Source: Rusavskia elegans
Lineage: Eukaryota > Ascomycota > Lecanoromycetes > Teloschistales > Teloschistaceae
DNA length: 64,000 bases
Assembly: GCA_011316305.1 (NCBI GenBank)
Contig: SAUG01000021.1
Span: 682,001-746,000, forward strand
Direction: 5' to 3'
The notes below the pieces were generated by a model. It was given only the letters and a program-made list of their open reading frames with translations, ran no database searches and was not told the DNA's origin. Positions 1 to 64,000 of the stretch are shown here, piece after piece. The position numbers and the translations under genes are program-made. How positions within the stretch are numbered: the stretch's first letter is position 1; each line of letters opens with the position of its first letter.

Positions 1-150
1 TACTGGTGCTGGCCATGGTTTCCAAAGCTTTTTGCACAAGCTGATTGTGGCTGTTAGACTGGATTCTGCCCCGACTACTACATCCCCGACTATGGCCAAA
101 GAAATACCCTATTGCCAGCTTGGATCGACCCACCAAACAAACAGACAGTC

Positions 151-1473
151 TCAATACCATGCTATCGTACCATATCCGGCCCATTCGCTAAACGTTCTTA
201 CGTTCTCATCAACGATATCTTCCGGTAGTAAACCAATCGTTCCCCCAAAACCGTACGTTGGGGGATGACCTCCAGTTCTTAAGATCTTCTCCATGTCATC
301 AAGCAGCTCCTCCAGCCGATCGATCACCTTTTCATTGATCCATACCATGTCCCCTATGGGACCGTGGGTGTAATCCAGCTTGATCGCTCGATCAAGACCA
401 ACCTTCGACACCACCTCTACCGCGAGCTCAGCGGTAACCTCTCGCACCCACATCTTCAGTCCCTTGCAACCGATGTACTGTTGCCTTGCGATGAGTTCCT
501 TGTTCCTTGTCGACCACTCGCGGGTCCAGTCCCACAACTCCAAACGTTTCCAAACTCGAGATCCGAGGAGTCTCATGATTTCCTGGAACCGGGTCCGAAC
601 TTCCGGTGTCTCGGCGTCGAATAGCTCCCGACGAAGTTCCAGATAGTCGTGCACTGTATCATCTTGACTGCAGAGGTGTTCCAGTCCAGGTCGATCGATC
701 CACTGCAGCTTCTGGCATAACAGCAGCGCCTGTCTCGTCAGCCCTTCACTTCCTATATTGGCAGTGATGCATTTTGCCTCTTTCAGGGCTGCCGCGGTCT
801 TCTCCATATCTTCAGCAAGCGCTGCGAAGAAGTTGATGCGGCCAATACATCCAGGTGTTAACGGTAGAGGGGACTCTCGGCTGTGGCCTTGCCGATCTTC
901 GTGTCTCCTGTCTCCTTCGCGTCCCCTGTCTTCTCCGTATCTCCTCCTGTCTTCGCGTAACCACCACTCTCGGTTCTCCTCCTCACCTACGAGGTACCAC
1001 TTTTGATCTGGCGTCTCTTCTCCGGCCATTCCAAATGTTTTGTGGAATCCCGGATATTGCTGGACCTGGATTCCTTTGGATATCGCCCTTTTACTTGTTG
1101 AAGCAAGTTCTGAGACGGTACTGCTGCTGAACACAAGATTCCCTAGATCTTGTATGTTCGTCCATTTCGTCACCTCCAATACCAACTCTGGAGGCAAACG
1201 TCCGAAGCGGTCAGGGTGAGCTTTCTCTTGTTTTTTTCGAATTCGAGACGACGACCTGACACGGTCTATATGAGTGCGCTGCGGTGGGGCTTTGTGTACT
1301 CTCCGTCTCGCTCCTTGTATTGGTGAAGGTTCGCTCACGGCTGGAGGCATCTCGGCTCGATCAATAACAGATGACGGAAGGGAAGAGTTATTTCCCATAA
1401 CTGTCAGAAGATTGTGAATGGAAGCATGTGGTGATTTCAGAGTACCTGCGATGGTTACAGAGTCGTAAATCAA
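151..1473 (-). CDS. F-box-like protein, otherwise unknown
   Basis: Open frame of 440 aa. Residues about 89–130 (DRFGRLPPELVLEVTKW... followed by a Leu/Ser-rich stretch) resemble an F-box, the Skp1-binding helix bundle of SCF ubiquitin ligases; that is family knowledge, and only the LPPELVLEV core is clearly visible. A charged Arg/Glu/Asp-rich stretch (residues ~165–200) follows, then a helical C-terminal half rich in Trp and Leu with no repeat I recognise. The start is uncertain. The first 25 residues look less like coding sequence than what follows, and the Met of MGNNSSLPSS at 1398 is a good alternative. It is isolated from its neighbour by about 2.6 kb. It could also be a lineage-specific protein whose F-box resemblance is fortuitous. 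Confidence 0.6.
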   Translation of the reverse strand: MIYDSVTIAGTLKSPHASIHNLLTVMGNNSSLPSSVIDRAEMPPAVSEPSPIQGARRRVHKAPPQRTHIDRVRSSSRIRKKQEKAHPDRFGRLPPELVLEVTKWTNIQDLGNLVFSSSTVSELASTSKRAISKGIQVQQYPGFHKTFGMAGEETPDQKWYLVGEEENREWWLREDRRRYGEDRGREGDRRHEDRQGHSRESPLPLTPGCIGRINFFAALAEDMEKTAAALKEAKCITANIGSEGLTRQALLLCQKLQWIDRPGLEHLCSQDDTVHDYLELRRELFDAETPEVRTRFQEIMRLLGSRVWKRLELWDWTREWSTRNKELIARQQYIGCKGLKMWVREVTAELAVEVVSKVGLDRAIKLDYTHGPIGDMVWINEKVIDRLEELLDDMEKILRTGGHPPTYGFGGTIGLLPEDIVDENVRTFSEWAGYGTIAWY

Positions 1474-2019
1474 TCACTTTGTTGCCAAACTCGATGAATC
1501 ATACAAATGGACCAGGTATGTTGGACGGCGTGAGAAGAGTCATCTGTTTGGTAAGTACGAAGGAAGCTCGCTAACGATGTACTTCTCTTGGATCTCTGAG
1601 TCGACAAATACAAAACCTTGGTATCGATGAATTAATGGATTAGGCTACACGAACGCGAACAACGACAAGAAGAAGTATCAAGGACCGGCAAGATGAGCAT
1701 ACAATAAAATCAGCAGCAAACAAGCTGTACGATGTTCATCAAAGAGACAACGATGAAAGAAAGAGCATCGGCAGATCCTGTCCTACTGGATCTTCCCGCA
1801 GGGCAAACAATTTGACTTTTCAACGTTGTCGGCGTTTGAGTCAGATGTTGGAGCAACTTTCCCACAACGAGACGGATCTCATCTTCGCCTGGCAGCCCCA
1901 TTGGGGCAAGTTCAGGAAGCATTTCCAATGACCCAATACGGACGAGCGAATATCTCCTTTTACACGGTAACTGGTCTTGGCGTCACGGAGAACGAGCTCC
2001 TGGGTCTCTAAAAATTGAT

Positions 2020-2970
2020 GGTTTTCGTACCGAGGAGAGCTGACACTACTACCATCATCTGGATGCCAGTACGATCGCCATGCGAAAATAAAAAATATCA
2101 CAAAAATCATGCAAGGATTGCCTAATCGGGAGGAGCAGAGGCGGTAGCCTTGGCATCAGAACAGCCACTGGACGTCGTGGTACTGCATCGAGGAGATCTG
2201 AGCACGATTTCCGTTTACCCGATGCCCATGCCATTCCCTACGCAAAGGCAAGGATTCCATCAAGAGATCTCAAACCGACGATGGTAGAACCCTCCATGCT
2301 GTAGGTAGAAAATCTCATCTCGATAGCTTGCATCAATATCAAAGTATCCCTTCCCTCGCTCTGGATTCTGCGGCGTTGTGCTTCAAGGCACAGCGTAGTT
2401 GAGTATGATTACCAGTATCCCGATGCCGCTTCATTTTCCTAAGCAGCGGCGAAAATGCCATCGAGAGATTCCAACTGCTATTATCAAAGGTCTCCATGAT
2501 GTAAATAGAACCTTCATCTCAGTCGCTGGCATCGGCATCAAAGTATCCCTTTCCACGCTTTGGATTCTGTGACGACTTGCATCGAGGAAAGAACTTGAGC
2601 ACGATTACCAGCATCCCAATGCCCGTACAATCTCCTAAGCAAAGGCAAGAATGCCATTAAAAAAAAATCCGAGCCCATTGTCGACAATCTCCAATCAGAT
2701 ATACAAACATAACTCTCACCTCGATAGCCAGCATCGACATCAAAACATCCCATTCCCCGCCCGGGATCTTATAACATCTACATCAAGAGAGAAGACAACT
2801 GAACAATCACCACCATCCCGCTACCACTACGAATACCTACACAGCGACCATCATCAATCACCAACCCCATTGTTTCAGCCCAATTGTCCATCACATAAAC
2901 ATAAGCTCATCTCAAAGAACGGCCTTCGCATCACAATATCCACCTCCCCCGTAACATCACAATACACCAA
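2020..2970. repeat. Degenerate ~200-bp tandem repeat, at least 4 units
   Basis: A block reading like ATCAAAGTATCCCTTTCCAC recurs near 2338, 2537, 2739 (ATCAAAACATCCC) and, weaker, 2930 (ATCACAATATCC), giving spacings of 199, 202 and 191 bp. A second block (GATTACCAGCATCCCAATGC, then CCTAAGCA.AGGC.A.AATGCCAT) recurs at the matching offset in each unit, with a weaker copy near 2050. Units have drifted by many substitutions and the last is the most diverged. No frame stays open across the units. Confidence 0.65.
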
Positions 2971-3647
2971 GGACAGACATTGAAGCAGCACCACCCCCAT
3001 ACCGCGACACGCACCCATACAAATCCAACACCATCCACAGATCCCCAACCCCAGCATACAGCATACACACAAATGGGCAACCTTCATCCCATGCTTCTTT
3101 CCCCCAGCTTCAGCTCGCACATATATCTCCAACCCCCTCACCCCCAACCCATCCTTACCCATAAAAAGCAACACCAACGATGTTGGCTAAGGATATCAAC
3201 GTCCACAACAGTATCCAGACCCTGCATAGATAAAATACATTAGCTATATCAATCGATCGAGCCCTTACAACAAATGATCCATCTCGAGATCCGTGAGCTG
3301 CTTCCAGATCCACCGTACCATACTAACTGTAAATACCGCCTCTATCATCTCATGGAGCTCTGACCTGTATTGACCCAAGAAACGAGAATCTAATCCCTGT
3401 ATATAACATTAGACATTTTTCATCCCGTTGCAATCTCTCTTCCCTTCCCTTCCCTTTTCCTTCTAGATCCTATGTATTCTCAGCTAGAGTAATGCTCATC
3501 ACATCACTTTCTCTCATGAAGAATTGAGTTCCCAGTTTCCTCATATAGTTGTAATACAGATCATGTTCGGGTATCGGTAAGGAATATAAAACATACAGCA
3601 GTAACAAAAGAAAAAGAAAAAGAAAACAGACCTTTATGGATATCACG

Positions 3648-3678
3648 ACATACATACATACATACATACATACATACA
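3648..3678. repeat. (CATA)n microsatellite
   Basis: About seven consecutive CATA units. A short TAGC repeat lies about 60 bp further on, near 3732–3750. Confidence 0.9.
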
Positions 3679-4133
3679 AGCACGAAAATATCCCGACATA
3701 GAACCAGAAAAAGAGAACAACCAGTGAAATCAGCTAGCTAGCTAGCTAGCCCAATCTTCCAACGTCATGACCTCTTCTGCTAGTGGTTCCGATTCAGGGG
3801 TAGAAATATCAAGGAAACCCTCTATTAGTAGGAGAAGGCGAATATCTCTCCAATAGCGCAGCAATTATATTTACTGCACACCTACCTACCTACCCAGCAC
3901 GATCTTTCCCTATGCCTATGACGCTTCTCATCATTTCCCAGGATCTTTTACGGCGCGAGCTTTAATTCAGCTCCTTCCTCGAGCTTTGCTTTCTTCCAAC
4001 CGACAACAATGCCATCGAAAGTCTCAAACATATAGTTACAATTGGTGGAATTGTTTGCCAATATTCCCTTTCATTTTATGTTGTGTTCCTTGCTGACCAA
4101 CACCAGTCAACACCACCATTGCCAGTCCCGCCC

Positions 4134-7100
4134 TTATCTCTGCCTCTGCGGACTATAGCTTCCACTCGAAGTAATCGGTCTCGGACCCGTTGGTTTCCGC
4201 TGGGGTACCCCAGTACCAGCACCAGAAGGCGAGCGTGGAGACCCATTCGCCTATATCTCAAATATCAGCACGATGATCATTCGATCCCGACCATGGCCAG
4301 GAATCACATCAATTAGGACATACCTGCGCGTTGAAGCCCCCATCGCTACCTAAGCTCCGGGTGCTATATCTCCCCTCCGCGCCCAAGCTCTCCTGACTCA
4401 ATGCCTTCACCTGGGCCGGCCTTGCTGGAATCAAAGGTCCTTGGTCCCTCACCTTCGGCGGCCGCGGCGGTGCAGCAGCGACGTCACCCGCCGCTGACGT
4501 CTCCGAGGCGCCGGCATCTGAAATGGGAGAAAGGTATCCGGTGCCGCCGATGACGCCACTGTGACGGTTTCCTGTACCGATGGGTGCGAAGCGAGCGAGC
4601 GAGGGATTAGAACCCCACGTATCGGATGTGGGGGAGATTGGGGAGCCGAAATCGTGAGCGCGGGATTCGAGTTGCGTTTGATAGCGGTGGGTGGGGCCAG
4701 GGCGCGGTTGAGGGTGTTGGAGATTCATGGAGTTGCGATGTGCTTGATATTTAGGGTCTTCCGAAATGGTGGATGGGACCAGAGGAGAACGAGGGCGGGG
4801 TGAGTGGGTCATAGGGTCGTTGGCCAGGGAGTCGTTGGAGCGGAGGCGGTCGTCCCCTTGATGGTCATAGTCATCCCCTCGAGGGTCGTACTGCTCGTTT
4901 GCATTGTATTGGATGTCGGAGCCGGAACGCGAGGCTTCTGAAAGGGGCGGAGGTGCCTGTCGGCTGTTGCGGTTGTTGTCGGCTGTAGAAGATGTTGTGG
5001 TCTTCGACCATCTTGATATCTTGGGGAAGAAGGAAGAACTGCTGGATTTGTGTTTCCTGCTCTTGTCAGTCCCTCCTGTTTTTGGCGTGTGCTCGTTACT
5101 CTGCGCCCCCGCCGGTGCCTTGACTTGCGGAGGCGTAGCCAAGGGTACTGATCCAGCTCGGGGATATTGGCGGGTGGGGGTTAACAGCTCCTCGTTGTTT
5201 TCAAATTGGTTGTCCAGAACATCTTGTTCGTAGGTATCGAGCTCTTCGTCTCCCTCGAGCACCGTGCTGACACGATTTTGCGACGCTCGGCGGCCTTCTG
5301 AGCTTCTCATGGCGTTGGGCTGCCGTGAAGGAGAATTCGTGAAATATGTAGAGTTGTTACCAGTCGATGCCTGGCCTTCGGGCTCGTAGCCATCAGCAGC
5401 GACTTCTCGTGAAAGGTTGTTGTGAGAGTCTTGACTTCCAGGCCGAATGACTGTATTTCCTTGATTGGTCCGCTGCCCAGTCTTGAGCTCTTCCACTTCT
5501 CCAAGCAACTGAATCAACATGTCCTCCATTCTTGCAAGGTCATTGCTGTTCCTCCCACCGAGTCCCTTCAGTGCACGCTTGAAGACACTTTTCCTTTTGG
5601 GAAGCTCATCGAAGGCTTCATCCTCTGCAGAGCTGCGACGTGGAGCACGCGGGGCGACCGATGGCTGCGGGCGAGGCCCGCCAATCACCTTTTGCACCGT
5701 TCGATCATGCTGCTTGTCGCCCACTTCAATGATCATGTCGTCTTGTTCGGCGATGAACTTCTTCATGTCCTCGAATGAGTTACGCATCTCAGCAGCGCTC
5801 CGCACCAAAGTCACCAGGATCTCGGTATCGCGAGCATTTCGTTGAGCATCACGTACGGTGAGCTAAATCTGTCAGCAGTGTATCGGATCCAGCAGGGATG
5901 GTGCATGACCTACATGGTCCATCAAGGCAACAATGTCCTGGGACTGGATTCGATCCATACCTCTCCCAGTGGCACTGTCGTACAAGGGGGAAGGCATCCC
6001 TTGCGAATATCCACTGAGGTGCCGAGAGTGCTTGCCACCCCCCACAAAAGGATCTCCGTCGCCGATGAAATCACCGGTGATATTGATGCCAGGGTCTGCA
6101 AAGATACCGGGGCTTCTTGTAATGCTCTCTGGGCTAAAGGCTCCTGGGGACCTGGGTTGTTGTGCTGAAACATAACCTTCATCTTTGTCTTTGTTCATGG
6201 GCGGAGAGGCAAGCGACTGCTGGCTGTACGAGTCATGGCGTTCGATGGCATGATTGATGTCTTGTTCAACAGTCGGTTGCTTGCTCCCCTTCAGCGAAGC
6301 GTCACGGGACTGCTCCTTCACAACGTTATTGCCTTTGGTTGCCAGCGCTGCTGTGCTAAGGAAAGTCGCCGCGGCAGCCTTAAGACTTTCTTGGGCACTG
6401 CTATCGTGGGATCGTTTGGCAAATTGGCTCGTCACTTGCGGAGGCGTTTCTTGATATGGCCAGTGGTCACGACTGCCGTGTTGTACACCCCCAATTGGAC
6501 CTTGGATGATCGATGGATTGGTGTTCAGGTCGGAATCTGAATCAGGGATATGGCCTATCTCGGGCATGGGATCATCTGCAACGGGCAACCCGCTGGCTCC
6601 CAGATGCACACTTTCATGCTCATGATCTTCCAAGGACCCGGCAATGCTCTGTCTTGGGCTCTCCGCTGGTGAATGACGGACGTTCTCACAAGAGGAGTGC
6701 GGCGAAAGGTGGATGGGCGCCGCAAGATGAGCGTCTCTGTCTGCGTGACAATACTTCTCATGTTGAAGATCCTCTACCGAGCTTTGGCGTTTTTCATACT
6801 CTTTCTGGCCTCCCTCAGAATCTGTCATAGAATTGTTCCCGAACTTTGAGCGAACAGAGAGTATGGATGTGTCATGCAACGAGGCGACAGCTGACTCAAC
6901 AGCGAGAGGAGTATGGATGTGCCCTGGATTGGCACCGATATCCTGGACGTGCTGCGCATTCGGCATATCCATGCTGTCATCAGTGTAATTCGTCAGATGT
7001 TTTATGTCGATCCTCGGATCGATCGAGCTGGCGAAAGACTCTCGATATTTGTCATTTTCTTCGTGTTGACGTTCATACCAATCGTCCATGGCGTGATCTC

Positions 7101-9459
7101 GAGACGGAGAACCACTTTGGGTTACAGTCGAATCTCGCAATGCCTCGTGTTGTTCAAGGACCTCTTCAGATCGTTCGAGATTGATGCCTTTGGGCCTGTT
7201 GTTGGAACGTGCGACATTGGTGCTGGCGACGGATGACAGTGATTTGATTGAAAGACCGGAGTTTCCTTTGCTCTTCCTGTCGAGTGAGGAGAGTGAAGCT
7301 GAGCTATGTACTTCCTCAACGATGTTATGTTGTGCGACATCGTCTTCCTCTCTGAAACTCGCGACACTCTGTATCGGACTCAAGCCACGGTTGTGAGCTC
7401 GATGACCGAAGGACTTGTCTTCATGGCTATTGTATAGATCATACTGATCAGGATTCTGATTAGCAGGAAACGGCTGGGTGTCTTCTGCTCCTGCAATGCC
7501 ATATTCAGCAACCTTCGAGTGGCGGTCCTCTTCACGCAGGCTTCGGCTGCTGTGTGAGTTGTGGACGCTCAAGTCGCCCCGGGAATGATTACTGTGGTGT
7601 GTTCCGACGCCCTTTCCACCCAGCGGTGTCCTTGTGGGTGTCCCTGACGCTGGGGATAGCACCTCACGAGGTGAACCCCGAGAAACCTCGCGAATCTCGT
7701 TCCTTCGTATATCTATCGAAGGGGAGGCAGGCTCTTCTGTATCGTTTGACAGAATCGATTCTCGAGTCAGCTCAGAGCTGTGGATATCACTCCGCATCGG
7801 CATTGGAGGCACATCATGTTTGTAGAAGATCTCTTCAGTACTGCCAGCAATACTTCCAGTGCGGCTGTGGCTTTTGCTTCGCCGACGCCTCCGTCTTTCT
7901 CGGCTCTCGAGACTTGATTTTGAATCATGATGTTTCAGTGCAGCAGCTGTCAGTACACCACCAGCAGGACTTCCGGCCCCCCCGTCACGCAACCTATGGC
8001 TGTCTTTGCTCTTCTTCCGATGAACCTTGTCCTCGTCGCGGATGACGGTTTCCTCTGACACTTCTCGTTCGAAGCTGCGTTCGGATGGCGAGTTGGCCAG
8101 TTTCTCTCGCCTGGATTCTTTACGACCCTTGATGGAATCGCCTGAAAGCACAATTCCTGAATTATGCTCATCGCGATTCAGTACGAGCTTAGGGTTGACA
8201 TCTGGAGCGCTCGCACGAGTGGAAATCCTCCGAGCGGTTTCGATGCGAGGTGTACTGGTACTGGATGCAAAGGAATCGCGGGTCCCACGCTCGAAGTTGT
8301 CACGATTCTGCTGTAATTTTTGTTCCTGTTTGAGGGTGCTAAGCTCCGGTAATATCAGGCGTCGAATTGCATCTTCAACAGTCTCCAGCAGTTTAGGGTT
8401 GTTGATGGACGATTTCGAGGTGCCCGAGCGAAACGAGTATTGGTCGCCAGATCTCCGCTTTGGTGAGATGTCAGTCAACATGGACTCTGTACCGCTCTGA
8501 CTGATTTCTTCCTGATGATGTCTACTTGATTTTCGTCTGGGTGTCTTGGAATATTCGAGCAGCTGCTCTTTGCTGGCGCTGCGGCTTCTGACCTTGCCGC
8601 TACTCCTTCGCTTCTCAGAAACTACATCTCTCGGCCTACTCCCAAGTTTTTCGATGACCTTCTCTGCGAGTCTCTCTCTACTTAAGCTCCTGCTTCTCCG
8701 CCTCGACGGCGTTTTTAGGGTGTTGTTGTTGTTGTTATTGTTGTCGACGACGGCAGCCCGGCTGATACTCCGACTTCGGGTTCGCTTGGGGGTGATGTAC
8801 TCTCCATTGCCTTCAAGCATGCTGTCTGCGGGCATAGAAGATATCTCGGATGCAGTTTGGTTGATGTATCTCTTCTCCGCAGGGACGCTCGAAGTAGACA
8901 AATCACTACCTCCGCCCTTCATGACCTCAATCTCGACGGGCGGATATCCTCGAGCGATGTTGGAATCGTCGGCAGCGGAATTGTAGGAGCTGATGCTCTT
9001 GTCGTCGGCGCTTTCACCGACACGTTTCTCTCCGGACGATTTGGGGCCCAGGGAGATGCGTCGAGTATAGGAGGGTTTACGGTTGCTCCCGGCCTCGGTG
9101 ATCTGGATATGCTCGTTGCTGTTCTTGACTTTCCTTGCAGCCGAAGGGGTGACCTTCACCCTCACGCTCGGTCTGGAGTGTACGTTGGGACCCTTGCCGC
9201 CTTCAAAATATTCGATCAGCAGTGAGGTTTGTGAGTGGTGCGATGCCTTGGTCAGGGTATGTTCCCGATCCTTGTCGCGGTTCTCCCGTCTCTTCTTGGT
9301 GGTGATGGTGACGGGGCTGCCGTCCTCGGGGATGGAGATTGAAGTCTTTTCGGTACGACGTGAGAGGTCGGTGGCTAGATCGGTTCCTGTGACACTTCCT
9401 CCCGACGTCTGAAGGGTTGAAGATTCTGTGGGGGCAGGCAACGGAGGTTTGACGCCCAT
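4134..9459 (-). CDS. Conserved disordered protein, 1,733 aa
   Basis: Three exons: 9459–5914, 5862–4324 and 4250–4134, all joined in phase 0. The 51-bp intron has GTAGGT/CTGAC/TTTAG; the 73-bp intron has GTATGT/ATAG. The first 1,100 residues are Ser/Arg/Glu-rich and disordered (RSRS, SRSLSRERL, RRRRRSKSHSR). A basic ordered block near residue 80 (SQTSLLIEYFEGG, then RPSVRVKVTPSAARK) and a helical block across the first intron (QDIVALMDH | LTVRDAQRN..., EMRNSFEDMKKFIAEQ, VFKRALKGLG, LARMEDMLIQLLGEVEELK) look conserved. I recognise this combination as a filamentous-ascomycete protein of unknown function; that is memory, not a search. The C-terminus ends in a Pro/Ser/Gly tail (TGPRPITSSGSYSP). 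The helical blocks suggest a coiled-coil scaffold; no catalytic motif is seen. Confidence 0.85.
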
Positions 9460-10629
9460 TGCGCTGGCCAGCGGCTATGGAGTGAATCACAGTAATGGCA
9501 GAGCTGCGGTCTTCGAAGGGTGAATCCTTCCAGAGCTCGGGAAAAAAGTGCGGTCAAGAAGGACTGGCTTAGGTGGTACGAAGATTGGGTGGGTGCAGGA
9601 CCGGGCAGGTACAGATCTTGAGTCGGACTGCGACCATCGACCGCTGTATGACCGAGCCGCTGCCAGTGAAGTACAAGCCAGCGCTGAGTCTGAACGGAAG
9701 GACAGGGTGAGCTAAGCGATTATGGAGTTGCGAGGATTAGCGAAGGTGAGGCTGGCTGTGTTGACGGAGCTTGACTCGGGTGTCGTACATATTGAACGAG
9801 GGGTCGATGCAGGCTATCATCAGTCTCCACCTTGAGATAGTAATAAGACCTGCACCCATGCAGCTAGATGGGTAATCGGCCACCAAAGGAGGATGGAAAT
9901 AAAAAAACAATTGAAGGTGGTGTCCAACGATCTTCGGTCGTAGAAAAACAAGGGGACGGGTAGCGTGTCCAGGCAGGGGTTTGGGTCCGCCAGACGCTGG
10001 GGTGGTAGTAGCCTAAAACTATGATCTCCAGCCTCTTCCTTCTTGACCTCTCCGTTACAGCGGCGACGGGTAGAGCGCTTAACACAAGATTCGATCGGAC
10101 GTGCAGCGTCTCATCCACACTGCTTGGTCATCGAGTCTTGCGCCCGGACCCTGGGTCACGTCGGGCGCAGGAACACAGGAACACAGGAACACACTGGATG
10201 GCCATGATAACCCTCGTTCTTCACATGCAGATCTGAACGAGATGGAACATGGGATACGATACTAGAGTATGACCACAGTCTGCCTGATGTGATGACATGG
10301 ACCACGACTCGCGGCTGCCGTGCTTCTATGACGGGCGTTGTCCGGCCGATTTCTTCCGCTAACATCGCCAACCAGCCCAATTATCGCGCCTACGAGAAGT
10401 GATTGGGCTGGACTCGACCACCGTCCCGGCACTTGACAGCTCATCATCGCTGCTTTCATCATGCTCCTTCTCAAGGTGCAGAAGCGCCTTGACGAAAGAA
10501 CGTGCTATGCAAAGTACGGAGTACATCCGCTGTCATCTCAAATATGTCAAAGATGCATCCTGATTGAGCTGTTTCCCATAATACCCTCCTTGAGTCTCCG
10601 AGTTTTAGATGTTGATGATATCGATCTAT
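9460..10629. other. Intergenic, promoter side of the disordered-protein gene
   Basis: Lies between the 5' end of the disordered-protein gene and the 3' end of HAS1, both on the minus strand. I see no coding sequence. A short AGGAACAC x 3 repeat is at about 10168–10195. Confidence 0.6.
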
Positions 10630-12930
10630 TCACTTCCGATGGAACTTGGGACCCTGTTTTGGCTGGCTGCCGTACGCTCGCCGGCCTTCCTTTTTCTTAT
10701 CTCGTCTCATGCTCGCTCCCAGCGTGATGTCGACCTGTGGCGGTGTGTTGAAGCCAAAGCTCTTAGCAAGCTTCTTCTGGTCGAGCTTGTGCACATCGAA
10801 GATGGATCGAAGGCTGTGACTGGCATACGCTTGAAGGTACGATCGGTAGCCGTCTTTGGCTGACTATACATCTCTTAGGGAAGCACAAGACTTGGAGAAT
10901 CACTCGGACATACCTTGTTCAAATAGTAATTCTGGCCGATGAGTTTTTCAAGCTGCGACTGTATGTTCATGATGCGTTTGGCAGGAAAGTCAAATTCGAC
11001 AAGGGGGACTCGGGCTTCTTTGAGGTGCTTTAAAAACCCGACCTCGGATGGTTGAAGGAACATGAGACTCCGACCTTTGCTCGACCCTCGTGCTGTACGG
11101 CCGACGCGGTGGATGTAGTCTCTCGGATCGTCCGGCGGGTCGAATTGCACGATCCAGTCAACGGCGGGGATCTGGTGAACACTTAGTAGCGATTTCATGC
11201 TGTCAAAAGTAACAGACGCTTACATCCAGTCCTCGCGCAGCAACGTCGGTGGCAATCAAAGTCCCGTGTTTGGCATTGATGAATTCGAAGAATGTATTTG
11301 TCCGCTTCTGTTGTTTCTGTTTGCCATGCAGATCAAGTACAGGGAGATCGCTATGGATATTTCCTAGTCAGCATTACTCCAGAACAATAAGTCAGGGTCT
11401 TGTTGCAGGACCTGGGACTTCTCCAGATCCATCCTTCTAACTCATCGAGGACCGAAACGATAGGAGAATGCTAGAAGGGTGGCGTACATATAATTCAAGA
11501 GCTCGGACAAGTACTTCACACAATGACAGCTGGAACAAAATATGATTGTTTTCTTCTTGGACATCCTCTTGAGAAAGGAGAACAGCAGAAGAAAGCGTTT
11601 GTCACTGTCGCAGACCACATAGCCTTGCTCAAGCGTGTCGACAGTGCTATGTTCTCGTGACTCGTCAACATTGATGTAAAGGGGCCCTGGACGAAGGGAG
11701 ATCCGAGCTAGGTCCTCGACCTTAGTTGTTTGTGTGGCAGAAAAAAGCATCTACAGCAGTGGCGTTAGTCTTCTGATTGTTTGAGACCTACGCGTCGTAC
11801 GCACCGTCTGTCGGTCATCCTTTGGTAGGATCTTCACGATTTGGCGCATTTCATCCTCGAACCCGACATCCAATATGCTAGACGACGATCGTCAGTGTTG
11901 TCTTCGAGCTGAGGCGCATGCTACACACCGGTCCGCTTCATCGATCACCAGAGCCTTGATGTTCTTATAGACGAACCCTTTGGTGTTTTGCAGGTGATCC
12001 AACAACCTTCCAGGCGTGGCTATGATCAGATTTACCCCTTTCACAAGCTACAGTACCGAAAACGGCGTCAGAGAAGACACATAGGGGAAGACAGAAATTC
12101 TCCGACCTTTTCTTCTTCGGCCCTGCGGTTGGCACCCCCCATAAGAATGCCGTAGGTCTGAGAGTGGTGTGCCATCAGTTCCCGGGCAACACCAAAGATT
12201 TGAAGTGCAAGTTCTCGGGTCTTACGGGTCAGCTCTGTACTGGTATGAAAGGCTGATCAAGGCTTACTGGAGATACCACAATGACGCCTGTACCGTTCCT
12301 AGGCTTGAAGCGTAATGCGCTCAGCATCTCGACGGCCGGGATCAAGAAGGCCAAGGTTTTGCCGGATCCAGTTTTGGCGGCGCCGAGTACATCTCGTCCA
12401 GCCATGAGCGGCGGGATTCCCCTCTGTTGTATTTGAGTCATATTCTCGAAGCCCATGCCTTGGATTGCTTGCATAGTCTTGGCGGACAAGTTCAAGTCTT
12501 TGAATGCTGTTGGAGCTGGTCCGGTTGAGGGTAATGATAACGTCGTGCTCGAAGGTAGATCTATGGATGTGTCGTGCTGTAACGATGTCGTGCCTCCAGT
12601 CTCTATATCGACATCATTGCCGTTCACGTTGCTGTCTTCTTGCCCGCTGGCTGCCGTCGTCTCATCTTCTTCGAGACTTGGCGAGGTTGCGGCGAGGGGC
12701 GCTGTGGAGTGTCCATTGATCTTCCTCCCGTTTCCGTATGTAGCTACCACTCTTTGGTGGCTGGCTTCATCATCTTGATCCAAGTCTTGCCTCTTCTTCT
12801 TCTTGGTAGATATTTCCTGATTCCCAAGCTTATTCGCATCATTCGTCGCTGTCGAGAGGGGCGGGCTGTCGGCGGCTACAGCGGTGCGCTTTCTCTTTCG
12901 TTTCTTACTCTTGATCTCCGCATTCTCCAT
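10630..12930 (-). CDS. HAS1: ATP-dependent RNA helicase HAS1 (DEAD-box)
   Basis: Eight exons: 12930–12268, 12220–12107, 12047–11929, 11877–11805, 11750–11488, 11350–11224, 11171–10914 and 10863–10630, summing to 616 codons plus stop with canonical splice sites. The N-terminus is Lys-rich (nucleolar type). Helicase motifs run in order: Q motif ([15 protein letters not shown]), Walker A (AAKTGSGKT), PTRELA split by intron 1, ATPGR, DEAD split by intron 3, SAT (MLFSATQ), and HRVGRTARG. The C-terminal extension ([21 protein letters not shown], then SIFDVHKLD and GFNTPP) is typical of Has1 and separates it from other DEAD-box paralogues. Known role of the family: 60S and 40S ribosomal subunit biogenesis in the nucleolus, releasing snoRNAs from pre-rRNA. 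It is divergently arranged with the Flc gene across 1.2 kb. Confidence 0.97.
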
Positions 12931-14102
12931 GGCCGTTGGCTGCTTTTGGGTGTAGAGAGTGCACCTCGTTGCTCTTCGCTCAGGGAAAAGTTTGTAGACT
13001 TCTCGGGATGACTTCGGATGCTATCCGTAACCGAGATGACAGCCGCTAACCTAGGATGCGAAGTTACGAACTTGGATTCCACATCAATTTGTCAACAGTC
13101 CACTTGATCATTAAAGTGCATCTGGATCTCTATGCTAAGGTCGATAACACAGGTCTTGGGACGCTGACAATGTAGGACGGTCATAGAGGCTTCCAGATAT
13201 AAAGTTTGAACACGTTCGCATGCAAGATAATAGATATATCTTAGAAGACTCAGATCTATTTTAGTTGGATTTTCTATCTCTATAGGACTCCTACTATCAA
13301 GATCACTGTGCACGGGGCCTTGTAGAATAATCTCTGGAGTTTTGTGGAAGCTAAAGATAGCCATGAGAACGTTGGAGATCGGATGAAGGAGATGAGGCTC
13401 AAGGTGTGCCACAAATGCAGGTCCCGGCGCAAAAGTGTATCACCAATGCAGGAGTCGAATGTGGTTGATTTGGCCACCACCAGTGTACTGTCCACGATGA
13501 CCTTCTAACATGCCGGTATCGCACAAGAGGAGAAAGAGGTGTCTTGGTGCCAAGGGCCATTTCTCCGGCTGAGTGACGCGTCCTTGAAAATAAGAGGAGC
13601 GATGAATACGAAGCCGAGAGGAGATCAGCGCTAGCAAAAGGGCGCTAAAGTCTCCTTGTCCGGGCTGGCATATTATTATTCCCATTCCTGGAACATCACC
13701 ATCAGCTGCTCCTCCTTCTCTGCCTCAGAATGCTGCAATCGTCTGTCGCTTCATCGCCGTAGAGAGCCCAAAGTCAAGAAACAATTCCGCTTGGTTGGAA
13801 AGGCATCTTGCATCATCCGTTCGCAGCCAGCTCGCCACTCGTTCACTTTCCTTGAATTGGGCATTTCTCCTTAGTCGCCGCGGCGACCGAACAACCGGTT
13901 GCCCCCCTCATCCTCATCTCGACCATCAACCTCCCCTCTACACTTACGCATCGCTCTCGCCATCGAATGCGAGATCAACTCACCTACTGATATCGATACA
14001 AAACCAAGCTCTTCACTGAGTTCCCACTCGTTTTGGCAGCTTCGACTGTAGAGCCACCGGCGCTGGACACGCCTCCACTCTCCTAATCCTAATCACAACA
14101 CA
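12931..14102. other. Divergent promoter region HAS1 / Flc gene
   Basis: No coding sequence recognised. The segment must hold the promoters of the minus-strand helicase gene and the plus-strand membrane-protein gene. The 120 bases before the Flc start are C/T-rich, as is common upstream of well-expressed fungal genes. Confidence 0.55.
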
Positions 14103-16522
14103 ATGCAACCTACACCTTCCTCACGGCCCTTGTGCCTGATTATCACCATCCTCTCGTTCCTGTCACACCTCTCGTCCGCTATGCGGATAGTCGAATCCAA
14201 TTCGCTCAATCCTTGCCAGGACGACTCCAGCTTTACGGCGACCAAATTCAGTGTTGTCTTCACTCCGGATAACGGAACCCTCGCCTTTGATATCGAGGGA
14301 GTCTCGTCCATATCCGGATACGTTACCGCCCATGTCGACGTCATCGCCTACGGTTACGAAGCTCTGCAGCAGAACATCAACCCGTGCGAGCTGGGCCTGC
14401 TGGGAATGTGCCCGATGAACACCGGCCCAATCGACAACAAGTTCAATATTCCCATCTCCAAAGATGCGGTCAAGCAGATTCCCAGCATCGCTTACGGTGT
14501 TCCCGATCTGGATGGCTTGGTCAGGATTTACATCAGGAATAATCAAACAAACGAAAACGTAGCCTGCGTCGAAGCAGAATTGTCCAATCGGAAAACCGTC
14601 GATCAGAAAGGGGTGGGATGGGCTACTGCTGTCATTGCTGGCCTGGCTCTGGTTGCATCCGCCGTCACTTCCGGTCTTGGCCATTCAAATACCGCCGCTC
14701 ACGTTGCCGCCAACGCACTCTCGCTGTTTGGCTACTTCCAAGCCCAGGCATTGATTGGTATGACTGCAGTGTTCCTACCGCCCGTTGTCATGTCCTGGAC
14801 CCAGAACTTCCAATGGACCATGGGTATCATTCGCGTCGAATTCCTGCAGGACGTCTGTACCTGGTACCAGCGCGCCACGGGCGGTAAACCTTCAACATTA
14901 CTCTCGAATCTCCAGAAAACCTCCGTCGACGTGCAGAAGCGCTCTCTCGATTACGTTGCCAAAGTCGCTCGGTATGCGCAGCACGATTTCGTCAAACGAA
15001 GCTCCGACGTAGGTGCTGCTGCTGCAACCCAAACCAAGCCCATTGTCGTCCACGGCATCGAGCGCGTGGGGTTCCGGGCCAAGATCGAGAGCACCAATAT
15101 CTTCCTCACCGGTGTCATCTTCTTCATGGTCTTTGTCACTTTCACAGCTGCTGGTGTTGCACTGTTCAAAGCATTCTGCGAAGGTGCAGTCAAGGCAGGT
15201 TGGTTCAAAGGTGACAAATTCGAAGACTTCCGCAACGGCTGGAAGATCGTCTTGAAAGGCATCTTGTTCCGCTTGGTGAGTTCATTCTACCCAACGATGG
15301 TATGACTTCATTGACCACTGTAGATCCTCATCGGCTACCCTCAAATGGCCGTCCTGTGCCTTTGGGAATTGACCCAACGAGACTCTGCCGCCGAGGTCGT
15401 TCTTGCCCTGTTTTTCTTCATATCCATGTCTTTTTCCCTTGGATGGGCTGCCTTGAAGGTTTTCCGTATCGCCAAACGCTCTGTGAGCATGCACAAGAAT
15501 CCGGCCTACATTCTGTACTCGGATCCAACCGCACTCAACAAATGGGGTTTTCTCTATGTCCAGTTCCGTGCGACAGCCTACTACTTCATCATGCCCGTAC
15601 TGATATACATCCTGCTCAAGGGCATATTTGTGGCGTTCGGGCAAGGTAGTGGAATCACTCAAGCTGTGGGCTTGGTCATCATTGAAGCCGTCTTCCTTAT
15701 TGGCGTGAGCATCTTGCGGCCGTGGATGGACAAGAAGACCAATGCTTTCAACATCGCGATTGCTGTGGTCAACTTCCTAAACACCATCTTTCTACTCGTA
15801 TTCACTCAAGTGTTCAACCAGCCTGTGAGTTATGCCCGCTCCCCGAAACGATCATTATGCTGACTATCTGCTAGGGTATCGTCACCGGAGTTATGGGCGT
15901 CGTCTTTTTCGGAATCAACGCAGTCTTCGCTATCGTGCTCATCTGCTTGGTACTTATATCCACCGGCTGGGCTCTCTTCTCTAAAAACCCAGATACCCGC
16001 TACCAGCCCATGCGCGATGATCGTGGTTCATTCATCAAATCACAAACACAGCTCAACACCGAACTCGACGCATTAGGAGCGACCGCACGTGGAAACATGA
16101 CCCAAACCGATTATAAAACTCGAGATCTAGACGACGATGAAGACTCCTTCTCATCCGGCTCCGGACGCCACGGTCGAACCCACGGCGCAGCAGGCGTCCC
16201 TCTACCACCTTCATCCGCAACATCTCACCGTTCGCCCTCTCGACACAGAGAGCCGCCCCGTTCGCCCATCGAACCCAACATGCCCTTGTTCCCGAGCGAT
16301 GGCACACCGAGACACGGTACGCCAACTGGATACTCAGACTCTCCGAATGGCAACAACAACCGTGGCATGTACAATGCATACAATGACAGCAGTCGAAATC
16401 TAGGCTATCAGCATCAACAGTCGCCGTACGGCCCGCCCGGGTCGGCACAGTCGAATATGGGCTACAATAGACAGCAGAATAACGGAAGTCCGTGGCAGAG
16501 AGGTGCGGGTTATGATCATTGA
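14103..16522 (+). CDS. TRP-like / Flc-family membrane protein
   Basis: Three exons (14103–15275, 15324–15824, 15875–16522) give 773 aa; introns are 48 and 50 bp with GTGAGT donors. Residues 1–25 form a signal peptide (LCLIITILSFLSHLSSA). An extracytoplasmic ML-like domain follows with Cys pairs (NPCQDD, NPCELGLLGMCP, VACVEAEL). From residue ~170 onward about nine hydrophobic segments make a polytopic domain (TAVIAGLALVASAVTSGLG ... VVFFGINAVFAIVLICLVLI). The tail from ~630 is hydrophilic, Ser/Pro/Asn/Gln-rich and cytosolic. This layout is that of fungal TRP-like channels of the Flc family, linked in yeast to FAD import into the ER, calcium and cell-wall integrity. Which substrate or ion this one handles cannot be read from the sequence. 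Confidence 0.9.
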
Positions 16523-17395
16523 GAATTAAATCTTACGACCAGGAAAGAGTTTGCTGGGTGGTAATCAATCTTCATGACGTGAAAGCGGTTTTGGGGGCCA
16601 GTGTGTTGGGTTTTCTGGAACCATTCATTGCATCATAGGACCGCCTGTATGGCGAGTCCTGGCGGCGTTTGTTGTTGTGGTCGCAGCATGGGTCAATTCT
16701 TTTCGGAGATTCTACTTAGGTACTCAGGTTTTCCCCATCAGGGCTTGAAAGCTTGATGTTTGAGGGCGGGGATGGGGGGACTTTGGAGGTGATGTATCTA
16801 GTTTAGAAGGATCGATATATGTAGATAAGTAATGTGAACTCCGTCATTTGACAATATGAATCGTGTTCTGATCGATATGCTTGCGGCATGAGCTAGCATG
16901 GTGCTGTTGGCATTGTACGTGGATACATCCTTGTTCTTTTGATTGAGCGCTATATTATTGGCAGGCGAGAATGAGGGTGATGTCTATATCAAAAGGGGGT
17001 TCAGGGATGCAAAGTTGGTCATAGTATAGTAAAGTATTCTAGTGGAGGACTCGATGGGTACGCTTCGATAAGAGGACATTTCATTATTCTGCAAGAATCA
17101 GGAATATCTGCAATAATGAGAGTAAGCAACACTTGTATCTCGTGAAAGGTTCATCATGGCTAGCTGGTAATCTTCAAGCATTATCGTACACCCATCAACG
17201 TAGGGGAATGAAGCCTCATCTGCTCCCAAAAGCCCCTAACAACCGCAAAAGCAAGCAAGCTGGAGAAGCTAAGCTACATAACATAGCTCATACAACACCA
17301 CCACTAGAAATGCTCCCAAAAGTAGAATACCCCTACCCCATTCACCTCGCTCCCCATCATTCCCCGTCATCCCTTCCCCCATGCGCCCTCCAGGC
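16523..17395. other. Convergent 3' region, no gene seen
   Basis: Lies between the 3' ends of the Flc gene (plus) and the CH-domain gene (minus). It holds 3' untranslated DNA; the only longer open frames overlap the CH gene in antisense. Confidence 0.6.
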
Positions 17396-19617
17396 TCATT
17401 TCCCCATCTCTCTCGGCCCCACAAGCTGCCTCCGTCCCCCAAGCCCCGGCCCACCCCTGTTCTGGCTATCACCGCCCAAATACCCATATTGATGGACATC
17501 CCAGCTCTCCCCCTTCGGCCCGAATCCTTCTTCTTTCTTGCCGCTCACGGCCGCTTCACGCGTGGCGGCTTGAGATTCCTCCCATTCGCGTTGGCGTTGG
17601 CGCTCGAGTTCCATTTCGCGGTTGAGGAGGGAGGAGGGAGGTTTGGATGGATTGGTTGCGGATGAGACGAAGGGGGAGGGGGAGGAGGTGCGAGGGGTGT
17701 TGTTGGTTGATTTGCTGGGAGGGGGGCGGGTGAAGGGGGAACGTGGTGTTGGTTTGTTTGGGGAAGATGAAGATGAGGGAGGGAGGGTGGATGAGGGGTC
17801 TGGGAGGGGCCGAATGGGAAGGGATGGTAGAGGTGGAGAGGGTGTTGGAGATGGTGATTGTTGGGAAGACGAGTTGATAGATGCTTGTGGGATTGGGAGA
17901 GGTCGAGGCGGTTGAGGTGGTGGAGGACTTTCCGCTTGGACCGTAGGTGTTGGTAATGGTCGTGGAGGCTTTGTAGGTCCGGCTTCCATGGTCTGGTTTC
18001 GCGATGTCAGCGGCTGTGACTGGTGACTCGTCCACTCACGCTGCAAATACTCGCGTTCATCGGCTTGCCACGACTCGTCATTATCGTCATGAGCGGTGCT
18101 GGCAGTAGGCTGCGTTGGGCGGCTTGTCGGCGGCGAGGGATCCCGCTTTCGCTCGCGTTGGAGGGCTGTATCGACGCCTTCGAAATTGTGGCGATCCAGA
18201 CGTAAACGTTCTTGCCGTTCTCGCTCATATTGGGCTTCTCTTTCCTTAGCTTTCGCAAGCTCTCGCTCTAATTCCTCAACGCGTTTAGCCTCTGGGGTCT
18301 GCTGAGGTTCTTCCGATGTTGGAGGTATGGGCAATTTGCGTTGTTCGGCTTGATACTGGCTAAGGAATTGGCCAGTCAAACGAGCGTCACTCTGCGCTCT
18401 GGTTCGTTGTCGATCTTGAGCAAGTCGAACTTCGGCCTCCTTTTCTTCTCTAGCTCGTGCTTCCTCATCTTCTTTCCACTTCCGTTCTTCCTCATCCCAT
18501 TTGCGTTTCTCTTCCTCTATTCTTCTCCTTTCTGCTTCTCTCTGCTTTCGGGTTTTATCCGCCCAACGCTGCTCTTCGGCAGCTCTGTCCCTCTCTTCTT
18601 CTGCTTCGCGCTCAACACGCCGCTTATATTCAGCCTCCTCGGCTTGCTGCCGTAACCGCTCTGCTTCAGCCTCTTCCTCACGTCGCTTTCTCTCCTTCTC
18701 GGCTAGGCTGGGTACTTTAGGTGCTGGGGTGGTAATTTGTCTACGACCACCAAATGTAATGCCCTGGTTGCCTTGGCTAGCACCGCCCATGTAACCATAT
18801 CTGAATTCAATTTAGCAAAGACTAGTACACGAGACAAGCCATTGACTGCGTACTGATGGATGTTCCACGCTGGTGTAGTAGCCCCTTCGTCCATCTTCTT
18901 ACTCCAGCTGCTAACGCCTCCTGAAGATGGTTTCACATCGCCATTGACCGATGATGTCGTTGAGTAAGAAAGCCGGCTGGGACTGGTCCGACCCCCGGCT
19001 GTGGATGCCGCAGTAGAGGGAATCGAACTAGTTGTACTGGTATTGCTGGTACCTCTTGGGCGTCCATATGATGCCGCATTGGAGCCGTATCCACCTGTGC
19101 TTTGTGGACTCATAGTTCCATTTTTGCTCCTAGGGCCGATGACCTTGGGAAATTTACTCGGCTGTATGGCATTTGCCCTCCTACTGAACGCACTGATGCA
19201 CGTAAGTACCTGAGCTGGATCTTTGTTTTCGTAGAGGTCAACCGTTTGGAAGATGTCGTGGGCTTGAAGATTGAGCGGTGGTAACTTGCAGGCTCGTAAG
19301 AAGTGGGAGATGTTCTCCATCTGGACGAATGGCATGGGGGATTGCTTGAAGCGAACACCTGGTGGGCCAGTTGCGAGGTTTACTAATCTGTCGGCCCAGG
19401 ATCAGCGTATACGTCTTATGAATTGTTCATGTAAAAATCTCATCCCGTACTTGCAGAGAGCACTCCCATCCTTTAAAGCATCTAAGAGATCCCCAGCCGC
19501 AAGACGTTCTCCTAGTGATTCCTCGATCCATGTCCTCACTTCATTGGCCGCTTGAGGTGTGTATTTCCCCAACCGCATGTTGCGGAGATCTTTGTCCAGG
19601 GACGATACTGAAGCCAT
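17396..19617 (-). CDS. Calponin-homology (transgelin/Scp1-like) protein
   Basis: Exons 19617–19451, 19387–18854 and 18800–17396 give 701 aa (introns 63 and 53 bp). A single CH domain spans residues ~17–135: ANEVRTWIEESLGERL, LLDALKDGSALCK joined across intron 1 to LVNLATGPPGVRFK, then MPFVQMENISHFLRACK and QTVDLYENKDPAQVLTCI. This is the SM22/transgelin/Scp1 class that bundles F-actin. Unlike yeast Scp1 (about 200 aa), it has a long tail: a Ser/Thr-rich linker, a charged coiled coil (~260–420; EKERKRREEEAEAERLRQ and similar), a Pro-rich segment with PPRPLP motifs fit for SH3 binding, and a conserved end. The motif HQYGYMGG before the coiled coil reappears as HQYGYLGGDSQNRGG at the C-terminus. 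Likely an actin-linked scaffold. Confidence 0.9.
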
Positions 19618-19976
19618 GATTATTGTGGTAGAGTAAATAGGACACCGTGCCCTTGATAAGCTACGGTATTCTAGGCATCCAGTTAGGAGTTCAACAGAAG
19701 AGGGGCTTGATTGGACATCTCTTTAATCCAAAGCAAGATAGCTGTATGATGTGAAGACCAGATGGATTGGCCAATGCTTATGAAGAGCTCAGTCGCGAGC
19801 TGTAATGGATTCAAAAACGTTCGGTATGAGGATTCACTATTTCGATTTCGAGGTCGGGCACCCCCCACTAGCGCGTCACAATTGACGCTCGATGACGCCT
19901 CCGCCAAAACCGTCATAACGGTCTCAACTTTCCTATATACCAATATGTAGTCTCACGTCTACCAAATCCACCAAAA
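19618..19976. promoter_or_regulatory. Bidirectional promoter, CH gene / NDUFAF2-like gene
   Basis: A 359-bp gap between divergently transcribed genes, so both promoters must lie here. I recognise no specific operator. Confidence 0.5.
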
Positions 19977-20703
19977 ATGTCCTCACCCTTCCGTACTATC
20001 TGGCAGAAGTGGAAATCCCTCCAGCTTCCCTGGCGGCGACGCTGGCTAGCAGGCACATCACCCTCTCCTCTCCTCTCCTCTCCTCTCCACCACCAGCATC
20101 CGCCCCCCACCCACCTATACCTCTTCCATTTCCCTCCCTACCAAACTAACCCCCCACCTCCCAGGCGCCGACCTCGCCGGCAACAAATACTACTACTTCC
20201 GGCCCCACGCCTCCGCCAAACCCCGCCGCATCCTTCAACAAAACCCCCGCATCCCCTACTCCGACATCAGCATCCCCGTCCAATGGCACCAATGGCTTCG
20301 TCACACACGCCCCAACGCCCCCACGATCCAAGAACTCCAATTCGATGAAACGAGAAAGGAACAACTGAAGCAGTTGGCCGCGGCGGCGGATAAGAGGTGG
20401 GCCAGTAAACCGAGTGTGTTGGATCAACCAAGGAGGAGGAATCAGGAGTTGGGTGTTGGGGATGGGGAGGGTGGGGTTGGGGTCGTGGGGAGGAAGGGGG
20501 AGAGTACGGAGGCTGTGGGCGGTAGGGAGGATGGAGGGCAAGGGCAGAAGTTGGAAGAGGGGGTGAAGGGCGAGGATGTTAGAGATAGTTGGGGAGAGGG
20601 CGAGAAGGGGAGGGGAGAGAGTCCTTGGATAAAGGCGAGGCCGAGGGGAGCTGGAGAAGGATATCAGCCGGAGAGCTGGCAGCCGCCTGGTTCGGTCAGA
20701 TGA
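19977..20703 (+). CDS. NDUFAF2 / B17.2-like complex I assembly factor
   Basis: Two exons, 19977–20052 and 20165–20703, give 204 aa. The N-terminal half carries the NDUFA12/NDUFAF2 core: RTIWQKWKSLQLPWRRRWLAG joined to ADLAGNKYYYF, then RRILQ, PYSDISIPVQWHQWLRHTR and APTIQELQFDE. The family works in mitochondria, either as complex I subunit (NDUFA12) or as the late assembly factor (NDUFAF2/mimitin, N7BML in Neurospora). The long hydrophilic Glu/Gly-rich tail (residues ~110–204) favours the assembly factor. The 112-bp intron contains no GT at all; the only frame-consistent splice is AG|GC...CCCAG, a GC–AG intron with a good ACTAAC branch site near its 3' end. The intron also contains a CTCTC repeat. 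Confidence 0.88.
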
Positions 20704-21268
20704 AAGATATCAACACTGTATTTTTGCCCACTGAACCACTGGTTCACCGGGCACCAAAACCAAAAATAAACCAAATCAAGACTGTATACACATGTACAAA
20801 TTTCGCTAGGCGAAGTCACTTCTATGGCATTACTTTTTAATGGAGGTTTGTCGCTATCGACCTTGTTATGTGGACTTTCAATCTCAATGAGAGGCACACA
20901 ACAGCCGGTACCTTCGATATGACGATTGCATAGATCTTACGACGTAGCTGCTATTGCAACCACAAGCGTATGTTCAACACGGAGCAGAGTAGTGACGTGA
21001 AAGGGTACTTGGTTCTTCGCGACCTTTTCGGTGGTCGCTGTGTGCCCCATTGATTTTGTACACACCGAGTCGACATCTGGCCTCTTCACCTACCACAGTC
21101 GTGAGACCTCTTTGTTCTTACACCGGCGGGCATCTTCTGGCGTCGACTCCGCTCTTGTTGGCGTTCTAGAGTCTCTTCACAACCCATGGTAGCAATGCAT
21201 TCATTTGCTCCGACCTCTCCTATTTCCCAATATTTGCCCCTTTTCATTAGTCTTCCTTCACTCCTCGT
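20704..21268. other. Convergent 3' region, no gene seen
   Basis: Lies between the 3' ends of the NDUFAF2-like gene and the U1-C gene. No coding sequence is seen. Confidence 0.6.
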
Positions 21269-22185
21269 CTACCGCTGTCTCGGATCCCCCTCAAATCTTC
21301 CACCAGGCGGTGGCCCAAAGCCCTGCCCCGGCCCTGGACTTGGCCCTCCCTGCTGCGGTGGCGGAGGAAACCCACCTCCGAAATTTGGTGGCATTCCGTT
21401 CGGCGGCATACCACCTGGGGGAGGAAAGGGCATGCCACCAGGTATTGGGAATGGAGGAGCGCCGTTGTTCATTGGCGAGCCGGCGTTTGGTGGAGGGAAT
21501 GGAGGTGGAAAGGGCATGCCGCGGCCACCAGCTGGAAAGACCATGTATTGTCAGTCCCATATAGAAGAGTTATGGGAGATACAGAGAAATCATGGCTTAC
21601 GAGGTGGAAAACCACCTTGGGCATTAGGAGGCATGTTGAAGGGTGGTGGGGGCATGCCTGGCATTCCACCTACGAACAGTTAGCAACGACACTTGCCGAA
21701 CTGCAAAGAGCGGAAAGACTGACCCGGAAAGCCGAATGGAGGTGGAAATCCTTGAGGTGGTGGTGGGCCTCCAGGTCCTTGTGGATTTAGCATGGGATTC
21801 GAGCCCGCTTGGCCTTCGGCATTGTAGGAGTTGGTGATGGAGTCAATGACGGATTGCGCCTTTTCGTGACCGATTTCTGCAGTATCAGGTGAGCATTAGG
21901 AGCATTAGGACAGCCGTAGGTGGTGGATGATCAGGAATGAGCTGAGGTGTATGACGTACGTTGGTAGTAGTCGAGGACGTTTCTTTCATGATTACGACCG
22001 GCATTGTGGGCTTTTCGGACGCTCATGGAGTCGTGGGTAAGGTAAACATCGCAGTAATCGCCTGAAATATCAGTGGAAGGTTCTCGGAGCGACTTGGATT
22101 TGCTGGGGGTAGCTACAGAAGAGTGCTTTGGATGTCAGCAGCTGCGGCAAGCACTAGTAAGAAGCGTGTACTTATATTTCGGCAT
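21269..22185 (-). CDS. U1 snRNP protein C (U1-C)
   Basis: Five exons: a tiny first exon at 22185–~22170, then 22061–21960, 21876–21724, 21669–21601 and 21531–21269. The zinc-finger region reads [19 protein letters not shown] then [14 protein letters not shown], followed by [17 protein letters not shown], the U1-C signature. The rest is Pro/Gly/Met-rich ([22 protein letters not shown]), as in fungal and animal U1-C. U1-C stabilises U1 snRNP pairing with 5' splice sites. Total length would be 200 aa. The first exon is odd: MPKYKC, with the first zinc Cys of CDYC, needs the codon T|GC split across intron 1, but the bases after that T are ACACGC rather than GT. The nearest GT is two bases upstream and would break the frame. 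Either the donor is non-canonical or two bases are missing from the sequence. Confidence 0.9.
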
Positions 22186-22570
22186 TTTCAGATACTTTGC
22201 ACAAATCAGCTTGAGTCGTTACGGCCGGGCTTGGAGCATCGTTAAAGTTGAACGGGACTTCATGGAAAGACGAAGGAATCTCAGATATGTGCTTGTTATG
22301 TGAACAGCACTAGCCCTCAAACGGAATCTCACGCAATGAACTTAAAAATTAATGGGCAAGAGTGAGAATGGATACCACGGAGAGCTGAATAAAGTGGAAA
22401 TCGAATATTGCAATACTCTCGATGCTACAGCACTAGAATTGGACACGAGATCGTCTTCGTCGGTTATTTTCCAATGATTCCTAGTGACATCCGAGGGTAT
22501 CTAAGCTCCCTCCAGGACTACAACATAGCCCAACTGAAATCTGTTCACCGACACCGTTTACGCTGGACAT
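22186..22570. other. Spacer upstream of U1-C
   Basis: Contains the U1-C promoter and the 3' end of the downstream-neighbour RRM gene, both on the minus strand. No gene seen. Confidence 0.55.
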
Positions 22571-24889
22571 TTACTTGCGAAACTGCGTCCAAGCCTGACG
22601 CCCAGCGCTGGGCATAGGGCGAACATTCCCTCGGCCCCTGGGCCCACGATTCCCAATCGGACCTGAATGATTTCCGTGACTGTACGGAGGAGGTCCTGGA
22701 TGTAGCGGAGGCTGCGGATTGCTATGGGCGTAGCTCAATGAATGCCTAGGTGAGTAGTCATTGTAATTGTGGTGTCCATTGCCGTACTCCACCTCGCGAG
22801 GGGATACCGACCGTCGCCTCCGCGTAACGTAATTGTCAGGCCCATGGTCTCGTGGGTGGTCGTAATCTCGGAGCCGGTTGTTGGAAGAATAGTTGTGATA
22901 ATTGTCCTCAGGAGGTTTGGAAGAAGTCAACGAATTACTGATGGTTTTTTGCCCGCCACGCATCTTGATATTAATCTGGCCTGGACCGGCTGGTGCGGCC
23001 ACCTTTGGCCGGCGAAAGTTGGACAGATCCTCGTCGCTGTCGTCGATGATGATCGGTGTCTGTTGTTGCTGTGCTCTGCCCTTGATACTGATCCCCTGAT
23101 TGGACTTGCTAGCAGCACCTTTTTGTCCGTGGTATGTCCACGAGCTACTTCCCTGAGGCTTGCCAGGCCGGCGAAAGGGACAATCATTTCCTAAATGACC
23201 GCGCCTGCCACATTCGTAGCATTCGAAGCGGATCTTCATATCGCTCAGATCGCTATCCCACGGGCCTCCGGCCGTACGCCAAAACAGCTCGCATTCATCT
23301 GGAAGATGGCCATGACGCTTACACAGCTCGCAGACCGTCATCTGGGAGCGCTTGGCCCCAGAAGGTAGTATTATCAAGGGGCAATTCCGCGTGCTATGAG
23401 TGTTCTGCTCACCGCAGCGAGTACAATCTAATTCTTCGCATACTGCGGCCACGTGCCCTTTTCCGGTACAAATCAGACAGCGGACTGGTTCATTAAGATC
23501 GACTTCATGTACAGATTTCGCGACATAGAAGTACCGCAGCTGAAGTTCGAGTTCTTTCTGCTGCAAATGACCCAGGATCTGCGGTTGAGATGGTTTTGTG
23601 CGGCCCCAGGAATTGGAGTAACGATGGCTTATACCACCATTGCTCGCTCCTGAGTCTGCATAGGCCATCATTGCATCCTCATGGGCACGATGGATGTCCT
23701 GATGCTCGGTATCCGGTCCACGGTCTTGGCTTCCAAGGTCTATTTCAGCTACACCATCGAATGTCCGCTGATCAGCCTTCTTTTCTGAACTGCCGGAATC
23801 CGTTATCTCGCCACTCTCTTGTTCACTATCGTTCTGGATGTTCAAAATAACTCCTTCTCCAGTGTCTGGATCACTGACTTCTTTCTCACTTGAATCTTGA
23901 CGCGGAGGCAACTTGAATAAATAGGCGTTGCCTTCCTTGTAGGGACCCGACGTTTTCGGCACTATTGGGAGTGGAACGCTTACAGCTTCAGGATGATTTA
24001 CATCTAGAATGATCGCAGTCTCATTAGAGGTATGTTCTAGACCAGAGTCCTTACCTGAATGCTCCGCTTCAAGATCTCTTCGTGTGCGCCGTCTAGTTCG
24101 CTTCTGCTCTGGATTTGTCTTTGCTTTTTTGTCTCGAGCTAGCTGAACCAAGACCTTCCGACCGATGACCACTTTTCCACTGAGCTGCGACGCAGCTTGA
24201 GGGGCCTCTTCAGATGCAGATAGATCAACAAAGGCGTAGCCAAGAGGGCGAGAGGTGCGAGGGTGAGTAGGTACTGTTACAGTTGCGATCGCGTAGCCCT
24301 GGAACAAGTCTCTGATATTTGTCTCGGTGGCAGAAAAATCCAGGTTGCTGATGAATAAACGCCGCCCTTCGGCGACAGCTACCCGGCCCTGAGCGAGCAG
24401 GGCGTCGCACTGCTTCTTCACCTTCTTGGGTGAGTTTGCTAGGACTTCTGACACGTCAATCTCTGTAGGTACTTGAACCACGGGCTTTTGCTCAGTCCCT
24501 GCTGTTGCTGCTGGCCCGGGGGCCTGTGCGGTATCGACGCGGGTGCCTGCTGCCGTCGTTTCAGTGGCGCGATCTCTGAGCGAGACACGTATTTTAGTTT
24601 TGCTGCCAGTGTTCCAATTCATGGAGGGGATTGATTGGCTGAAAGCCGAATCGTGGTCCTCCTGCTCTGCCGCACGTCCCTTGATACTGAATTCTTGACC
24701 ATCTGGAGATGTATTTGCGGTTTCTGCAGTATCGTTCGAAGGGCTGGGTTCTCCGCCATTGTGTACATTATCATCGTCGACGCGAACACGCTTTCTCGGC
24801 GTTGTTGATGACGAGGCAAGACTGTTCTCGGAATGAGAAGCTTCAGGGTGTGGCCGCTTCAGGGAAAAGGCAGCGGTTCGGGAATCCAT
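22571..24889 (-). CDS. RRM and CCHC zinc-knuckle RNA-binding protein
   Basis: A single open exon. I place the start at MDSRTAAFSLKRP (24889), though an in-frame Met lies 12 codons upstream; this gives about 772 aa. An RRM lies at ~180–255 with RNP2-like RRLFISNLDF and RNP1-like RPLGYAFVDLS. A basic patch (KKAKTNPEQKRTRRRTRR) follows. At ~470–580 are four zinc knuckles: CLICTGKGHVAAVC, CTRCGEQNTHSTRNC, CELCKRHGHLPDEC and CYECGRRGHLGNDC. The arrangement of knuckles, and ELFWRT after the third, recalls Air1/Air2/ZCCHC7 proteins of the TRAMP nuclear RNA surveillance complex, which normally lack an RRM. That identity is inference. The tail is Arg/Gly/Pro-rich. The short motif SIKGRA occurs twice (about residues 70 and 600). 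Confidence 0.8.
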   Translation of the reverse strand: MDSRTAAFSLKRPHPEASHSENSLASSSTTPRKRVRVDDDNVHNGGEPSPSNDTAETANTSPDGQEFSIKGRAAEQEDHDSAFSQSIPSMNWNTGSKTKIRVSLRDRATETTAAGTRVDTAQAPGPAATAGTEQKPVVQVPTEIDVSEVLANSPKKVKKQCDALLAQGRVAVAEGRRLFISNLDFSATETNIRDLFQGYAIATVTVPTHPRTSRPLGYAFVDLSASEEAPQAASQLSGKVVIGRKVLVQLARDKKAKTNPEQKRTRRRTRRDLEAEHSGKDSGLEHTSNETAIILDVNHPEAVSVPLPIVPKTSGPYKEGNAYLFKLPPRQDSSEKEVSDPDTGEGVILNIQNDSEQESGEITDSGSSEKKADQRTFDGVAEIDLGSQDRGPDTEHQDIHRAHEDAMMAYADSGASNGGISHRYSNSWGRTKPSQPQILGHLQQKELELQLRYFYVAKSVHEVDLNEPVRCLICTGKGHVAAVCEELDCTRCGEQNTHSTRNCPLIILPSGAKRSQMTVCELCKRHGHLPDECELFWRTAGGPWDSDLSDMKIRFECYECGRRGHLGNDCPFRRPGKPQGSSSWTYHGQKGAASKSNQGISIKGRAQQQQTPIIIDDSDEDLSNFRRPKVAAPAGPGQINIKMRGGQKTISNSLTSSKPPEDNYHNYSSNNRLRDYDHPRDHGPDNYVTRRRRSVSPREVEYGNGHHNYNDYSPRHSLSYAHSNPQPPLHPGPPPYSHGNHSGPIGNRGPRGRGNVRPMPSAGRQAWTQFRK

Positions 24890-25614
24890 ATTCGGATCCG
24901 TTGTGAAGTTTAGCAGCAATTGCATGGCACGCTTGCTCCGAAAGACCGGTAAATTTGGCGCGTAGAGGAGTCAAGGGCGGTCTCGCCCAAAAGTGTTGTA
25001 CATAAATCGAGAAGTGCAGTTGTGGGCGGATGACGAGGCTTTCAGGGTCCAAGGAATCGATGGCTATTTGCGGACACTATTAAATGGCTTCTCCACCTCC
25101 GACCTCATCATCCAACTTCTTTAGCTGTCTGCAACTCCTGCATCCTTTCTTGCACACAGTATCAGTAACCAGTGTATCCCTTACGACTATTGCTCATTGG
25201 TAAGGCTCTTAGCGTTTTCGTCGTCCCAAGATTTTCCAAAGTTGCGCAACTACAACGACCGCCGGCTTTGTACTGCTTTAACACCACCGGTAAGCCGTTG
25301 CATAGCTCCGTACCACTCTCCCCACGGTACCCGGCCGTTACACCTTTCATTTCTGCCTGCTGTTGACCCATCAAGGTCGTTGAGGCAAGCCTTCTTCTGC
25401 CCCTTGGTCCTCCGGTCGCCATTGGTCCCTTCAAGGAGCCCGCAAATCTGCCCAGACAAGTTACTAATAGGAGCTCAGCTATCCACAACGATTCCCACCT
25501 ACTCTTCCTCCACCAGCAAACACCGCCAAACTGTCTTCGCTCATCATCCCACGTACCCTTGCTTTTGCAACTAATACACGGGCACCTGCCCGGTCACCGT
25601 CGGAAAGAAGAAGG
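24890..25614. promoter_or_regulatory. Divergent promoter, RRM gene / ORMDL gene
   Basis: A 725-bp gap between divergent starts; it must contain both promoters. No coding sequence or specific site recognised. Confidence 0.5.
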
Positions 25615-26317
25615 ATGAATGATGGAAGCAAGAAGTCTAGAAGGAGGCGCTCCAGCAGCCTGCTGTATCAAGAGCCTCAGGAGTCGATGGAACACCTGAG
25701 TGATCAGTCAGCCATACCCAACCTCAACGCGAATTGGGTGAATGCAAAGGGTAAGTTGGCCAAGAGCTTTCCTGCGCAAACCCTGGAACAGCCCAATCAG
25801 CAGGGTACTTGGGCTGACCATTGTTTCGGGTATAGGTGCCTGGGTGATCCATATCGTCCTCATCGTCGCTCTCAAAATTTTCTACAGCATTATCCCGGGC
25901 ATCCAACGCGACACCTCTTGGTTCCTCACCAACATCACGTACATGTTCGGGTCTTATCTGATGTTCCACTGGGTCCGAGGCATCCCTTTCGAGTTCAATG
26001 CCGGAGCATACGACAACCTCAACATGTGGGAACAGATGGATAATGGCGAGCAGTTCACCCCGACCAAGAAATACCTCTTAAGCGTCCCCATCTGCCTCTT
26101 CCTTGTGAGCACGCATTATACCCACTACGACTTGACTTACTTCACTCTGAACGTAATGGCTTTGTTGGGTGTCATCATACCGAAGTTGCCATGGGTAAGC
26201 AAAAGAGTCCAGGCTGGCATTATCATGGAACGATTACTGACTATTTCTTAGAGTCACCGCTTGAGGGTGAGATTTTTATCGGGTTCGCCAGATGATCGAT
26301 ATCTTGATGAGCGATAG
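25615..26317 (+). CDS. ORMDL (Orm1/Orm2) sphingolipid regulator
   Basis: Exons 25615–25750, 25836–26194 and 26252–26317 give 186 aa, within the usual range for fungal Orm proteins. The family core is unmistakable: NANWVNAKGAWVIHIVLIV, TSWFLTNITYMFGSYLMFHW, GIPFEFNAGAYDNLNMWEQ, FTPTKKYLLSVPICLFL and STHYTHYDLTYFTLN. Four hydrophobic segments place it in the ER membrane. Orm proteins bind and inhibit serine palmitoyltransferase, the first enzyme of sphingolipid synthesis. The N-terminus RRRRSSSLL is a run of Ser after Arg, consistent with the phosphorylated N-terminal region by which yeast Orm1/2 are relieved; that regulation is inferred here. The last exon adds SHRLRVRFLSGSPDD before the stop. 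Confidence 0.96.
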
Positions 26318-27370
26318 CACTATACCCATTCTGCATTGCTTTTCTTGCGTGACAACTTGTGTCCGGCGCTGGATTGAAAAAGGCTTGAGGGTCAGGTAGC
26401 TAGGTAGGGAAACCGGCGAAGGCTGCCGTGATTCAATCGTATCAAAGACTACTTTCTTCGTGACTGTAGGAGCTCTGTCGACCGTCTAGTTCGTTGGCAG
26501 TCTTTCAATTCGGCGGGAAGGACCCCGATACCTCGATTGACTTTCACAGTCATATGACGTGTGTACTTGATACGCTCTTCACCTGAGCAGCATTCAAGAC
26601 ACATACAATATCTCTCGCTACCGAGTGATATCACCACTCGATCATTTACTTAATCCTTTCTTCCAAGCAGGATCCAAAATCACCAGCACAATGCGTTGAT
26701 TCTTCCACGGACGCACCAGCACATCATCACATTGCACTCGACGTCCGTGAAAGGTTCCACGCAGCTGTTATGGAGTCTCTAAGTGAACTGTCCTGGACAG
26801 CGTCCGGAAGTACGTTGTCTTTCGATTCTGATTTGACTGTCGATGAGTAGAGCTCATAGTCATTAGATGCTACGACAATGGCTTGTTCCCCGTTCTCACA
26901 CTGCAATGTCCAGCCAGGCTACGATAATCTAACTCTACGCGCCATTGTATATGATGAGATTTACCTGGAGAAATGGTATTGTTTTCGTGGAGATAAGGGA
27001 CTGGGTCTGTTGAAAGCTTTGGCATACGGATAGTCGCTGAGGGATTGCGTGACGAGAATAGAGCCCGTGACCATGCTATTGAAGATGGCCAGCTCAACAG
27101 AGGTGATATATCCCTTCGTCTGCTAGAGAGCATGCTTACAGAGCTTGCTTTATATAGGTTTCCGCTCTGACCATTGCTTGAATATTATCAGATAGCTGAT
27201 ATCAAGGTGACTCACAGCCTATTCTACCTTAACCTTTCAGTGAAGTAAAATACTTTATCTTGGGCTGCACGAGCTGAACGAGCGCGCTGGCCAACGAAGA
27301 GATATTCGTTCAAGGTATCATTGAACGATATTCAAGGAAATTATCTTCATACTAACTGTTTGATCTTCGT
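26318..27370. other. Convergent 3' region with palindromes
   Basis: Lies between the 3' ends of the ORMDL gene and the intact BTB gene. No coding sequence is seen. The part nearest the BTB gene (27286–27329) holds two inverted repeats, listed separately. Confidence 0.55.
27286..27329. repeat. Two adjacent inverted repeats; one shared with 29346
   Basis: AACGAA (6 nt spacer GAGATA) TTCGTT is followed at once by the overlapping TCGTTCAA (7 nt spacer) TTGAACGA. The first palindrome lies in a 27-bp stretch that recurs at 29346–29372 with three mismatches. Two of those mismatches fall at paired positions of the stem and keep it paired. Confidence 0.7.
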
Positions 27371-28568
27371 CTAAGGTACCGATGGATCGGAAGCCCAAAG
27401 GGCGGGCCGTACGAAAAAATCGGATTCCTCGTTCCTCGGCTTTGCATTATTTTCTTTGCCCTTCTCCAATAGACCCAAGGTCATATCTTTCCGGAACTGC
27501 GCATTCTCTTCCATGGCTTCCTGTGGTTGATTTCGGAAGTCAGCATGATGCCTGCAATACACGTGGTCTTGGGAGTACTCAAAGAGACCGAATATGTCTT
27601 ATCCCATGGCTTGGCAGTACATCCGAGACCTCGACTGACACCAGTCGAGGTCTCGCATGCCTGTCTTGCCAGGGATCTCCAAAGTGAAGTGGGATTGGGG
27701 TAAAGGAGCTCCTCACCAGTAGAGCTTCTACATCGGGCCGAGCAGTATAGCTCGAACAATGGCGATCCATTATTTCTTCGACGAGAAGATCCTTTAAGAT
27801 ATGATCACTTTCCGGGGTACTGCCGTAGAGCTGGGGTATGCAGCTCAGCAGGATGTCGTGACTGGAATGAGGGTAGGGTGATCTGAAGTTGCGGATAGTC
27901 TTCTCGAAATCATGGGATGCATATTGACAGAGCGATGAGATCGCGTACTTATCGCCGAGAGCGTACAGGGCGATAATGTCGTCCAGGGGCGGAGAAGTAG
28001 CTGACAGATCGTAAGTTTGGGTATACAGGAAGTCCAGCATGATTTTGATAAGGGTGGGATTCTCCTCGACAAGATTGATCGTCGAAGTCGTGGTTTCCTA
28101 CAGACAATATCAGCGACTACGTACTGGTGATTGGACTTGGCTGGCAGTCGAGGTATCGGATGCCCACCGCTCCGATCGAAGGGATATACAGCCAGATGCT
28201 CGTGATCTTTCGGTCCTGGTTTCGACATTTGCCATGCTTAGAAGACTTACATGAAACCCACTGGTGCAAGCCGCCTTAAAGAACTTGGACTGAGAGCACA
28301 CGACGATCTTATGACATTGGAATTCTTCTGAACCGCAAGTGATTGTAAGGTCTGTAAATTGCCCGCTGTCATAGAAGCTGTCATTCATTAATAGAAGTAA
28401 ATCAGGGTTGGATGATGGGCTGATATACCCTTTCATACCCGGAGGCAAAACGGCACTTGTACTCGGCTGTGTCTTCATGGATCCGGTCTTTCTCTCGGGC
28501 GCTGCGAATCTCGATCTCTCCACTTCGCGAGGGAAAAAAGAAAGAAGAGAACGGCTGTCAATAGACAT
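27371..28568 (-). CDS. BTB/POZ-domain protein, intact copy
   Basis: Exons 28568–28251, 28097–27717 and 27520–27371 give 282 aa from MSIDSRSLLS; an in-frame Met 16 codons upstream (28616) is possible. The BTB core is split by intron 1: FYDSGQFTDLTITCGSEEF, CHKIVVCSQSKFFKAACTSGF, then after the intron ENPTLIKIMLDFLYTQTYDLS and IALYALGDKYAISSLC. BTB domains dimerise and, in many proteins, bind Cul3; this fungal BTB-only type has no other recognised domain. Intron 2 (196 bp) was placed by matching the decayed paralogue at 29.6–30.5 kb, whose ALLEAAND...LILGLL aligns with LL|EAMEEN...LGLLEKGK. Both introns contain the dispersed sequence with core CAGTCGAGGTATCGG, and intron 2 also has a perfect 14-bp hairpin. 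Confidence 0.8.
27624..27655. repeat. Perfect 14-bp inverted repeat inside a BTB intron
   Basis: CGAGACCTCGACTG, four bases, then its exact reverse complement. Both arms are the core of the dispersed element seen elsewhere in the window, so this is two head-to-head core copies within intron 2 of the intact BTB gene. Confidence 0.9.
28121..28188 (-). repeat. Dispersed (introner-like) element, copy in BTB intron 1
   Basis: On the plus strand it reads ACTGGTGA..., then TTGGCTGGCAGTCGAGGTAT and CGGATGCCCA. It lies wholly inside the 153-bp first intron of the intact BTB gene. Related copies are at 38745, 45811, 57849 and 61421. Confidence 0.7.
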
Positions 28569-29584
28569 GTTAGCGTAGTAAGATAACAGTGGCAGAGAGA
28601 AGGGTAGGAGTTGCATGAAGACGGACCTTTTATGGTGGCAGCATTTCCACGATGACTGAATACCTTACCAGTCATAGGTTCCTGTTGACTGTGAGTCAAG
28701 TCGAGTGAAAGACTGAAAGTGATGAGTATCCTTGATAAGCGGCCCCAGCATGAATGTCGGGCAGTCATACTCTCAATGTTAGAGCCCCTTTATTTGCTTT
28801 ACTCTGCGCGTCCTTCGTCTTTTCAGCTCTCTACAACATTATTGCATGCGAATCGCCATTCATCCATATCTCATACCCTCTACCACACCATATCAAATAC
28901 TGAGGACTGTATTTTCACGTGATGAGTGTTTCATGGCAGTACTGGTCGCAGTCCAGTCAATACCAAAGCTCTCACCAACGATTCACGGGTCGGTCTCGAC
29001 AGCAGTCGTCGCTGATACCATTATCGATGTGGTATTGTAAGTCGTGATAACGACCGCTTCCAATGGTGACGTCCACGGTTCTATCGCCCAGGGGCATCAC
29101 ACCTTCCACTGCGACTGTTGAGAGATAAGCGATAACAGGATAGGATATTCTGCGACGCAAGCGCTATCTTACTTACTTTATTTTCCCAAGTTCAGATGTT
29201 CAGCCCAATGTACAGTATATATCTGTGTTCGATTGAGTATAGTGCTGATCGAACTATATGCTGGTAGCAAATCAACGTAGCGAATACCTAGAACCTCTTC
29301 TACCTTGGAGTTTGAGTGAGAATGTACGGTAGGTAGAATAAGCATGCTAGCCAACGAGGAGATACTCGTTCACATACTCTTCACTGCAATGTGTTGAGAT
29401 TGATTGGACTATATTAAAGTATTATCCACTTCGGTCTTCTGCTCGATAAGCCTCATACTCAACAGGATCTCTTACTGAGAAGGTATTTAATCGTCGTGGG
29501 ATTGCTGCCTCTTCCATACTGCTATTAGCATCCTTTGTACTCCTGTCACCTTCTCCCCTGCTACATTTTTCTTACGAGACCAAG
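28569..29584. promoter_or_regulatory. Divergent promoter region between two BTB genes
   Basis: No coding sequence seen. It contains the promoter of the intact BTB gene (minus) and of the broken copy (plus), and at 29346–29372 the second copy of the 27-bp palindromic sequence, GCTAGCCAACGAGGAGATAC then TCGTTCA. Confidence 0.5.
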
Positions 29585-30515
29585 ATGTCTACCGGCCTCT
29601 CTAAAAATCTCGGCGTTCCTCAAAGCAACCAGATCTCAGCATCTCTAAATCAAACCAACCGGTGTGCGCCAGCCTCGACAGCGCTTGAGGGGAACGTCGA
29701 CAACAATTCATGTACCGAACCTACCCTACTCCAGAGTATCGAACGGTACATGAATTCAATAACCAGCGCTTGGATCAAGTTTTTCACTGACGAAAAGTAG
29801 GTTCTATGACGAGGGGCAATACACGTATCTTATTATCGTTTGTGGAGAAGAAGAACTCAAATGCCACAAAGTGATTCTCTTCGCCCAGTCCGAATACTTC
29901 AAGACAGCTTGCAATAATTTGTCCGGCAATAAATCAAAGCTCTATCTCTCGGAATAAAAGCTCGACCATATCAAGAACATGCTGGAGTTCCTGTACACCC
30001 AAACCTACGATCTCTCCAAAAAATTTGACAACAAGGTTTCGCGCTGCCTCATGATCATCCACCTCTACGCTATGGGCGAAAGATTCGCCATCCCAACACT
30101 CCAACAGCATGCCCATGACGACTTCAAGAAAATGGTCCATGGCTCTCGAGACACCCATGACGGCACGGATTTCCTCCTGAGATGCATATTATCAGTTTAC
30201 TATTCCACCACGAAGACCGATCGTAGTCTCCGGGACATACTCGTCGAAGGATTCATTCACCAGTATCGTTCGAGCGCTATAGAGCGTTGTCAGCTCCAGG
30301 AAAAAGCTCTTTTGGAGGCAGCGAATGATATGGAGTACTTCCTGGGAGATTTGATTTTGGGTCTCTTGAGGAGCGGCAAGGAGAGTGCAAAGTCTGTGCA
30401 GAACCCTGCCCTTCACAACCATGGTTTTGGTGGTCCCGACACGGTTCAAAAGCCCACGCAGAGCATATATGGTGGTACTGGGACGGGTCTCTTTGGGGCG
30501 GGAAAGCCTACGTAG
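29585..30515 (+). pseudogene. BTB/POZ-domain gene with one nonsense codon
   Basis: Exon 1 is 29585–29745 and exon 2 runs from 29801; the 55-bp intron (CG|GTACAT ... CTGAC ... GTAG|G) restores the frame into the BTB core FYDEGQYTYLIIVCGEEEL, CHKVILFAQSEYFKTAC. The frame then meets TAA at 29955–29957 (LYLSE*KLDHIKNMLEF) and afterwards stays open and BTB-like to 30515: MLEFLYTQTYDLSKK, YAMGERFAIPTLQQHA, LLEAANDMEYFLGDLILGLL. Apart from this one stop the copy would give about 291 aa, so the loss looks recent, or the stop may be a sequence error. It lacks the intron that splits the BTB core of the neighbouring intact copy. The tail (GFGGPDTVQ, IYGGTGTGLFGAGKPT) is Gly-rich. Confidence 0.7.
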
Positions 30516-31651
30516 AACCCTCACCCTCCCGAACATGGTACTATGCATCTCGGGGGTCCCTTCTGATGAAATACTGCTCCCATCACCTCTCTGACCTGGC
30601 GATCCTATGCTGACTCATGAGCAGTCAGACTTTCGACTTCGACCAATGCAGCAGATAAGAGTGTGCGTTCAGCGAGCACGAGTATCCGAATCGATGCTTA
30701 TCATAAATAAGCTCGAGCAGGTGGAGGAAATAGCGGATACAGCTAGACAGAGAAAAAGCCGTCTGGTGATTTCCCATGACTTTCACACAAGCCTTTGACC
30801 CAGATCTCAAATAAACAGACATACCCAGAAAAGTCCAGATCCTTCCCTCATGCCATTCCAGTGCTCGCCACCCACGCATATCTTTTCCATCCACGAACTC
30901 CATGACTCCTTTTCCCGTGCGCCCCTACGGGCTTTCGAAACATGATTGTTTTCTCTTCTTGCACCATATACTCTCTTAGAACGAAATGAATCTTTCCCAT
31001 CCCACTCCTCACTTCCCAAGCTCTCATCTCATCCTGCTCAATCCCTTTCCTTTCCTTTCCTTTCCCAGCCCAAAACAAAAATCCCCCTTTCTCGACGAGA
31101 GTATAACATGCACAAATGTACAGGCTCCCACCTACACTGAGACCCACAACAACCAGATATCCATCGTCACAAAAAGAAAGAACCATCGGACGCGACTTTT
31201 GTCTTCCCCTCTGTGCCATTGACGTGTAGGTGTATGGAAATCTCTGCTATGAGTGTGGCAGTGTGCGAGTGAGCGAGCATACGAGTATACGAGTATACGA
31301 GTGTGACCATATAATATGCACATTCCAGAGGGGTTTCTTACTCGAGTATTGGAATCAGTATCAGTGGTTACCTTGTATAGTTTAAAGGGGATGGTTTCTC
31401 CATCCGAGCTTTCACTCAATGCATCCAAAACCATTCGTCACATCAAATGATGTGCTCCTAATTAACAGACGATACATCGAGACAGGATACCACTCTACCG
31501 CATCTGAAACAATCGAGACCTCGATATAGCACATCGTTCTACCGACTTTCTAAGCACTACAAGACATTTGCTAGATACATCGGTTTGGTAGAGTAATATT
31601 CGTGACATGGAATGCTGATACCACTTTTCCCCCCCGCAGTTAAGCAGCCGA
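30516..31651. other. Convergent 3' region, simple repeats only
   Basis: Several overlapping short open frames on both strands but none with codon structure or motifs I trust. Contains TTTCC repeats (~31053–31071) and an ACGAGTAT repeat (~31278–31303). Confidence 0.55.
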
Positions 31652-34600
31652 CTACCGTTCCCTCCTCTTCTTGATCCTTCCCCAAATGCCCTTCCCCTCC
31701 ACCTCCTTTTCCTCTGCGCTCTCTGTCCTTGCCATCAACTCCCTCGGGACCTGCGTCGGGGGTTCCGAGTTGCGTAGGAAATCGGCTAGGTCGCTCATTC
31801 CGCGGGCGTTGTCGTCGCGGTCAGAGCGGGGGATGCCTGCGGGCTTGGCTTTACGTTGAGGGTTGGAAGCCGTGGTGGTGGTTGTAGAGGTCGTTGTTGT
31901 ACCGTTGATGTTACTGTTTAAGGCAGGGGCGGCGGCCGAAGAGGAGGGCGTGTAGGTACTCATGAGGTGGGGGGAGATATCTCGGGAATTGAGTGGTGGG
32001 AGTTGTGGTGGTTTGGCCGAAGGTACTGCTGTATTTGTGGGACGGCCGCGTGAAGGTTGCTGTGGGGACGAGGTTGGGGCTTGGTTGGCTGAGCGGATGC
32101 CTGGGGTGGCAGATGCGGCTGCTGCACGGACGATGCGTTGATTGTACATTTCGTTGGCCTTCTTGTTGATGTTCTTGCTACGTGTGGTTGGATTGGGAAT
32201 GTCGTCGAACGCGGAAGGGATGATCGGCTTGGGATCACTGAGTGGAGGCGTGCTGTTGAGAAAATCGATGAGAGATTCTTCTTGATGCTGGGGCTTGGGT
32301 GTTCTGGGGCGGCCCTCGTCTTCACTGTCGGTATCGACGGCATAGGGATCTTTGACACGCCGCTGTTTGCGGGCTGCTTGAGAAGGCTCGTCGAAGCGCG
32401 ATGGTTTCTGGGACAAGGGAGGAGAACCGCCAAGCGATCCTCTCGAGCTGTCGAGAAGGCCGGTCCTCGAATTGGTAGATCTGATGGATCTGTTGGCGAA
32501 AGCGCTGTCTTGTGTGCTGGCCACGGAGCTCCGGGTATTGTCCGAAAAGCGGTCCCGTAGATTGGTCGGGACATGCGGATTCTGGGGGACAACGGAAGCT
32601 ACAGGACTGGGCGCTTGACGTTTCTCGACGGCCTGATGGTCGACTGGTCCTTGCCTCAGGAATTCGAGTAGGTCTTCGTTATGTGTTGGGCCATATGTAG
32701 CTTCACGAGCCTGAAGTCTCGAGGTCGGTCGTTTCGCCGGGGGAGTATGTGCGACAGGCGGTGGTGATTTGGCAAGACTCGGGTTTGGTTTAGTGATCTT
32801 CCTGCCAGTAGACGCGGCGGATGTTGATCGCTGCTCAGGTGACATGGCTTTCGTTGGCCGCGTCATGTTCGCAGATGGCGCCACACCCCTGTCTCTGGTG
32901 GGATCCCTTCTAGACACTGCTTCTGGCCCAGTGGATCGAATGAAATCAGCAAAGTCTTGAGTCGATTCGGAACCCAACTGAGCATCCCGTGGCGCTCCTT
33001 GCGGGGACCTTGCTGTCGTCGGCCTTGAGTATTGGCTCGGCGTTTTTGGTGTCTCCTGGGAAGGTGCACTGGTCTGGATTGCGGCCGGTTTGGAAGTCGC
33101 GATGGGGTTTGACCGGAGTCCGTTCAATCCCTTGAGCGACACGATGGAGCGACCGGCCGTCGGACGACCCGTCTCTGCTGGCGGCGGTCCAGATGTCCGA
33201 ATGAAGTCAGCAAGATCCGCGGTTCCTGTTCGGCTGTGAGAGTATCGCGGCGAATCAAGCGACTGCACCCGTTAGTAAACACCACCCAACGCTTGACAGA
33301 GCGACTCACCTCGGTTTCCCGCACACTCTGCGGTGTCAGGGTATATTGGATCGTCTCATCACTTTTGATGAGTTGCTCGAAGCTATGCTGCGTCTCGTCA
33401 ATCTCCGGTGTCCTGACCAAAGGGGTCGCCAGAGTATTGCTGGCTTCGGATGATCTCCTGGATACCGCATACTGTCTGCTCGTATCACTTGACCCTCTGG
33501 CCCTGAGCACTTTGGATTTGCTTGCGGTCTGAGAACTACTGGAGCCCGAGGTATGGATAGGTCGCATTTCACGGCTGCTGCTCGTGGATGTTCTACCGAC
33601 GGGTGACTCCAGAACACTTCCTGGGGACGGAGACACGCGCTGGACCGATGCTCGCTCTACTCCAGTACTCACAGGCGGAAGTTGCTTCCTGATCTCTGAC
33701 AACTTCAGCGACGGTTTCGCCTGTGGGAAGGTAGGTGAAGGACTAGGTGCAGCCATCAACCTATTTCCGGGCATCTCAGCGAGAGACCGTGGCCTCGACC
33801 CATTCGGCTGTGCGGGTTGAGCGTATGATGACCCATTGAAACGATTGCCATGCGGTATCGAACCGCCGAGCGTGGCAGGCACAACATAGTCGTCACCTTC
33901 ATCATTCGATCCTGTCGCTTTACTCACAGGAATGTCTCTCACCACATCTCGGTTTTCGGAAACCTGTGGTGGTTGATTCTCGACAATCGAGGTTTCGCGG
34001 TTATCAAGGGATACATTCTCCGTCGTATGCCCTTGCATTCTCCAAGAATCAAGTTGATTCTCAACCCCCGGTGAGATACCAGGCGTTTTATCTTGGTTGC
34101 TTTTTACGGGGAACTGGTCGGTAACCTCCTGGCTTCTGTTGTCTATGTGCGAGGGAATTCCTGATTCTAGCATTGCTGGATTCATGCTGTTGTCATATGA
34201 ATCAATTGAAGCTCGTGTCAGAGAGTCTAGACCTTTGTCAAGATTCCGTGCTTCTGTATCATATCGTTCGTAATGTGGCCGAGAGTTGTTAGTCATGTTC
34301 CCCTGCTTGTCGTCCATTGCACCTTCCTCACGCGCTATTGCTCCGTCATAAATTGTCATTACGGCAGGAGCGTCAGAGTCATGTCGAGAGTTACCGGGTG
34401 GATAGGTCCGAGATTCGTCAAAGAACATGCCTCCTCTGGGACTCGAGTACAAACTTTGTTGGGAATCCAGGTACTGGCCGTATGCAACGGGTGGCAATGA
34501 GCAAGACCGATTGCGTTGCAGGAGTTCACGCCTGGGCCTCCTTGCGCGACTATCATCATACTGGTCTGCCGCCATTTGGTACGAGTCGGATGACAACAGC

Positions 34601-35772
34601 ACGCTACGTGGTCTCTCTATCATATGGCGATGAGAATTCTGCCACGGAAACTCAACGCCCTCGATCTCTCTTGAATCGTACGTTGTAGTCGGCAGAGGTA
34701 TAGCCGCAGCCTCCTGCACGGATTCTGGATCATCCAGGGCGGCAGGCCCTGCACAAGCGTCATGTAGCCGGTTATGATCTTTCGCTTCTCCAACGCTAGG
34801 CTCACGGCTTCGTGAATCGCTCTCGGGAAGTGAGCTAGTTGGCCGAAGGGAGAACTCGTGGGACGACCGTCTCTGCTTGGCCAAGCTCGGCGATCTGACT
34901 CTCTTTTTCCATGACCTCCAAAGTCGACCGAACGTGGTGTTGACTGCCAGCTTTTCTATATCGACCACTTCGACAGAAGGACGTTGAACGCCTGCGAGAT
35001 TTGGCAGTCCGTGGTTGTCCTGTCGCCGTCGGGCTTCGAAGCGTGTGTATGCGGCTTCAGCAGAGAGCAGCAGAACATGTTCGGCGATGTACTCGAGTAT
35101 CGAGGTCAGGAAGATTGCGGCGGCCGGGGAGACAACGCCCAAGTCACGAGACAAGCGATGCTGGCCCTCGGCTTCATGAGCATCGTTCTCACGCTGCAGC
35201 CACACTTTTTCGTCTTGCTCCTCCAGATCACCAAGGTGGGTATAGACCATGCACCTTAGGCGCGTCCTCCGCCAGATTTTGTTCAGGTCCCAACCAGCTC
35301 TGGATTCTAATTCTTCGTGGAAAGCGGACAGTTCGTCATTGTCTCCGTCAAAAGCCTGCAATTCTTCATCGGCACTGGCGATGGCGTCTTTGGCCAATCT
35401 GGGCTTCAAGACTTCGATGACAGCGGGTCGCAGTGCAGCAATCGCGGTGGAGCGAGAGGCGAGGAGAATGCTGTAAAGTAGCTGATCGAGGAAAGCGTTG
35501 AGCAAAAGCAAAGCGTTGGGTGCGACCAGGGTGTTGTTGGCAGCAAAACTGGTGGGCCGGTCTTGGTCGGCGTCTTCCAACATTGGCTCTCGATCGCCAG
35601 TGACAATTTGGGATGCGGAAGAGGGCGCAATATATGCAGGCTCGGGTTCGACGGCCGGAGGGCAGACGAGTGAGACAACGGACAGAGAGGACCTGTCGTT
35701 GGAAATACTCGAGCTTCTCTGAGATCTGGGCTTGGGACGAAGTGAAATCCCGGGCGAGATGAGGCTGTTCAT
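31652..35772 (-). CDS. Disordered protein with five DLADF-like motifs
   Basis: Two exons, 35772–33310 and 33262–31652, joined in phase 0 across a 47-bp intron (GTGAGT...TGCAG), give 1,357 aa. I start at MNSLISPGISLRP; an in-frame Met 35 codons upstream is possible. Residues ~80–235 are helical and ordered: NALLLLNAFLDQLLYSILLA, AIAALRPAVIEVLKPRLAKD, then VVSPAAAIFLTSILEYIAEH and LLLSAEAAYTRFEA, somewhat like a pair of histone-fold-type helical bundles (inference). Most of the rest is disordered. The C-terminal third carries a repeated short motif, TADLADFIRTSGPP and four variants, at about residues 835, 922, 1016, 1150 and 1310, ending close to a basic C-terminus (GRIKKRRER). I know similar filamentous-fungal proteins but no function; nuclear or scaffold roles are guesses. 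Confidence 0.82.
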
Positions 35773-37302
35773 GGTCGATGGCAGGTGTGAGGGAGTTCCC
35801 CCTCTTTCCCCTGGATTCCTGCTTAAGCTTCGCCGAGTGGTCTCATTGCATGGCTTGTATGCAGATGTTGTATGCAAGCAAACCCGGGTCGATTGATTGG
35901 GCTATGCGGTGTCAACTGTGGTGGATGTTCGGCGACGGCAAGGACAGCGAGGATAGCGACAGCGATGAGAGCAAAGCGGTGGCAGTGGTGTCCGACCGTC
36001 GAGTGGAAGACAGTGCAATGAACCGCAAGATGTTACATCTTAATGAGCAAGATGCGAAAGGGTGAGGCTGTCCAATCGAAGCCGCAGATGACGGAAGATC
36101 ATTTCATGTCGCAAGAACGGGCGTCGGGAAGGCTAAAAAAGGGGATCCACCGTTCCACACCCCCTGAAGGATCAACTCTGCATGGAACCCTTCGGAACCA
36201 ACCACGATCTGGGGAGATACTACTCTACCCCCCCAAGATCTCAGTTCGATCTTCTTCTGACAGCTACCGATACTACTTCCCATACATATTGTTGTTTGCT
36301 CGCTTGTTTAATCACATCCGGTGGATCTCCTCGATGTCTCACGAGACCAGCAAACACCGGTCCCCCCAGGGGTTCCCCCTATTGTACCACCACTTGCTAC
36401 AACTACTTGGTAGTACACCGATCTTCTCCCGCCATCCATGTCATGAGACAGGCTTGTGGCTTCCATCTTACTCCTACGAGCCGAAAAGTCCCCTAGCGAG
36501 TCGCCAAACAATAGCCAAGCGTTGTCGCTAATGCACCAATCCAGGGGGCTTCTCAGGCGGGGGTGTCTAGACCTCCTGACATCTTCCCTACCAGCACGGT
36601 CATCGGCCGGGAGCATTGTTCTGACTACCAGCGTCGTACATGTTACGACGCTGGGATGAATTCACCTTCGACAAGACCACAGGCTCCGAAAGATCAGAGA
36701 CCCACAGTCAAACACCGCCAGACCAAACTCTAGATTCACTCTGCCCAGTCCAAATGGAAGACTATGGAGCCTCCCGCTCTGGACATCGTCGATATGCCAT
36801 GGACCAAACGCTCGTGCAACTCCTGTCATCAATATGGCTTTCTGCGTCCGTTTCATTTCGTCGTCCCGATTTCGCGCCGCGGGGAACTGTTATCTGTACT
36901 ACAGAGTAACCACTCGCTCGTGTCGTCTGTCAATGCGAACCTTACGCGGATCAAAGTTGACGGATGTCTCATTTCATGGGCTGAGTCCAGGCACGTTGGT
37001 ACTTCCTCATGGACTTGCAAAAAATGGAGATGAGAAATACTATGCGCAGATTCTTGAAAGCATCTCTATATGACAAGAGCGAAAGAAGATATAAGAGCAC
37101 AGCATCAGAGGTCATTCTATATAGGCTACTGACTTCGAATGCTATTGCGTTGAGTCTCAAATCATGCAAAGCGCTACATCCTCGACTCCTTACTCCATCA
37201 CATCCCTCGCTCGATAATCCTTCAGTCGAAGCCAATTTAAATCCTCCAAGCGGGAAATGGGAATCTGACGCTTTCGTCTCTCCTGCAGCGCTACGGTCAG
37301 CA

Positions 37303-37686
37303 TCAGGAATGCAGCAGTGAGTATGGGACAAGTAACCTCCGCAGCATCCCAGCTTCATACGATTGTTGACCACTTGATATGTGGCCATTCGATGAGGAGC
37401 CTCTTGAGGCAGGAGCATTCCAATACCGTGGTGCTGTCCAATCGTTGACTCGCCATAAACCGCCCGGTCGAACACTCTCAGGGTAATGTCCGATCCGAAT
37501 CTGCCGGGCCGATCCATCCCAACGTTGACAACGAGCACATTCACTCAAATCCCGAATGACGCCTTCCGTCCGATTGTCGGAGCATGTGGTCCTCCTTCTC
37601 TGCTCTCCGCGAAGTGCGCAGACATCTGTAGTCCGTCTCTGGCCCCAGTGACCACAGGTATGGTAGACATGTACAAGGCGGCACAT
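37303..37686 (-). CDS. Small Cys/His-containing hypothetical protein
   Basis: An open frame of 127 aa beginning MCRLVHVYHTCGHWG and continuing with several Cys (VCALRG, TTCSDN, ECARCQRW). The start MC..V..Y.TCGH is a pattern I associate with small fungal proteins of unknown function, perhaps a metal-binding knuckle. After ~residue 60 the sequence looks less protein-like, so an intron or a different end is likely. It is isolated in a gene-poor spacer. It may be a chance open frame. Confidence 0.35.
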   Translation of the reverse strand: MCRLVHVYHTCGHWGQRRTTDVCALRGEQRRRTTCSDNRTEGVIRDLSECARCQRWDGSARQIRIGHYPESVRPGGLWRVNDWTAPRYWNAPASRGSSSNGHISSGQQSYEAGMLRRLLVPYSLLHS

Positions 37687-38744
37687 CTGAACTAGTACAA
37701 TCCTTCCTTCTGGTTCTTCTCCTTCGAAGCGTACAGGTTGCGCAAGCTCTGTCCAGTTGCTGGGGTCGCTGCTGGGCTTCTGTCGATTGCAGATACTGGT
37801 CGAATGACGACCAACACATCTTCTTATCCTGTTTCCTTCTCACTATCATCTATTTGACGTTCTGGCAATGTTCAAAACTTGAAAGAGGTCGGACAATGGA
37901 AAGGAAAAACGACAGGACAATGTAGGTAGACTGTAAGTGTATTTCTTTCTTTTGAGTGACATTTTCGAAGGTACCTTTATACTGTGTTGCTACGTGTTTG
38001 CTGGATACAACAACCGTCTTGTTGGCTGAACACGCGCATCGCGCTTCAAGCTTTCATCTACGATTGTTTGTTGCTGGGCTGCGTTGTGCAAGTCGAAGAC
38101 GTGCTGTCCGCGAGCGTCTGGGCAGCCATGCCTTGCGAAGCCCCTTTCTGGACTTTTGTGCTTGGTGCAACATACGCTATTGCACTAGCACTCAAAGGAC
38201 TATTCGACTATGGGGTTCTAGGATCTTCGTATGACCACTTCACTAATCGTATTTAAGGCTACTTGGAGAGTTGACTGAGAGCTGCCATCCCAAGGGATCT
38301 AACAATGTCATTCACCTTGTCTCTTCCCTGGAGCGTTTTTGATTCCCATCTCGATATGCAGATTTGCTGCCGGATGCTGATGATGCCACTTTGTCTACGT
38401 TACACAACTATGACAGTACACCGTTGTTCCAACAGCACATTTTTAACAATGAGGGGAACACTTGCAGGCAAACGACAGACGACCCAATAAGCAAGAAGCA
38501 CCTGTCAGGCTGTGACGGGGCTTCTCTTTGATCATCGTTCATCTCATCCACAGTATCAAACAAACATCTTGAATTCGGAGCACGTGTAGAAACACGTGAT
38601 CCGATAAGATCCTAACTACATCTGACGGATCTCCGGAATCAGATCGTCAAACATCCATGGGCTACCTCCACACAACGCGATATCCGTCTTCACTCAGCAT
38701 GTTGGATCCCGTTTGGAACTCCAGAGCAGGGGTACAACAACTCG

Positions 38745-38825
38745 TTTCCCTTCGACAGGCGGTCCGACTAGCGGGGTAGGCATTCGATACGTCGACTGCC
38801 AGCTAAACCGGATCGCCTACAATGA
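38745..38825. repeat. Dispersed element, intergenic copy
   Basis: Plus strand reads GGCATTCGATACGTCGACTG then CCAGCTAAACCGGAT. It matches the intron-borne copy at 61421–61496 over about 42 bases with roughly seven mismatches. No gene is seen around it. Confidence 0.65.
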
Positions 38826-39138
38826 TATGAGATGGGCGCACAGCCTCGCCCTTGCATAGGTACAACCTAGGTAGTGTTGATTAAGTAGAGACCTGCTGAC
38901 CAGTCGTTGACGGGTTAGATTGTGGTCCAGCTGTTACGGGCGGTAGTAACGGGTAGTTCGAGTTCGGTTCCTAGGTGCTGTACTGTGAAGATTCACATCG
39001 GGTGGTGTGGAGGTAGTTAGAGAAGGTATCGACACAGGAACGACTTGGCAGGAGATTTCATTGTGTCATAATGGTACCCATTCGCTGAATACTGCAATCG
39101 CATGCTTGCTCTCACCGGCTACTAATCATCTACTCTAG

Positions 39139-39690
39139 TCATACTCCGTTGACAATGTTCGCAAACTCAACATTGCCCATGAGTATTCCTTGGCTCAAGA
39201 CATACCCGTAATATGTCACGTATTCATCCTGCCGCTCATAATCGCACAAATGAAGCTTGCCAGATCCGCTAATCCCGGCATACCTGCCGGTACCAGAACC
39301 CGGCACGATGTTGAACGTGGCTGTGAACTCTTCCTCACCCACCTTCCACACTTCGGGACCTTTCTCCCCGAAACGGACGGTGCCGCTACCCTCGATGTCA
39401 AATCTCGAAACCTGACCGCACTCGACGTTGCAGGCTGTACCGGTGAATGTGTATGGCGAGGTGTGTGCGGAGAAGACGGTGTCGATGAAGAGACTTTCCG
39501 GCCCATCTGGGGCTTTGGCATACGCGTTTTTGGGGTACAAAGTTTTGGGGTATAAGACGTAACGGCCGTAGAGACCGGGTCTACGGTGGTCGCCGTGTGA
39601 AGGTCGGGGTTGCGGTGGAGCGGTTGGATCGTATTGTCGCGATTCCTTGTGGGTGCCTTCGAAGAGGTCCCATACACCGTTGGGAGGCAT
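39139..39690 (-). CDS. Cluster paralogue A (GSG-x-Y-x-GI family)
   Basis: Intronless, 183 aa from MPPNGVWDLFEG; an in-frame Met 21 codons upstream is less likely because the intervening residues match nothing in the paralogues. Family features: N-terminal Trp (GVWDLF), SPYTFTGTA strand, FDIEGSGTVRF, and the signature FNIVPGSGTGRYAGISGSGK then LHL. The C-terminus GNVEFANIVNGV* is shorter than in the others and lacks the final G..L[LM]. The alternating pattern and Gly-rich turns suggest a small beta-barrel; the GSGTG.Y.GI.G.G signature recalls AOC-barrel/DUF3224-type proteins, which is an untested resemblance. No signal peptide or membrane segment. A TATA-like TTTTATA lies about 85 bp upstream. 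It is the outermost member of a nine-copy array. Confidence 0.75.
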   Translation of the reverse strand: MPPNGVWDLFEGTHKESRQYDPTAPPQPRPSHGDHRRPGLYGRYVLYPKTLYPKNAYAKAPDGPESLFIDTVFSAHTSPYTFTGTACNVECGQVSRFDIEGSGTVRFGEKGPEVWKVGEEEFTATFNIVPGSGTGRYAGISGSGKLHLCDYERQDEYVTYYGYVLSQGILMGNVEFANIVNGV

Positions 39691-40734
39691 CTTGATGGTC
39701 TTAAAGATTGTTGAAGATGCGGTGTTTGGCTTGGTGGCGATGTACAAGAGCAAAGAAGCAGGTATGTGGATGACCCTCTTTTATACCTGGTATGTTGTGT
39801 TTAGTGACTCGAAAAGAGCAACCTGATGCCAAACGGCTTCCATGAAAAAGGATCGAAGAGTCATGCCGAGCATGTCACCATGTCGCGGCAATATAACAGA
39901 GATTGAGATGCTTCCTTAGTAACGCCTACCTCGCTTGCTGACTGTTCGACACAGGACACCAATTAACTCAAATATCATAACAAGGCTCCAACTCTCGGCT
40001 CTCTGGAAATTTGAGGTCATGTCCATGTCCCTTCGTCTGCTAGAATTCGTGTTGCCTCAGCTCCAGCGCAGTCGTCGTGTCAACTCATAACAAACCACGG
40101 ACCAACCGCAATGAGAGGCTTATACCACCCGTCACCTCAAAGAAGGATATAGTTTTTATCGGTTAAATGGATACTGACTGGATAGGTATGGGGGACGAAA
40201 GCAAAAAAAGTCATCTCCCCGACAGGGAATCGAACACGACAAGGCCAAATAGTATCCACTTTTGGGCCCGTCAATTTTGTCTGCGGATGGTGGGAGTGTG
40301 GATTTATTACTAACCTAGACCATCAAGGACGATTCATGAGTTCACAGCTGCAAAATTCTCATTGCATGCTTCTTTGGATATCAGGTGTAGAGTCGAGGGA
40401 CTCTTGCTAGGGAAACCCATGAAGTTATAGGGCCGAGGGAATACGCTGGCAGAAGGGCATAGCCTGCTGGCTATGATACAATTTAAAGGAAGTCTGTCGG
40501 TCCACCTGGTGGATTCGGTCACCCTGTTCCCGGTTGTGACTTATGTCTGCTGCTAGCGGTAGGACTGCCTGCGGGAGGATGGAAAAGAGATGACGTGTGA
40601 AATGACAATCCTATGTGGCACAAGATCTCAAACCGAGCTCGAAATGCTGCTATGAACCACTGATTGAACAGACACATACGTACGTCAATCCAGAGAACGA
40701 ACGCACGCAGACATCAACTAAAAAGACCGGCTAT
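39691..40734. other. Spacer between paralogues A and B
   Basis: Holds the promoter of A, a tRNA-like sequence at 40215–40329 and the 3' flank of B. No protein gene seen. Confidence 0.5.
40215..40329 (-). tRNA. tRNA-like sequence, probably degenerate
   Basis: Read on the minus strand it starts TCCTTGA and ends TCGGGGA+G, which pair as a seven-base acceptor stem with two G·U pairs. An A-box-like TGGTCTAGGTTAGTAA and a T-loop-like GTTCGATTCC are in the right order and a run of seven T follows nine bases... shortly after the end, as for a Pol III terminator. ATCCAC and GTGGAT could form the anticodon stem with ~38 bases between, implying an intron. Against function: the T-stem (TCGTG/CCCTG) pairs poorly and no anticodon fits the loop rules cleanly. 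Likely a decayed tRNA gene; its original identity is unclear (the 5' end looks Asp/Glu-like). Confidence 0.35.
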
Positions 40735-41358
40735 CTACAAGAGTGATGCACCCGCATCATTGATACTTTCGAAAACAAGAGAACCACCGCCATAAGGTAC
40801 CCGTGTAAAATGAGCATAGTAACCCGCCATCTCTATTCCGTTCCAATACTCTCCAATCTCTACCTTTAGCCTTCCAGACCCGCTAATACCGGTAAATATA
40901 TCGGTACCAGACCCTTCCACGATCTGGAATCGACTGCCGAAAAGTTGGCCGCCGTCGTGCTTGTCGGTAATGGTGCCGGTTCCTTCAATTCGGAATTCTC
41001 CCACCATTCGATTACCTGATTCTAGATAGGGTTCGTACTTTACGGAGCCGTGGAGAGTGTATGGGGATGCGGGTGCCCCGGGTAGGACTAGTTCGAATAC
41101 TAAAAAATCGCGTTGGTAGGCGGGACCGCGACGAGGGTAATAGTAGGCTTGGTAGTCGGGTATGCTGTGCCAGTGATCGTCAGCTGGTCGCGGAGGAATG
41201 TCGGTAGGAGAGTCGAGCACAGGAAGTGACTGCCATTGCTGACCCCAGACGATCCATGGATTTGGTTTGGGCATTTCTGGTTCAATACTCTGGGGGTGAG
41301 TGTCTGCGTTCGACTTTGTGTCTCCTGAGTCCTGATAGTGGATGTTGATTTTTGGCAT
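40735..41358 (-). CDS. Cluster paralogue B (GSG-x-Y-x-GI family)
   Basis: Intronless, 207 aa from MPKINIHYQDS; the frame is open for 21 more codons upstream. Features in order: PKINIHYQDS, NPWIVWGQQWQSLPV (family Trp), WHSIPDYQAYY, SPYTLHGSVKYEP, FRIEGTGTITD, then FQIVEGSGTDIFTGISGSGR and LKVEI, and the family C-terminus SLVFESINDAGASLL*. It is closest to C: both share a K-I-x-I-x-Y start, W-G/Y-x-QWQS, and WHSIPDYQ. B and C are transcribed away from each other across 547 bp, so they may have arisen by an inverted duplication and may share control. Soluble; no transmembrane or signal sequence. Function unknown. Confidence 0.82.
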   Translation of the reverse strand: MPKINIHYQDSGDTKSNADTHPQSIEPEMPKPNPWIVWGQQWQSLPVLDSPTDIPPRPADDHWHSIPDYQAYYYPRRGPAYQRDFLVFELVLPGAPASPYTLHGSVKYEPYLESGNRMVGEFRIEGTGTITDKHDGGQLFGSRFQIVEGSGTDIFTGISGSGRLKVEIGEYWNGIEMAGYYAHFTRVPYGGGSLVFESINDAGASLL

Positions 41359-41905
41359 GGTGGAGATGAATGGTCCTTGGGGAGATGGTGTGAAGACAGG
41401 AAGAAGCCTTAAGGGTTGCAAGAGAAGGAAGCTAGATCGTTATATCTCTTCTGGAAGTGGTGGTGGAGGGGATATCCTGGTGAGTCGAGGCTTGTGATTG
41501 AAGCCGGTGAGTCAATATCGTACACGGCATCCATTCTCCTATTAGTAAGTTGATGCCTCACGCCACGGCTGTATCTGAAACGACGAAGATCTAGTGATGA
41601 TCATGCTTTGAGGTTATGTACTGCTGGGTTTTTCACCCTGGATTGCATCGTCGCAATTTCTTATGGCGGTTGACCCATTGAAATAGCCACCTGACTCTAA
41701 TAGGCTTCAATGAAGAAAAAAGAAGGTTCGTGCAGATCGTGAATACGTTTGGTGATCCAAGATATCCCCTGCAACACCAACCACTGTGACAGGAATAAAC
41801 ATATATACACGCAGCCCATTTCTTCCCTATCCTCTATTTCCCTTCTCTCGACCCTCGCCCAAGCCTCACACTTCTCCACTGTTCCAATATATCTAAGCAA
41901 AGAAA
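41359..41905. promoter_or_regulatory. Shared 5' region of divergent paralogues B and C
   Basis: Must contain both promoters. No coding sequence seen. A C/T-rich tract (about 41815–41900) precedes C. Confidence 0.5.
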
Positions 41906-42517
41906 ATGGTAAAGATAACAATATACTACCCCTACAACGAAAGCCGCAGTATCGAAAAGATGTCTGATCCCACACCTTGGAACATCTACGGCTTCCAGTG
42001 GCAGTCCATGCCTTTGCCCAACACTTCACCTAGCAACCCGCGACCTACTACCGGCGATATGGCCATCTGGCACTCCATCCCGGACTATCAAACCAAATTC
42101 ACCTTAACCCACGGTCCTATCGGAACGGACAGGGACCTGGAATTAAAAATGGTCTTCTCGGCACATTCATCGCCATTCACCTACCACGGGACCGCGAACT
42201 TCCGAAACGGCAAAAAAGAAGATGGTGAAACGGTGCCTGAGGGCGAAGAACCGGAATTTCGGATCGAGGGGCAAGGGACTATTACTTACGAGTCGGGCGG
42301 CAGTGAATTTTTTAATAGCCGTTTTCAGATTGTGGATGGATCGGGTACGCGATCTTTGACGGGGGTGAAGGGGTCTGGGAGGTTGTGGACGAGAGTTGGG
42401 GTACATAGGAATGAGTATGGAGATCTTGATCAGGTGGGCTTTTATATGCATGCTGGACGGGGAATTGGGGACCTTTTTTTTGAACATGTTAATGAGGTGG
42501 GTAAAGCACTTGTGTAG
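41906..42517 (+). CDS. Cluster paralogue C (GSG-x-Y-x-GI family)
   Basis: Intronless, 203 aa. Reads VKITIYYPYNES, TPWNIYGFQWQSMPL (family Trp), WHSIPDYQTKF, HSSPFTYHGTANF, an acidic insert (EDGETVPEGEEPE), FRIEGQGTITYES, then FQIVDGSGTRSLTGVKGSGR and LWTRV, ending DLFFEHVNEVGKALV*. All family blocks are present, so this copy looks intact. Within the Y.GI.G core the usual Tyr/Gly are replaced (SLTGVKGSG). It is the sister of B by sequence. A second in-frame Met (MSDPTPW) at codon 19 could be the real start, since several paralogues begin just before the Trp. Confidence 0.82.
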   Translation: MVKITIYYPYNESRSIEKMSDPTPWNIYGFQWQSMPLPNTSPSNPRPTTGDMAIWHSIPDYQTKFTLTHGPIGTDRDLELKMVFSAHSSPFTYHGTANFRNGKKEDGETVPEGEEPEFRIEGQGTITYESGGSEFFNSRFQIVDGSGTRSLTGVKGSGRLWTRVGVHRNEYGDLDQVGFYMHAGRGIGDLFFEHVNEVGKALV

Positions 42518-43100
42518 ATGGTTGCTTTTTGTTTGGTCAGAGATGTGCATGCGTGTGTTGTATTGATGGGTTATGAAGGCAATATCTAAGCTTATGTTGA
42601 AATCTGTGTGCCGCATGGCCTGGGTGCAATTTGAGAAATTCGGGTCTGTGTAGAATAACAGGGAATCTGCCTTTATTTTTTTTTTTTTTTCTCGTATTCT
42701 ACCTTTTTCTGTTTGGGAATATGTGTCTCGTGGGAATAATTTCCAAGTGTGGTGGTGCGAAGGGAAGGAGTGAGTACCTCTACTCGAAAAGGCAGAAATA
42801 AGTATTGGGGCAGTGACTGGGTGAGAGAAACAGGTGAAAGTACATATCTCTCACCGATCATCCAGCAGCGTGAAACGAACAGTCACTGTGGGTTCAACAC
42901 CACGGAGTCAAGTCACAGTGAATATGGAGTCACTCCTTCAAACATACAGCTGTCAGTTCCTCATCAGACCCACAACTTCTCCATTCTCTCCTCCAAGCTT
43001 CTCCTTCAACCCCATCCCTGTTCCTTCTTGAACTTCCCAGACCGGACAAACCTTCTCAAGTACACACCATCTCCCACCACCACCACCAACAACAACAAAT
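42518..43100. other. Spacer between paralogues C and D
   Basis: Contains an 18-base T run near 42674 and a C/A-rich 5' leader of D. Open frames here have no family motifs. Confidence 0.5.
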
Positions 43101-43631
43101 ATGACAGAACCAAACACCCCCAACCCAATCCCCCACGCAAGACCAACAATCTCGACCCTCAACCACCTCTCCGCCACCGGAACCTGGCCCCACACAACCG
43201 CCATAATCGACATCCGCACCATCTTCCCCGCCGCCGAACCCACATTTCTCGCCGACTTCGAAGCCTTCAAAGACCCCAACCAGAAACTAACATTCACATT
43301 CACCTCCTCGCCCATCGACTCGCCCTACAATTTCGAAGGCCTGCTTTATCACGAACCGCATCTCGAGCATGACGAGCACGAGATTCATCGATACGTTTTA
43401 CAAGGCTATGAACGTCCCAAGGAGGTATACGAGGGAAACATCCAGGTCTTCGAAGCGGAATTCGAGATCATGGGCTCGGATTCTGTGGGGTTGTGTTGGG
43501 GGATGGTGGGGAAGGGGAATGTGAGGATTCGGATTGAAGGCGAGGATACGGATCCGGCTTTCTTTGTCGAGGGGAGGAAAACGCTGTTTGGAGCCGGAGT
43601 GAGTGTTTTTGAGTGTACGTTGGTGGGTTGA
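43101..43631 (+). CDS. Cluster paralogue D, most divergent member
   Basis: Intronless, 176 aa. The N-terminus is Pro/Thr-rich with a single early Trp (ATGTWPHT). DSPYNFEGLLYHEP corresponds to the SPFTY strand, YVLQGYERPKEVYEG to the second strand, and FEAEFEIMGSDSVGLCWGMVG then KGNVRIRIEG to the signature, where GSG has become GSD and GI has become GM. It ends GAGVSVFECTLVG*, lacking the N..G..L tail. Membership rests on order and spacing of these blocks and on position in the array. It may be evolving faster than the rest or losing function, although the frame is intact. Confidence 0.65.
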   Translation: MTEPNTPNPIPHARPTISTLNHLSATGTWPHTTAIIDIRTIFPAAEPTFLADFEAFKDPNQKLTFTFTSSPIDSPYNFEGLLYHEPHLEHDEHEIHRYVLQGYERPKEVYEGNIQVFEAEFEIMGSDSVGLCWGMVGKGNVRIRIEGEDTDPAFFVEGRKTLFGAGVSVFECTLVG

Positions 43632-43964
43632 TATGTTGGGAATTTCTTTGATCGAAGTGTGTTTTCGAGGAGGTGGTATGTCGGGTATTTAGTTTCTTTA
43701 CCGTGTGTATCGAGGTACCGATTGTCACATGCCTCTTATTGCGATTGGGTTGAGACACGATACAACGAGTCTGGTGGGGCAGAGGGAACACGAGTTTTAG
43801 CAGGTGAAGGGATGGAATTTGGACAGTAAATGTCGAAATAAAACATGCCCTGGGTGCCCAGATTGTTCAAAGTGTCATAGTGAAATTGGGAGGTGTACAG
43901 AACCAGAATAGCGCGAAAGATTTCCAAAGCAGATGCATGCTGAGTCCCCTCCTTCCCAGAGGCC
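43632..43964. other. Convergent 3' region of D and E
   Basis: Short spacer between the ends of paralogue D (plus) and the broken paralogue E (minus); nothing else seen. Confidence 0.5.
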
Positions 43965-44448
43965 TCATTCAGTCGGTTCCATCATTTCAAGTAGTGCCTT
44001 TCCAGGCTCATTCAAACCCTCAAAAACACACGTTCCGCACGCCCCCTCCTGATAGTCTTCGGAAATCTCTAATCGAAGCCTTCCACGTCCGGTAATCTCA
44101 GCGTATCTACCTACTCCAGAGCTCTCAACGATCTCAAAGGTGCTCTTGTGGATCTCAGCGCCTCCCTCGTCCTGAAAAATACTTCCCTTGCCCCGAGAAG
44201 TACTTCCCTCGCCCCCAGAAACGCTTCCTTCGATCCGAGAAATACTTCCCTCGCCTTGAATTTTGAAATGGTTCGCCTCACCGAAGCCGCGTTGCGTCTG
44301 CCAGATTGTAGGTGAAGGGTGAAGAGTGCGATGACATGTCGATGGTGGTGAGGTAGTTGATCTTTTTGCCCTCGATCGCTGTCAATATATAGTTGTTTTC
44401 GCCTTTTTGGCAGAAGCCATAGAGGATTCAGGGGTCGTTGGAGGACAT
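43965..44448 (-). pseudogene. Cluster paralogue E, broken copy
   Basis: Recovered only by reading two frames. From the ATG at 44448 the frame reads MSSNDP then TGA (44428–44430), exactly where every other member has its invariant Trp; it continues ILYGFCQKGENNY and HSSPFTYNLAD to a second TGA at 44278–44280. The homologous frame resumes one base over as EANHFKIQGEGS and runs through FEIVESSGVGRYAEITGRGR to LRLEI and the family end GTCVFEGLNEPGKALLE. Between them lie four 21-bp tandem repeats (44172–44255), each coding a seven-residue unit of the type GEGSISR. So it carries at least one nonsense change, one frameshift and one repeat expansion. Another open frame spans most of it but is not the family frame. 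Confidence 0.75.
44172..44255. repeat. 4 x 21-bp tandem repeat in pseudogene E
   Basis: Units 44172–44192, 44193–44213, 44214–44234 and 44235–44255. In the family frame they code GEGSISR, IEGSVSG, GEGSTSR and GKGSIFQ. The other paralogues have a single such unit (for example EGTGTSS) at this place. Confidence 0.85.
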
Positions 44449-45197
44449 GTTGATGGGTTGTGCGGTTGCGTTGCGGGTTGGATATGGAAGCTGTTTCAGG
44501 TTTGACGGTCTTTTTCGTAGGAAAGGAAGTTCTTGAGTGTGATGTTTTCAAAGACAATGAAATGAGAGGAGCGGAGATACTTATAATAGAGATCTGAGGG
44601 TCAGCCATAGCAGGAAAAAGCTCTGAAAAATGTAGAGACTTGAGAACGTGGAGTCACAACATCCGTGAAACTGGACGGTGATTTGGGTTGAAGTAGCCAG
44701 CATTGTCGAGACTTCTGTGATGCTGCGGTTGATCACGTCCTCGTGAGTATCTCTCGTCTTAGGCTACTGCCGTGCTTGTAGATGAGTATCCTTGCGGTGC
44801 AAAGTCCATGGAATGAGGCAACGGTTGCCTGGTGTTTCAGGGATAAGTAGAGATGGGACTGAGATGTGGATCCAATCGAAGGGGCCGAGGAATTTCAGTC
44901 TCGTGTTGGACATATCGGTTCGTCACGGTACTCCACGTAATATTCCTAACTTGGGTGAAGACTTGCTGGTATTTGAGTCAAAAGTTCGCTGTGGAGATAC
45001 TATTCGTATGACTGTGAGCGAAAGCATTGGAATGGAATCGAAGGAATTAGTACCGAGTCTCCCTCCTCCTAAGTTGTTTATCTTGCAGCAAAGGATAAGA
45101 GCAATCATACCCGCAGATACACCGTCGAAAAAACCTCAACATACCAAACACCACTTCAGCAAGCATCGGCAAAACTAAGACCAATACGAACGCTACT
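44449..45197. promoter_or_regulatory. Spacer between divergent E and F
   Basis: Holds the 5' flanks of pseudogene E and of paralogue F. One open frame (44792–45178) shows no family motif and I do not call it. Confidence 0.45.
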
Positions 45198-45617
45198 ATG
45201 GCAACCCACGGACCATGGGAAGTCTCCGTGCTCTACGAAAATATACCCCGGTCCTCCGACGAGGAAGAGCTGACGCAATGGACTTTTGTTATCAAACCCT
45301 GTGGCTTCCGTGTCTACTTCAAGGCACTTTCACCTAGTTCCTCTTTCACATACACGGGTTATGGATTCTCAACTACTAATAGCCGGTACCGCGGTGACGG
45401 GTTCCAGATTCATGGCAGTGGAAGCGTCTCGAAGGACGAAAAGACGGGTGTTGAAATTTTCGAAGGCACGTTTGAGATCGTCGAAGGGAGTGGGGACAAG
45501 AGTTTTGAAGGGGTCACCGGGGGCGGAAAGCTAAAGCTTGAGTGTAATCGAGAGGGATTTGGGACAGGAACATGTGTTTTTGAAGGAATGAATGGGGCTG
45601 GAGCGTTCCTGATGTAA
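45198..45617 (+). CDS. Cluster paralogue F, short form
   Basis: Intronless, 139 aa, the shortest member. MATHGPWEVSVLYENIP brings the family Trp close to the start. SSFTYTGYGF is the SPFTY strand, FQIHGSGSVSKDE the second, FEGTFEIVEGSGDKSFEGVT then GGGKLKLEC the signature, and GTGTCVFEGMNGAGAFLM* the C-terminal block. Because it holds every conserved block and little else, it probably shows the minimal domain of the family. The C-terminal GTCVFEG wording is shared with pseudogene E, with which it is divergently arranged, suggesting a common recent ancestor. Confidence 0.8.
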   Translation: MATHGPWEVSVLYENIPRSSDEEELTQWTFVIKPCGFRVYFKALSPSSSFTYTGYGFSTTNSRYRGDGFQIHGSGSVSKDEKTGVEIFEGTFEIVEGSGDKSFEGVTGGGKLKLECNREGFGTGTCVFEGMNGAGAFLM

Positions 45618-46140
45618 ATGGTCTGAATCTTGTATTGATAGACAGTATCGTGTTTCTTAGCCTTAGTCATACAACTGAGGCCAAGACAGCCTCCGAGTGT
45701 TAGCTTTCGGGCTGTGCGTGGTTTTTCGAATCGGTCCTCGCTGGAAGTCTGAGCTGATGCATGAGTCTTCAATGTGTCATTGTGTGGGGACCATCAAGAC
45801 TGTTGACTATTATATGCACTGGTGAGGTCTCCGATTTGGCTGGCAACTTAGGTATCCGATGCCCAATCTACGAGTCGAATGTAAATTGTCTCGTTCGTCA
45901 TTATACCACCTTCTGGGTTTGTATTGCATCTGGGTTTGTATTGGGTAAAGGTGAGACACGGTATGGGTTTCTGCGAGTCATGACTCCGAATAATCTTCAT
46001 CTTTTATAATTGGTGCATGTCTGTGACACCACGTAAGCAAGCCTTATAAGTGCCAGCCTCCAAGTCGTTACTTTGCTTTCACAGACCTTCATTAAATTGA
46101 TTTAACCTGTTTATTACAGCATCGACGTACTACGACCAGG
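45618..46140. other. Spacer F–G with a dispersed-element copy
   Basis: Contains the element copy at 45811–45880. No gene seen. Confidence 0.5.
45811..45880. repeat. Dispersed element, intergenic copy near paralogue F
   Basis: Plus strand has TATATGCACTGGTGAGGTCT, then TTGGCTGGCAACTTAGGTAT and CCGATGCCCA, collinear with the BTB-intron copy at 28121–28188 but with substitutions in the core. Confidence 0.65.
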
Positions 46141-46587
46141 ATGATCCGAACAAGAAAAATACTCTACCAACCAAACCCGGTCAAACCATGGACCGTTAGC
46201 GGTCATAATGGTGATGGGGAAGACGTAAGCTACACAGTAATCCTTCACGACCACGACCTTCCATCCGCAGCAACCCCTTCTCCGCAACTACAAATCAACG
46301 TTACGTGGAACAACTCGGGCTTGGGCCTCACCGGCGAGTGTATCAGACTCCAGCCTTATGCCAAGTTATTCAAAATCCGGGGCAATTTTCTGATAGATTG
46401 GAAAGGGCCGTCTTCTGTTTTGAACATGTCGTTTGAGATTGTCATGGGGAGCGGCAGGGAAGATTATGAGGGGATTCGTGGCGGAGGGAAAATTGCTGTC
46501 CATCTCTTTCCAGGATCGAAAGTTTGCGCTGGGCAGGGGACGTGTGCTTTCGAAAACATGAATCGGGTCGGCTTGTCGTTGGAATAG
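46141..46587 (+). CDS. Cluster paralogue G (GSG-x-Y-x-GI family)
   Basis: Intronless, 148 aa. VKPWTVSGHNGDGED carries the family Trp; the middle strand is diverged (LGLTGECIRL in place of SPFTY); FKIRGNFLIDW is the second strand; MSFEIVMGSGREDYEGIRGG then GKIAVHL is the signature; and GQGTCAFENMNRVGLSLE* is the family C-terminus with one extra Glu. All elements needed for the fold appear present. Same strand as F and separated from it by 523 bp. Function unknown. Confidence 0.78.
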   Translation: MIRTRKILYQPNPVKPWTVSGHNGDGEDVSYTVILHDHDLPSAATPSPQLQINVTWNNSGLGLTGECIRLQPYAKLFKIRGNFLIDWKGPSSVLNMSFEIVMGSGREDYEGIRGGGKIAVHLFPGSKVCAGQGTCAFENMNRVGLSLE

Positions 46588-47653
46588 CTGGCGGGAATCT
46601 AGAATTTAGGTGTATGCATGTGTTTGAGAGGAGGCCTATGTCGAGAGCAAGTCAAGCGTACCCTTCGCCAGAAACTCTCAATGTCTAGTAGTGCTCCCTG
46701 CTATTGAGCAACAGATAGCCCAGCGTGACAGATCAGAAACGAATGATGGAGTTATATCAAGTACGAGAATAAGAAGCAATATGTCAACCTTGGAAAAGCT
46801 GCAGATGAAACGCGTCTCTCACCTGAGATCCGAAGAGCTGCAGGTTCTTAATTATCGTAATCTAGCAAGTGGAGTTCTAGAGTCCTGCTGAAGGGCATGA
46901 CTTCGTTGAATACACGTAGCTGGGAAGAGAGTCAGTGATGAAAATGCAAGGCAGCGTTCTTGCCAGTCAAGCTCGTATTCGTGTTTTGGTGATGCAGCCC
47001 TAGCCGTAAGCGTGTACTGTTGTTGTAAGGGTGTAGAAGGCTTCTTGTACATATAATACGTGTAATCTGCGTAAAAGGCGGAAATAATTTTCTTGGATAG
47101 GACTCTAGAAACGGTGTTATCTGGATACTCTAGTCTGTTAATTTTAAATGATTTGGACCATGCGTTGTTGTATAAGTATTTTTTAAAAATGGGTGGTGAC
47201 TGTTTAGGGGGGGGCCCCCAAGGCACGCTTGCAATTGACTTTCCGAAAACTCTGTTGTACACCTTGGCAGGTCACAGAGGCAGCAGTAGGCAGGTTCATT
47301 ATACTCCACGTAGAAGCACGGCTGCTCCTGGAAGAATGCCCCATACGTCCTCGCTGGAAGTCGATGAAGTCGATTAATCCGAAACATCCAGCTTTTCTCA
47401 ATAGACCGGTGCAGCAGTACGACGGAAAACATGGACTCCGCACAACTTGTCTAGCCGGTTGTGAATCATCGTTGACCAAGAGAGCAAACCAGTGTCTTGC
47501 AAAATTAACAACCGTTCTGGCACGGAAGGATACCAATTCGTTTTAGAAGACGAAAAGCGATGTCACCGGGCATTTAGGAAAATTGTTCCATTGGAATCGG
47601 ATTTCTTCCGAACAAGCAAGTGCATACATGAATATACAGGACCAGTTATCAGC
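46588..47653. other. Convergent 3' region of G and H
   Basis: No gene is supported. The part around 46900–47200 is relatively A+T-rich with stop codons in all frames, and a G9C5 run lies near 47209. The last ~20 bases before 47654 belong to the H/I duplicated unit. Confidence 0.5.
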
Positions 47654-48420
47654 CTACATGAGAGAAGCTCCGACGCTGTTCATGTTGTCGAAGAAACAGG
47701 AACCAGTCCCTTTCGCAGCCTGGATAGGTAAGGTGACCGTAAGTCTTCCATCTCCTACAATGCCCTCGTACCCTTGCCTACCGAACCCTTCAACGATCCG
47801 GAAGACACTCTTGAAAGTGGCCGTGCCTTCTTCATCTGTAGAGCTAGTGCCGGTACCTTCAATGCGGAAGTTATCCGTCAGATTTCGAAGTCGATCTGCG
47901 TGTTCCAAATCGTCGAGATCATCGGGTCTTGTACAAACAATGGCATCATAGGTGAAAGGCGATGTCTTGCTAGAGGATTCGATGCCGATCATAAGGATTT
48001 TTTCTTGGGCACCAGCAAATCTGGAAAGAAAGTAGCAGCCACGGAAATCGGGATCTGGGTGGTTGTCGTGCTTCGCATAGAATATCTCCCAAGGGGCGGA
48101 CGCTGTGGTGACAACGGGTTCTGCAATAGACTGTGGGCTTTGCTCTGGTTGGGACATCGTGAGCCGATGGTGTTGTACTCATGTCACGAGTGCTGAGAGT
48201 TCAATTGGTGATTGAAGGTGGTCGATAGACGATGAGTTAGATTGCAGGTTTTGTTACATGCCAGTGGTGTCAAGAAGGGTAGTGGAAGACCGTTCAGCGA
48301 CCTTTTATACCACTCCGGCACGCTAGTCATTACGCTGTACGAAGGGAACGGAGTCATTTTATACTCGGAGTCACCGAGAGGAAAGACTGCAAATATTGAG
48401 GCGTATATGAAGAACGGTGT
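47638..48420. repeat. Tandem duplication unit containing paralogue H
   Basis: Matches 48602–49372 on both flanks of the coding region: AGGACCAGTTATCAGCCTAC at 47638 against AGGACCAACCATCAGCCTAC at 48602 downstream of the genes, and an upstream block with AAGACTGCAAATATTGAGGC near 48383 against a matching block near 49335. Spacing is about 950–965 bp. Confidence 0.7.
47654..48157 (-). CDS. Cluster paralogue H (GSG-x-Y-x-GI family)
   Basis: Intronless, 167 aa. After a Ser/Pro/Ala-rich start comes SAPWEIFYAKHDNHP (family Trp), TSPFTYDAIV, FRIEGTGTSSTDEEGTATF, then FRIVEGFGRQGYEGIVGDGR and LTVTL, and GTGSCFFDNMNSVGASLM*. The signature has GFG where most have GSG. It lies in the same orientation as I and both coding regions sit in homologous flanking DNA, so the pair arose by tandem duplication of a unit of about 960 bp. 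Protein divergence between H and I is nonetheless large while flanks remain alignable, which hints at faster change in the coding part. A TATA-like TTTTATA lies about 145 bp upstream. Confidence 0.82.
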   Translation of the reverse strand: MSQPEQSPQSIAEPVVTTASAPWEIFYAKHDNHPDPDFRGCYFLSRFAGAQEKILMIGIESSSKTSPFTYDAIVCTRPDDLDDLEHADRLRNLTDNFRIEGTGTSSTDEEGTATFKSVFRIVEGFGRQGYEGIVGDGRLTVTLPIQAAKGTGSCFFDNMNSVGASLM

Positions 48421-48617
48421 ATATGCTAGTCTTTTGAACAGACCCAATATAAAAGTAGTGATATGGTGAAGGAGCTGCACTCCACATTGTGGTTTTATGT
48501 AAGCTAACAATATGGTGGGGAAAAATCGCCTCCGGCAGTTTCTGGCATTATAGGAGAGCAGGATATATATTCCCGAAAAGCAAGCGCATGCATACATAAT
48601 CAGGACCAACCATCAGC
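48158..48617. promoter_or_regulatory. 5' region of paralogue H
   Basis: Spacer between H and I. It includes the upstream block (about 48360–48420) that is also found upstream of I at the same distance, a candidate for a shared promoter element. Confidence 0.5.
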
Positions 48618-49372
48618 CTACATAAGTGAATCTCCCACGTTGTTAATGTTTCTGAACACACAGTTGCCGTAGACCTTTGGGCTTCGAACTCGAGTGGTTA
48701 CGATGAGCTTCCCTCCACCACTGATTCCACTGTACAACCCCTTCCCAGACCCAGCGATGATCTTGAATGTACTTTCACGTTCCGTATTGTCACTTTCGTC
48801 GACGATGATGCCTTCGCCCTCGATCTTAAACTGAGAGGCCTCTTCTGACTGAGGCCTTGGTTCGACCAGCCATGGTTGTACGGTGCCGTTGTAGGTGAAA
48901 GGCGAACCCTGTCCAGAATATCTGAGCTCCACAGTTAGCCCTTTGAAGACTGGGCCATCACAAAGCACGTATTCGGCACCGATATTGGGATGCGGATTTT
49001 TGGATTTCCAGTGGTGTCCAGCAACGTCCCAATATCCTTTGGAGCTCTTCGGAGGAGGGATCTGCATTCTCAGGCCCATTATCTGTGAACGGTGTTGCAC
49101 TGATGCAGCGAGTGCAGAAGCCGAGACTGTGATGGATGTTGGCAGGAAAAGGAATGGATAAAACAGCAGATTGCGGAATTTGGTAGTTATTCTTGGTGTC
49201 GAAGAAGACGGTTGAAGACATTCAATCTATAATTTTCGAGCGAAAGCAGTACGGTAGTCGCCATTGTAAAGAGTGAAATGACACATCAAAGAAGATACGT
49301 GTGGAAGCATCTGATACTCCATTCCACTAGCGAAAAGACTCTGCGATATATCGAGGCAAAGATGAAGGATGG
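48602..49372. repeat. Tandem duplication unit containing paralogue I
   Basis: Partner of 47638–48420; see that entry for the matching flank sequences. The homologous block upstream of I lies near 49335. Confidence 0.7.
48618..49100 (-). CDS. Cluster paralogue I (GSG-x-Y-x-GI family)
   Basis: Intronless, 160 aa; MGLRMQIPPP at codon 8 is an alternative start. GYWDVAGHHWKSKNP carries the family Trp and the second W.S also seen in B and C. Then GSPFTYNGTVQP, FKIEGEGIIVDES, FKIIAGSGKGLYSGISGGGK, LIVTT and GNCVFRNINNVGDSLM*. All blocks are canonical, so this copy is probably functional. It is the last member of the array before a 1.8-kb gene-free stretch leading to glutamine synthetase. Confidence 0.82.
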   Translation of the reverse strand: MQHRSQIMGLRMQIPPPKSSKGYWDVAGHHWKSKNPHPNIGAEYVLCDGPVFKGLTVELRYSGQGSPFTYNGTVQPWLVEPRPQSEEASQFKIEGEGIIVDESDNTERESTFKIIAGSGKGLYSGISGGGKLIVTTRVRSPKVYGNCVFRNINNVGDSLM

Positions 49373-50912
49373 TAATAGTCAATATTCTCCATGCTCAAAG
49401 AGTCCATCATTTGTACAGCAACACTGTGCGAAATGAGTTGGTCTACTGGATTACCTGTTTACAAGGTCTTCACTACTGAAGGAATTTGTAAGTCAGCTTC
49501 TGGAACGCTTGGTGAAGACTGTGGCCTCTGGGTAACGAGATGGACCACAACTTCGCGTGACGACCAGTAGGAAATCGTTCCATCAGTGAGTGCTTGTACC
49601 CTCTAATGCAAACAAATGGAAGCCCAAGGTCTATACGTCCTTGCACCGCGAATTATAAACGTCTTACTGCGTGGACGTCGTTGTCGAGATGAGCTGTCGT
49701 CGTCAGCAGTGGCTCATCAGCTAGGGCGAGAGAAGCCGAGATGCCGCTCATGCGCGGGCAAGTGATGGGCCAACTATGTACAAGCGCCGATAAGAAATTG
49801 CGATAAGAAACCACGCTATTACTCAAGATCTACAAAAGCCAACAGGGGTCAAAACGTGGGGAAACTTCAAACAAAGCAAGATTTGAACATGAGATGGAAG
49901 GGTGTGCTCATCCTGTGCGACCGGATGCGGGGAAAGGCTGTCAAGCAGGGCTCTAGACATCCATCTGATCTGGCACATCTATGCTCAATGGCGTTACCTC
50001 TGAACTATACCGGTGGTGCCGGCTCTGGCCAGGCATCCAGAGCGCTGCCTGGGCAAGCATAGGCTACGTGTCGTGAGATATGGATGGTGGCTGAATCCTT
50101 ATCGGGAGGCTTGGTGGGGAGCCTTCCTGATTTCAGCGATATCAAAATCGACTCCGTGACAAGGTGCAGGCAGACAAAGAAAGCAAGATCCGGCGGTGAA
50201 AGGAAAGATCGATGCAGGTGCCTGCAGCGAGCTGGAGCTCCTGACGGCATCACGAAGAAACAATCGGGGAGATCTGCGGCATCCATCTGGTAGAGAAACG
50301 TGTGCCCCGCCCGATGTGGAAAGAGAGCACACTGTGCAACGCTGCCAAGAGAAAGCGTGCGGAAACGGAGTTGAATAATGGGGTAGGGTAAGCAGATAGT
50401 AACCATTGGATTTAAAGCCCGTATCATTCCACCTTGCACGTTCCTGGCAGATCTATTCCTGCTTCCATACATCCGTAAAGGCCAGATGGTCGCGTGGCGA
50501 CAGCCGCATCGAAAGGGAGCAAGGAAGAGTGTCGTGATGGTCCCGTAAAGTAATCGTGAGCATCGTAACATTGACCAATCGTAAGCCGGCTCAACAATCA
50601 AGGGATATTTTTGGATGTAGGCAAATCGCCGGCTGGAATTACTAGCAGATCCCCAGATACCTTACGCCCGTCATTGTCCCACGCTTGGCTGTCCAGGACA
50701 CCTTATAATCTTCAGGAGCTCCCACATCAAGTGCTTTACTCCTGCTCCACAATAATCAAGCTCCACTTTATTAACTTTCTTCATCCTTCTCCATCCTTCT
50801 CCGCCAACTTCTCCATTCCATCTCCAGTCCTCGTCGACACCTTTCCAAGTCCACATTTCTATCAGACAGCTCGATACCAACCCCATCCATTACAATCATC
50901 ACACCCCTCATC
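49101..50912. promoter_or_regulatory. Spacer with the glutamine synthetase promoter
   Basis: No gene supported; longer open frames (for example 50005–50601, minus) show no recognisable motif. From about 50755 to 50850 there is a pyrimidine-rich tract (repeated CATCCTTCTC) before the glutamine synthetase start, typical of strongly expressed fungal genes. Confidence 0.5.
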
Positions 50913-52497
50913 ATGGTGAGCAAGGTTGGACCTAACGCAATAGGAATCGTGGAAGCTGACTGTTGTGTCAAGGCCGCAACTTCTTCGACTGTCTCCAATA
51001 CGGAGAATGTGAGCTTCCACACCCCGAACTCCATGAGAACCCACGGCTGACGGTCGCTACCAGCTCATGAAGTACATGAAGCTCGATCAGAGGGGTTCTG
51101 TCCTAGCCGAATACATCTGGATCGATGGTTCCAACGGTGTCAGAACAAAAACCAAGGTTCGTACAATGCGCAATCCCGTCAATTGCCAGGAAGGCAATTC
51201 CGTTTGTGCTGCACAAACCTTCATCCGGCTTTGCCTCCTCTGACTGCGCCTGCTTCTGGCAAGCCCTTGTCGGGAACCTGCGAAAACCACCCTTGAACAT
51301 GCAGCCTCCCATCTCCCTCGCTTAGCGATTCGCTCTCTTAGCGTCGCAAGAAGGGAACCTCGGGTTGCAACAGCAAGCTAATTATATCCTTCGCTTCTTC
51401 ACAGACCCTATCAAAACCCGTCAAGGACTACAAGGAACTACCTGAATGGAACTTCGATGGTTCGTCCACCGGCCAAGCCTCCAGCGAGAACTCCGATGTC
51501 TACATTCGCCCCTGCGCCATCTTCCCCGATCCTTTCCGTGGTGGCGACAACATCCTGGTTATGACCGAAACCTGGGATCCGGATGGAAGCCCCAACAAAT
51601 TCAATTATCGCCATGAATGTGAGCGGCTGATGGAAGCCCATGCCAAACATGAGCCCTGGTTTGGTCTGGAGCAAGAATACACTATACTCGACGCAGATGG
51701 ATGGCCATACGGCTGGCCCAAGGGCGGATACCCAGCTCCTCAGGGACCATACTACTGCGGTGTCGGCACGGGCAAGGTCTTCTGTCGAGACATTGTCGAG
51801 GCCCATTACAAGGCATGCCTGTACGCTGGCCTGCAGATCTCTGGTATCAACGCCGAGGTGATGCCATCTCAGTGGGAATTCCAGATCGGTCCTTGCGAGG
51901 GCATCGCACGTGAGCTGTCCTGTCAGTACACTGTGAGATCTATAATACTGATGATTCTGCACAGTGGGAGATCATCTCTGGGTGGCTCGCTACCTCCTCT
52001 ACCGCGTTGCCGAAGAATTCGGTGCCAAGATCACTATAGAGCCCAAACCCATCAAAGGAGATTGGAACGGAACCGGTCTGCACACCAATGTCTCAACCGC
52101 CGAGATGCGGAAAGAGAAGGGCATGAAGGCGATTGAAGAAGCATGCAAGAAGTTAGGGGAGCGCCACGAGGAGCACATTCTCGTCTACGGAGAAGGCAAT
52201 GCGGAGCGAATGACGGGCGAGCACGAAACCGCCTCGATTGACAAGTTCAGCTACGGGGTTGCCGACCGTGGTGCCAGTATTCGCATACCTCGTCAATGTG
52301 CCCAGGAGGGCAAGGGATACCTGGAAGACCGAAGACCGGCGAGTAACGCGTGTCCGTATCGTATTACCGGTATCATCATGGAGACGGTAAGCACAACCTA
52401 CCTCTTCGCTTGCAGACGTCAAGCAGCATTTTCTGACACGTTTCGACAGATCTTTGGCGGTATGGAGGGCTTGGATCTCAGTAAAGCTGAGAAATAA
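50913..52497 (+). CDS. Glutamine synthetase
   Basis: Six exons: 50913–50915, 50973–51008, 51064–51156, 51405–51909, 51965–52386 and 52450–52497, giving 368 aa. The first coding exon is just the ATG, followed directly by GTGAGC; the second codes [12 protein letters not shown]. Family motifs: [104 protein letters not shown] and IRIPR. These form the ATP, glutamate and metal sites of eukaryotic type II GS, which makes glutamine from glutamate and ammonia in the cytosol. The residue across intron 4 is Leu (GIALGDHLW) where most relatives have Met or Ser-Met. The third intron is long (248 bp). Confidence 0.97.
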
Positions 52498-53159
52498 TCA
52501 GAAAAATTGCTCTGGTGCAGGGATAATGGGATGGCTTATGAAATTGGACCTTGGCTCTACAAGACGCTTAGACGGGCGAACATGATTCTTATTGCTGGGG
52601 CGTACGCTGAGATGAAGCTGCATCAGTATCCGGTTTGCTCTGTTTTGGTCACTAGAGGTGGTCTGGTCTTACATTGGCTTGTAGAGATAGTCGTTCAGGG
52701 ATCTATATGGATTCCCTTCGTTAATTGTTCCTACATAATAGTCGACCGTGTCATCTGTACGCCTCATCCACAGCTAACAGACTCAGGATGCAGGCGATTT
52801 AGTCCATGAAGAGCAGATCGTACTGATTGCACTTCTTAATGACTGACACTGCGATCAATAGAGTAGAATTGTATGCCTTCTTCCGTAGTGCAGTAGATCA
52901 GCTCGGAGTACGCTTGGAATTGCTGTGCGGAACGGAGCCGCTACATCTACCTCAAATCAATGCTCGAATACACCACAGTAATAAATTGTTTGGGCACGCT
53001 CACACGCTCAGTCAGCCTTTATACATTTTTCGTTTATATGTCGGTTAGCTTTGATGCGGGCGTTCCTGAATTTTCATGGAAACATGACTTGATACCACCC
53101 AAAACACACATTGTTCTAGCTTTGGTCTAGGAACGTTCGATCAATCGTACGCCTTCACC
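52498..53159. other. Spacer between glutamine synthetase and Med1
   Basis: 3' region of GS and promoter of the Med1 gene. An open frame at 52507–52809 follows the GS stop but resembles nothing. Confidence 0.55.
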
Positions 53160-55475
53160 ATGGCGACCCCGAATACCTCTCACTACAAGCCCGCACCAAC
53201 CCCTCGTCCACCAAATTCAGCATCGGTCATGACTCCCGCCTCCTTCTCGGCTTCCTCCCCGGCCGCACCCCCTTCGACTCATTCCACGGGTGCCGGCCAC
53301 CGCTCCCACCAATCTCCAGCGCACTTCTCCTCCTCATCTTCTTCCACCACAAGAGCAGGCAAATCACCTTTCAACCATCTACAGCAATCTCATTCACTGG
53401 CTTCCGCAGCGGGCGGGCAACCTATGTCACGCTCCGGGACCAATACCAGCTCGCCTCCGACAATACCAAACATGGGCGCTTTCGTGGGTTTGAATGGGAT
53501 GCTGATGAATGCTATTGAGGGCGGGAACTTCAAGACTGGATTGACGCCTGCTGGCGGAATCGGCACGCCTGGGATGGATGGGGTCTCCCCGTTGCCGTCT
53601 CAGCCTGGGGCTGGAGAGGGGGTGGGAACGAGTGTGAATGGGTCTTTGGTGAGACAGCAAGTAAGGGATCAGGAAGAAGAGAGAAAGATCAGGTTGGAAA
53701 ATATCGTGCGGTTGATTGGGCAGAGGTGGGGATATGTTTCCAGGGAAGGGGTGGAGAGGTGTGCGAGGAGGGTGGGGCTGGAATGCTTGTGGGAGGACGA
53801 ATTGCCAGGGACGGACAGCAGGACGCTGAGTATTGCGGGCAATTCGGTCTTGGTGGACGTCACGTTTGTCGGTACGGTTGATGAGGTAGGGAGTGTGACT
53901 TTAGCATTCCCAGGGAGGGAGGACGGGGGATGGGGCAAGAGTGCTAAGGAAGGTGCGGAAGTGTTGCAGAAAGATTTGAAGGGCGAATATGAGAATGCCT
54001 CGGCCTACGTTGGTCTGGAGCCTTTTGTTGGGAACTTGCAACGACTGGGTAGCTTGGACCGACTGGGAACGGGGGAGGTGAACTGCTTCGATGCCGTCGA
54101 TGGCATTGGAGGAGCGCTCAGAAAGATATGGGAGATGGAGACGACGAAGCGGAAAGAAGGGAAGGATGATGAGGTACAAGAAGGCATCGAAATTGATGTG
54201 ATGTGCAGGGACAGCGGAAAGCCTACCATGCACGCTGGAGGTCGTTTGGGACTGGCGCTGCAGTATTGGATGGACAGAAGACACCTGACAAGTCGGAAAC
54301 GCAAAGCCGACGAGATGGACGTTGATGGCGATGGGGAAAGGACGGTGTCTAAAAAACCATCGACGTGGTCAGCAACCATCGAATGTCAATCTTCTTCCGT
54401 AGACATGTATCCCTCCATTCGCGTGTCCAGCAACTGGGTAGGCGAGGCACCGGGAAAACCGGCAGCAGATCAAGAAGACCTTTTCTCAAGCTCAAACAAT
54501 GAAGTCTCGAACATCAACTGGCAAGACCCGCCTCCAACTTTCGCCAACATCGAACCTCCCGCTTCTGCCGCAATGGATCTCGGCGCTGATACAATACTCC
54601 ACCAAAAGCCGCCGGACGTTCGCTTCATTGCCCGCTTCCATCCTCCTGTCTTAATGCCGTTGCAAACAGCCATCAATATCTTCAACTCGGTTGGGATTCA
54701 GGAAGCCATACAACCGACAACGTACGACTCGCTACTTTTGCCCAATAAGGATGGAACACCGTCTATTTCTTCGACGGAAAGGATGATAGAGAGGGATATC
54801 TACAGCCCAAGCAATGACGATGGCTTTAAGTGGACCAGTAGGCGACACAGGTACACACTCTTCACGGACTCTCAAGCCTACGCTCGGAACATCGAGGAGA
54901 TCCCTTTTGCGCACCCAAAGCAGATCGTAGCGCTCCTTCCAGTGCTGAGGCAGTGGGCTTTCGTGTCAAGTGTCCTACGCCGCTGCTTTCAACGGCCCAA
55001 GCGAGGGGATGAGAAAGAGGAAATACCTAACGGAAACCCTACCTCGACGCCTGATAGTGATTCGGACTCGGATTCGGACTCAGACTTGAATTCCGACTAC
55101 GACATCCATACATTCCCTACCCACACTATAACCCACAACTTCAACACCCTCCTCCACCCCCAGCCTTCTTACTCGACATCAAAACCACCATTGGCAACAC
55201 CAATTGACATCTCCCTCTCTCTTTCTGGACCCTCCCCACGTATCGACATCATCTTCCCCTACAAAGGCGATCTAGCCAACATCTCTTTCAGCGTAGAAGC
55301 GAACGCAGAGATCGGTGATGTGAATATCCAACTCGGCCCCGGTTCAACGAATCATAATGAGAAGGTGGAAGGAGAGGAGTTTGAAGCGAAGTTGAAGAAG
55401 AGAAAGCAGGGGGTCAAGAGGGTTTTAGAGGTAAGTGAAGATATGGGGGTGTTGGTTCAGTGGATTGGGGGTTGA
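53160..55475 (+). CDS. Mediator complex subunit 1 (Med1)
   Basis: A single exon of 771 aa. The N-terminal ~150 residues are Ser/Thr/Pro-rich and disordered. The Med1 domain starts near residue 165: RKIRLENIVRLIGQRWGYVS, REGVERCARRVGLECLWED, LSIAGNSVLVDVTFV, VGSVTLAFPG, then LGSLDRLGTGEVNCFDAVDG. The C-terminus RVLEVSEDMGVLVQWIGG is the usual end of fungal Med1. The family acts in the middle module of Mediator, linking transcription factors to RNA polymerase II in the nucleus. An acidic Asp-Ser repeat (five DS units) lies near residue 640. The identity rests on the N- and C-terminal blocks; the middle is poorly conserved in all fungi. Confidence 0.85.
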   Translation: MATPNTSHYKPAPTPRPPNSASVMTPASFSASSPAAPPSTHSTGAGHRSHQSPAHFSSSSSSTTRAGKSPFNHLQQSHSLASAAGGQPMSRSGTNTSSPPTIPNMGAFVGLNGMLMNAIEGGNFKTGLTPAGGIGTPGMDGVSPLPSQPGAGEGVGTSVNGSLVRQQVRDQEEERKIRLENIVRLIGQRWGYVSREGVERCARRVGLECLWEDELPGTDSRTLSIAGNSVLVDVTFVGTVDEVGSVTLAFPGREDGGWGKSAKEGAEVLQKDLKGEYENASAYVGLEPFVGNLQRLGSLDRLGTGEVNCFDAVDGIGGALRKIWEMETTKRKEGKDDEVQEGIEIDVMCRDSGKPTMHAGGRLGLALQYWMDRRHLTSRKRKADEMDVDGDGERTVSKKPSTWSATIECQSSSVDMYPSIRVSSNWVGEAPGKPAADQEDLFSSSNNEVSNINWQDPPPTFANIEPPASAAMDLGADTILHQKPPDVRFIARFHPPVLMPLQTAINIFNSVGIQEAIQPTTYDSLLLPNKDGTPSISSTERMIERDIYSPSNDDGFKWTSRRHRYTLFTDSQAYARNIEEIPFAHPKQIVALLPVLRQWAFVSSVLRRCFQRPKRGDEKEEIPNGNPTSTPDSDSDSDSDSDLNSDYDIHTFPTHTITHNFNTLLHPQPSYSTSKPPLATPIDISLSLSGPSPRIDIIFPYKGDLANISFSVEANAEIGDVNIQLGPGSTNHNEKVEGEEFEAKLKKRKQGVKRVLEVSEDMGVLVQWIGG

Positions 55476-56043
55476 TGGAAGCATGGTGCGAGATGGATCT
55501 GACAGGATAAGATTCCCTTTGAGTGGTTTAGGAGGTTCTTTTTGGGGCTGCTTTTAGCTGCTACGGTGGTTTATGGGTTGATGTTAGGAGGCATAGCGTG
55601 TAGATACCCCTTTTCCGCGATGGTATTTACGAGACTTTCCAGGACGAACAAGAATAAGAAGAGAAACTTCATGACCGTGTGCTATTTGGTTCACCATGCC
55701 TTTTCCTTCCCACATTTGACATTTATACCTGGTGAAATTGACTTGGGAAAGTACGTTAAAAAATTTGCTTTACTCGCAAGGTCATTCGACATCAGAAGTC
55801 GAGATATCAAATGCGCCTTCTTACCACAGACTCAAACTCTGCAATCCTATATTCTAGCAGCGTAGGCATCCGATACTCCTCCACCATCTATTACCCGAGA
55901 TCGGATACTCGCGAGACCACCTTGAGTCTAGATATCACCACCAACAAACAGCGCCCCCCCCCCAATCTAAAGCTCCAGCCCGATCCTGGCCAACCTCCTC
56001 GTTCCACTCCACAAAGTCCCGTAGCCTTTGCTCATCACCAGTC
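55476..56043. other. 3' region of Med1, no gene seen
   Basis: No supported coding sequence. GGCATCCGATACTCC at about 55866 is a partial match to the dispersed-element core. Confidence 0.5.
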
Positions 56044-56285
56044 TCACTCGCGACATCGAGACATCTTGCGCGACCTCGACGATTCCTGTAAGGAGTACGT
56101 AAGAAGGTGAGTGGGGCGGGAACGAGCACACAGCTGCGGTGATCGCCAATAAAGGCACGGATGGTTTGCTGTGCCATTCGTTCTCTAAATTCTCCTCGAC
56201 GGATGGAAAAGGCGGTGAAGTCGTATATAATAGTAAACAGGGGATCGAGTTTCGTACTTACTTGGTACGCAGGACTTGCAGCCAT
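56044..56285 (-). CDS. Possible 42-aa protein from three small exons
   Basis: Rebuilt by eye: exon 56285–56262 (MAASPAYQ), exon 56194–56132 (ENLENEWHSKPSVPLLAITA, A) and exon 56085–56044 (ESSRSRKMSRCRE, stop). Introns are 67 bp (GTAAGT...CGAG) and 46 bp (GTGTGC...TTACAG), both in phase 0. The middle exon has the look of real protein sequence, and the strong GTAAGT donor right after the first eight codons supports splicing. I know no function. Weak points: the second donor GTGTGC is poor and the protein is very short. Unspliced, the frame from the same ATG is open for 116 aa but reads as random sequence. Confidence 0.35.
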
Positions 56286-57578
56286 GTGGAGTCATCAGGT
56301 TATAGGTATACTGGTTCTATGTTGTTGCTGTGTGTAGGTGGGTGATGGTGAGGGATGTCGTTGCGGCGTGCTGTCCCAGTAGCAGAATCTCTGTTATGAT
56401 TTAGAAGGTTGGGGCGCGCTTCTTCTGATAGATGGGGACGCAGGGCGAGTGTTATTGGCGCGAGAGGGTTGACGGAGTGTCGCGGATTAGGGACGTGTGA
56501 TTGAGGGTGGTATTTGCAGTCCCGATCGTGGCTGATGAGGGTGAGATTGGGGAATTTGCTGGAGTGGATTTCGGTGCGGAGGATGGGTCTGCGATGGGCC
56601 TGCGATGGGCCTGCGATGGGCGAGTGTGGGTTTGTGGTTGTAGAGAGTAGCTATATTGGAGAGATGAGAGAAAAGGGATGTTGCTAGCGGTGGATTTGTT
56701 GTATGGAGCGTTGATGGTTGATTGGATTGGTGAAGGATTTGATTGAGGTGAGTCCTTAGTAGGTTGGAGTCTTGAGGTTTGAAATGGAGATGAGGTATCG
56801 AGGGGGATAAGCTCTGCTTTTGAGTTATTGCAATCGATGCCTCGTTGAATCATGTGTTGGCGAAGTCCTGAGCAGCTAGGACCAACATAGTCTGTGCTTG
56901 GTAACTGAGCAAGGCAAAATGTAGCAAACATCGTATGACAACTGTAGTCGCAGTCATCCCAAGGGTGAGAGATTGTTCACTTTATTTCTTGCGTCCATGA
57001 ATAGGGTAATTCTGTCGAGCATCTGAATGTCTTGTCCGATTTATTGCAGGCAATGAATGCATCAAAAAAGCATACATTCCGAAGAAAAATACATCATTCG
57101 GATCAAAGAAAGGGGAAAAGATTTCATCGGCAGTTGAGACTCTGAATTTGTAGTGACACGCCCCATTTAAATCTTTGGCATATGAAGCCGTGTGTACCAA
57201 GGTGTATTCCGGTGAAAAGCATGTCATCGTTACTAAAACCGATGAGTTATGCTCACGACAATATCTCGTACTCATGACTTCCTTCCTGAAGGACTACATC
57301 CGCCATAGTATAGTAATAGCAGGCACCGGAACAGACAAATCGCCTCCTCATATTAAAAATCAATACCTCGATGTTGTACGCAAACAACCATACTATATCG
57401 GGAATACATCATCGGCCCTGAAAGCCACTGAAGTGGTGGAGATCTTTTGAATAATAGCTCCGAACCGTCATGGTTATATTCTCCCTCTTCAGTCGAGGTA
57501 TCACTCGGTTGTTGGACCATAAATCACCATTATCGTCATCTCCATAAGATTTTGCTAAACGACGACAATCAGTCATTC
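56286..57578. other. Spacer, no gene seen; 11-bp repeat
   Basis: Includes three perfect tandem copies of CTGCGATGGGC at 56589–56621. An open frame on the minus strand across 56452–56931 is Ser/Pro/Thr-rich and I do not support it. TCAGTCGAGGTATC near 57488 is a further partial match to the dispersed-element core. Confidence 0.5.
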
Positions 57579-58060
57579 AGGCCATTGCGATAGCAGACAC
57601 AACATACTTATGCCCTCCCCATCGCACGAATGCACATGGGTAATCATGCAAATCACTGCGAACATTAGCGTCAACGGAGAAGGTATTCGGCAGATCCAAA
57701 GAGCGAGACAAGCATCCGGGTCATATTCTTGGGTGCAACGGATTGACCATCATCTTCATGCATCGAAAATCTTCTGTTGATAAATCCCACCTCGTTATAA
57801 CATCTCGCTATATATATGTGTAACGATATTAGCTATTGCATATTTAGTACACTGGCAGGACATCCCATTCGATCTGGCTGGAGTCGAGATATCGGATACC
57901 TTGCCCATTCCACTTATCGGAGGGATAGCACATACACTGAAGCCATGCTCGCACGCAGCTGTAAAGAACCTAGGACCGGCGTTGAGGATAACCATATGGC
58001 ATTTGGACTCATGAACCACAAACGACGAGGAGATACATGAAGGCTTTGGCCTCGTAGAGT
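57579..58060 (-). pseudogene. Decayed BTB/POZ gene relic
   Basis: On the minus strand LYEAKAFMYLLVVCG (from ~58059) aligns with FYDEGQYTYLIIVCG of the copy at 29.8 kb. The frame then shifts, and HESKCHMVILNAGPRFFTAA then CEHGF aligns with the next block (CHKIVVCSQSKFFKAACTSGF). An intron-like stretch follows, containing a dispersed-element copy at the same place as in the intact BTB gene. Beyond it, in changing frames with stops, come EDDGQ, NMTRMLVSLFGSAEYLL and FVRWGGHKYVVSAIA, which match the ENPTLIKIMLDFLYTQ and ALGDKYAISSL regions. Several frameshifts and stops make it a clear relic. Confidence 0.65.
57849..57930 (-). repeat. Dispersed element, copy in BTB relic
   Basis: Plus strand has ACTGGCAGGACATCCCATTC, then CTGGCTGGAGTCGAGATATC and GGATACC, collinear with 28121–28188. 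It sits at the position of intron 1 of the intact BTB gene, so these two copies may descend from one ancestral intron. Confidence 0.7.
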
Positions 58061-58652
58061 CTGGGGTGCGTGTTCAGTCAGTCGACATGTAGATATTGAC
58101 TAAACGATTTAATGACTTGAAGAGATCGACTGGACGACTTCTGGGTAGTCGATGAACATATCTTGACGAATTTATGGAAAGATTGCGACGAGTCGACGCA
58201 CAGTCTTCGACTGCTGAGGTGAGCTGCTCTTTGAGACCTTAGAGATCCTTCGACCCTGGATTGCGATGTTGGATCTTGCCGCTCTGGAAACTTCATTTCA
58301 CCCTCCAGAAGACCTATTTGTGACTGGCGATCGTCCGGTGCTGGCTGTAACGTGTTGAACAGATTCTGGAAAACGGTGTTCTAGACTGGAAAGGTTAAAA
58401 AAGCCGAACGATATTGCTGTGGTGGCGTATCAGGTAGATCAGAGGTGTTTTGGAATGATGCTGAAAGGGACTTCTTATTTACTAAGGAGTGGTCAGCGGA
58501 AGATATAAGATACATTCGAGGGAAGAAGGGAAATTAGATAGATGTAGGATCGTCCTTTGCGCGATTTGAGTTAGAACAGTGTATTTTCCAAAGTTGAATC
58601 AACCTAGCAGATTTGAAGTTTCAGAAGCTAGGCAGGTAGAACGAGATTTAAG
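58061..58652. other. Spacer, no gene seen
   Basis: Lies between the BTB relic and the 3' end of the AIM24-family gene. No supported feature. Confidence 0.5.
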
Positions 58653-60159
58653 CTAGTTTTGATTCCCACCACCACCCATCCACATGGCGAACGCTGCTGG
58701 ATTCCTGGTTTGCAGGAATACGGTCCCGGGCCCGGTGAACTTACAAACCAAACCTTCTCCTGAGCTTATACCCGAGATGATGCCTCCACTCGCAACACGC
58801 TCCATGACGTATTTACAATTCCATGCGATGAGGTGGCCGTTGTCAATGATGTACTTTTCGCCTTCTTGAAGCTGGAGGTGCCGTCTCGTCAGTAACGTTT
58901 GTCAAAAGCAAGATCATGCAAAGCAGCCACGGGGGTAGATGTGGACGGCCTGCAGAATGCGATGAGAACTCACATCCTTCCTGACAATCGCCCCGAAACT
59001 GCTGATCCATAAGATCCCAATCCCACTGATCTTGTACACGAACAGACCTTCCCCACTGAACATTGCCTTACTGAAACCCTGGTTCTTCATCTCTTTCACC
59101 ACCCCTTGCGTGCAGGCCATGAAGGCGTCTTTGCCCACGTTCCATTGATCGTTGCCGGTGAGGCGGAGAGTGGTAATGTCACCGAGGAAGGGTGGGGCGC
59201 AAAGGAGTTCACCAGGCCCGGTATAGGTCGAGGTGCTCATTTCGCCGCCAGCGATATATTTCTTGATGGAAAACTTGATGGCGCCTTTGAGAGTTACGGT
59301 AGGGGACATTGCGATCATGATGCCTATGATATTGTCAGCGAAACTACTGGGTCGAGCACGTCATAAGGAGGAGTTCTGCAGTATCAGGCTCGGCTTGAGG
59401 GAAACTTACCAGGCTTCGCTTGAAGAGGACAACCCATTGCCAGTTGCAATGTGAGAATTGTGTTGCTGTCCCTGTGACTTATACGATAACTCCCTCCATT
59501 GAACGTGCCGATATCATCTTGTGTCGCCGTCACCCCTTGAAAGTGTCCAGCCGCGGGTGCCCCCCCTGGCATTTGAGATAGTTTGTCTGTGTTCAGTGGT
59601 TTCTCCGGCGTCATGCTGGGTTGTGGATAGCTTGGATGACCGCCTACATGGCCGGCTGGTGGTGGGGGCTCGCTGTATTTCTCTGGGGTGAAATGTGATG
59701 GCTGCTGCTGCTGTTGTTGGAAGTGGGATGGCTGCTGTTGTGGCTGCTGTTGCTGTTGGCTTGGAGGCGGAGTGTGCTGCGGCGGTGATTGAAAGGACGT
59801 TCGGTGGCCGCTGTTGGCGTACTGCTGTTGGGGCGGAGGAGGGGGGTATGAGCCATGATTAGGCGCAGACTGCTGTTGCGGTGGAGGGGGATAGGATTGC
59901 TGAGGAGCGAAGCCGGGGGAGACAGGCGGTGGAGGGTACGATTGCCCTTCAGTTGTGATTAGTCCACCATCTGCAGAACGACATTGATGGAGTAAACGTA
60001 CCTGGCGGGGGATAATTGCGGTTGTCGGGAGGAGCTGCAGCGCTCTACTTAGCTTTCTCCTACGAAGCTATGGTAAAATGACGTGAACGCACGAGGATAA
60101 TAGCCTCCTTGGGGTGGAGGAGTGCTCTGTCCATAGCTTGGTGGTGGTGGAGCCGCCAT
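58653..60159 (-). CDS. AIM24-family (DUF124) protein
   Basis: Exons 60159–60093, 60034–60002, 59946–59410, 59323–58974 and 58871–58653 give 401 aa with canonical sites. The first ~140 residues are Pro/Gln/Tyr-rich ([30 protein letters not shown]; runs of Q), unlike a mitochondrial presequence. The rest is the AIM24 fold: [95 protein letters not shown], and [20 protein letters not shown] then RNP.AF. The family is a beta-rich trimeric barrel found in bacteria and fungi; yeast Aim24 is mitochondrial and affects MICOS, but this Pro/Gln-rich type may act elsewhere. The C-terminus is Gly/Asn-rich. Confidence 0.9.
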
Positions 60160-61280
60160 GCTGCCGTCTGGTAAAGGATCGCGGTGAGATGTCAAAACAC
60201 AGGCAGGAGCTTGCGCTAGCAAGACGGTAAGATAGAGGAAGAAATAGGAGATCTGTGACTTAGGTACAGCACACACGCAAGTGTTCAACGTCAAGGTTTC
60301 GAGAAACACGATATCAAGACTCGAGGAGAAGCTCAAGGTTATAGCTCGAGGGCCAAGTGGGGCAAGCAGTGTATAGGTTCTATATTAAGCTCTCCCCAAC
60401 GTTGCGGAAATGCAAGCTTTCCTAATTTGAGCCTTGTAGACAGACGTTAAGGTGCGGCGCTGTTCAAGCTGGGTCACTGTGACTGGCTCGGAGGGAAAAC
60501 GCTGGCGGTTATCCAGACTCGTCGGGTCTTGGCGTTTATATCGGTACCACCTGATGACTAAGCCTATTGCCGTCATGACCACGAAGAGAGTTACTTTTGT
60601 CTGTCATCACAAACGTCATGGCTTCACAGAATATATACGTGAACTTCGAAAAGCAGATGTACGGTAGGTTCTAAGCAACCTATAGAACGAAATCCCATGC
60701 CGAAGTACCGACTGTGGTACGCCACATATTGCAGTTGATTGTCAACACAACGAGCGCGCCGCCATCGTTGCTCGAGAAAATTTACGCTCGCTGTTCTGTA
60801 CAGCATATTAAGTTTCGATCTTGGGGTACTAAAGCTTCCAGTCTTTGGAAGAAGGCTCACCTTTTGCCTTCCTGATTCTGCAATTAATACATCTGGTGTC
60901 CAAAGTGTTGATGAACCCCTAATAGCATCGTATACCTCCATGCCTGGTGGTGCTCTCGCGCTGTTACTGGATGGCTAGTGCTACAGCCGGGATGATGATC
61001 CTTCAGCGACAGCGGCGGATCTTAGTACCCGGCGAGCCCGGTAGGATTCACTTAGAAGATGCCAACAACGACTCAAAACCCTCACCCGAGGCTGCTGTTC
61101 AGTTCTGTATTCTCTCAAGCCTGTGGTGTCGTCTCAGTGCACTTCCCATGCTTATTGTTTCACGTGTGCTGCCCGTGATATACATCCTGTGGACTGCTGT
61201 TATCCAGTAAGTGGGACTTTGTCAAGACCACAACTCTCATATCAGGTATTGTACATAGCCCACGGCCACATCACGCAACT
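60160..61280. promoter_or_regulatory. Divergent promoter region, AIM24 / sulfotransferase-like
   Basis: No coding sequence supported. It must hold the promoters of both flanking genes. Confidence 0.5.
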
Positions 61281-62246
61281 ATGAGCCGTACACTGTCCAT
61301 GCAAGAAAAACATCCGGAACTGTATGCTCAGCATACATACGTCGAACCTGCAAAGCGCAAACGAACGGTCAAGATGGAGGTTCTATGTCTAAGTTATATG
61401 CGGACTGGAACAGCCTGTAAGTATCCCATCAACTCACGGGATGGGCATTTGAAACCTCGACTGCCAGCCAAACCGGATGCCCTACCAGTGCATTCACTAC
61501 ATCCATCTGAATACCTGCTAAAGGCATCTCCCACAGCCATGTACGCAGCCCTCAACATCCTCGGCCTCCCATGTTTCCATTCCTTCTCCCTCTACAGCCG
61601 CATCCAAGATTGTTCCACATGGAGTGCCGCCCTCGACGCCAAACTCTTCAATCGAGGCCCAGAATTCACCAAAACGGAATGGGATCAACTCCTCAGCGAC
61701 TACGCCGCCATAACCGATGTACCGGCTACCGTCTTCGCCGAGGAACTCGTCTCCGCGTACCCAGAGGCCAAAGTGATTCTCATGGAGCGCGACATAGACA
61801 GCTGGTTCACAAGCTTCGACAACGCCATCATCAAACCCATCTGGAATTGGACCACCCAATTCATCGGCAGCGTGGATCCTTGGTACGTGGGACCACTCAA
61901 GGACCTGCACATGCGATGGGTGAGAGGGTGGATGGAAAGCAATTCCGAAGACGAGATGAGGAGGAAAGCGAAAGCACACTACCGAGAGCACAATGCCCTA
62001 GTTCGTCGAATCGCGCCCAAGGAGAAATTGTTGGAATATAAGATGGGCAGCGGGTGGGAGCCTTTGTGCACGTTTCTTGGAAAGCCGATACCGGATGTGG
62101 AGTTCCCGCGCGTGAACGAGACGGCCGCTTTGCAGGAGAAGATATCCATCATCCTTCGACGTGGAATTTTCAACTTCCTGAAAAGGATCATGCTCGTAGT
62201 CGGACCGCTCTTAGTTGCTGGTCTTTGGGCGGCGAAGTACCGCTAG
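61281..62246 (+). CDS. P-loop sulfotransferase-like protein, membrane-anchored
   Basis: Exons 61281–61416 and 61537–62246 give 281 aa. Splicing joins VLCLSYMRTGTA to SMYAALNILG, forming the phosphosulfate-binding loop of the fungal family often labelled NAD-dependent epimerase but resembling Sulfotransfer_4. Further family features: DVPATVFAEELVSAYPEAKV, ILMERDIDSWFTSFDNAI, and YREHNALVRRIAPKEKLLEY followed by GWEPLCTFLGKPIPDVEFPR. Residues ~255–275 (IMLVVGPLLVAGLWAAKYR) are a C-terminal membrane anchor. The 120-bp intron is a multiple of three with no stop, so unspliced RNA would code a 321-aa form with 40 extra residues inside the P-loop, probably inactive. The intron carries a dispersed-element copy. 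Substrate unknown. Confidence 0.85.
   Translation: MSRTLSMQEKHPELYAQHTYVEPAKRKRTVKMEVLCLSYMRTGTACKYPINSRDGHLKPRLPAKPDALPVHSLHPSEYLLKASPTAMYAALNILGLPCFHSFSLYSRIQDCSTWSAALDAKLFNRGPEFTKTEWDQLLSDYAAITDVPATVFAEELVSAYPEAKVILMERDIDSWFTSFDNAIIKPIWNWTTQFIGSVDPWYVGPLKDLHMRWVRGWMESNSEDEMRRKAKAHYREHNALVRRIAPKEKLLEYKMGSGWEPLCTFLGKPIPDVEFPRVNETAALQEKISIILRRGIFNFLKRIMLVVGPLLVAGLWAAKYR
61421..61496 (+). repeat. Dispersed element, copy in sulfotransferase-like intron
   Basis: Reads TATCCCATCA, then GGGCATTTGAAACCTCGACT, GCCAGCCAAACCGGATGCCC and TACCAGTGC. It begins just after the 5' splice site and fills about two thirds of the 120-bp intron. Confidence 0.7.
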
Positions 62247-62618
62247 ACTTGTTAGGTCTTGCCAGTCATCTCTTCGTATGAAGTGATGCTTTAGCATTTC
62301 GACGTCACAAAGAGAAGCAGCGGCCTGGGACATTTGCGGTTTTCTGAAATCTAGTGGATGTGACAATACGATTTTACACACTCCTATACATCCCAGCACC
62401 TGATGTATGCTTGTGAAGAAACATTGCATGACAGTCCCGAAGCTAAGGTAATTGCTTCGAGTTCAACAACGATCGCCTAATGTGCCAAATCAAATAACAC
62501 AGTCTCGCAGGACAATGCATCGTGAAAGCCATGAGACGTGACTGACAGTGTGGGGCAAAATAGCGGATTCTCTTGAATATCAAAAACAGGGATCAAGGTC
62601 GAGATGGTGGCTGCTGTG
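62247..62618. other. Convergent 3' region, no gene seen
   Basis: Lies between the 3' ends of the sulfotransferase-like gene and the eIF2-beta gene. Nothing further seen. Confidence 0.6.
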
Positions 62619-63763
62619 CTAAACCTGCTGCCTCTTACGCTTCCCAACTTGTGCTGTGAAACCGACTTTGATGGCGGTGACACTTCGTCGGCTTTGGCAG
62701 GAATTGCAACTGACGAAGTAAAGACGATTCTCCCCCTTACTCAGTTCTGTGTCCGGTGATCGGCAGGTTTTGCAGGTGACATATTCGACTGGGACATGTG
62801 TTAGCCATCATCTGCGTGGTGTGTGGCCACGATGGCTTACCGATGTATCTCCGCAACACGTTCTCAATCTGCTTTTGCTGGAAGCGACCCCGAATAACCA
62901 AGCGCCTTGAACCGTCAACGCTGCCGCTCGTTCCCAACTCGGAGAATAGGAACTGAGTGACGTGCTCGTCGGTACGCTTGATGCGAGCGCATATGTCGGC
63001 GATGTTGGCGAAGATTGTCTTCTTGTTGCCTTCCCGAAGACATTGAGGCGGAGGAATCTTGTAGCTTTTAGACCCACTCGAGAGTATGTCTGGATGGTGG
63101 CTGTGTAGAAGGGTGAAGAATCGAGTGAGTAAAAGTGGGTAGGTGATGGGCTGTGTTGCGTTGTGAGCCCAGATACCGGTTCCCTTTTCTAAGTCTCCCT
63201 CTTCGATCGCCGCCTCCTGAGCGGCCCCATCCGCACCGGCATCCTCACCCTCGGCACCAACGCCAGCTTCGGCGAGCTTTGCATCGAAGTCGTCACCATC
63301 GGCCGCTTTCGGCGTCTTCTTCTTTTTCTTCTTTTTCAACGCTGTTGGGTCAAATTCGCCGTCGGCAGCAGGCGGTGCGTCATCGCCGCCCTCGGCTCCG
63401 TCGGTGTCCTTTGGTTTCTTACTTTTCTTCTTCTTGGCGAGGCCTTTGAAAAGATCGGTGACCTCGTCGACTGCTTTGTCCCCATTCACTGGCGTGTCCG
63501 GCGAGCCTATAGCGCCTCAGCAACCGTACTGTCAACCGCGACCCAGGAGACTTACCTTTCGTATGATTCTCAGCAGATGTTTGGTTTGAGTGTCCATTGA
63601 CCTTTGTCATATTTCCGTTGCTGTCGACTACTGTAGCACCTTCTGAAAAAGCGACGGACTTCCGCTGCGGTCGCGCAGACTCCTGCACAAGGAACAATCA
63701 CGTCAGCGCTAAACATTGCTCCGGTAGTCGTCAAGAGGAGACAAAGCTTACTGTTTCAGCCAT
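62619..63763 (-). CDS. SUI3: Translation initiation factor eIF2 subunit beta
   Basis: Exons 63763–63752 (MAET), 63682–63556, 63506–62841 and 62788–62619 give 324 aa. Two lysine blocks ([22 protein letters not shown]) lie in the N-terminal half; these K-boxes bind eIF5 and eIF2B-epsilon, and yeast has three. The core reads [80 protein letters not shown] and RRYI. After the last intron comes the C2–C2 zinc ribbon: [15 protein letters not shown] and [19 protein letters not shown], ending GKRKRQQV. eIF2 delivers initiator Met-tRNA to the 40S ribosome as a GTP-bound ternary complex in the cytosol. Every splice site is canonical. Confidence 0.97.
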
Positions 63764-64000
63764 GTTGGGTATTTGTGATGTAAGAATAAATCTTGCGCCG
63801 GATGACAGGAAATATATTTGGAGTTTGCGGCTCCGTGACTCATGCGGCTCCGCGGGGTTCCTCAACCAATCAGAAAGCCTCTCACTTTTCGCAACTTCGA
63901 AGCATCACTGTTGTCCCATCAATTACTCGCTGACGGGGGATTCAGCTATGCCATGACCATGGCAGCTCTAGTCACGCCCCTCCACAGCAATCTCCCTGTT
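63764..64000. promoter_or_regulatory. Upstream region of eIF2-beta to window end
   Basis: Short stretch holding the eIF2-beta promoter. No other feature seen before the window ends. Confidence 0.45.

What the first reader, a model, noticed from the sequence alone, without database searches (positions are those of the whole stretch)
39139..49100. Nine-copy cluster of an unassigned small beta-rich protein family
Seen: nine homologous intronless genes (A–I) on both strands within 10 kb, with little else between them. Shared blocks are an early Trp (WDLF, WIVW, WNIY, WEVS, WTVS, WEIF, WDVA), a SPFTY-like strand, F.I.G.G, an FxIVxGSGxxxYxGIxGxGxL signature and, in most, a G.C.FE..N..G..L end. Lengths run from 139 to 207 aa and divergence is high, yet eight frames are intact. 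Established: GSGTG.Y.GI.G.G-type strands occur in AOC-barrel/DUF3224-like proteins. Inference: a local birth-and-death family under diversifying pressure, as for self/non-self, ligand-binding or secondary-metabolite-related proteins. None has a signal peptide, so the action is probably intracellular.
Basis: partly seen in the sequence, partly recalled or inferred. Interest (0 to 1): 0.85.

Follow-up and report, generated by a model that had tools for sequence, protein, structure and literature searches.

The report
Old cluster of lichen-fungus barrel proteins
A lichen-forming fungus carries, in a single 10-kb stretch, eight working-looking genes and one broken copy for small barrel-shaped proteins, which resemble a group of unknown function and, in predicted shape, proteins that hold and fold small molecules; most copies look old and separate rather than a fast-changing set.

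The parts
39139..39690 (-). copy A, 183 aa, AOC-barrel/DUF3224-like
   Evidence: ORF; DUF3224 23.5 bits against cut-off 25; 95% to P0003
40735..41358 (-). copy B, 207 aa; model pLDDT 81
41906..42517 (+). copy C, 203 aa; no orthologue found
   Evidence: 44% to B; DUF3224 17.8 bits
43101..43631 (+). copy D, 176 aa, most divergent
   Evidence: left-out profile E 3.3e-7; orthologues P0006, P0014
43968..44381 (-). copy E, disrupted; this is the open C-terminal part. An SPFTY-like piece seen by eye lies in another frame just upstream
   Evidence: left-out profile E 4.4e-16; frames listed
45198..45617 (+). copy F, 139 aa
   Evidence: left-out profile E 6.2e-20
46141..46587 (+). copy G, 148 aa
   Evidence: left-out profile E 1e-12; 92% to P0002
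47654..48157 (-). copy H, 167 aa; unusually divergent from its nearest relatives
   Evidence: 60% and 56% to P0015 and P0016
48618..49079 (-). copy I, 153 aa; model pLDDT 67, eight strands

Best explanation
A single, old gene cluster of Teloschistaceae lichen fungi that encodes eight soluble, probably cytosolic AOC-type barrels related to DUF3224, each with a hydrophobic lumen. Most likely each copy holds its own small hydrophobic molecule in that lumen, and the likelier use is to steer its ring closure or isomerisation by shape, as dirigent proteins and AbyU-type cyclases do, not by a catalytic group common to the family. Shown: homology, the single locus (for five queries), orthologue groups, predicted fold of two copies, no shared charged residue, His or Tyr. 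Inferred: lumen ligand, templating, cytosolic place. Not known: the ligand.
Confidence: 0.45

Rival explanations
1. Pure binding proteins: the barrels store, shield or carry pigments or lipids and convert nothing.
For: No charged residue, His or Tyr is conserved at 75% or more; no ketoacyl synthase near. Avidin-type and nitrobindin-type binders also match the I model.
Against: Dirigents and cyclases make up much of the top of both lists, though a shared fold shows no function.
Confidence: 0.3
2. Local birth-and-death family under diversifying selection (self/non-self or arms race).
For: E is broken; C has no found orthologue; H is 56-60% identical to relatives in sources where B or G give 88-92%.
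Against: A, D, F, G, H and I belong to strongly supported groups that hold other species or sources; nearest relatives of A, B, D, F, G and I are 87-95% identical; gene order is partly kept by locus tags. dN/dS not testable here.
Confidence: 0.1
3. Symbiosis proteins released without a signal peptide, acting on the alga or on microbes.
For: The 14 named close relatives all come from lichen fungi of one family.
Against: No signal-peptide-like stretch; nothing else points outside the cell.
Confidence: 0.08

Closest known systems
DUF3224 (PF11528; structures 2q03 and 2ooj from Shewanella)
   Same: the VxGSGTGxxxGIxGxG strand pair; best second-look structural match of both models is 2q03; cut-off reached by four relatives
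   Different: profile likeness limited to 31-34 columns; window copies all below the cut-off; longer proteins than the five bacterial members aligned; multi-gene fungal cluster
Dirigent proteins and allene oxide cyclases of plants
   Different: not found by the sequence searches of solved structures; no known substrate
Diels-Alderase-type cyclases AbyU, PyrI4, PloI4, Cyc15
   Different: not found by the sequence searches of solved structures; no polyketide synthase near
Pyocyanin demethylase PodA (5k21)
   Different: not found by the sequence searches of solved structures; PodA's catalytic residues were not compared

Membership tests
DUF3224 (PF11528) | score at or above Pfam's gathering cut-off (25 bits) | tested here: not met
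   window copies: 0 of 8 reach it; best A 23.5, B 21.9; D and H no match at E 1. Of 17 relatives scanned, P0001 26.5, P0018 25, P0019 25 and P0023 27 reach it
DUF3224 (PF11528) | profile-level homology | tested here: inconclusive
   hhalign against five bacterial DUF3224 proteins: probability 90 and 94%, over 34 and 31 columns only
DUF3224 (PF11528) | same fold as 2q03 / 2ooj | tested here: met
AOC-barrel fold class | barrel matching AOC, dirigent and AbyU structures | tested here: met
AOC / dirigent / AbyU enzymes | catalysed reaction on a known substrate | not testable with these tools
   no ligand or assay data
AOC / dirigent / AbyU enzymes | conserved catalytic residues | not tested
   no coordinates at hand for a residue-by-residue comparison; only the family's own conserved columns were listed
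Fungal biosynthetic gene cluster | core synthase beside the genes | tested here: inconclusive
   nearest ketoacyl synthase hit on contig C113 about 154 kb away; 29 distinct flanking frames scanned gave no core synthase. Terpene synthases and NRPS were not searched for, and a Sulfotransfer_4 frame lies about 12 kb away

The most novel reading that the evidence does not exclude
A fixed set of AOC-barrel templating proteins of Teloschistaceae lichen fungi that act in trans, from a locus far from any polyketide synthase, to decide the ring closure or handedness of several lichen metabolites: a fungal counterpart of plant dirigent proteins.
Probability: 0.15. Interest if true: 0.75.

Novelty: new variant of a known kind. 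Interest (0 to 1): 0.42.

Why it matters
Pfam lists DUF3224 as of unknown function, and no paper in the held library names it. A lichen family that keeps separate copies in one place, at least four of them (A, B, F, G) shared with Calogaya, gives a defined set to test: if any copy binds or converts a lichen metabolite, it would give this fold a role in fungi and point to a class of proteins that cluster-based mining may miss, because the genes do not sit beside a polyketide synthase.

Tried and rejected
Rejected: chance likeness (leave-one-out against 261 other window frames and 4,000 shuffles). In one search the best 'decoy' was one of 262 frames, which proved to be copy E; one search repeats the test without it.

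Rejected on present evidence: a polyketide cluster. Gave nothing: the viral structure library (no match at E 0.001 or better); sequence searches of solved structures with the family profiles (chance-level hits); NCBIfam for the 8 copies and P0001; plasmid and phage records with copy B; one scan of prokaryote genomes with copy A (53 pattern matches, none confirmed; reaches close relatives only). The family search with PF11528 in the own genome gave 0, but its controls also gave 0, so it shows nothing.

Not settled: dN/dS, copy number between strains, expression, presence in other lichen orders or other fungi. Of 25 close relatives, 14 have a named source, all Teloschistaceae genera; 11 have none, and the search only reaches relatives that share short words, so restriction to this family is not proved. 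Literature: 'DUF3224' in 0 papers; 'allene oxide cyclase-like' with 'fungi' in 0; some searches were read as listings only; passages of PMC9907504, PMC11268479 and PMC6830212 were read (the last, on IdmH, proved to concern another fold and is not used).

The biosynthetic-cluster row was lowered to inconclusive.

Full report
What is there. One search lists eight intact single frames (A-D, F-I; 139-207 aa) between 39139 and 49079, on both strands. In each, the named frame has the best codon score of the three forward frames against six long window ORFs (8 of 8). Between D and F lies a ninth copy, E, whose C-terminal part is open (43968-44381 -); by eye an SPFTY-like piece lies in another frame just upstream. 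That points to a disrupted copy; an unusual intron is not excluded. A profile trained on the other copies and their relatives recovers each left-out copy: A 1e-18, B 4e-29, C 4e-40, D 3e-7, E 4e-16, F 6e-20, G 1e-12, H 3e-28, I 4e-28; the best of 4,261 decoys reaches E 0.023. So it is one family, with D as the weakest member. Pairwise identities among the eight are 23-44%.

Where it is. The genome held has 44.16 Mb in 217 contigs. Searches with A, C, D, G and I find matches in this cluster only, save one chance-level match at E 0.3; B, F and H were not used as queries. The search goes exon by exon and its counts are lower bounds; D, for one, is found by no copy but itself. Domains named in the surroundings are mostly housekeeping: TRP channel, RRM, Med1, sulfotransferase; Spt6, FHA, DEAD helicase, glutamine synthetase, IF2B/IF5-type, SH3; TRP channel, NDUFA12, BTB, a sub-cut-off CH domain, TAF8. 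These are 29 distinct chosen frames, of which several gave no match, and not every frame. The nearest ketoacyl synthase match on the contig is at 566382-567017, about 154 kb from copy A.

Whose it is. Three protein searches give 25 close relatives (P0001-P0025). Fourteen have a named source, all of the genera Calogaya, Rusavskia, Xanthocarpia, Squamulea and Xanthoria. Rusavskia and Xanthocarpia are Teloschistaceae by the taxonomy; the other three I place there by recall, and Xanthoria is among the assemblies of a Teloschistales paper (PMC9907504, passages). Eleven have no named source. Copy A is 95% identical to a Rusavskia elegans protein and I 94% to one of Xanthoria sp. 1, so the window comes from a close relative of these lichen fungi.

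Age of the copies. In a tree of 32 rows, the groups of A, D, F, G, H and I are each starred; B's group has 90/88; C stands alone on a long branch and P0020 is unplaced. Deeper forks between groups are weak, and the joining of F with G may be a long-branch effect. A's group holds Rusavskia, Calogaya, Xanthocarpia and Squamulea; B, F and G include Calogaya; D includes Rusavskia; the named members of H and I are Xanthoria only. Locus tags show kept order: Calogaya 9221 has A (002793), B (002795) and a fused F+G model (002796) on one contig length; Calogaya 9226 has A and B two tags apart, and F and G adjacent; Rusavskia has A and D two tags apart. The duplications that gave A, B, F and G therefore predate the split from Calogaya. 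Against a purely stable picture: E is broken, C has no found orthologue, and H is 60% identical to P0015 of Xanthoria sp. 2 (where B gives 88%) and 56% to P0016 (where G, listed with the same longest contig length, gives 92%), with the ends of H better kept than its middle. H may be a fast locus or a hidden paralogue. Divergence from Calogaya (A 71-74, B 45-53, F 56, G 59%) may also be high, but I have no housekeeping yardstick.

Sequence link. Pfam DUF3224 scores: A 23.5, B 21.9, C 17.8, G 15.9, I 14.1, F 14.0; D and H none, against a cut-off of 25. Of 17 relatives scanned (7, 10), four reach it (P0001, P0018, P0019, P0023; two of them at exactly 25 as printed). hhalign with five bacterial members gives 90 and 94% over 34 and 31 columns. 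Of the 35 weak hits (E 0.09-9.6), eight carry PF11528.

Mechanism. Columns at least 75% identical in 26 fungal rows are Trp, Gly, Phe, Ile, Val and Ser, besides the start Met; none is charged, His or Tyr. Among the eight copies, Trp 35 and Ser 98 (B numbering) are shared by all, Thr 101 and Asn 200 by six, Glu 125 and Glu 197 by five. Strands largely alternate hydrophobic and polar positions. This fits a soluble barrel with a hydrophobic inside and no obvious common catalytic group, though Ser 98 is not excluded. In AbyU the lumen is the active site, and cyclisation is promoted by constriction of the substrate (PMC11268479, passages). By analogy I propose one small hydrophobic ligand per copy, with templating likelier than mere carriage. 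Ligand, reaction and place in the cell are inference. Teloschistales anthraquinone clusters are described as PKS, EthD, metallo-beta-lactamase thioesterase and ABC transporter (PMC9907504, passages); the passages I saw name no gene like these.

Verdict. A real cluster for which I found no description, ordinary in fold and unusual in arrangement.

Noticed in passing
47654-48157: Copy H is only 56-60% identical to its nearest relatives in two sources where copies B or G are 88-92% identical; ends are kept, the middle is not. Fast locus or hidden paralogue.
   Followed up: partly
51342-52494: Pieces of a glutamine synthetase gene next to the cluster (the N-terminal domain below its cut-off), followed by Med1 at 53160-55475.
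   Followed up: no
5872-9459 and 33124-35772: Long open frames of 1195 and 882 aa without a Pfam match at E 0.001.
   Followed up: no
P0001 (Calogaya cf. arnoldii): A deposited 301-aa protein looks like a fused gene model of copies F and G, which are neighbours here.
   Followed up: partly
P0026, P0027, P0030, P0032, P0033, P0036: Weak hits without a named organism, with a VVAGSGTGxYxGIxGxF-like motif; by eye P0026, P0027 and P0030 begin like bacterial lipoproteins; possibly another branch of the barrel.
   Followed up: no
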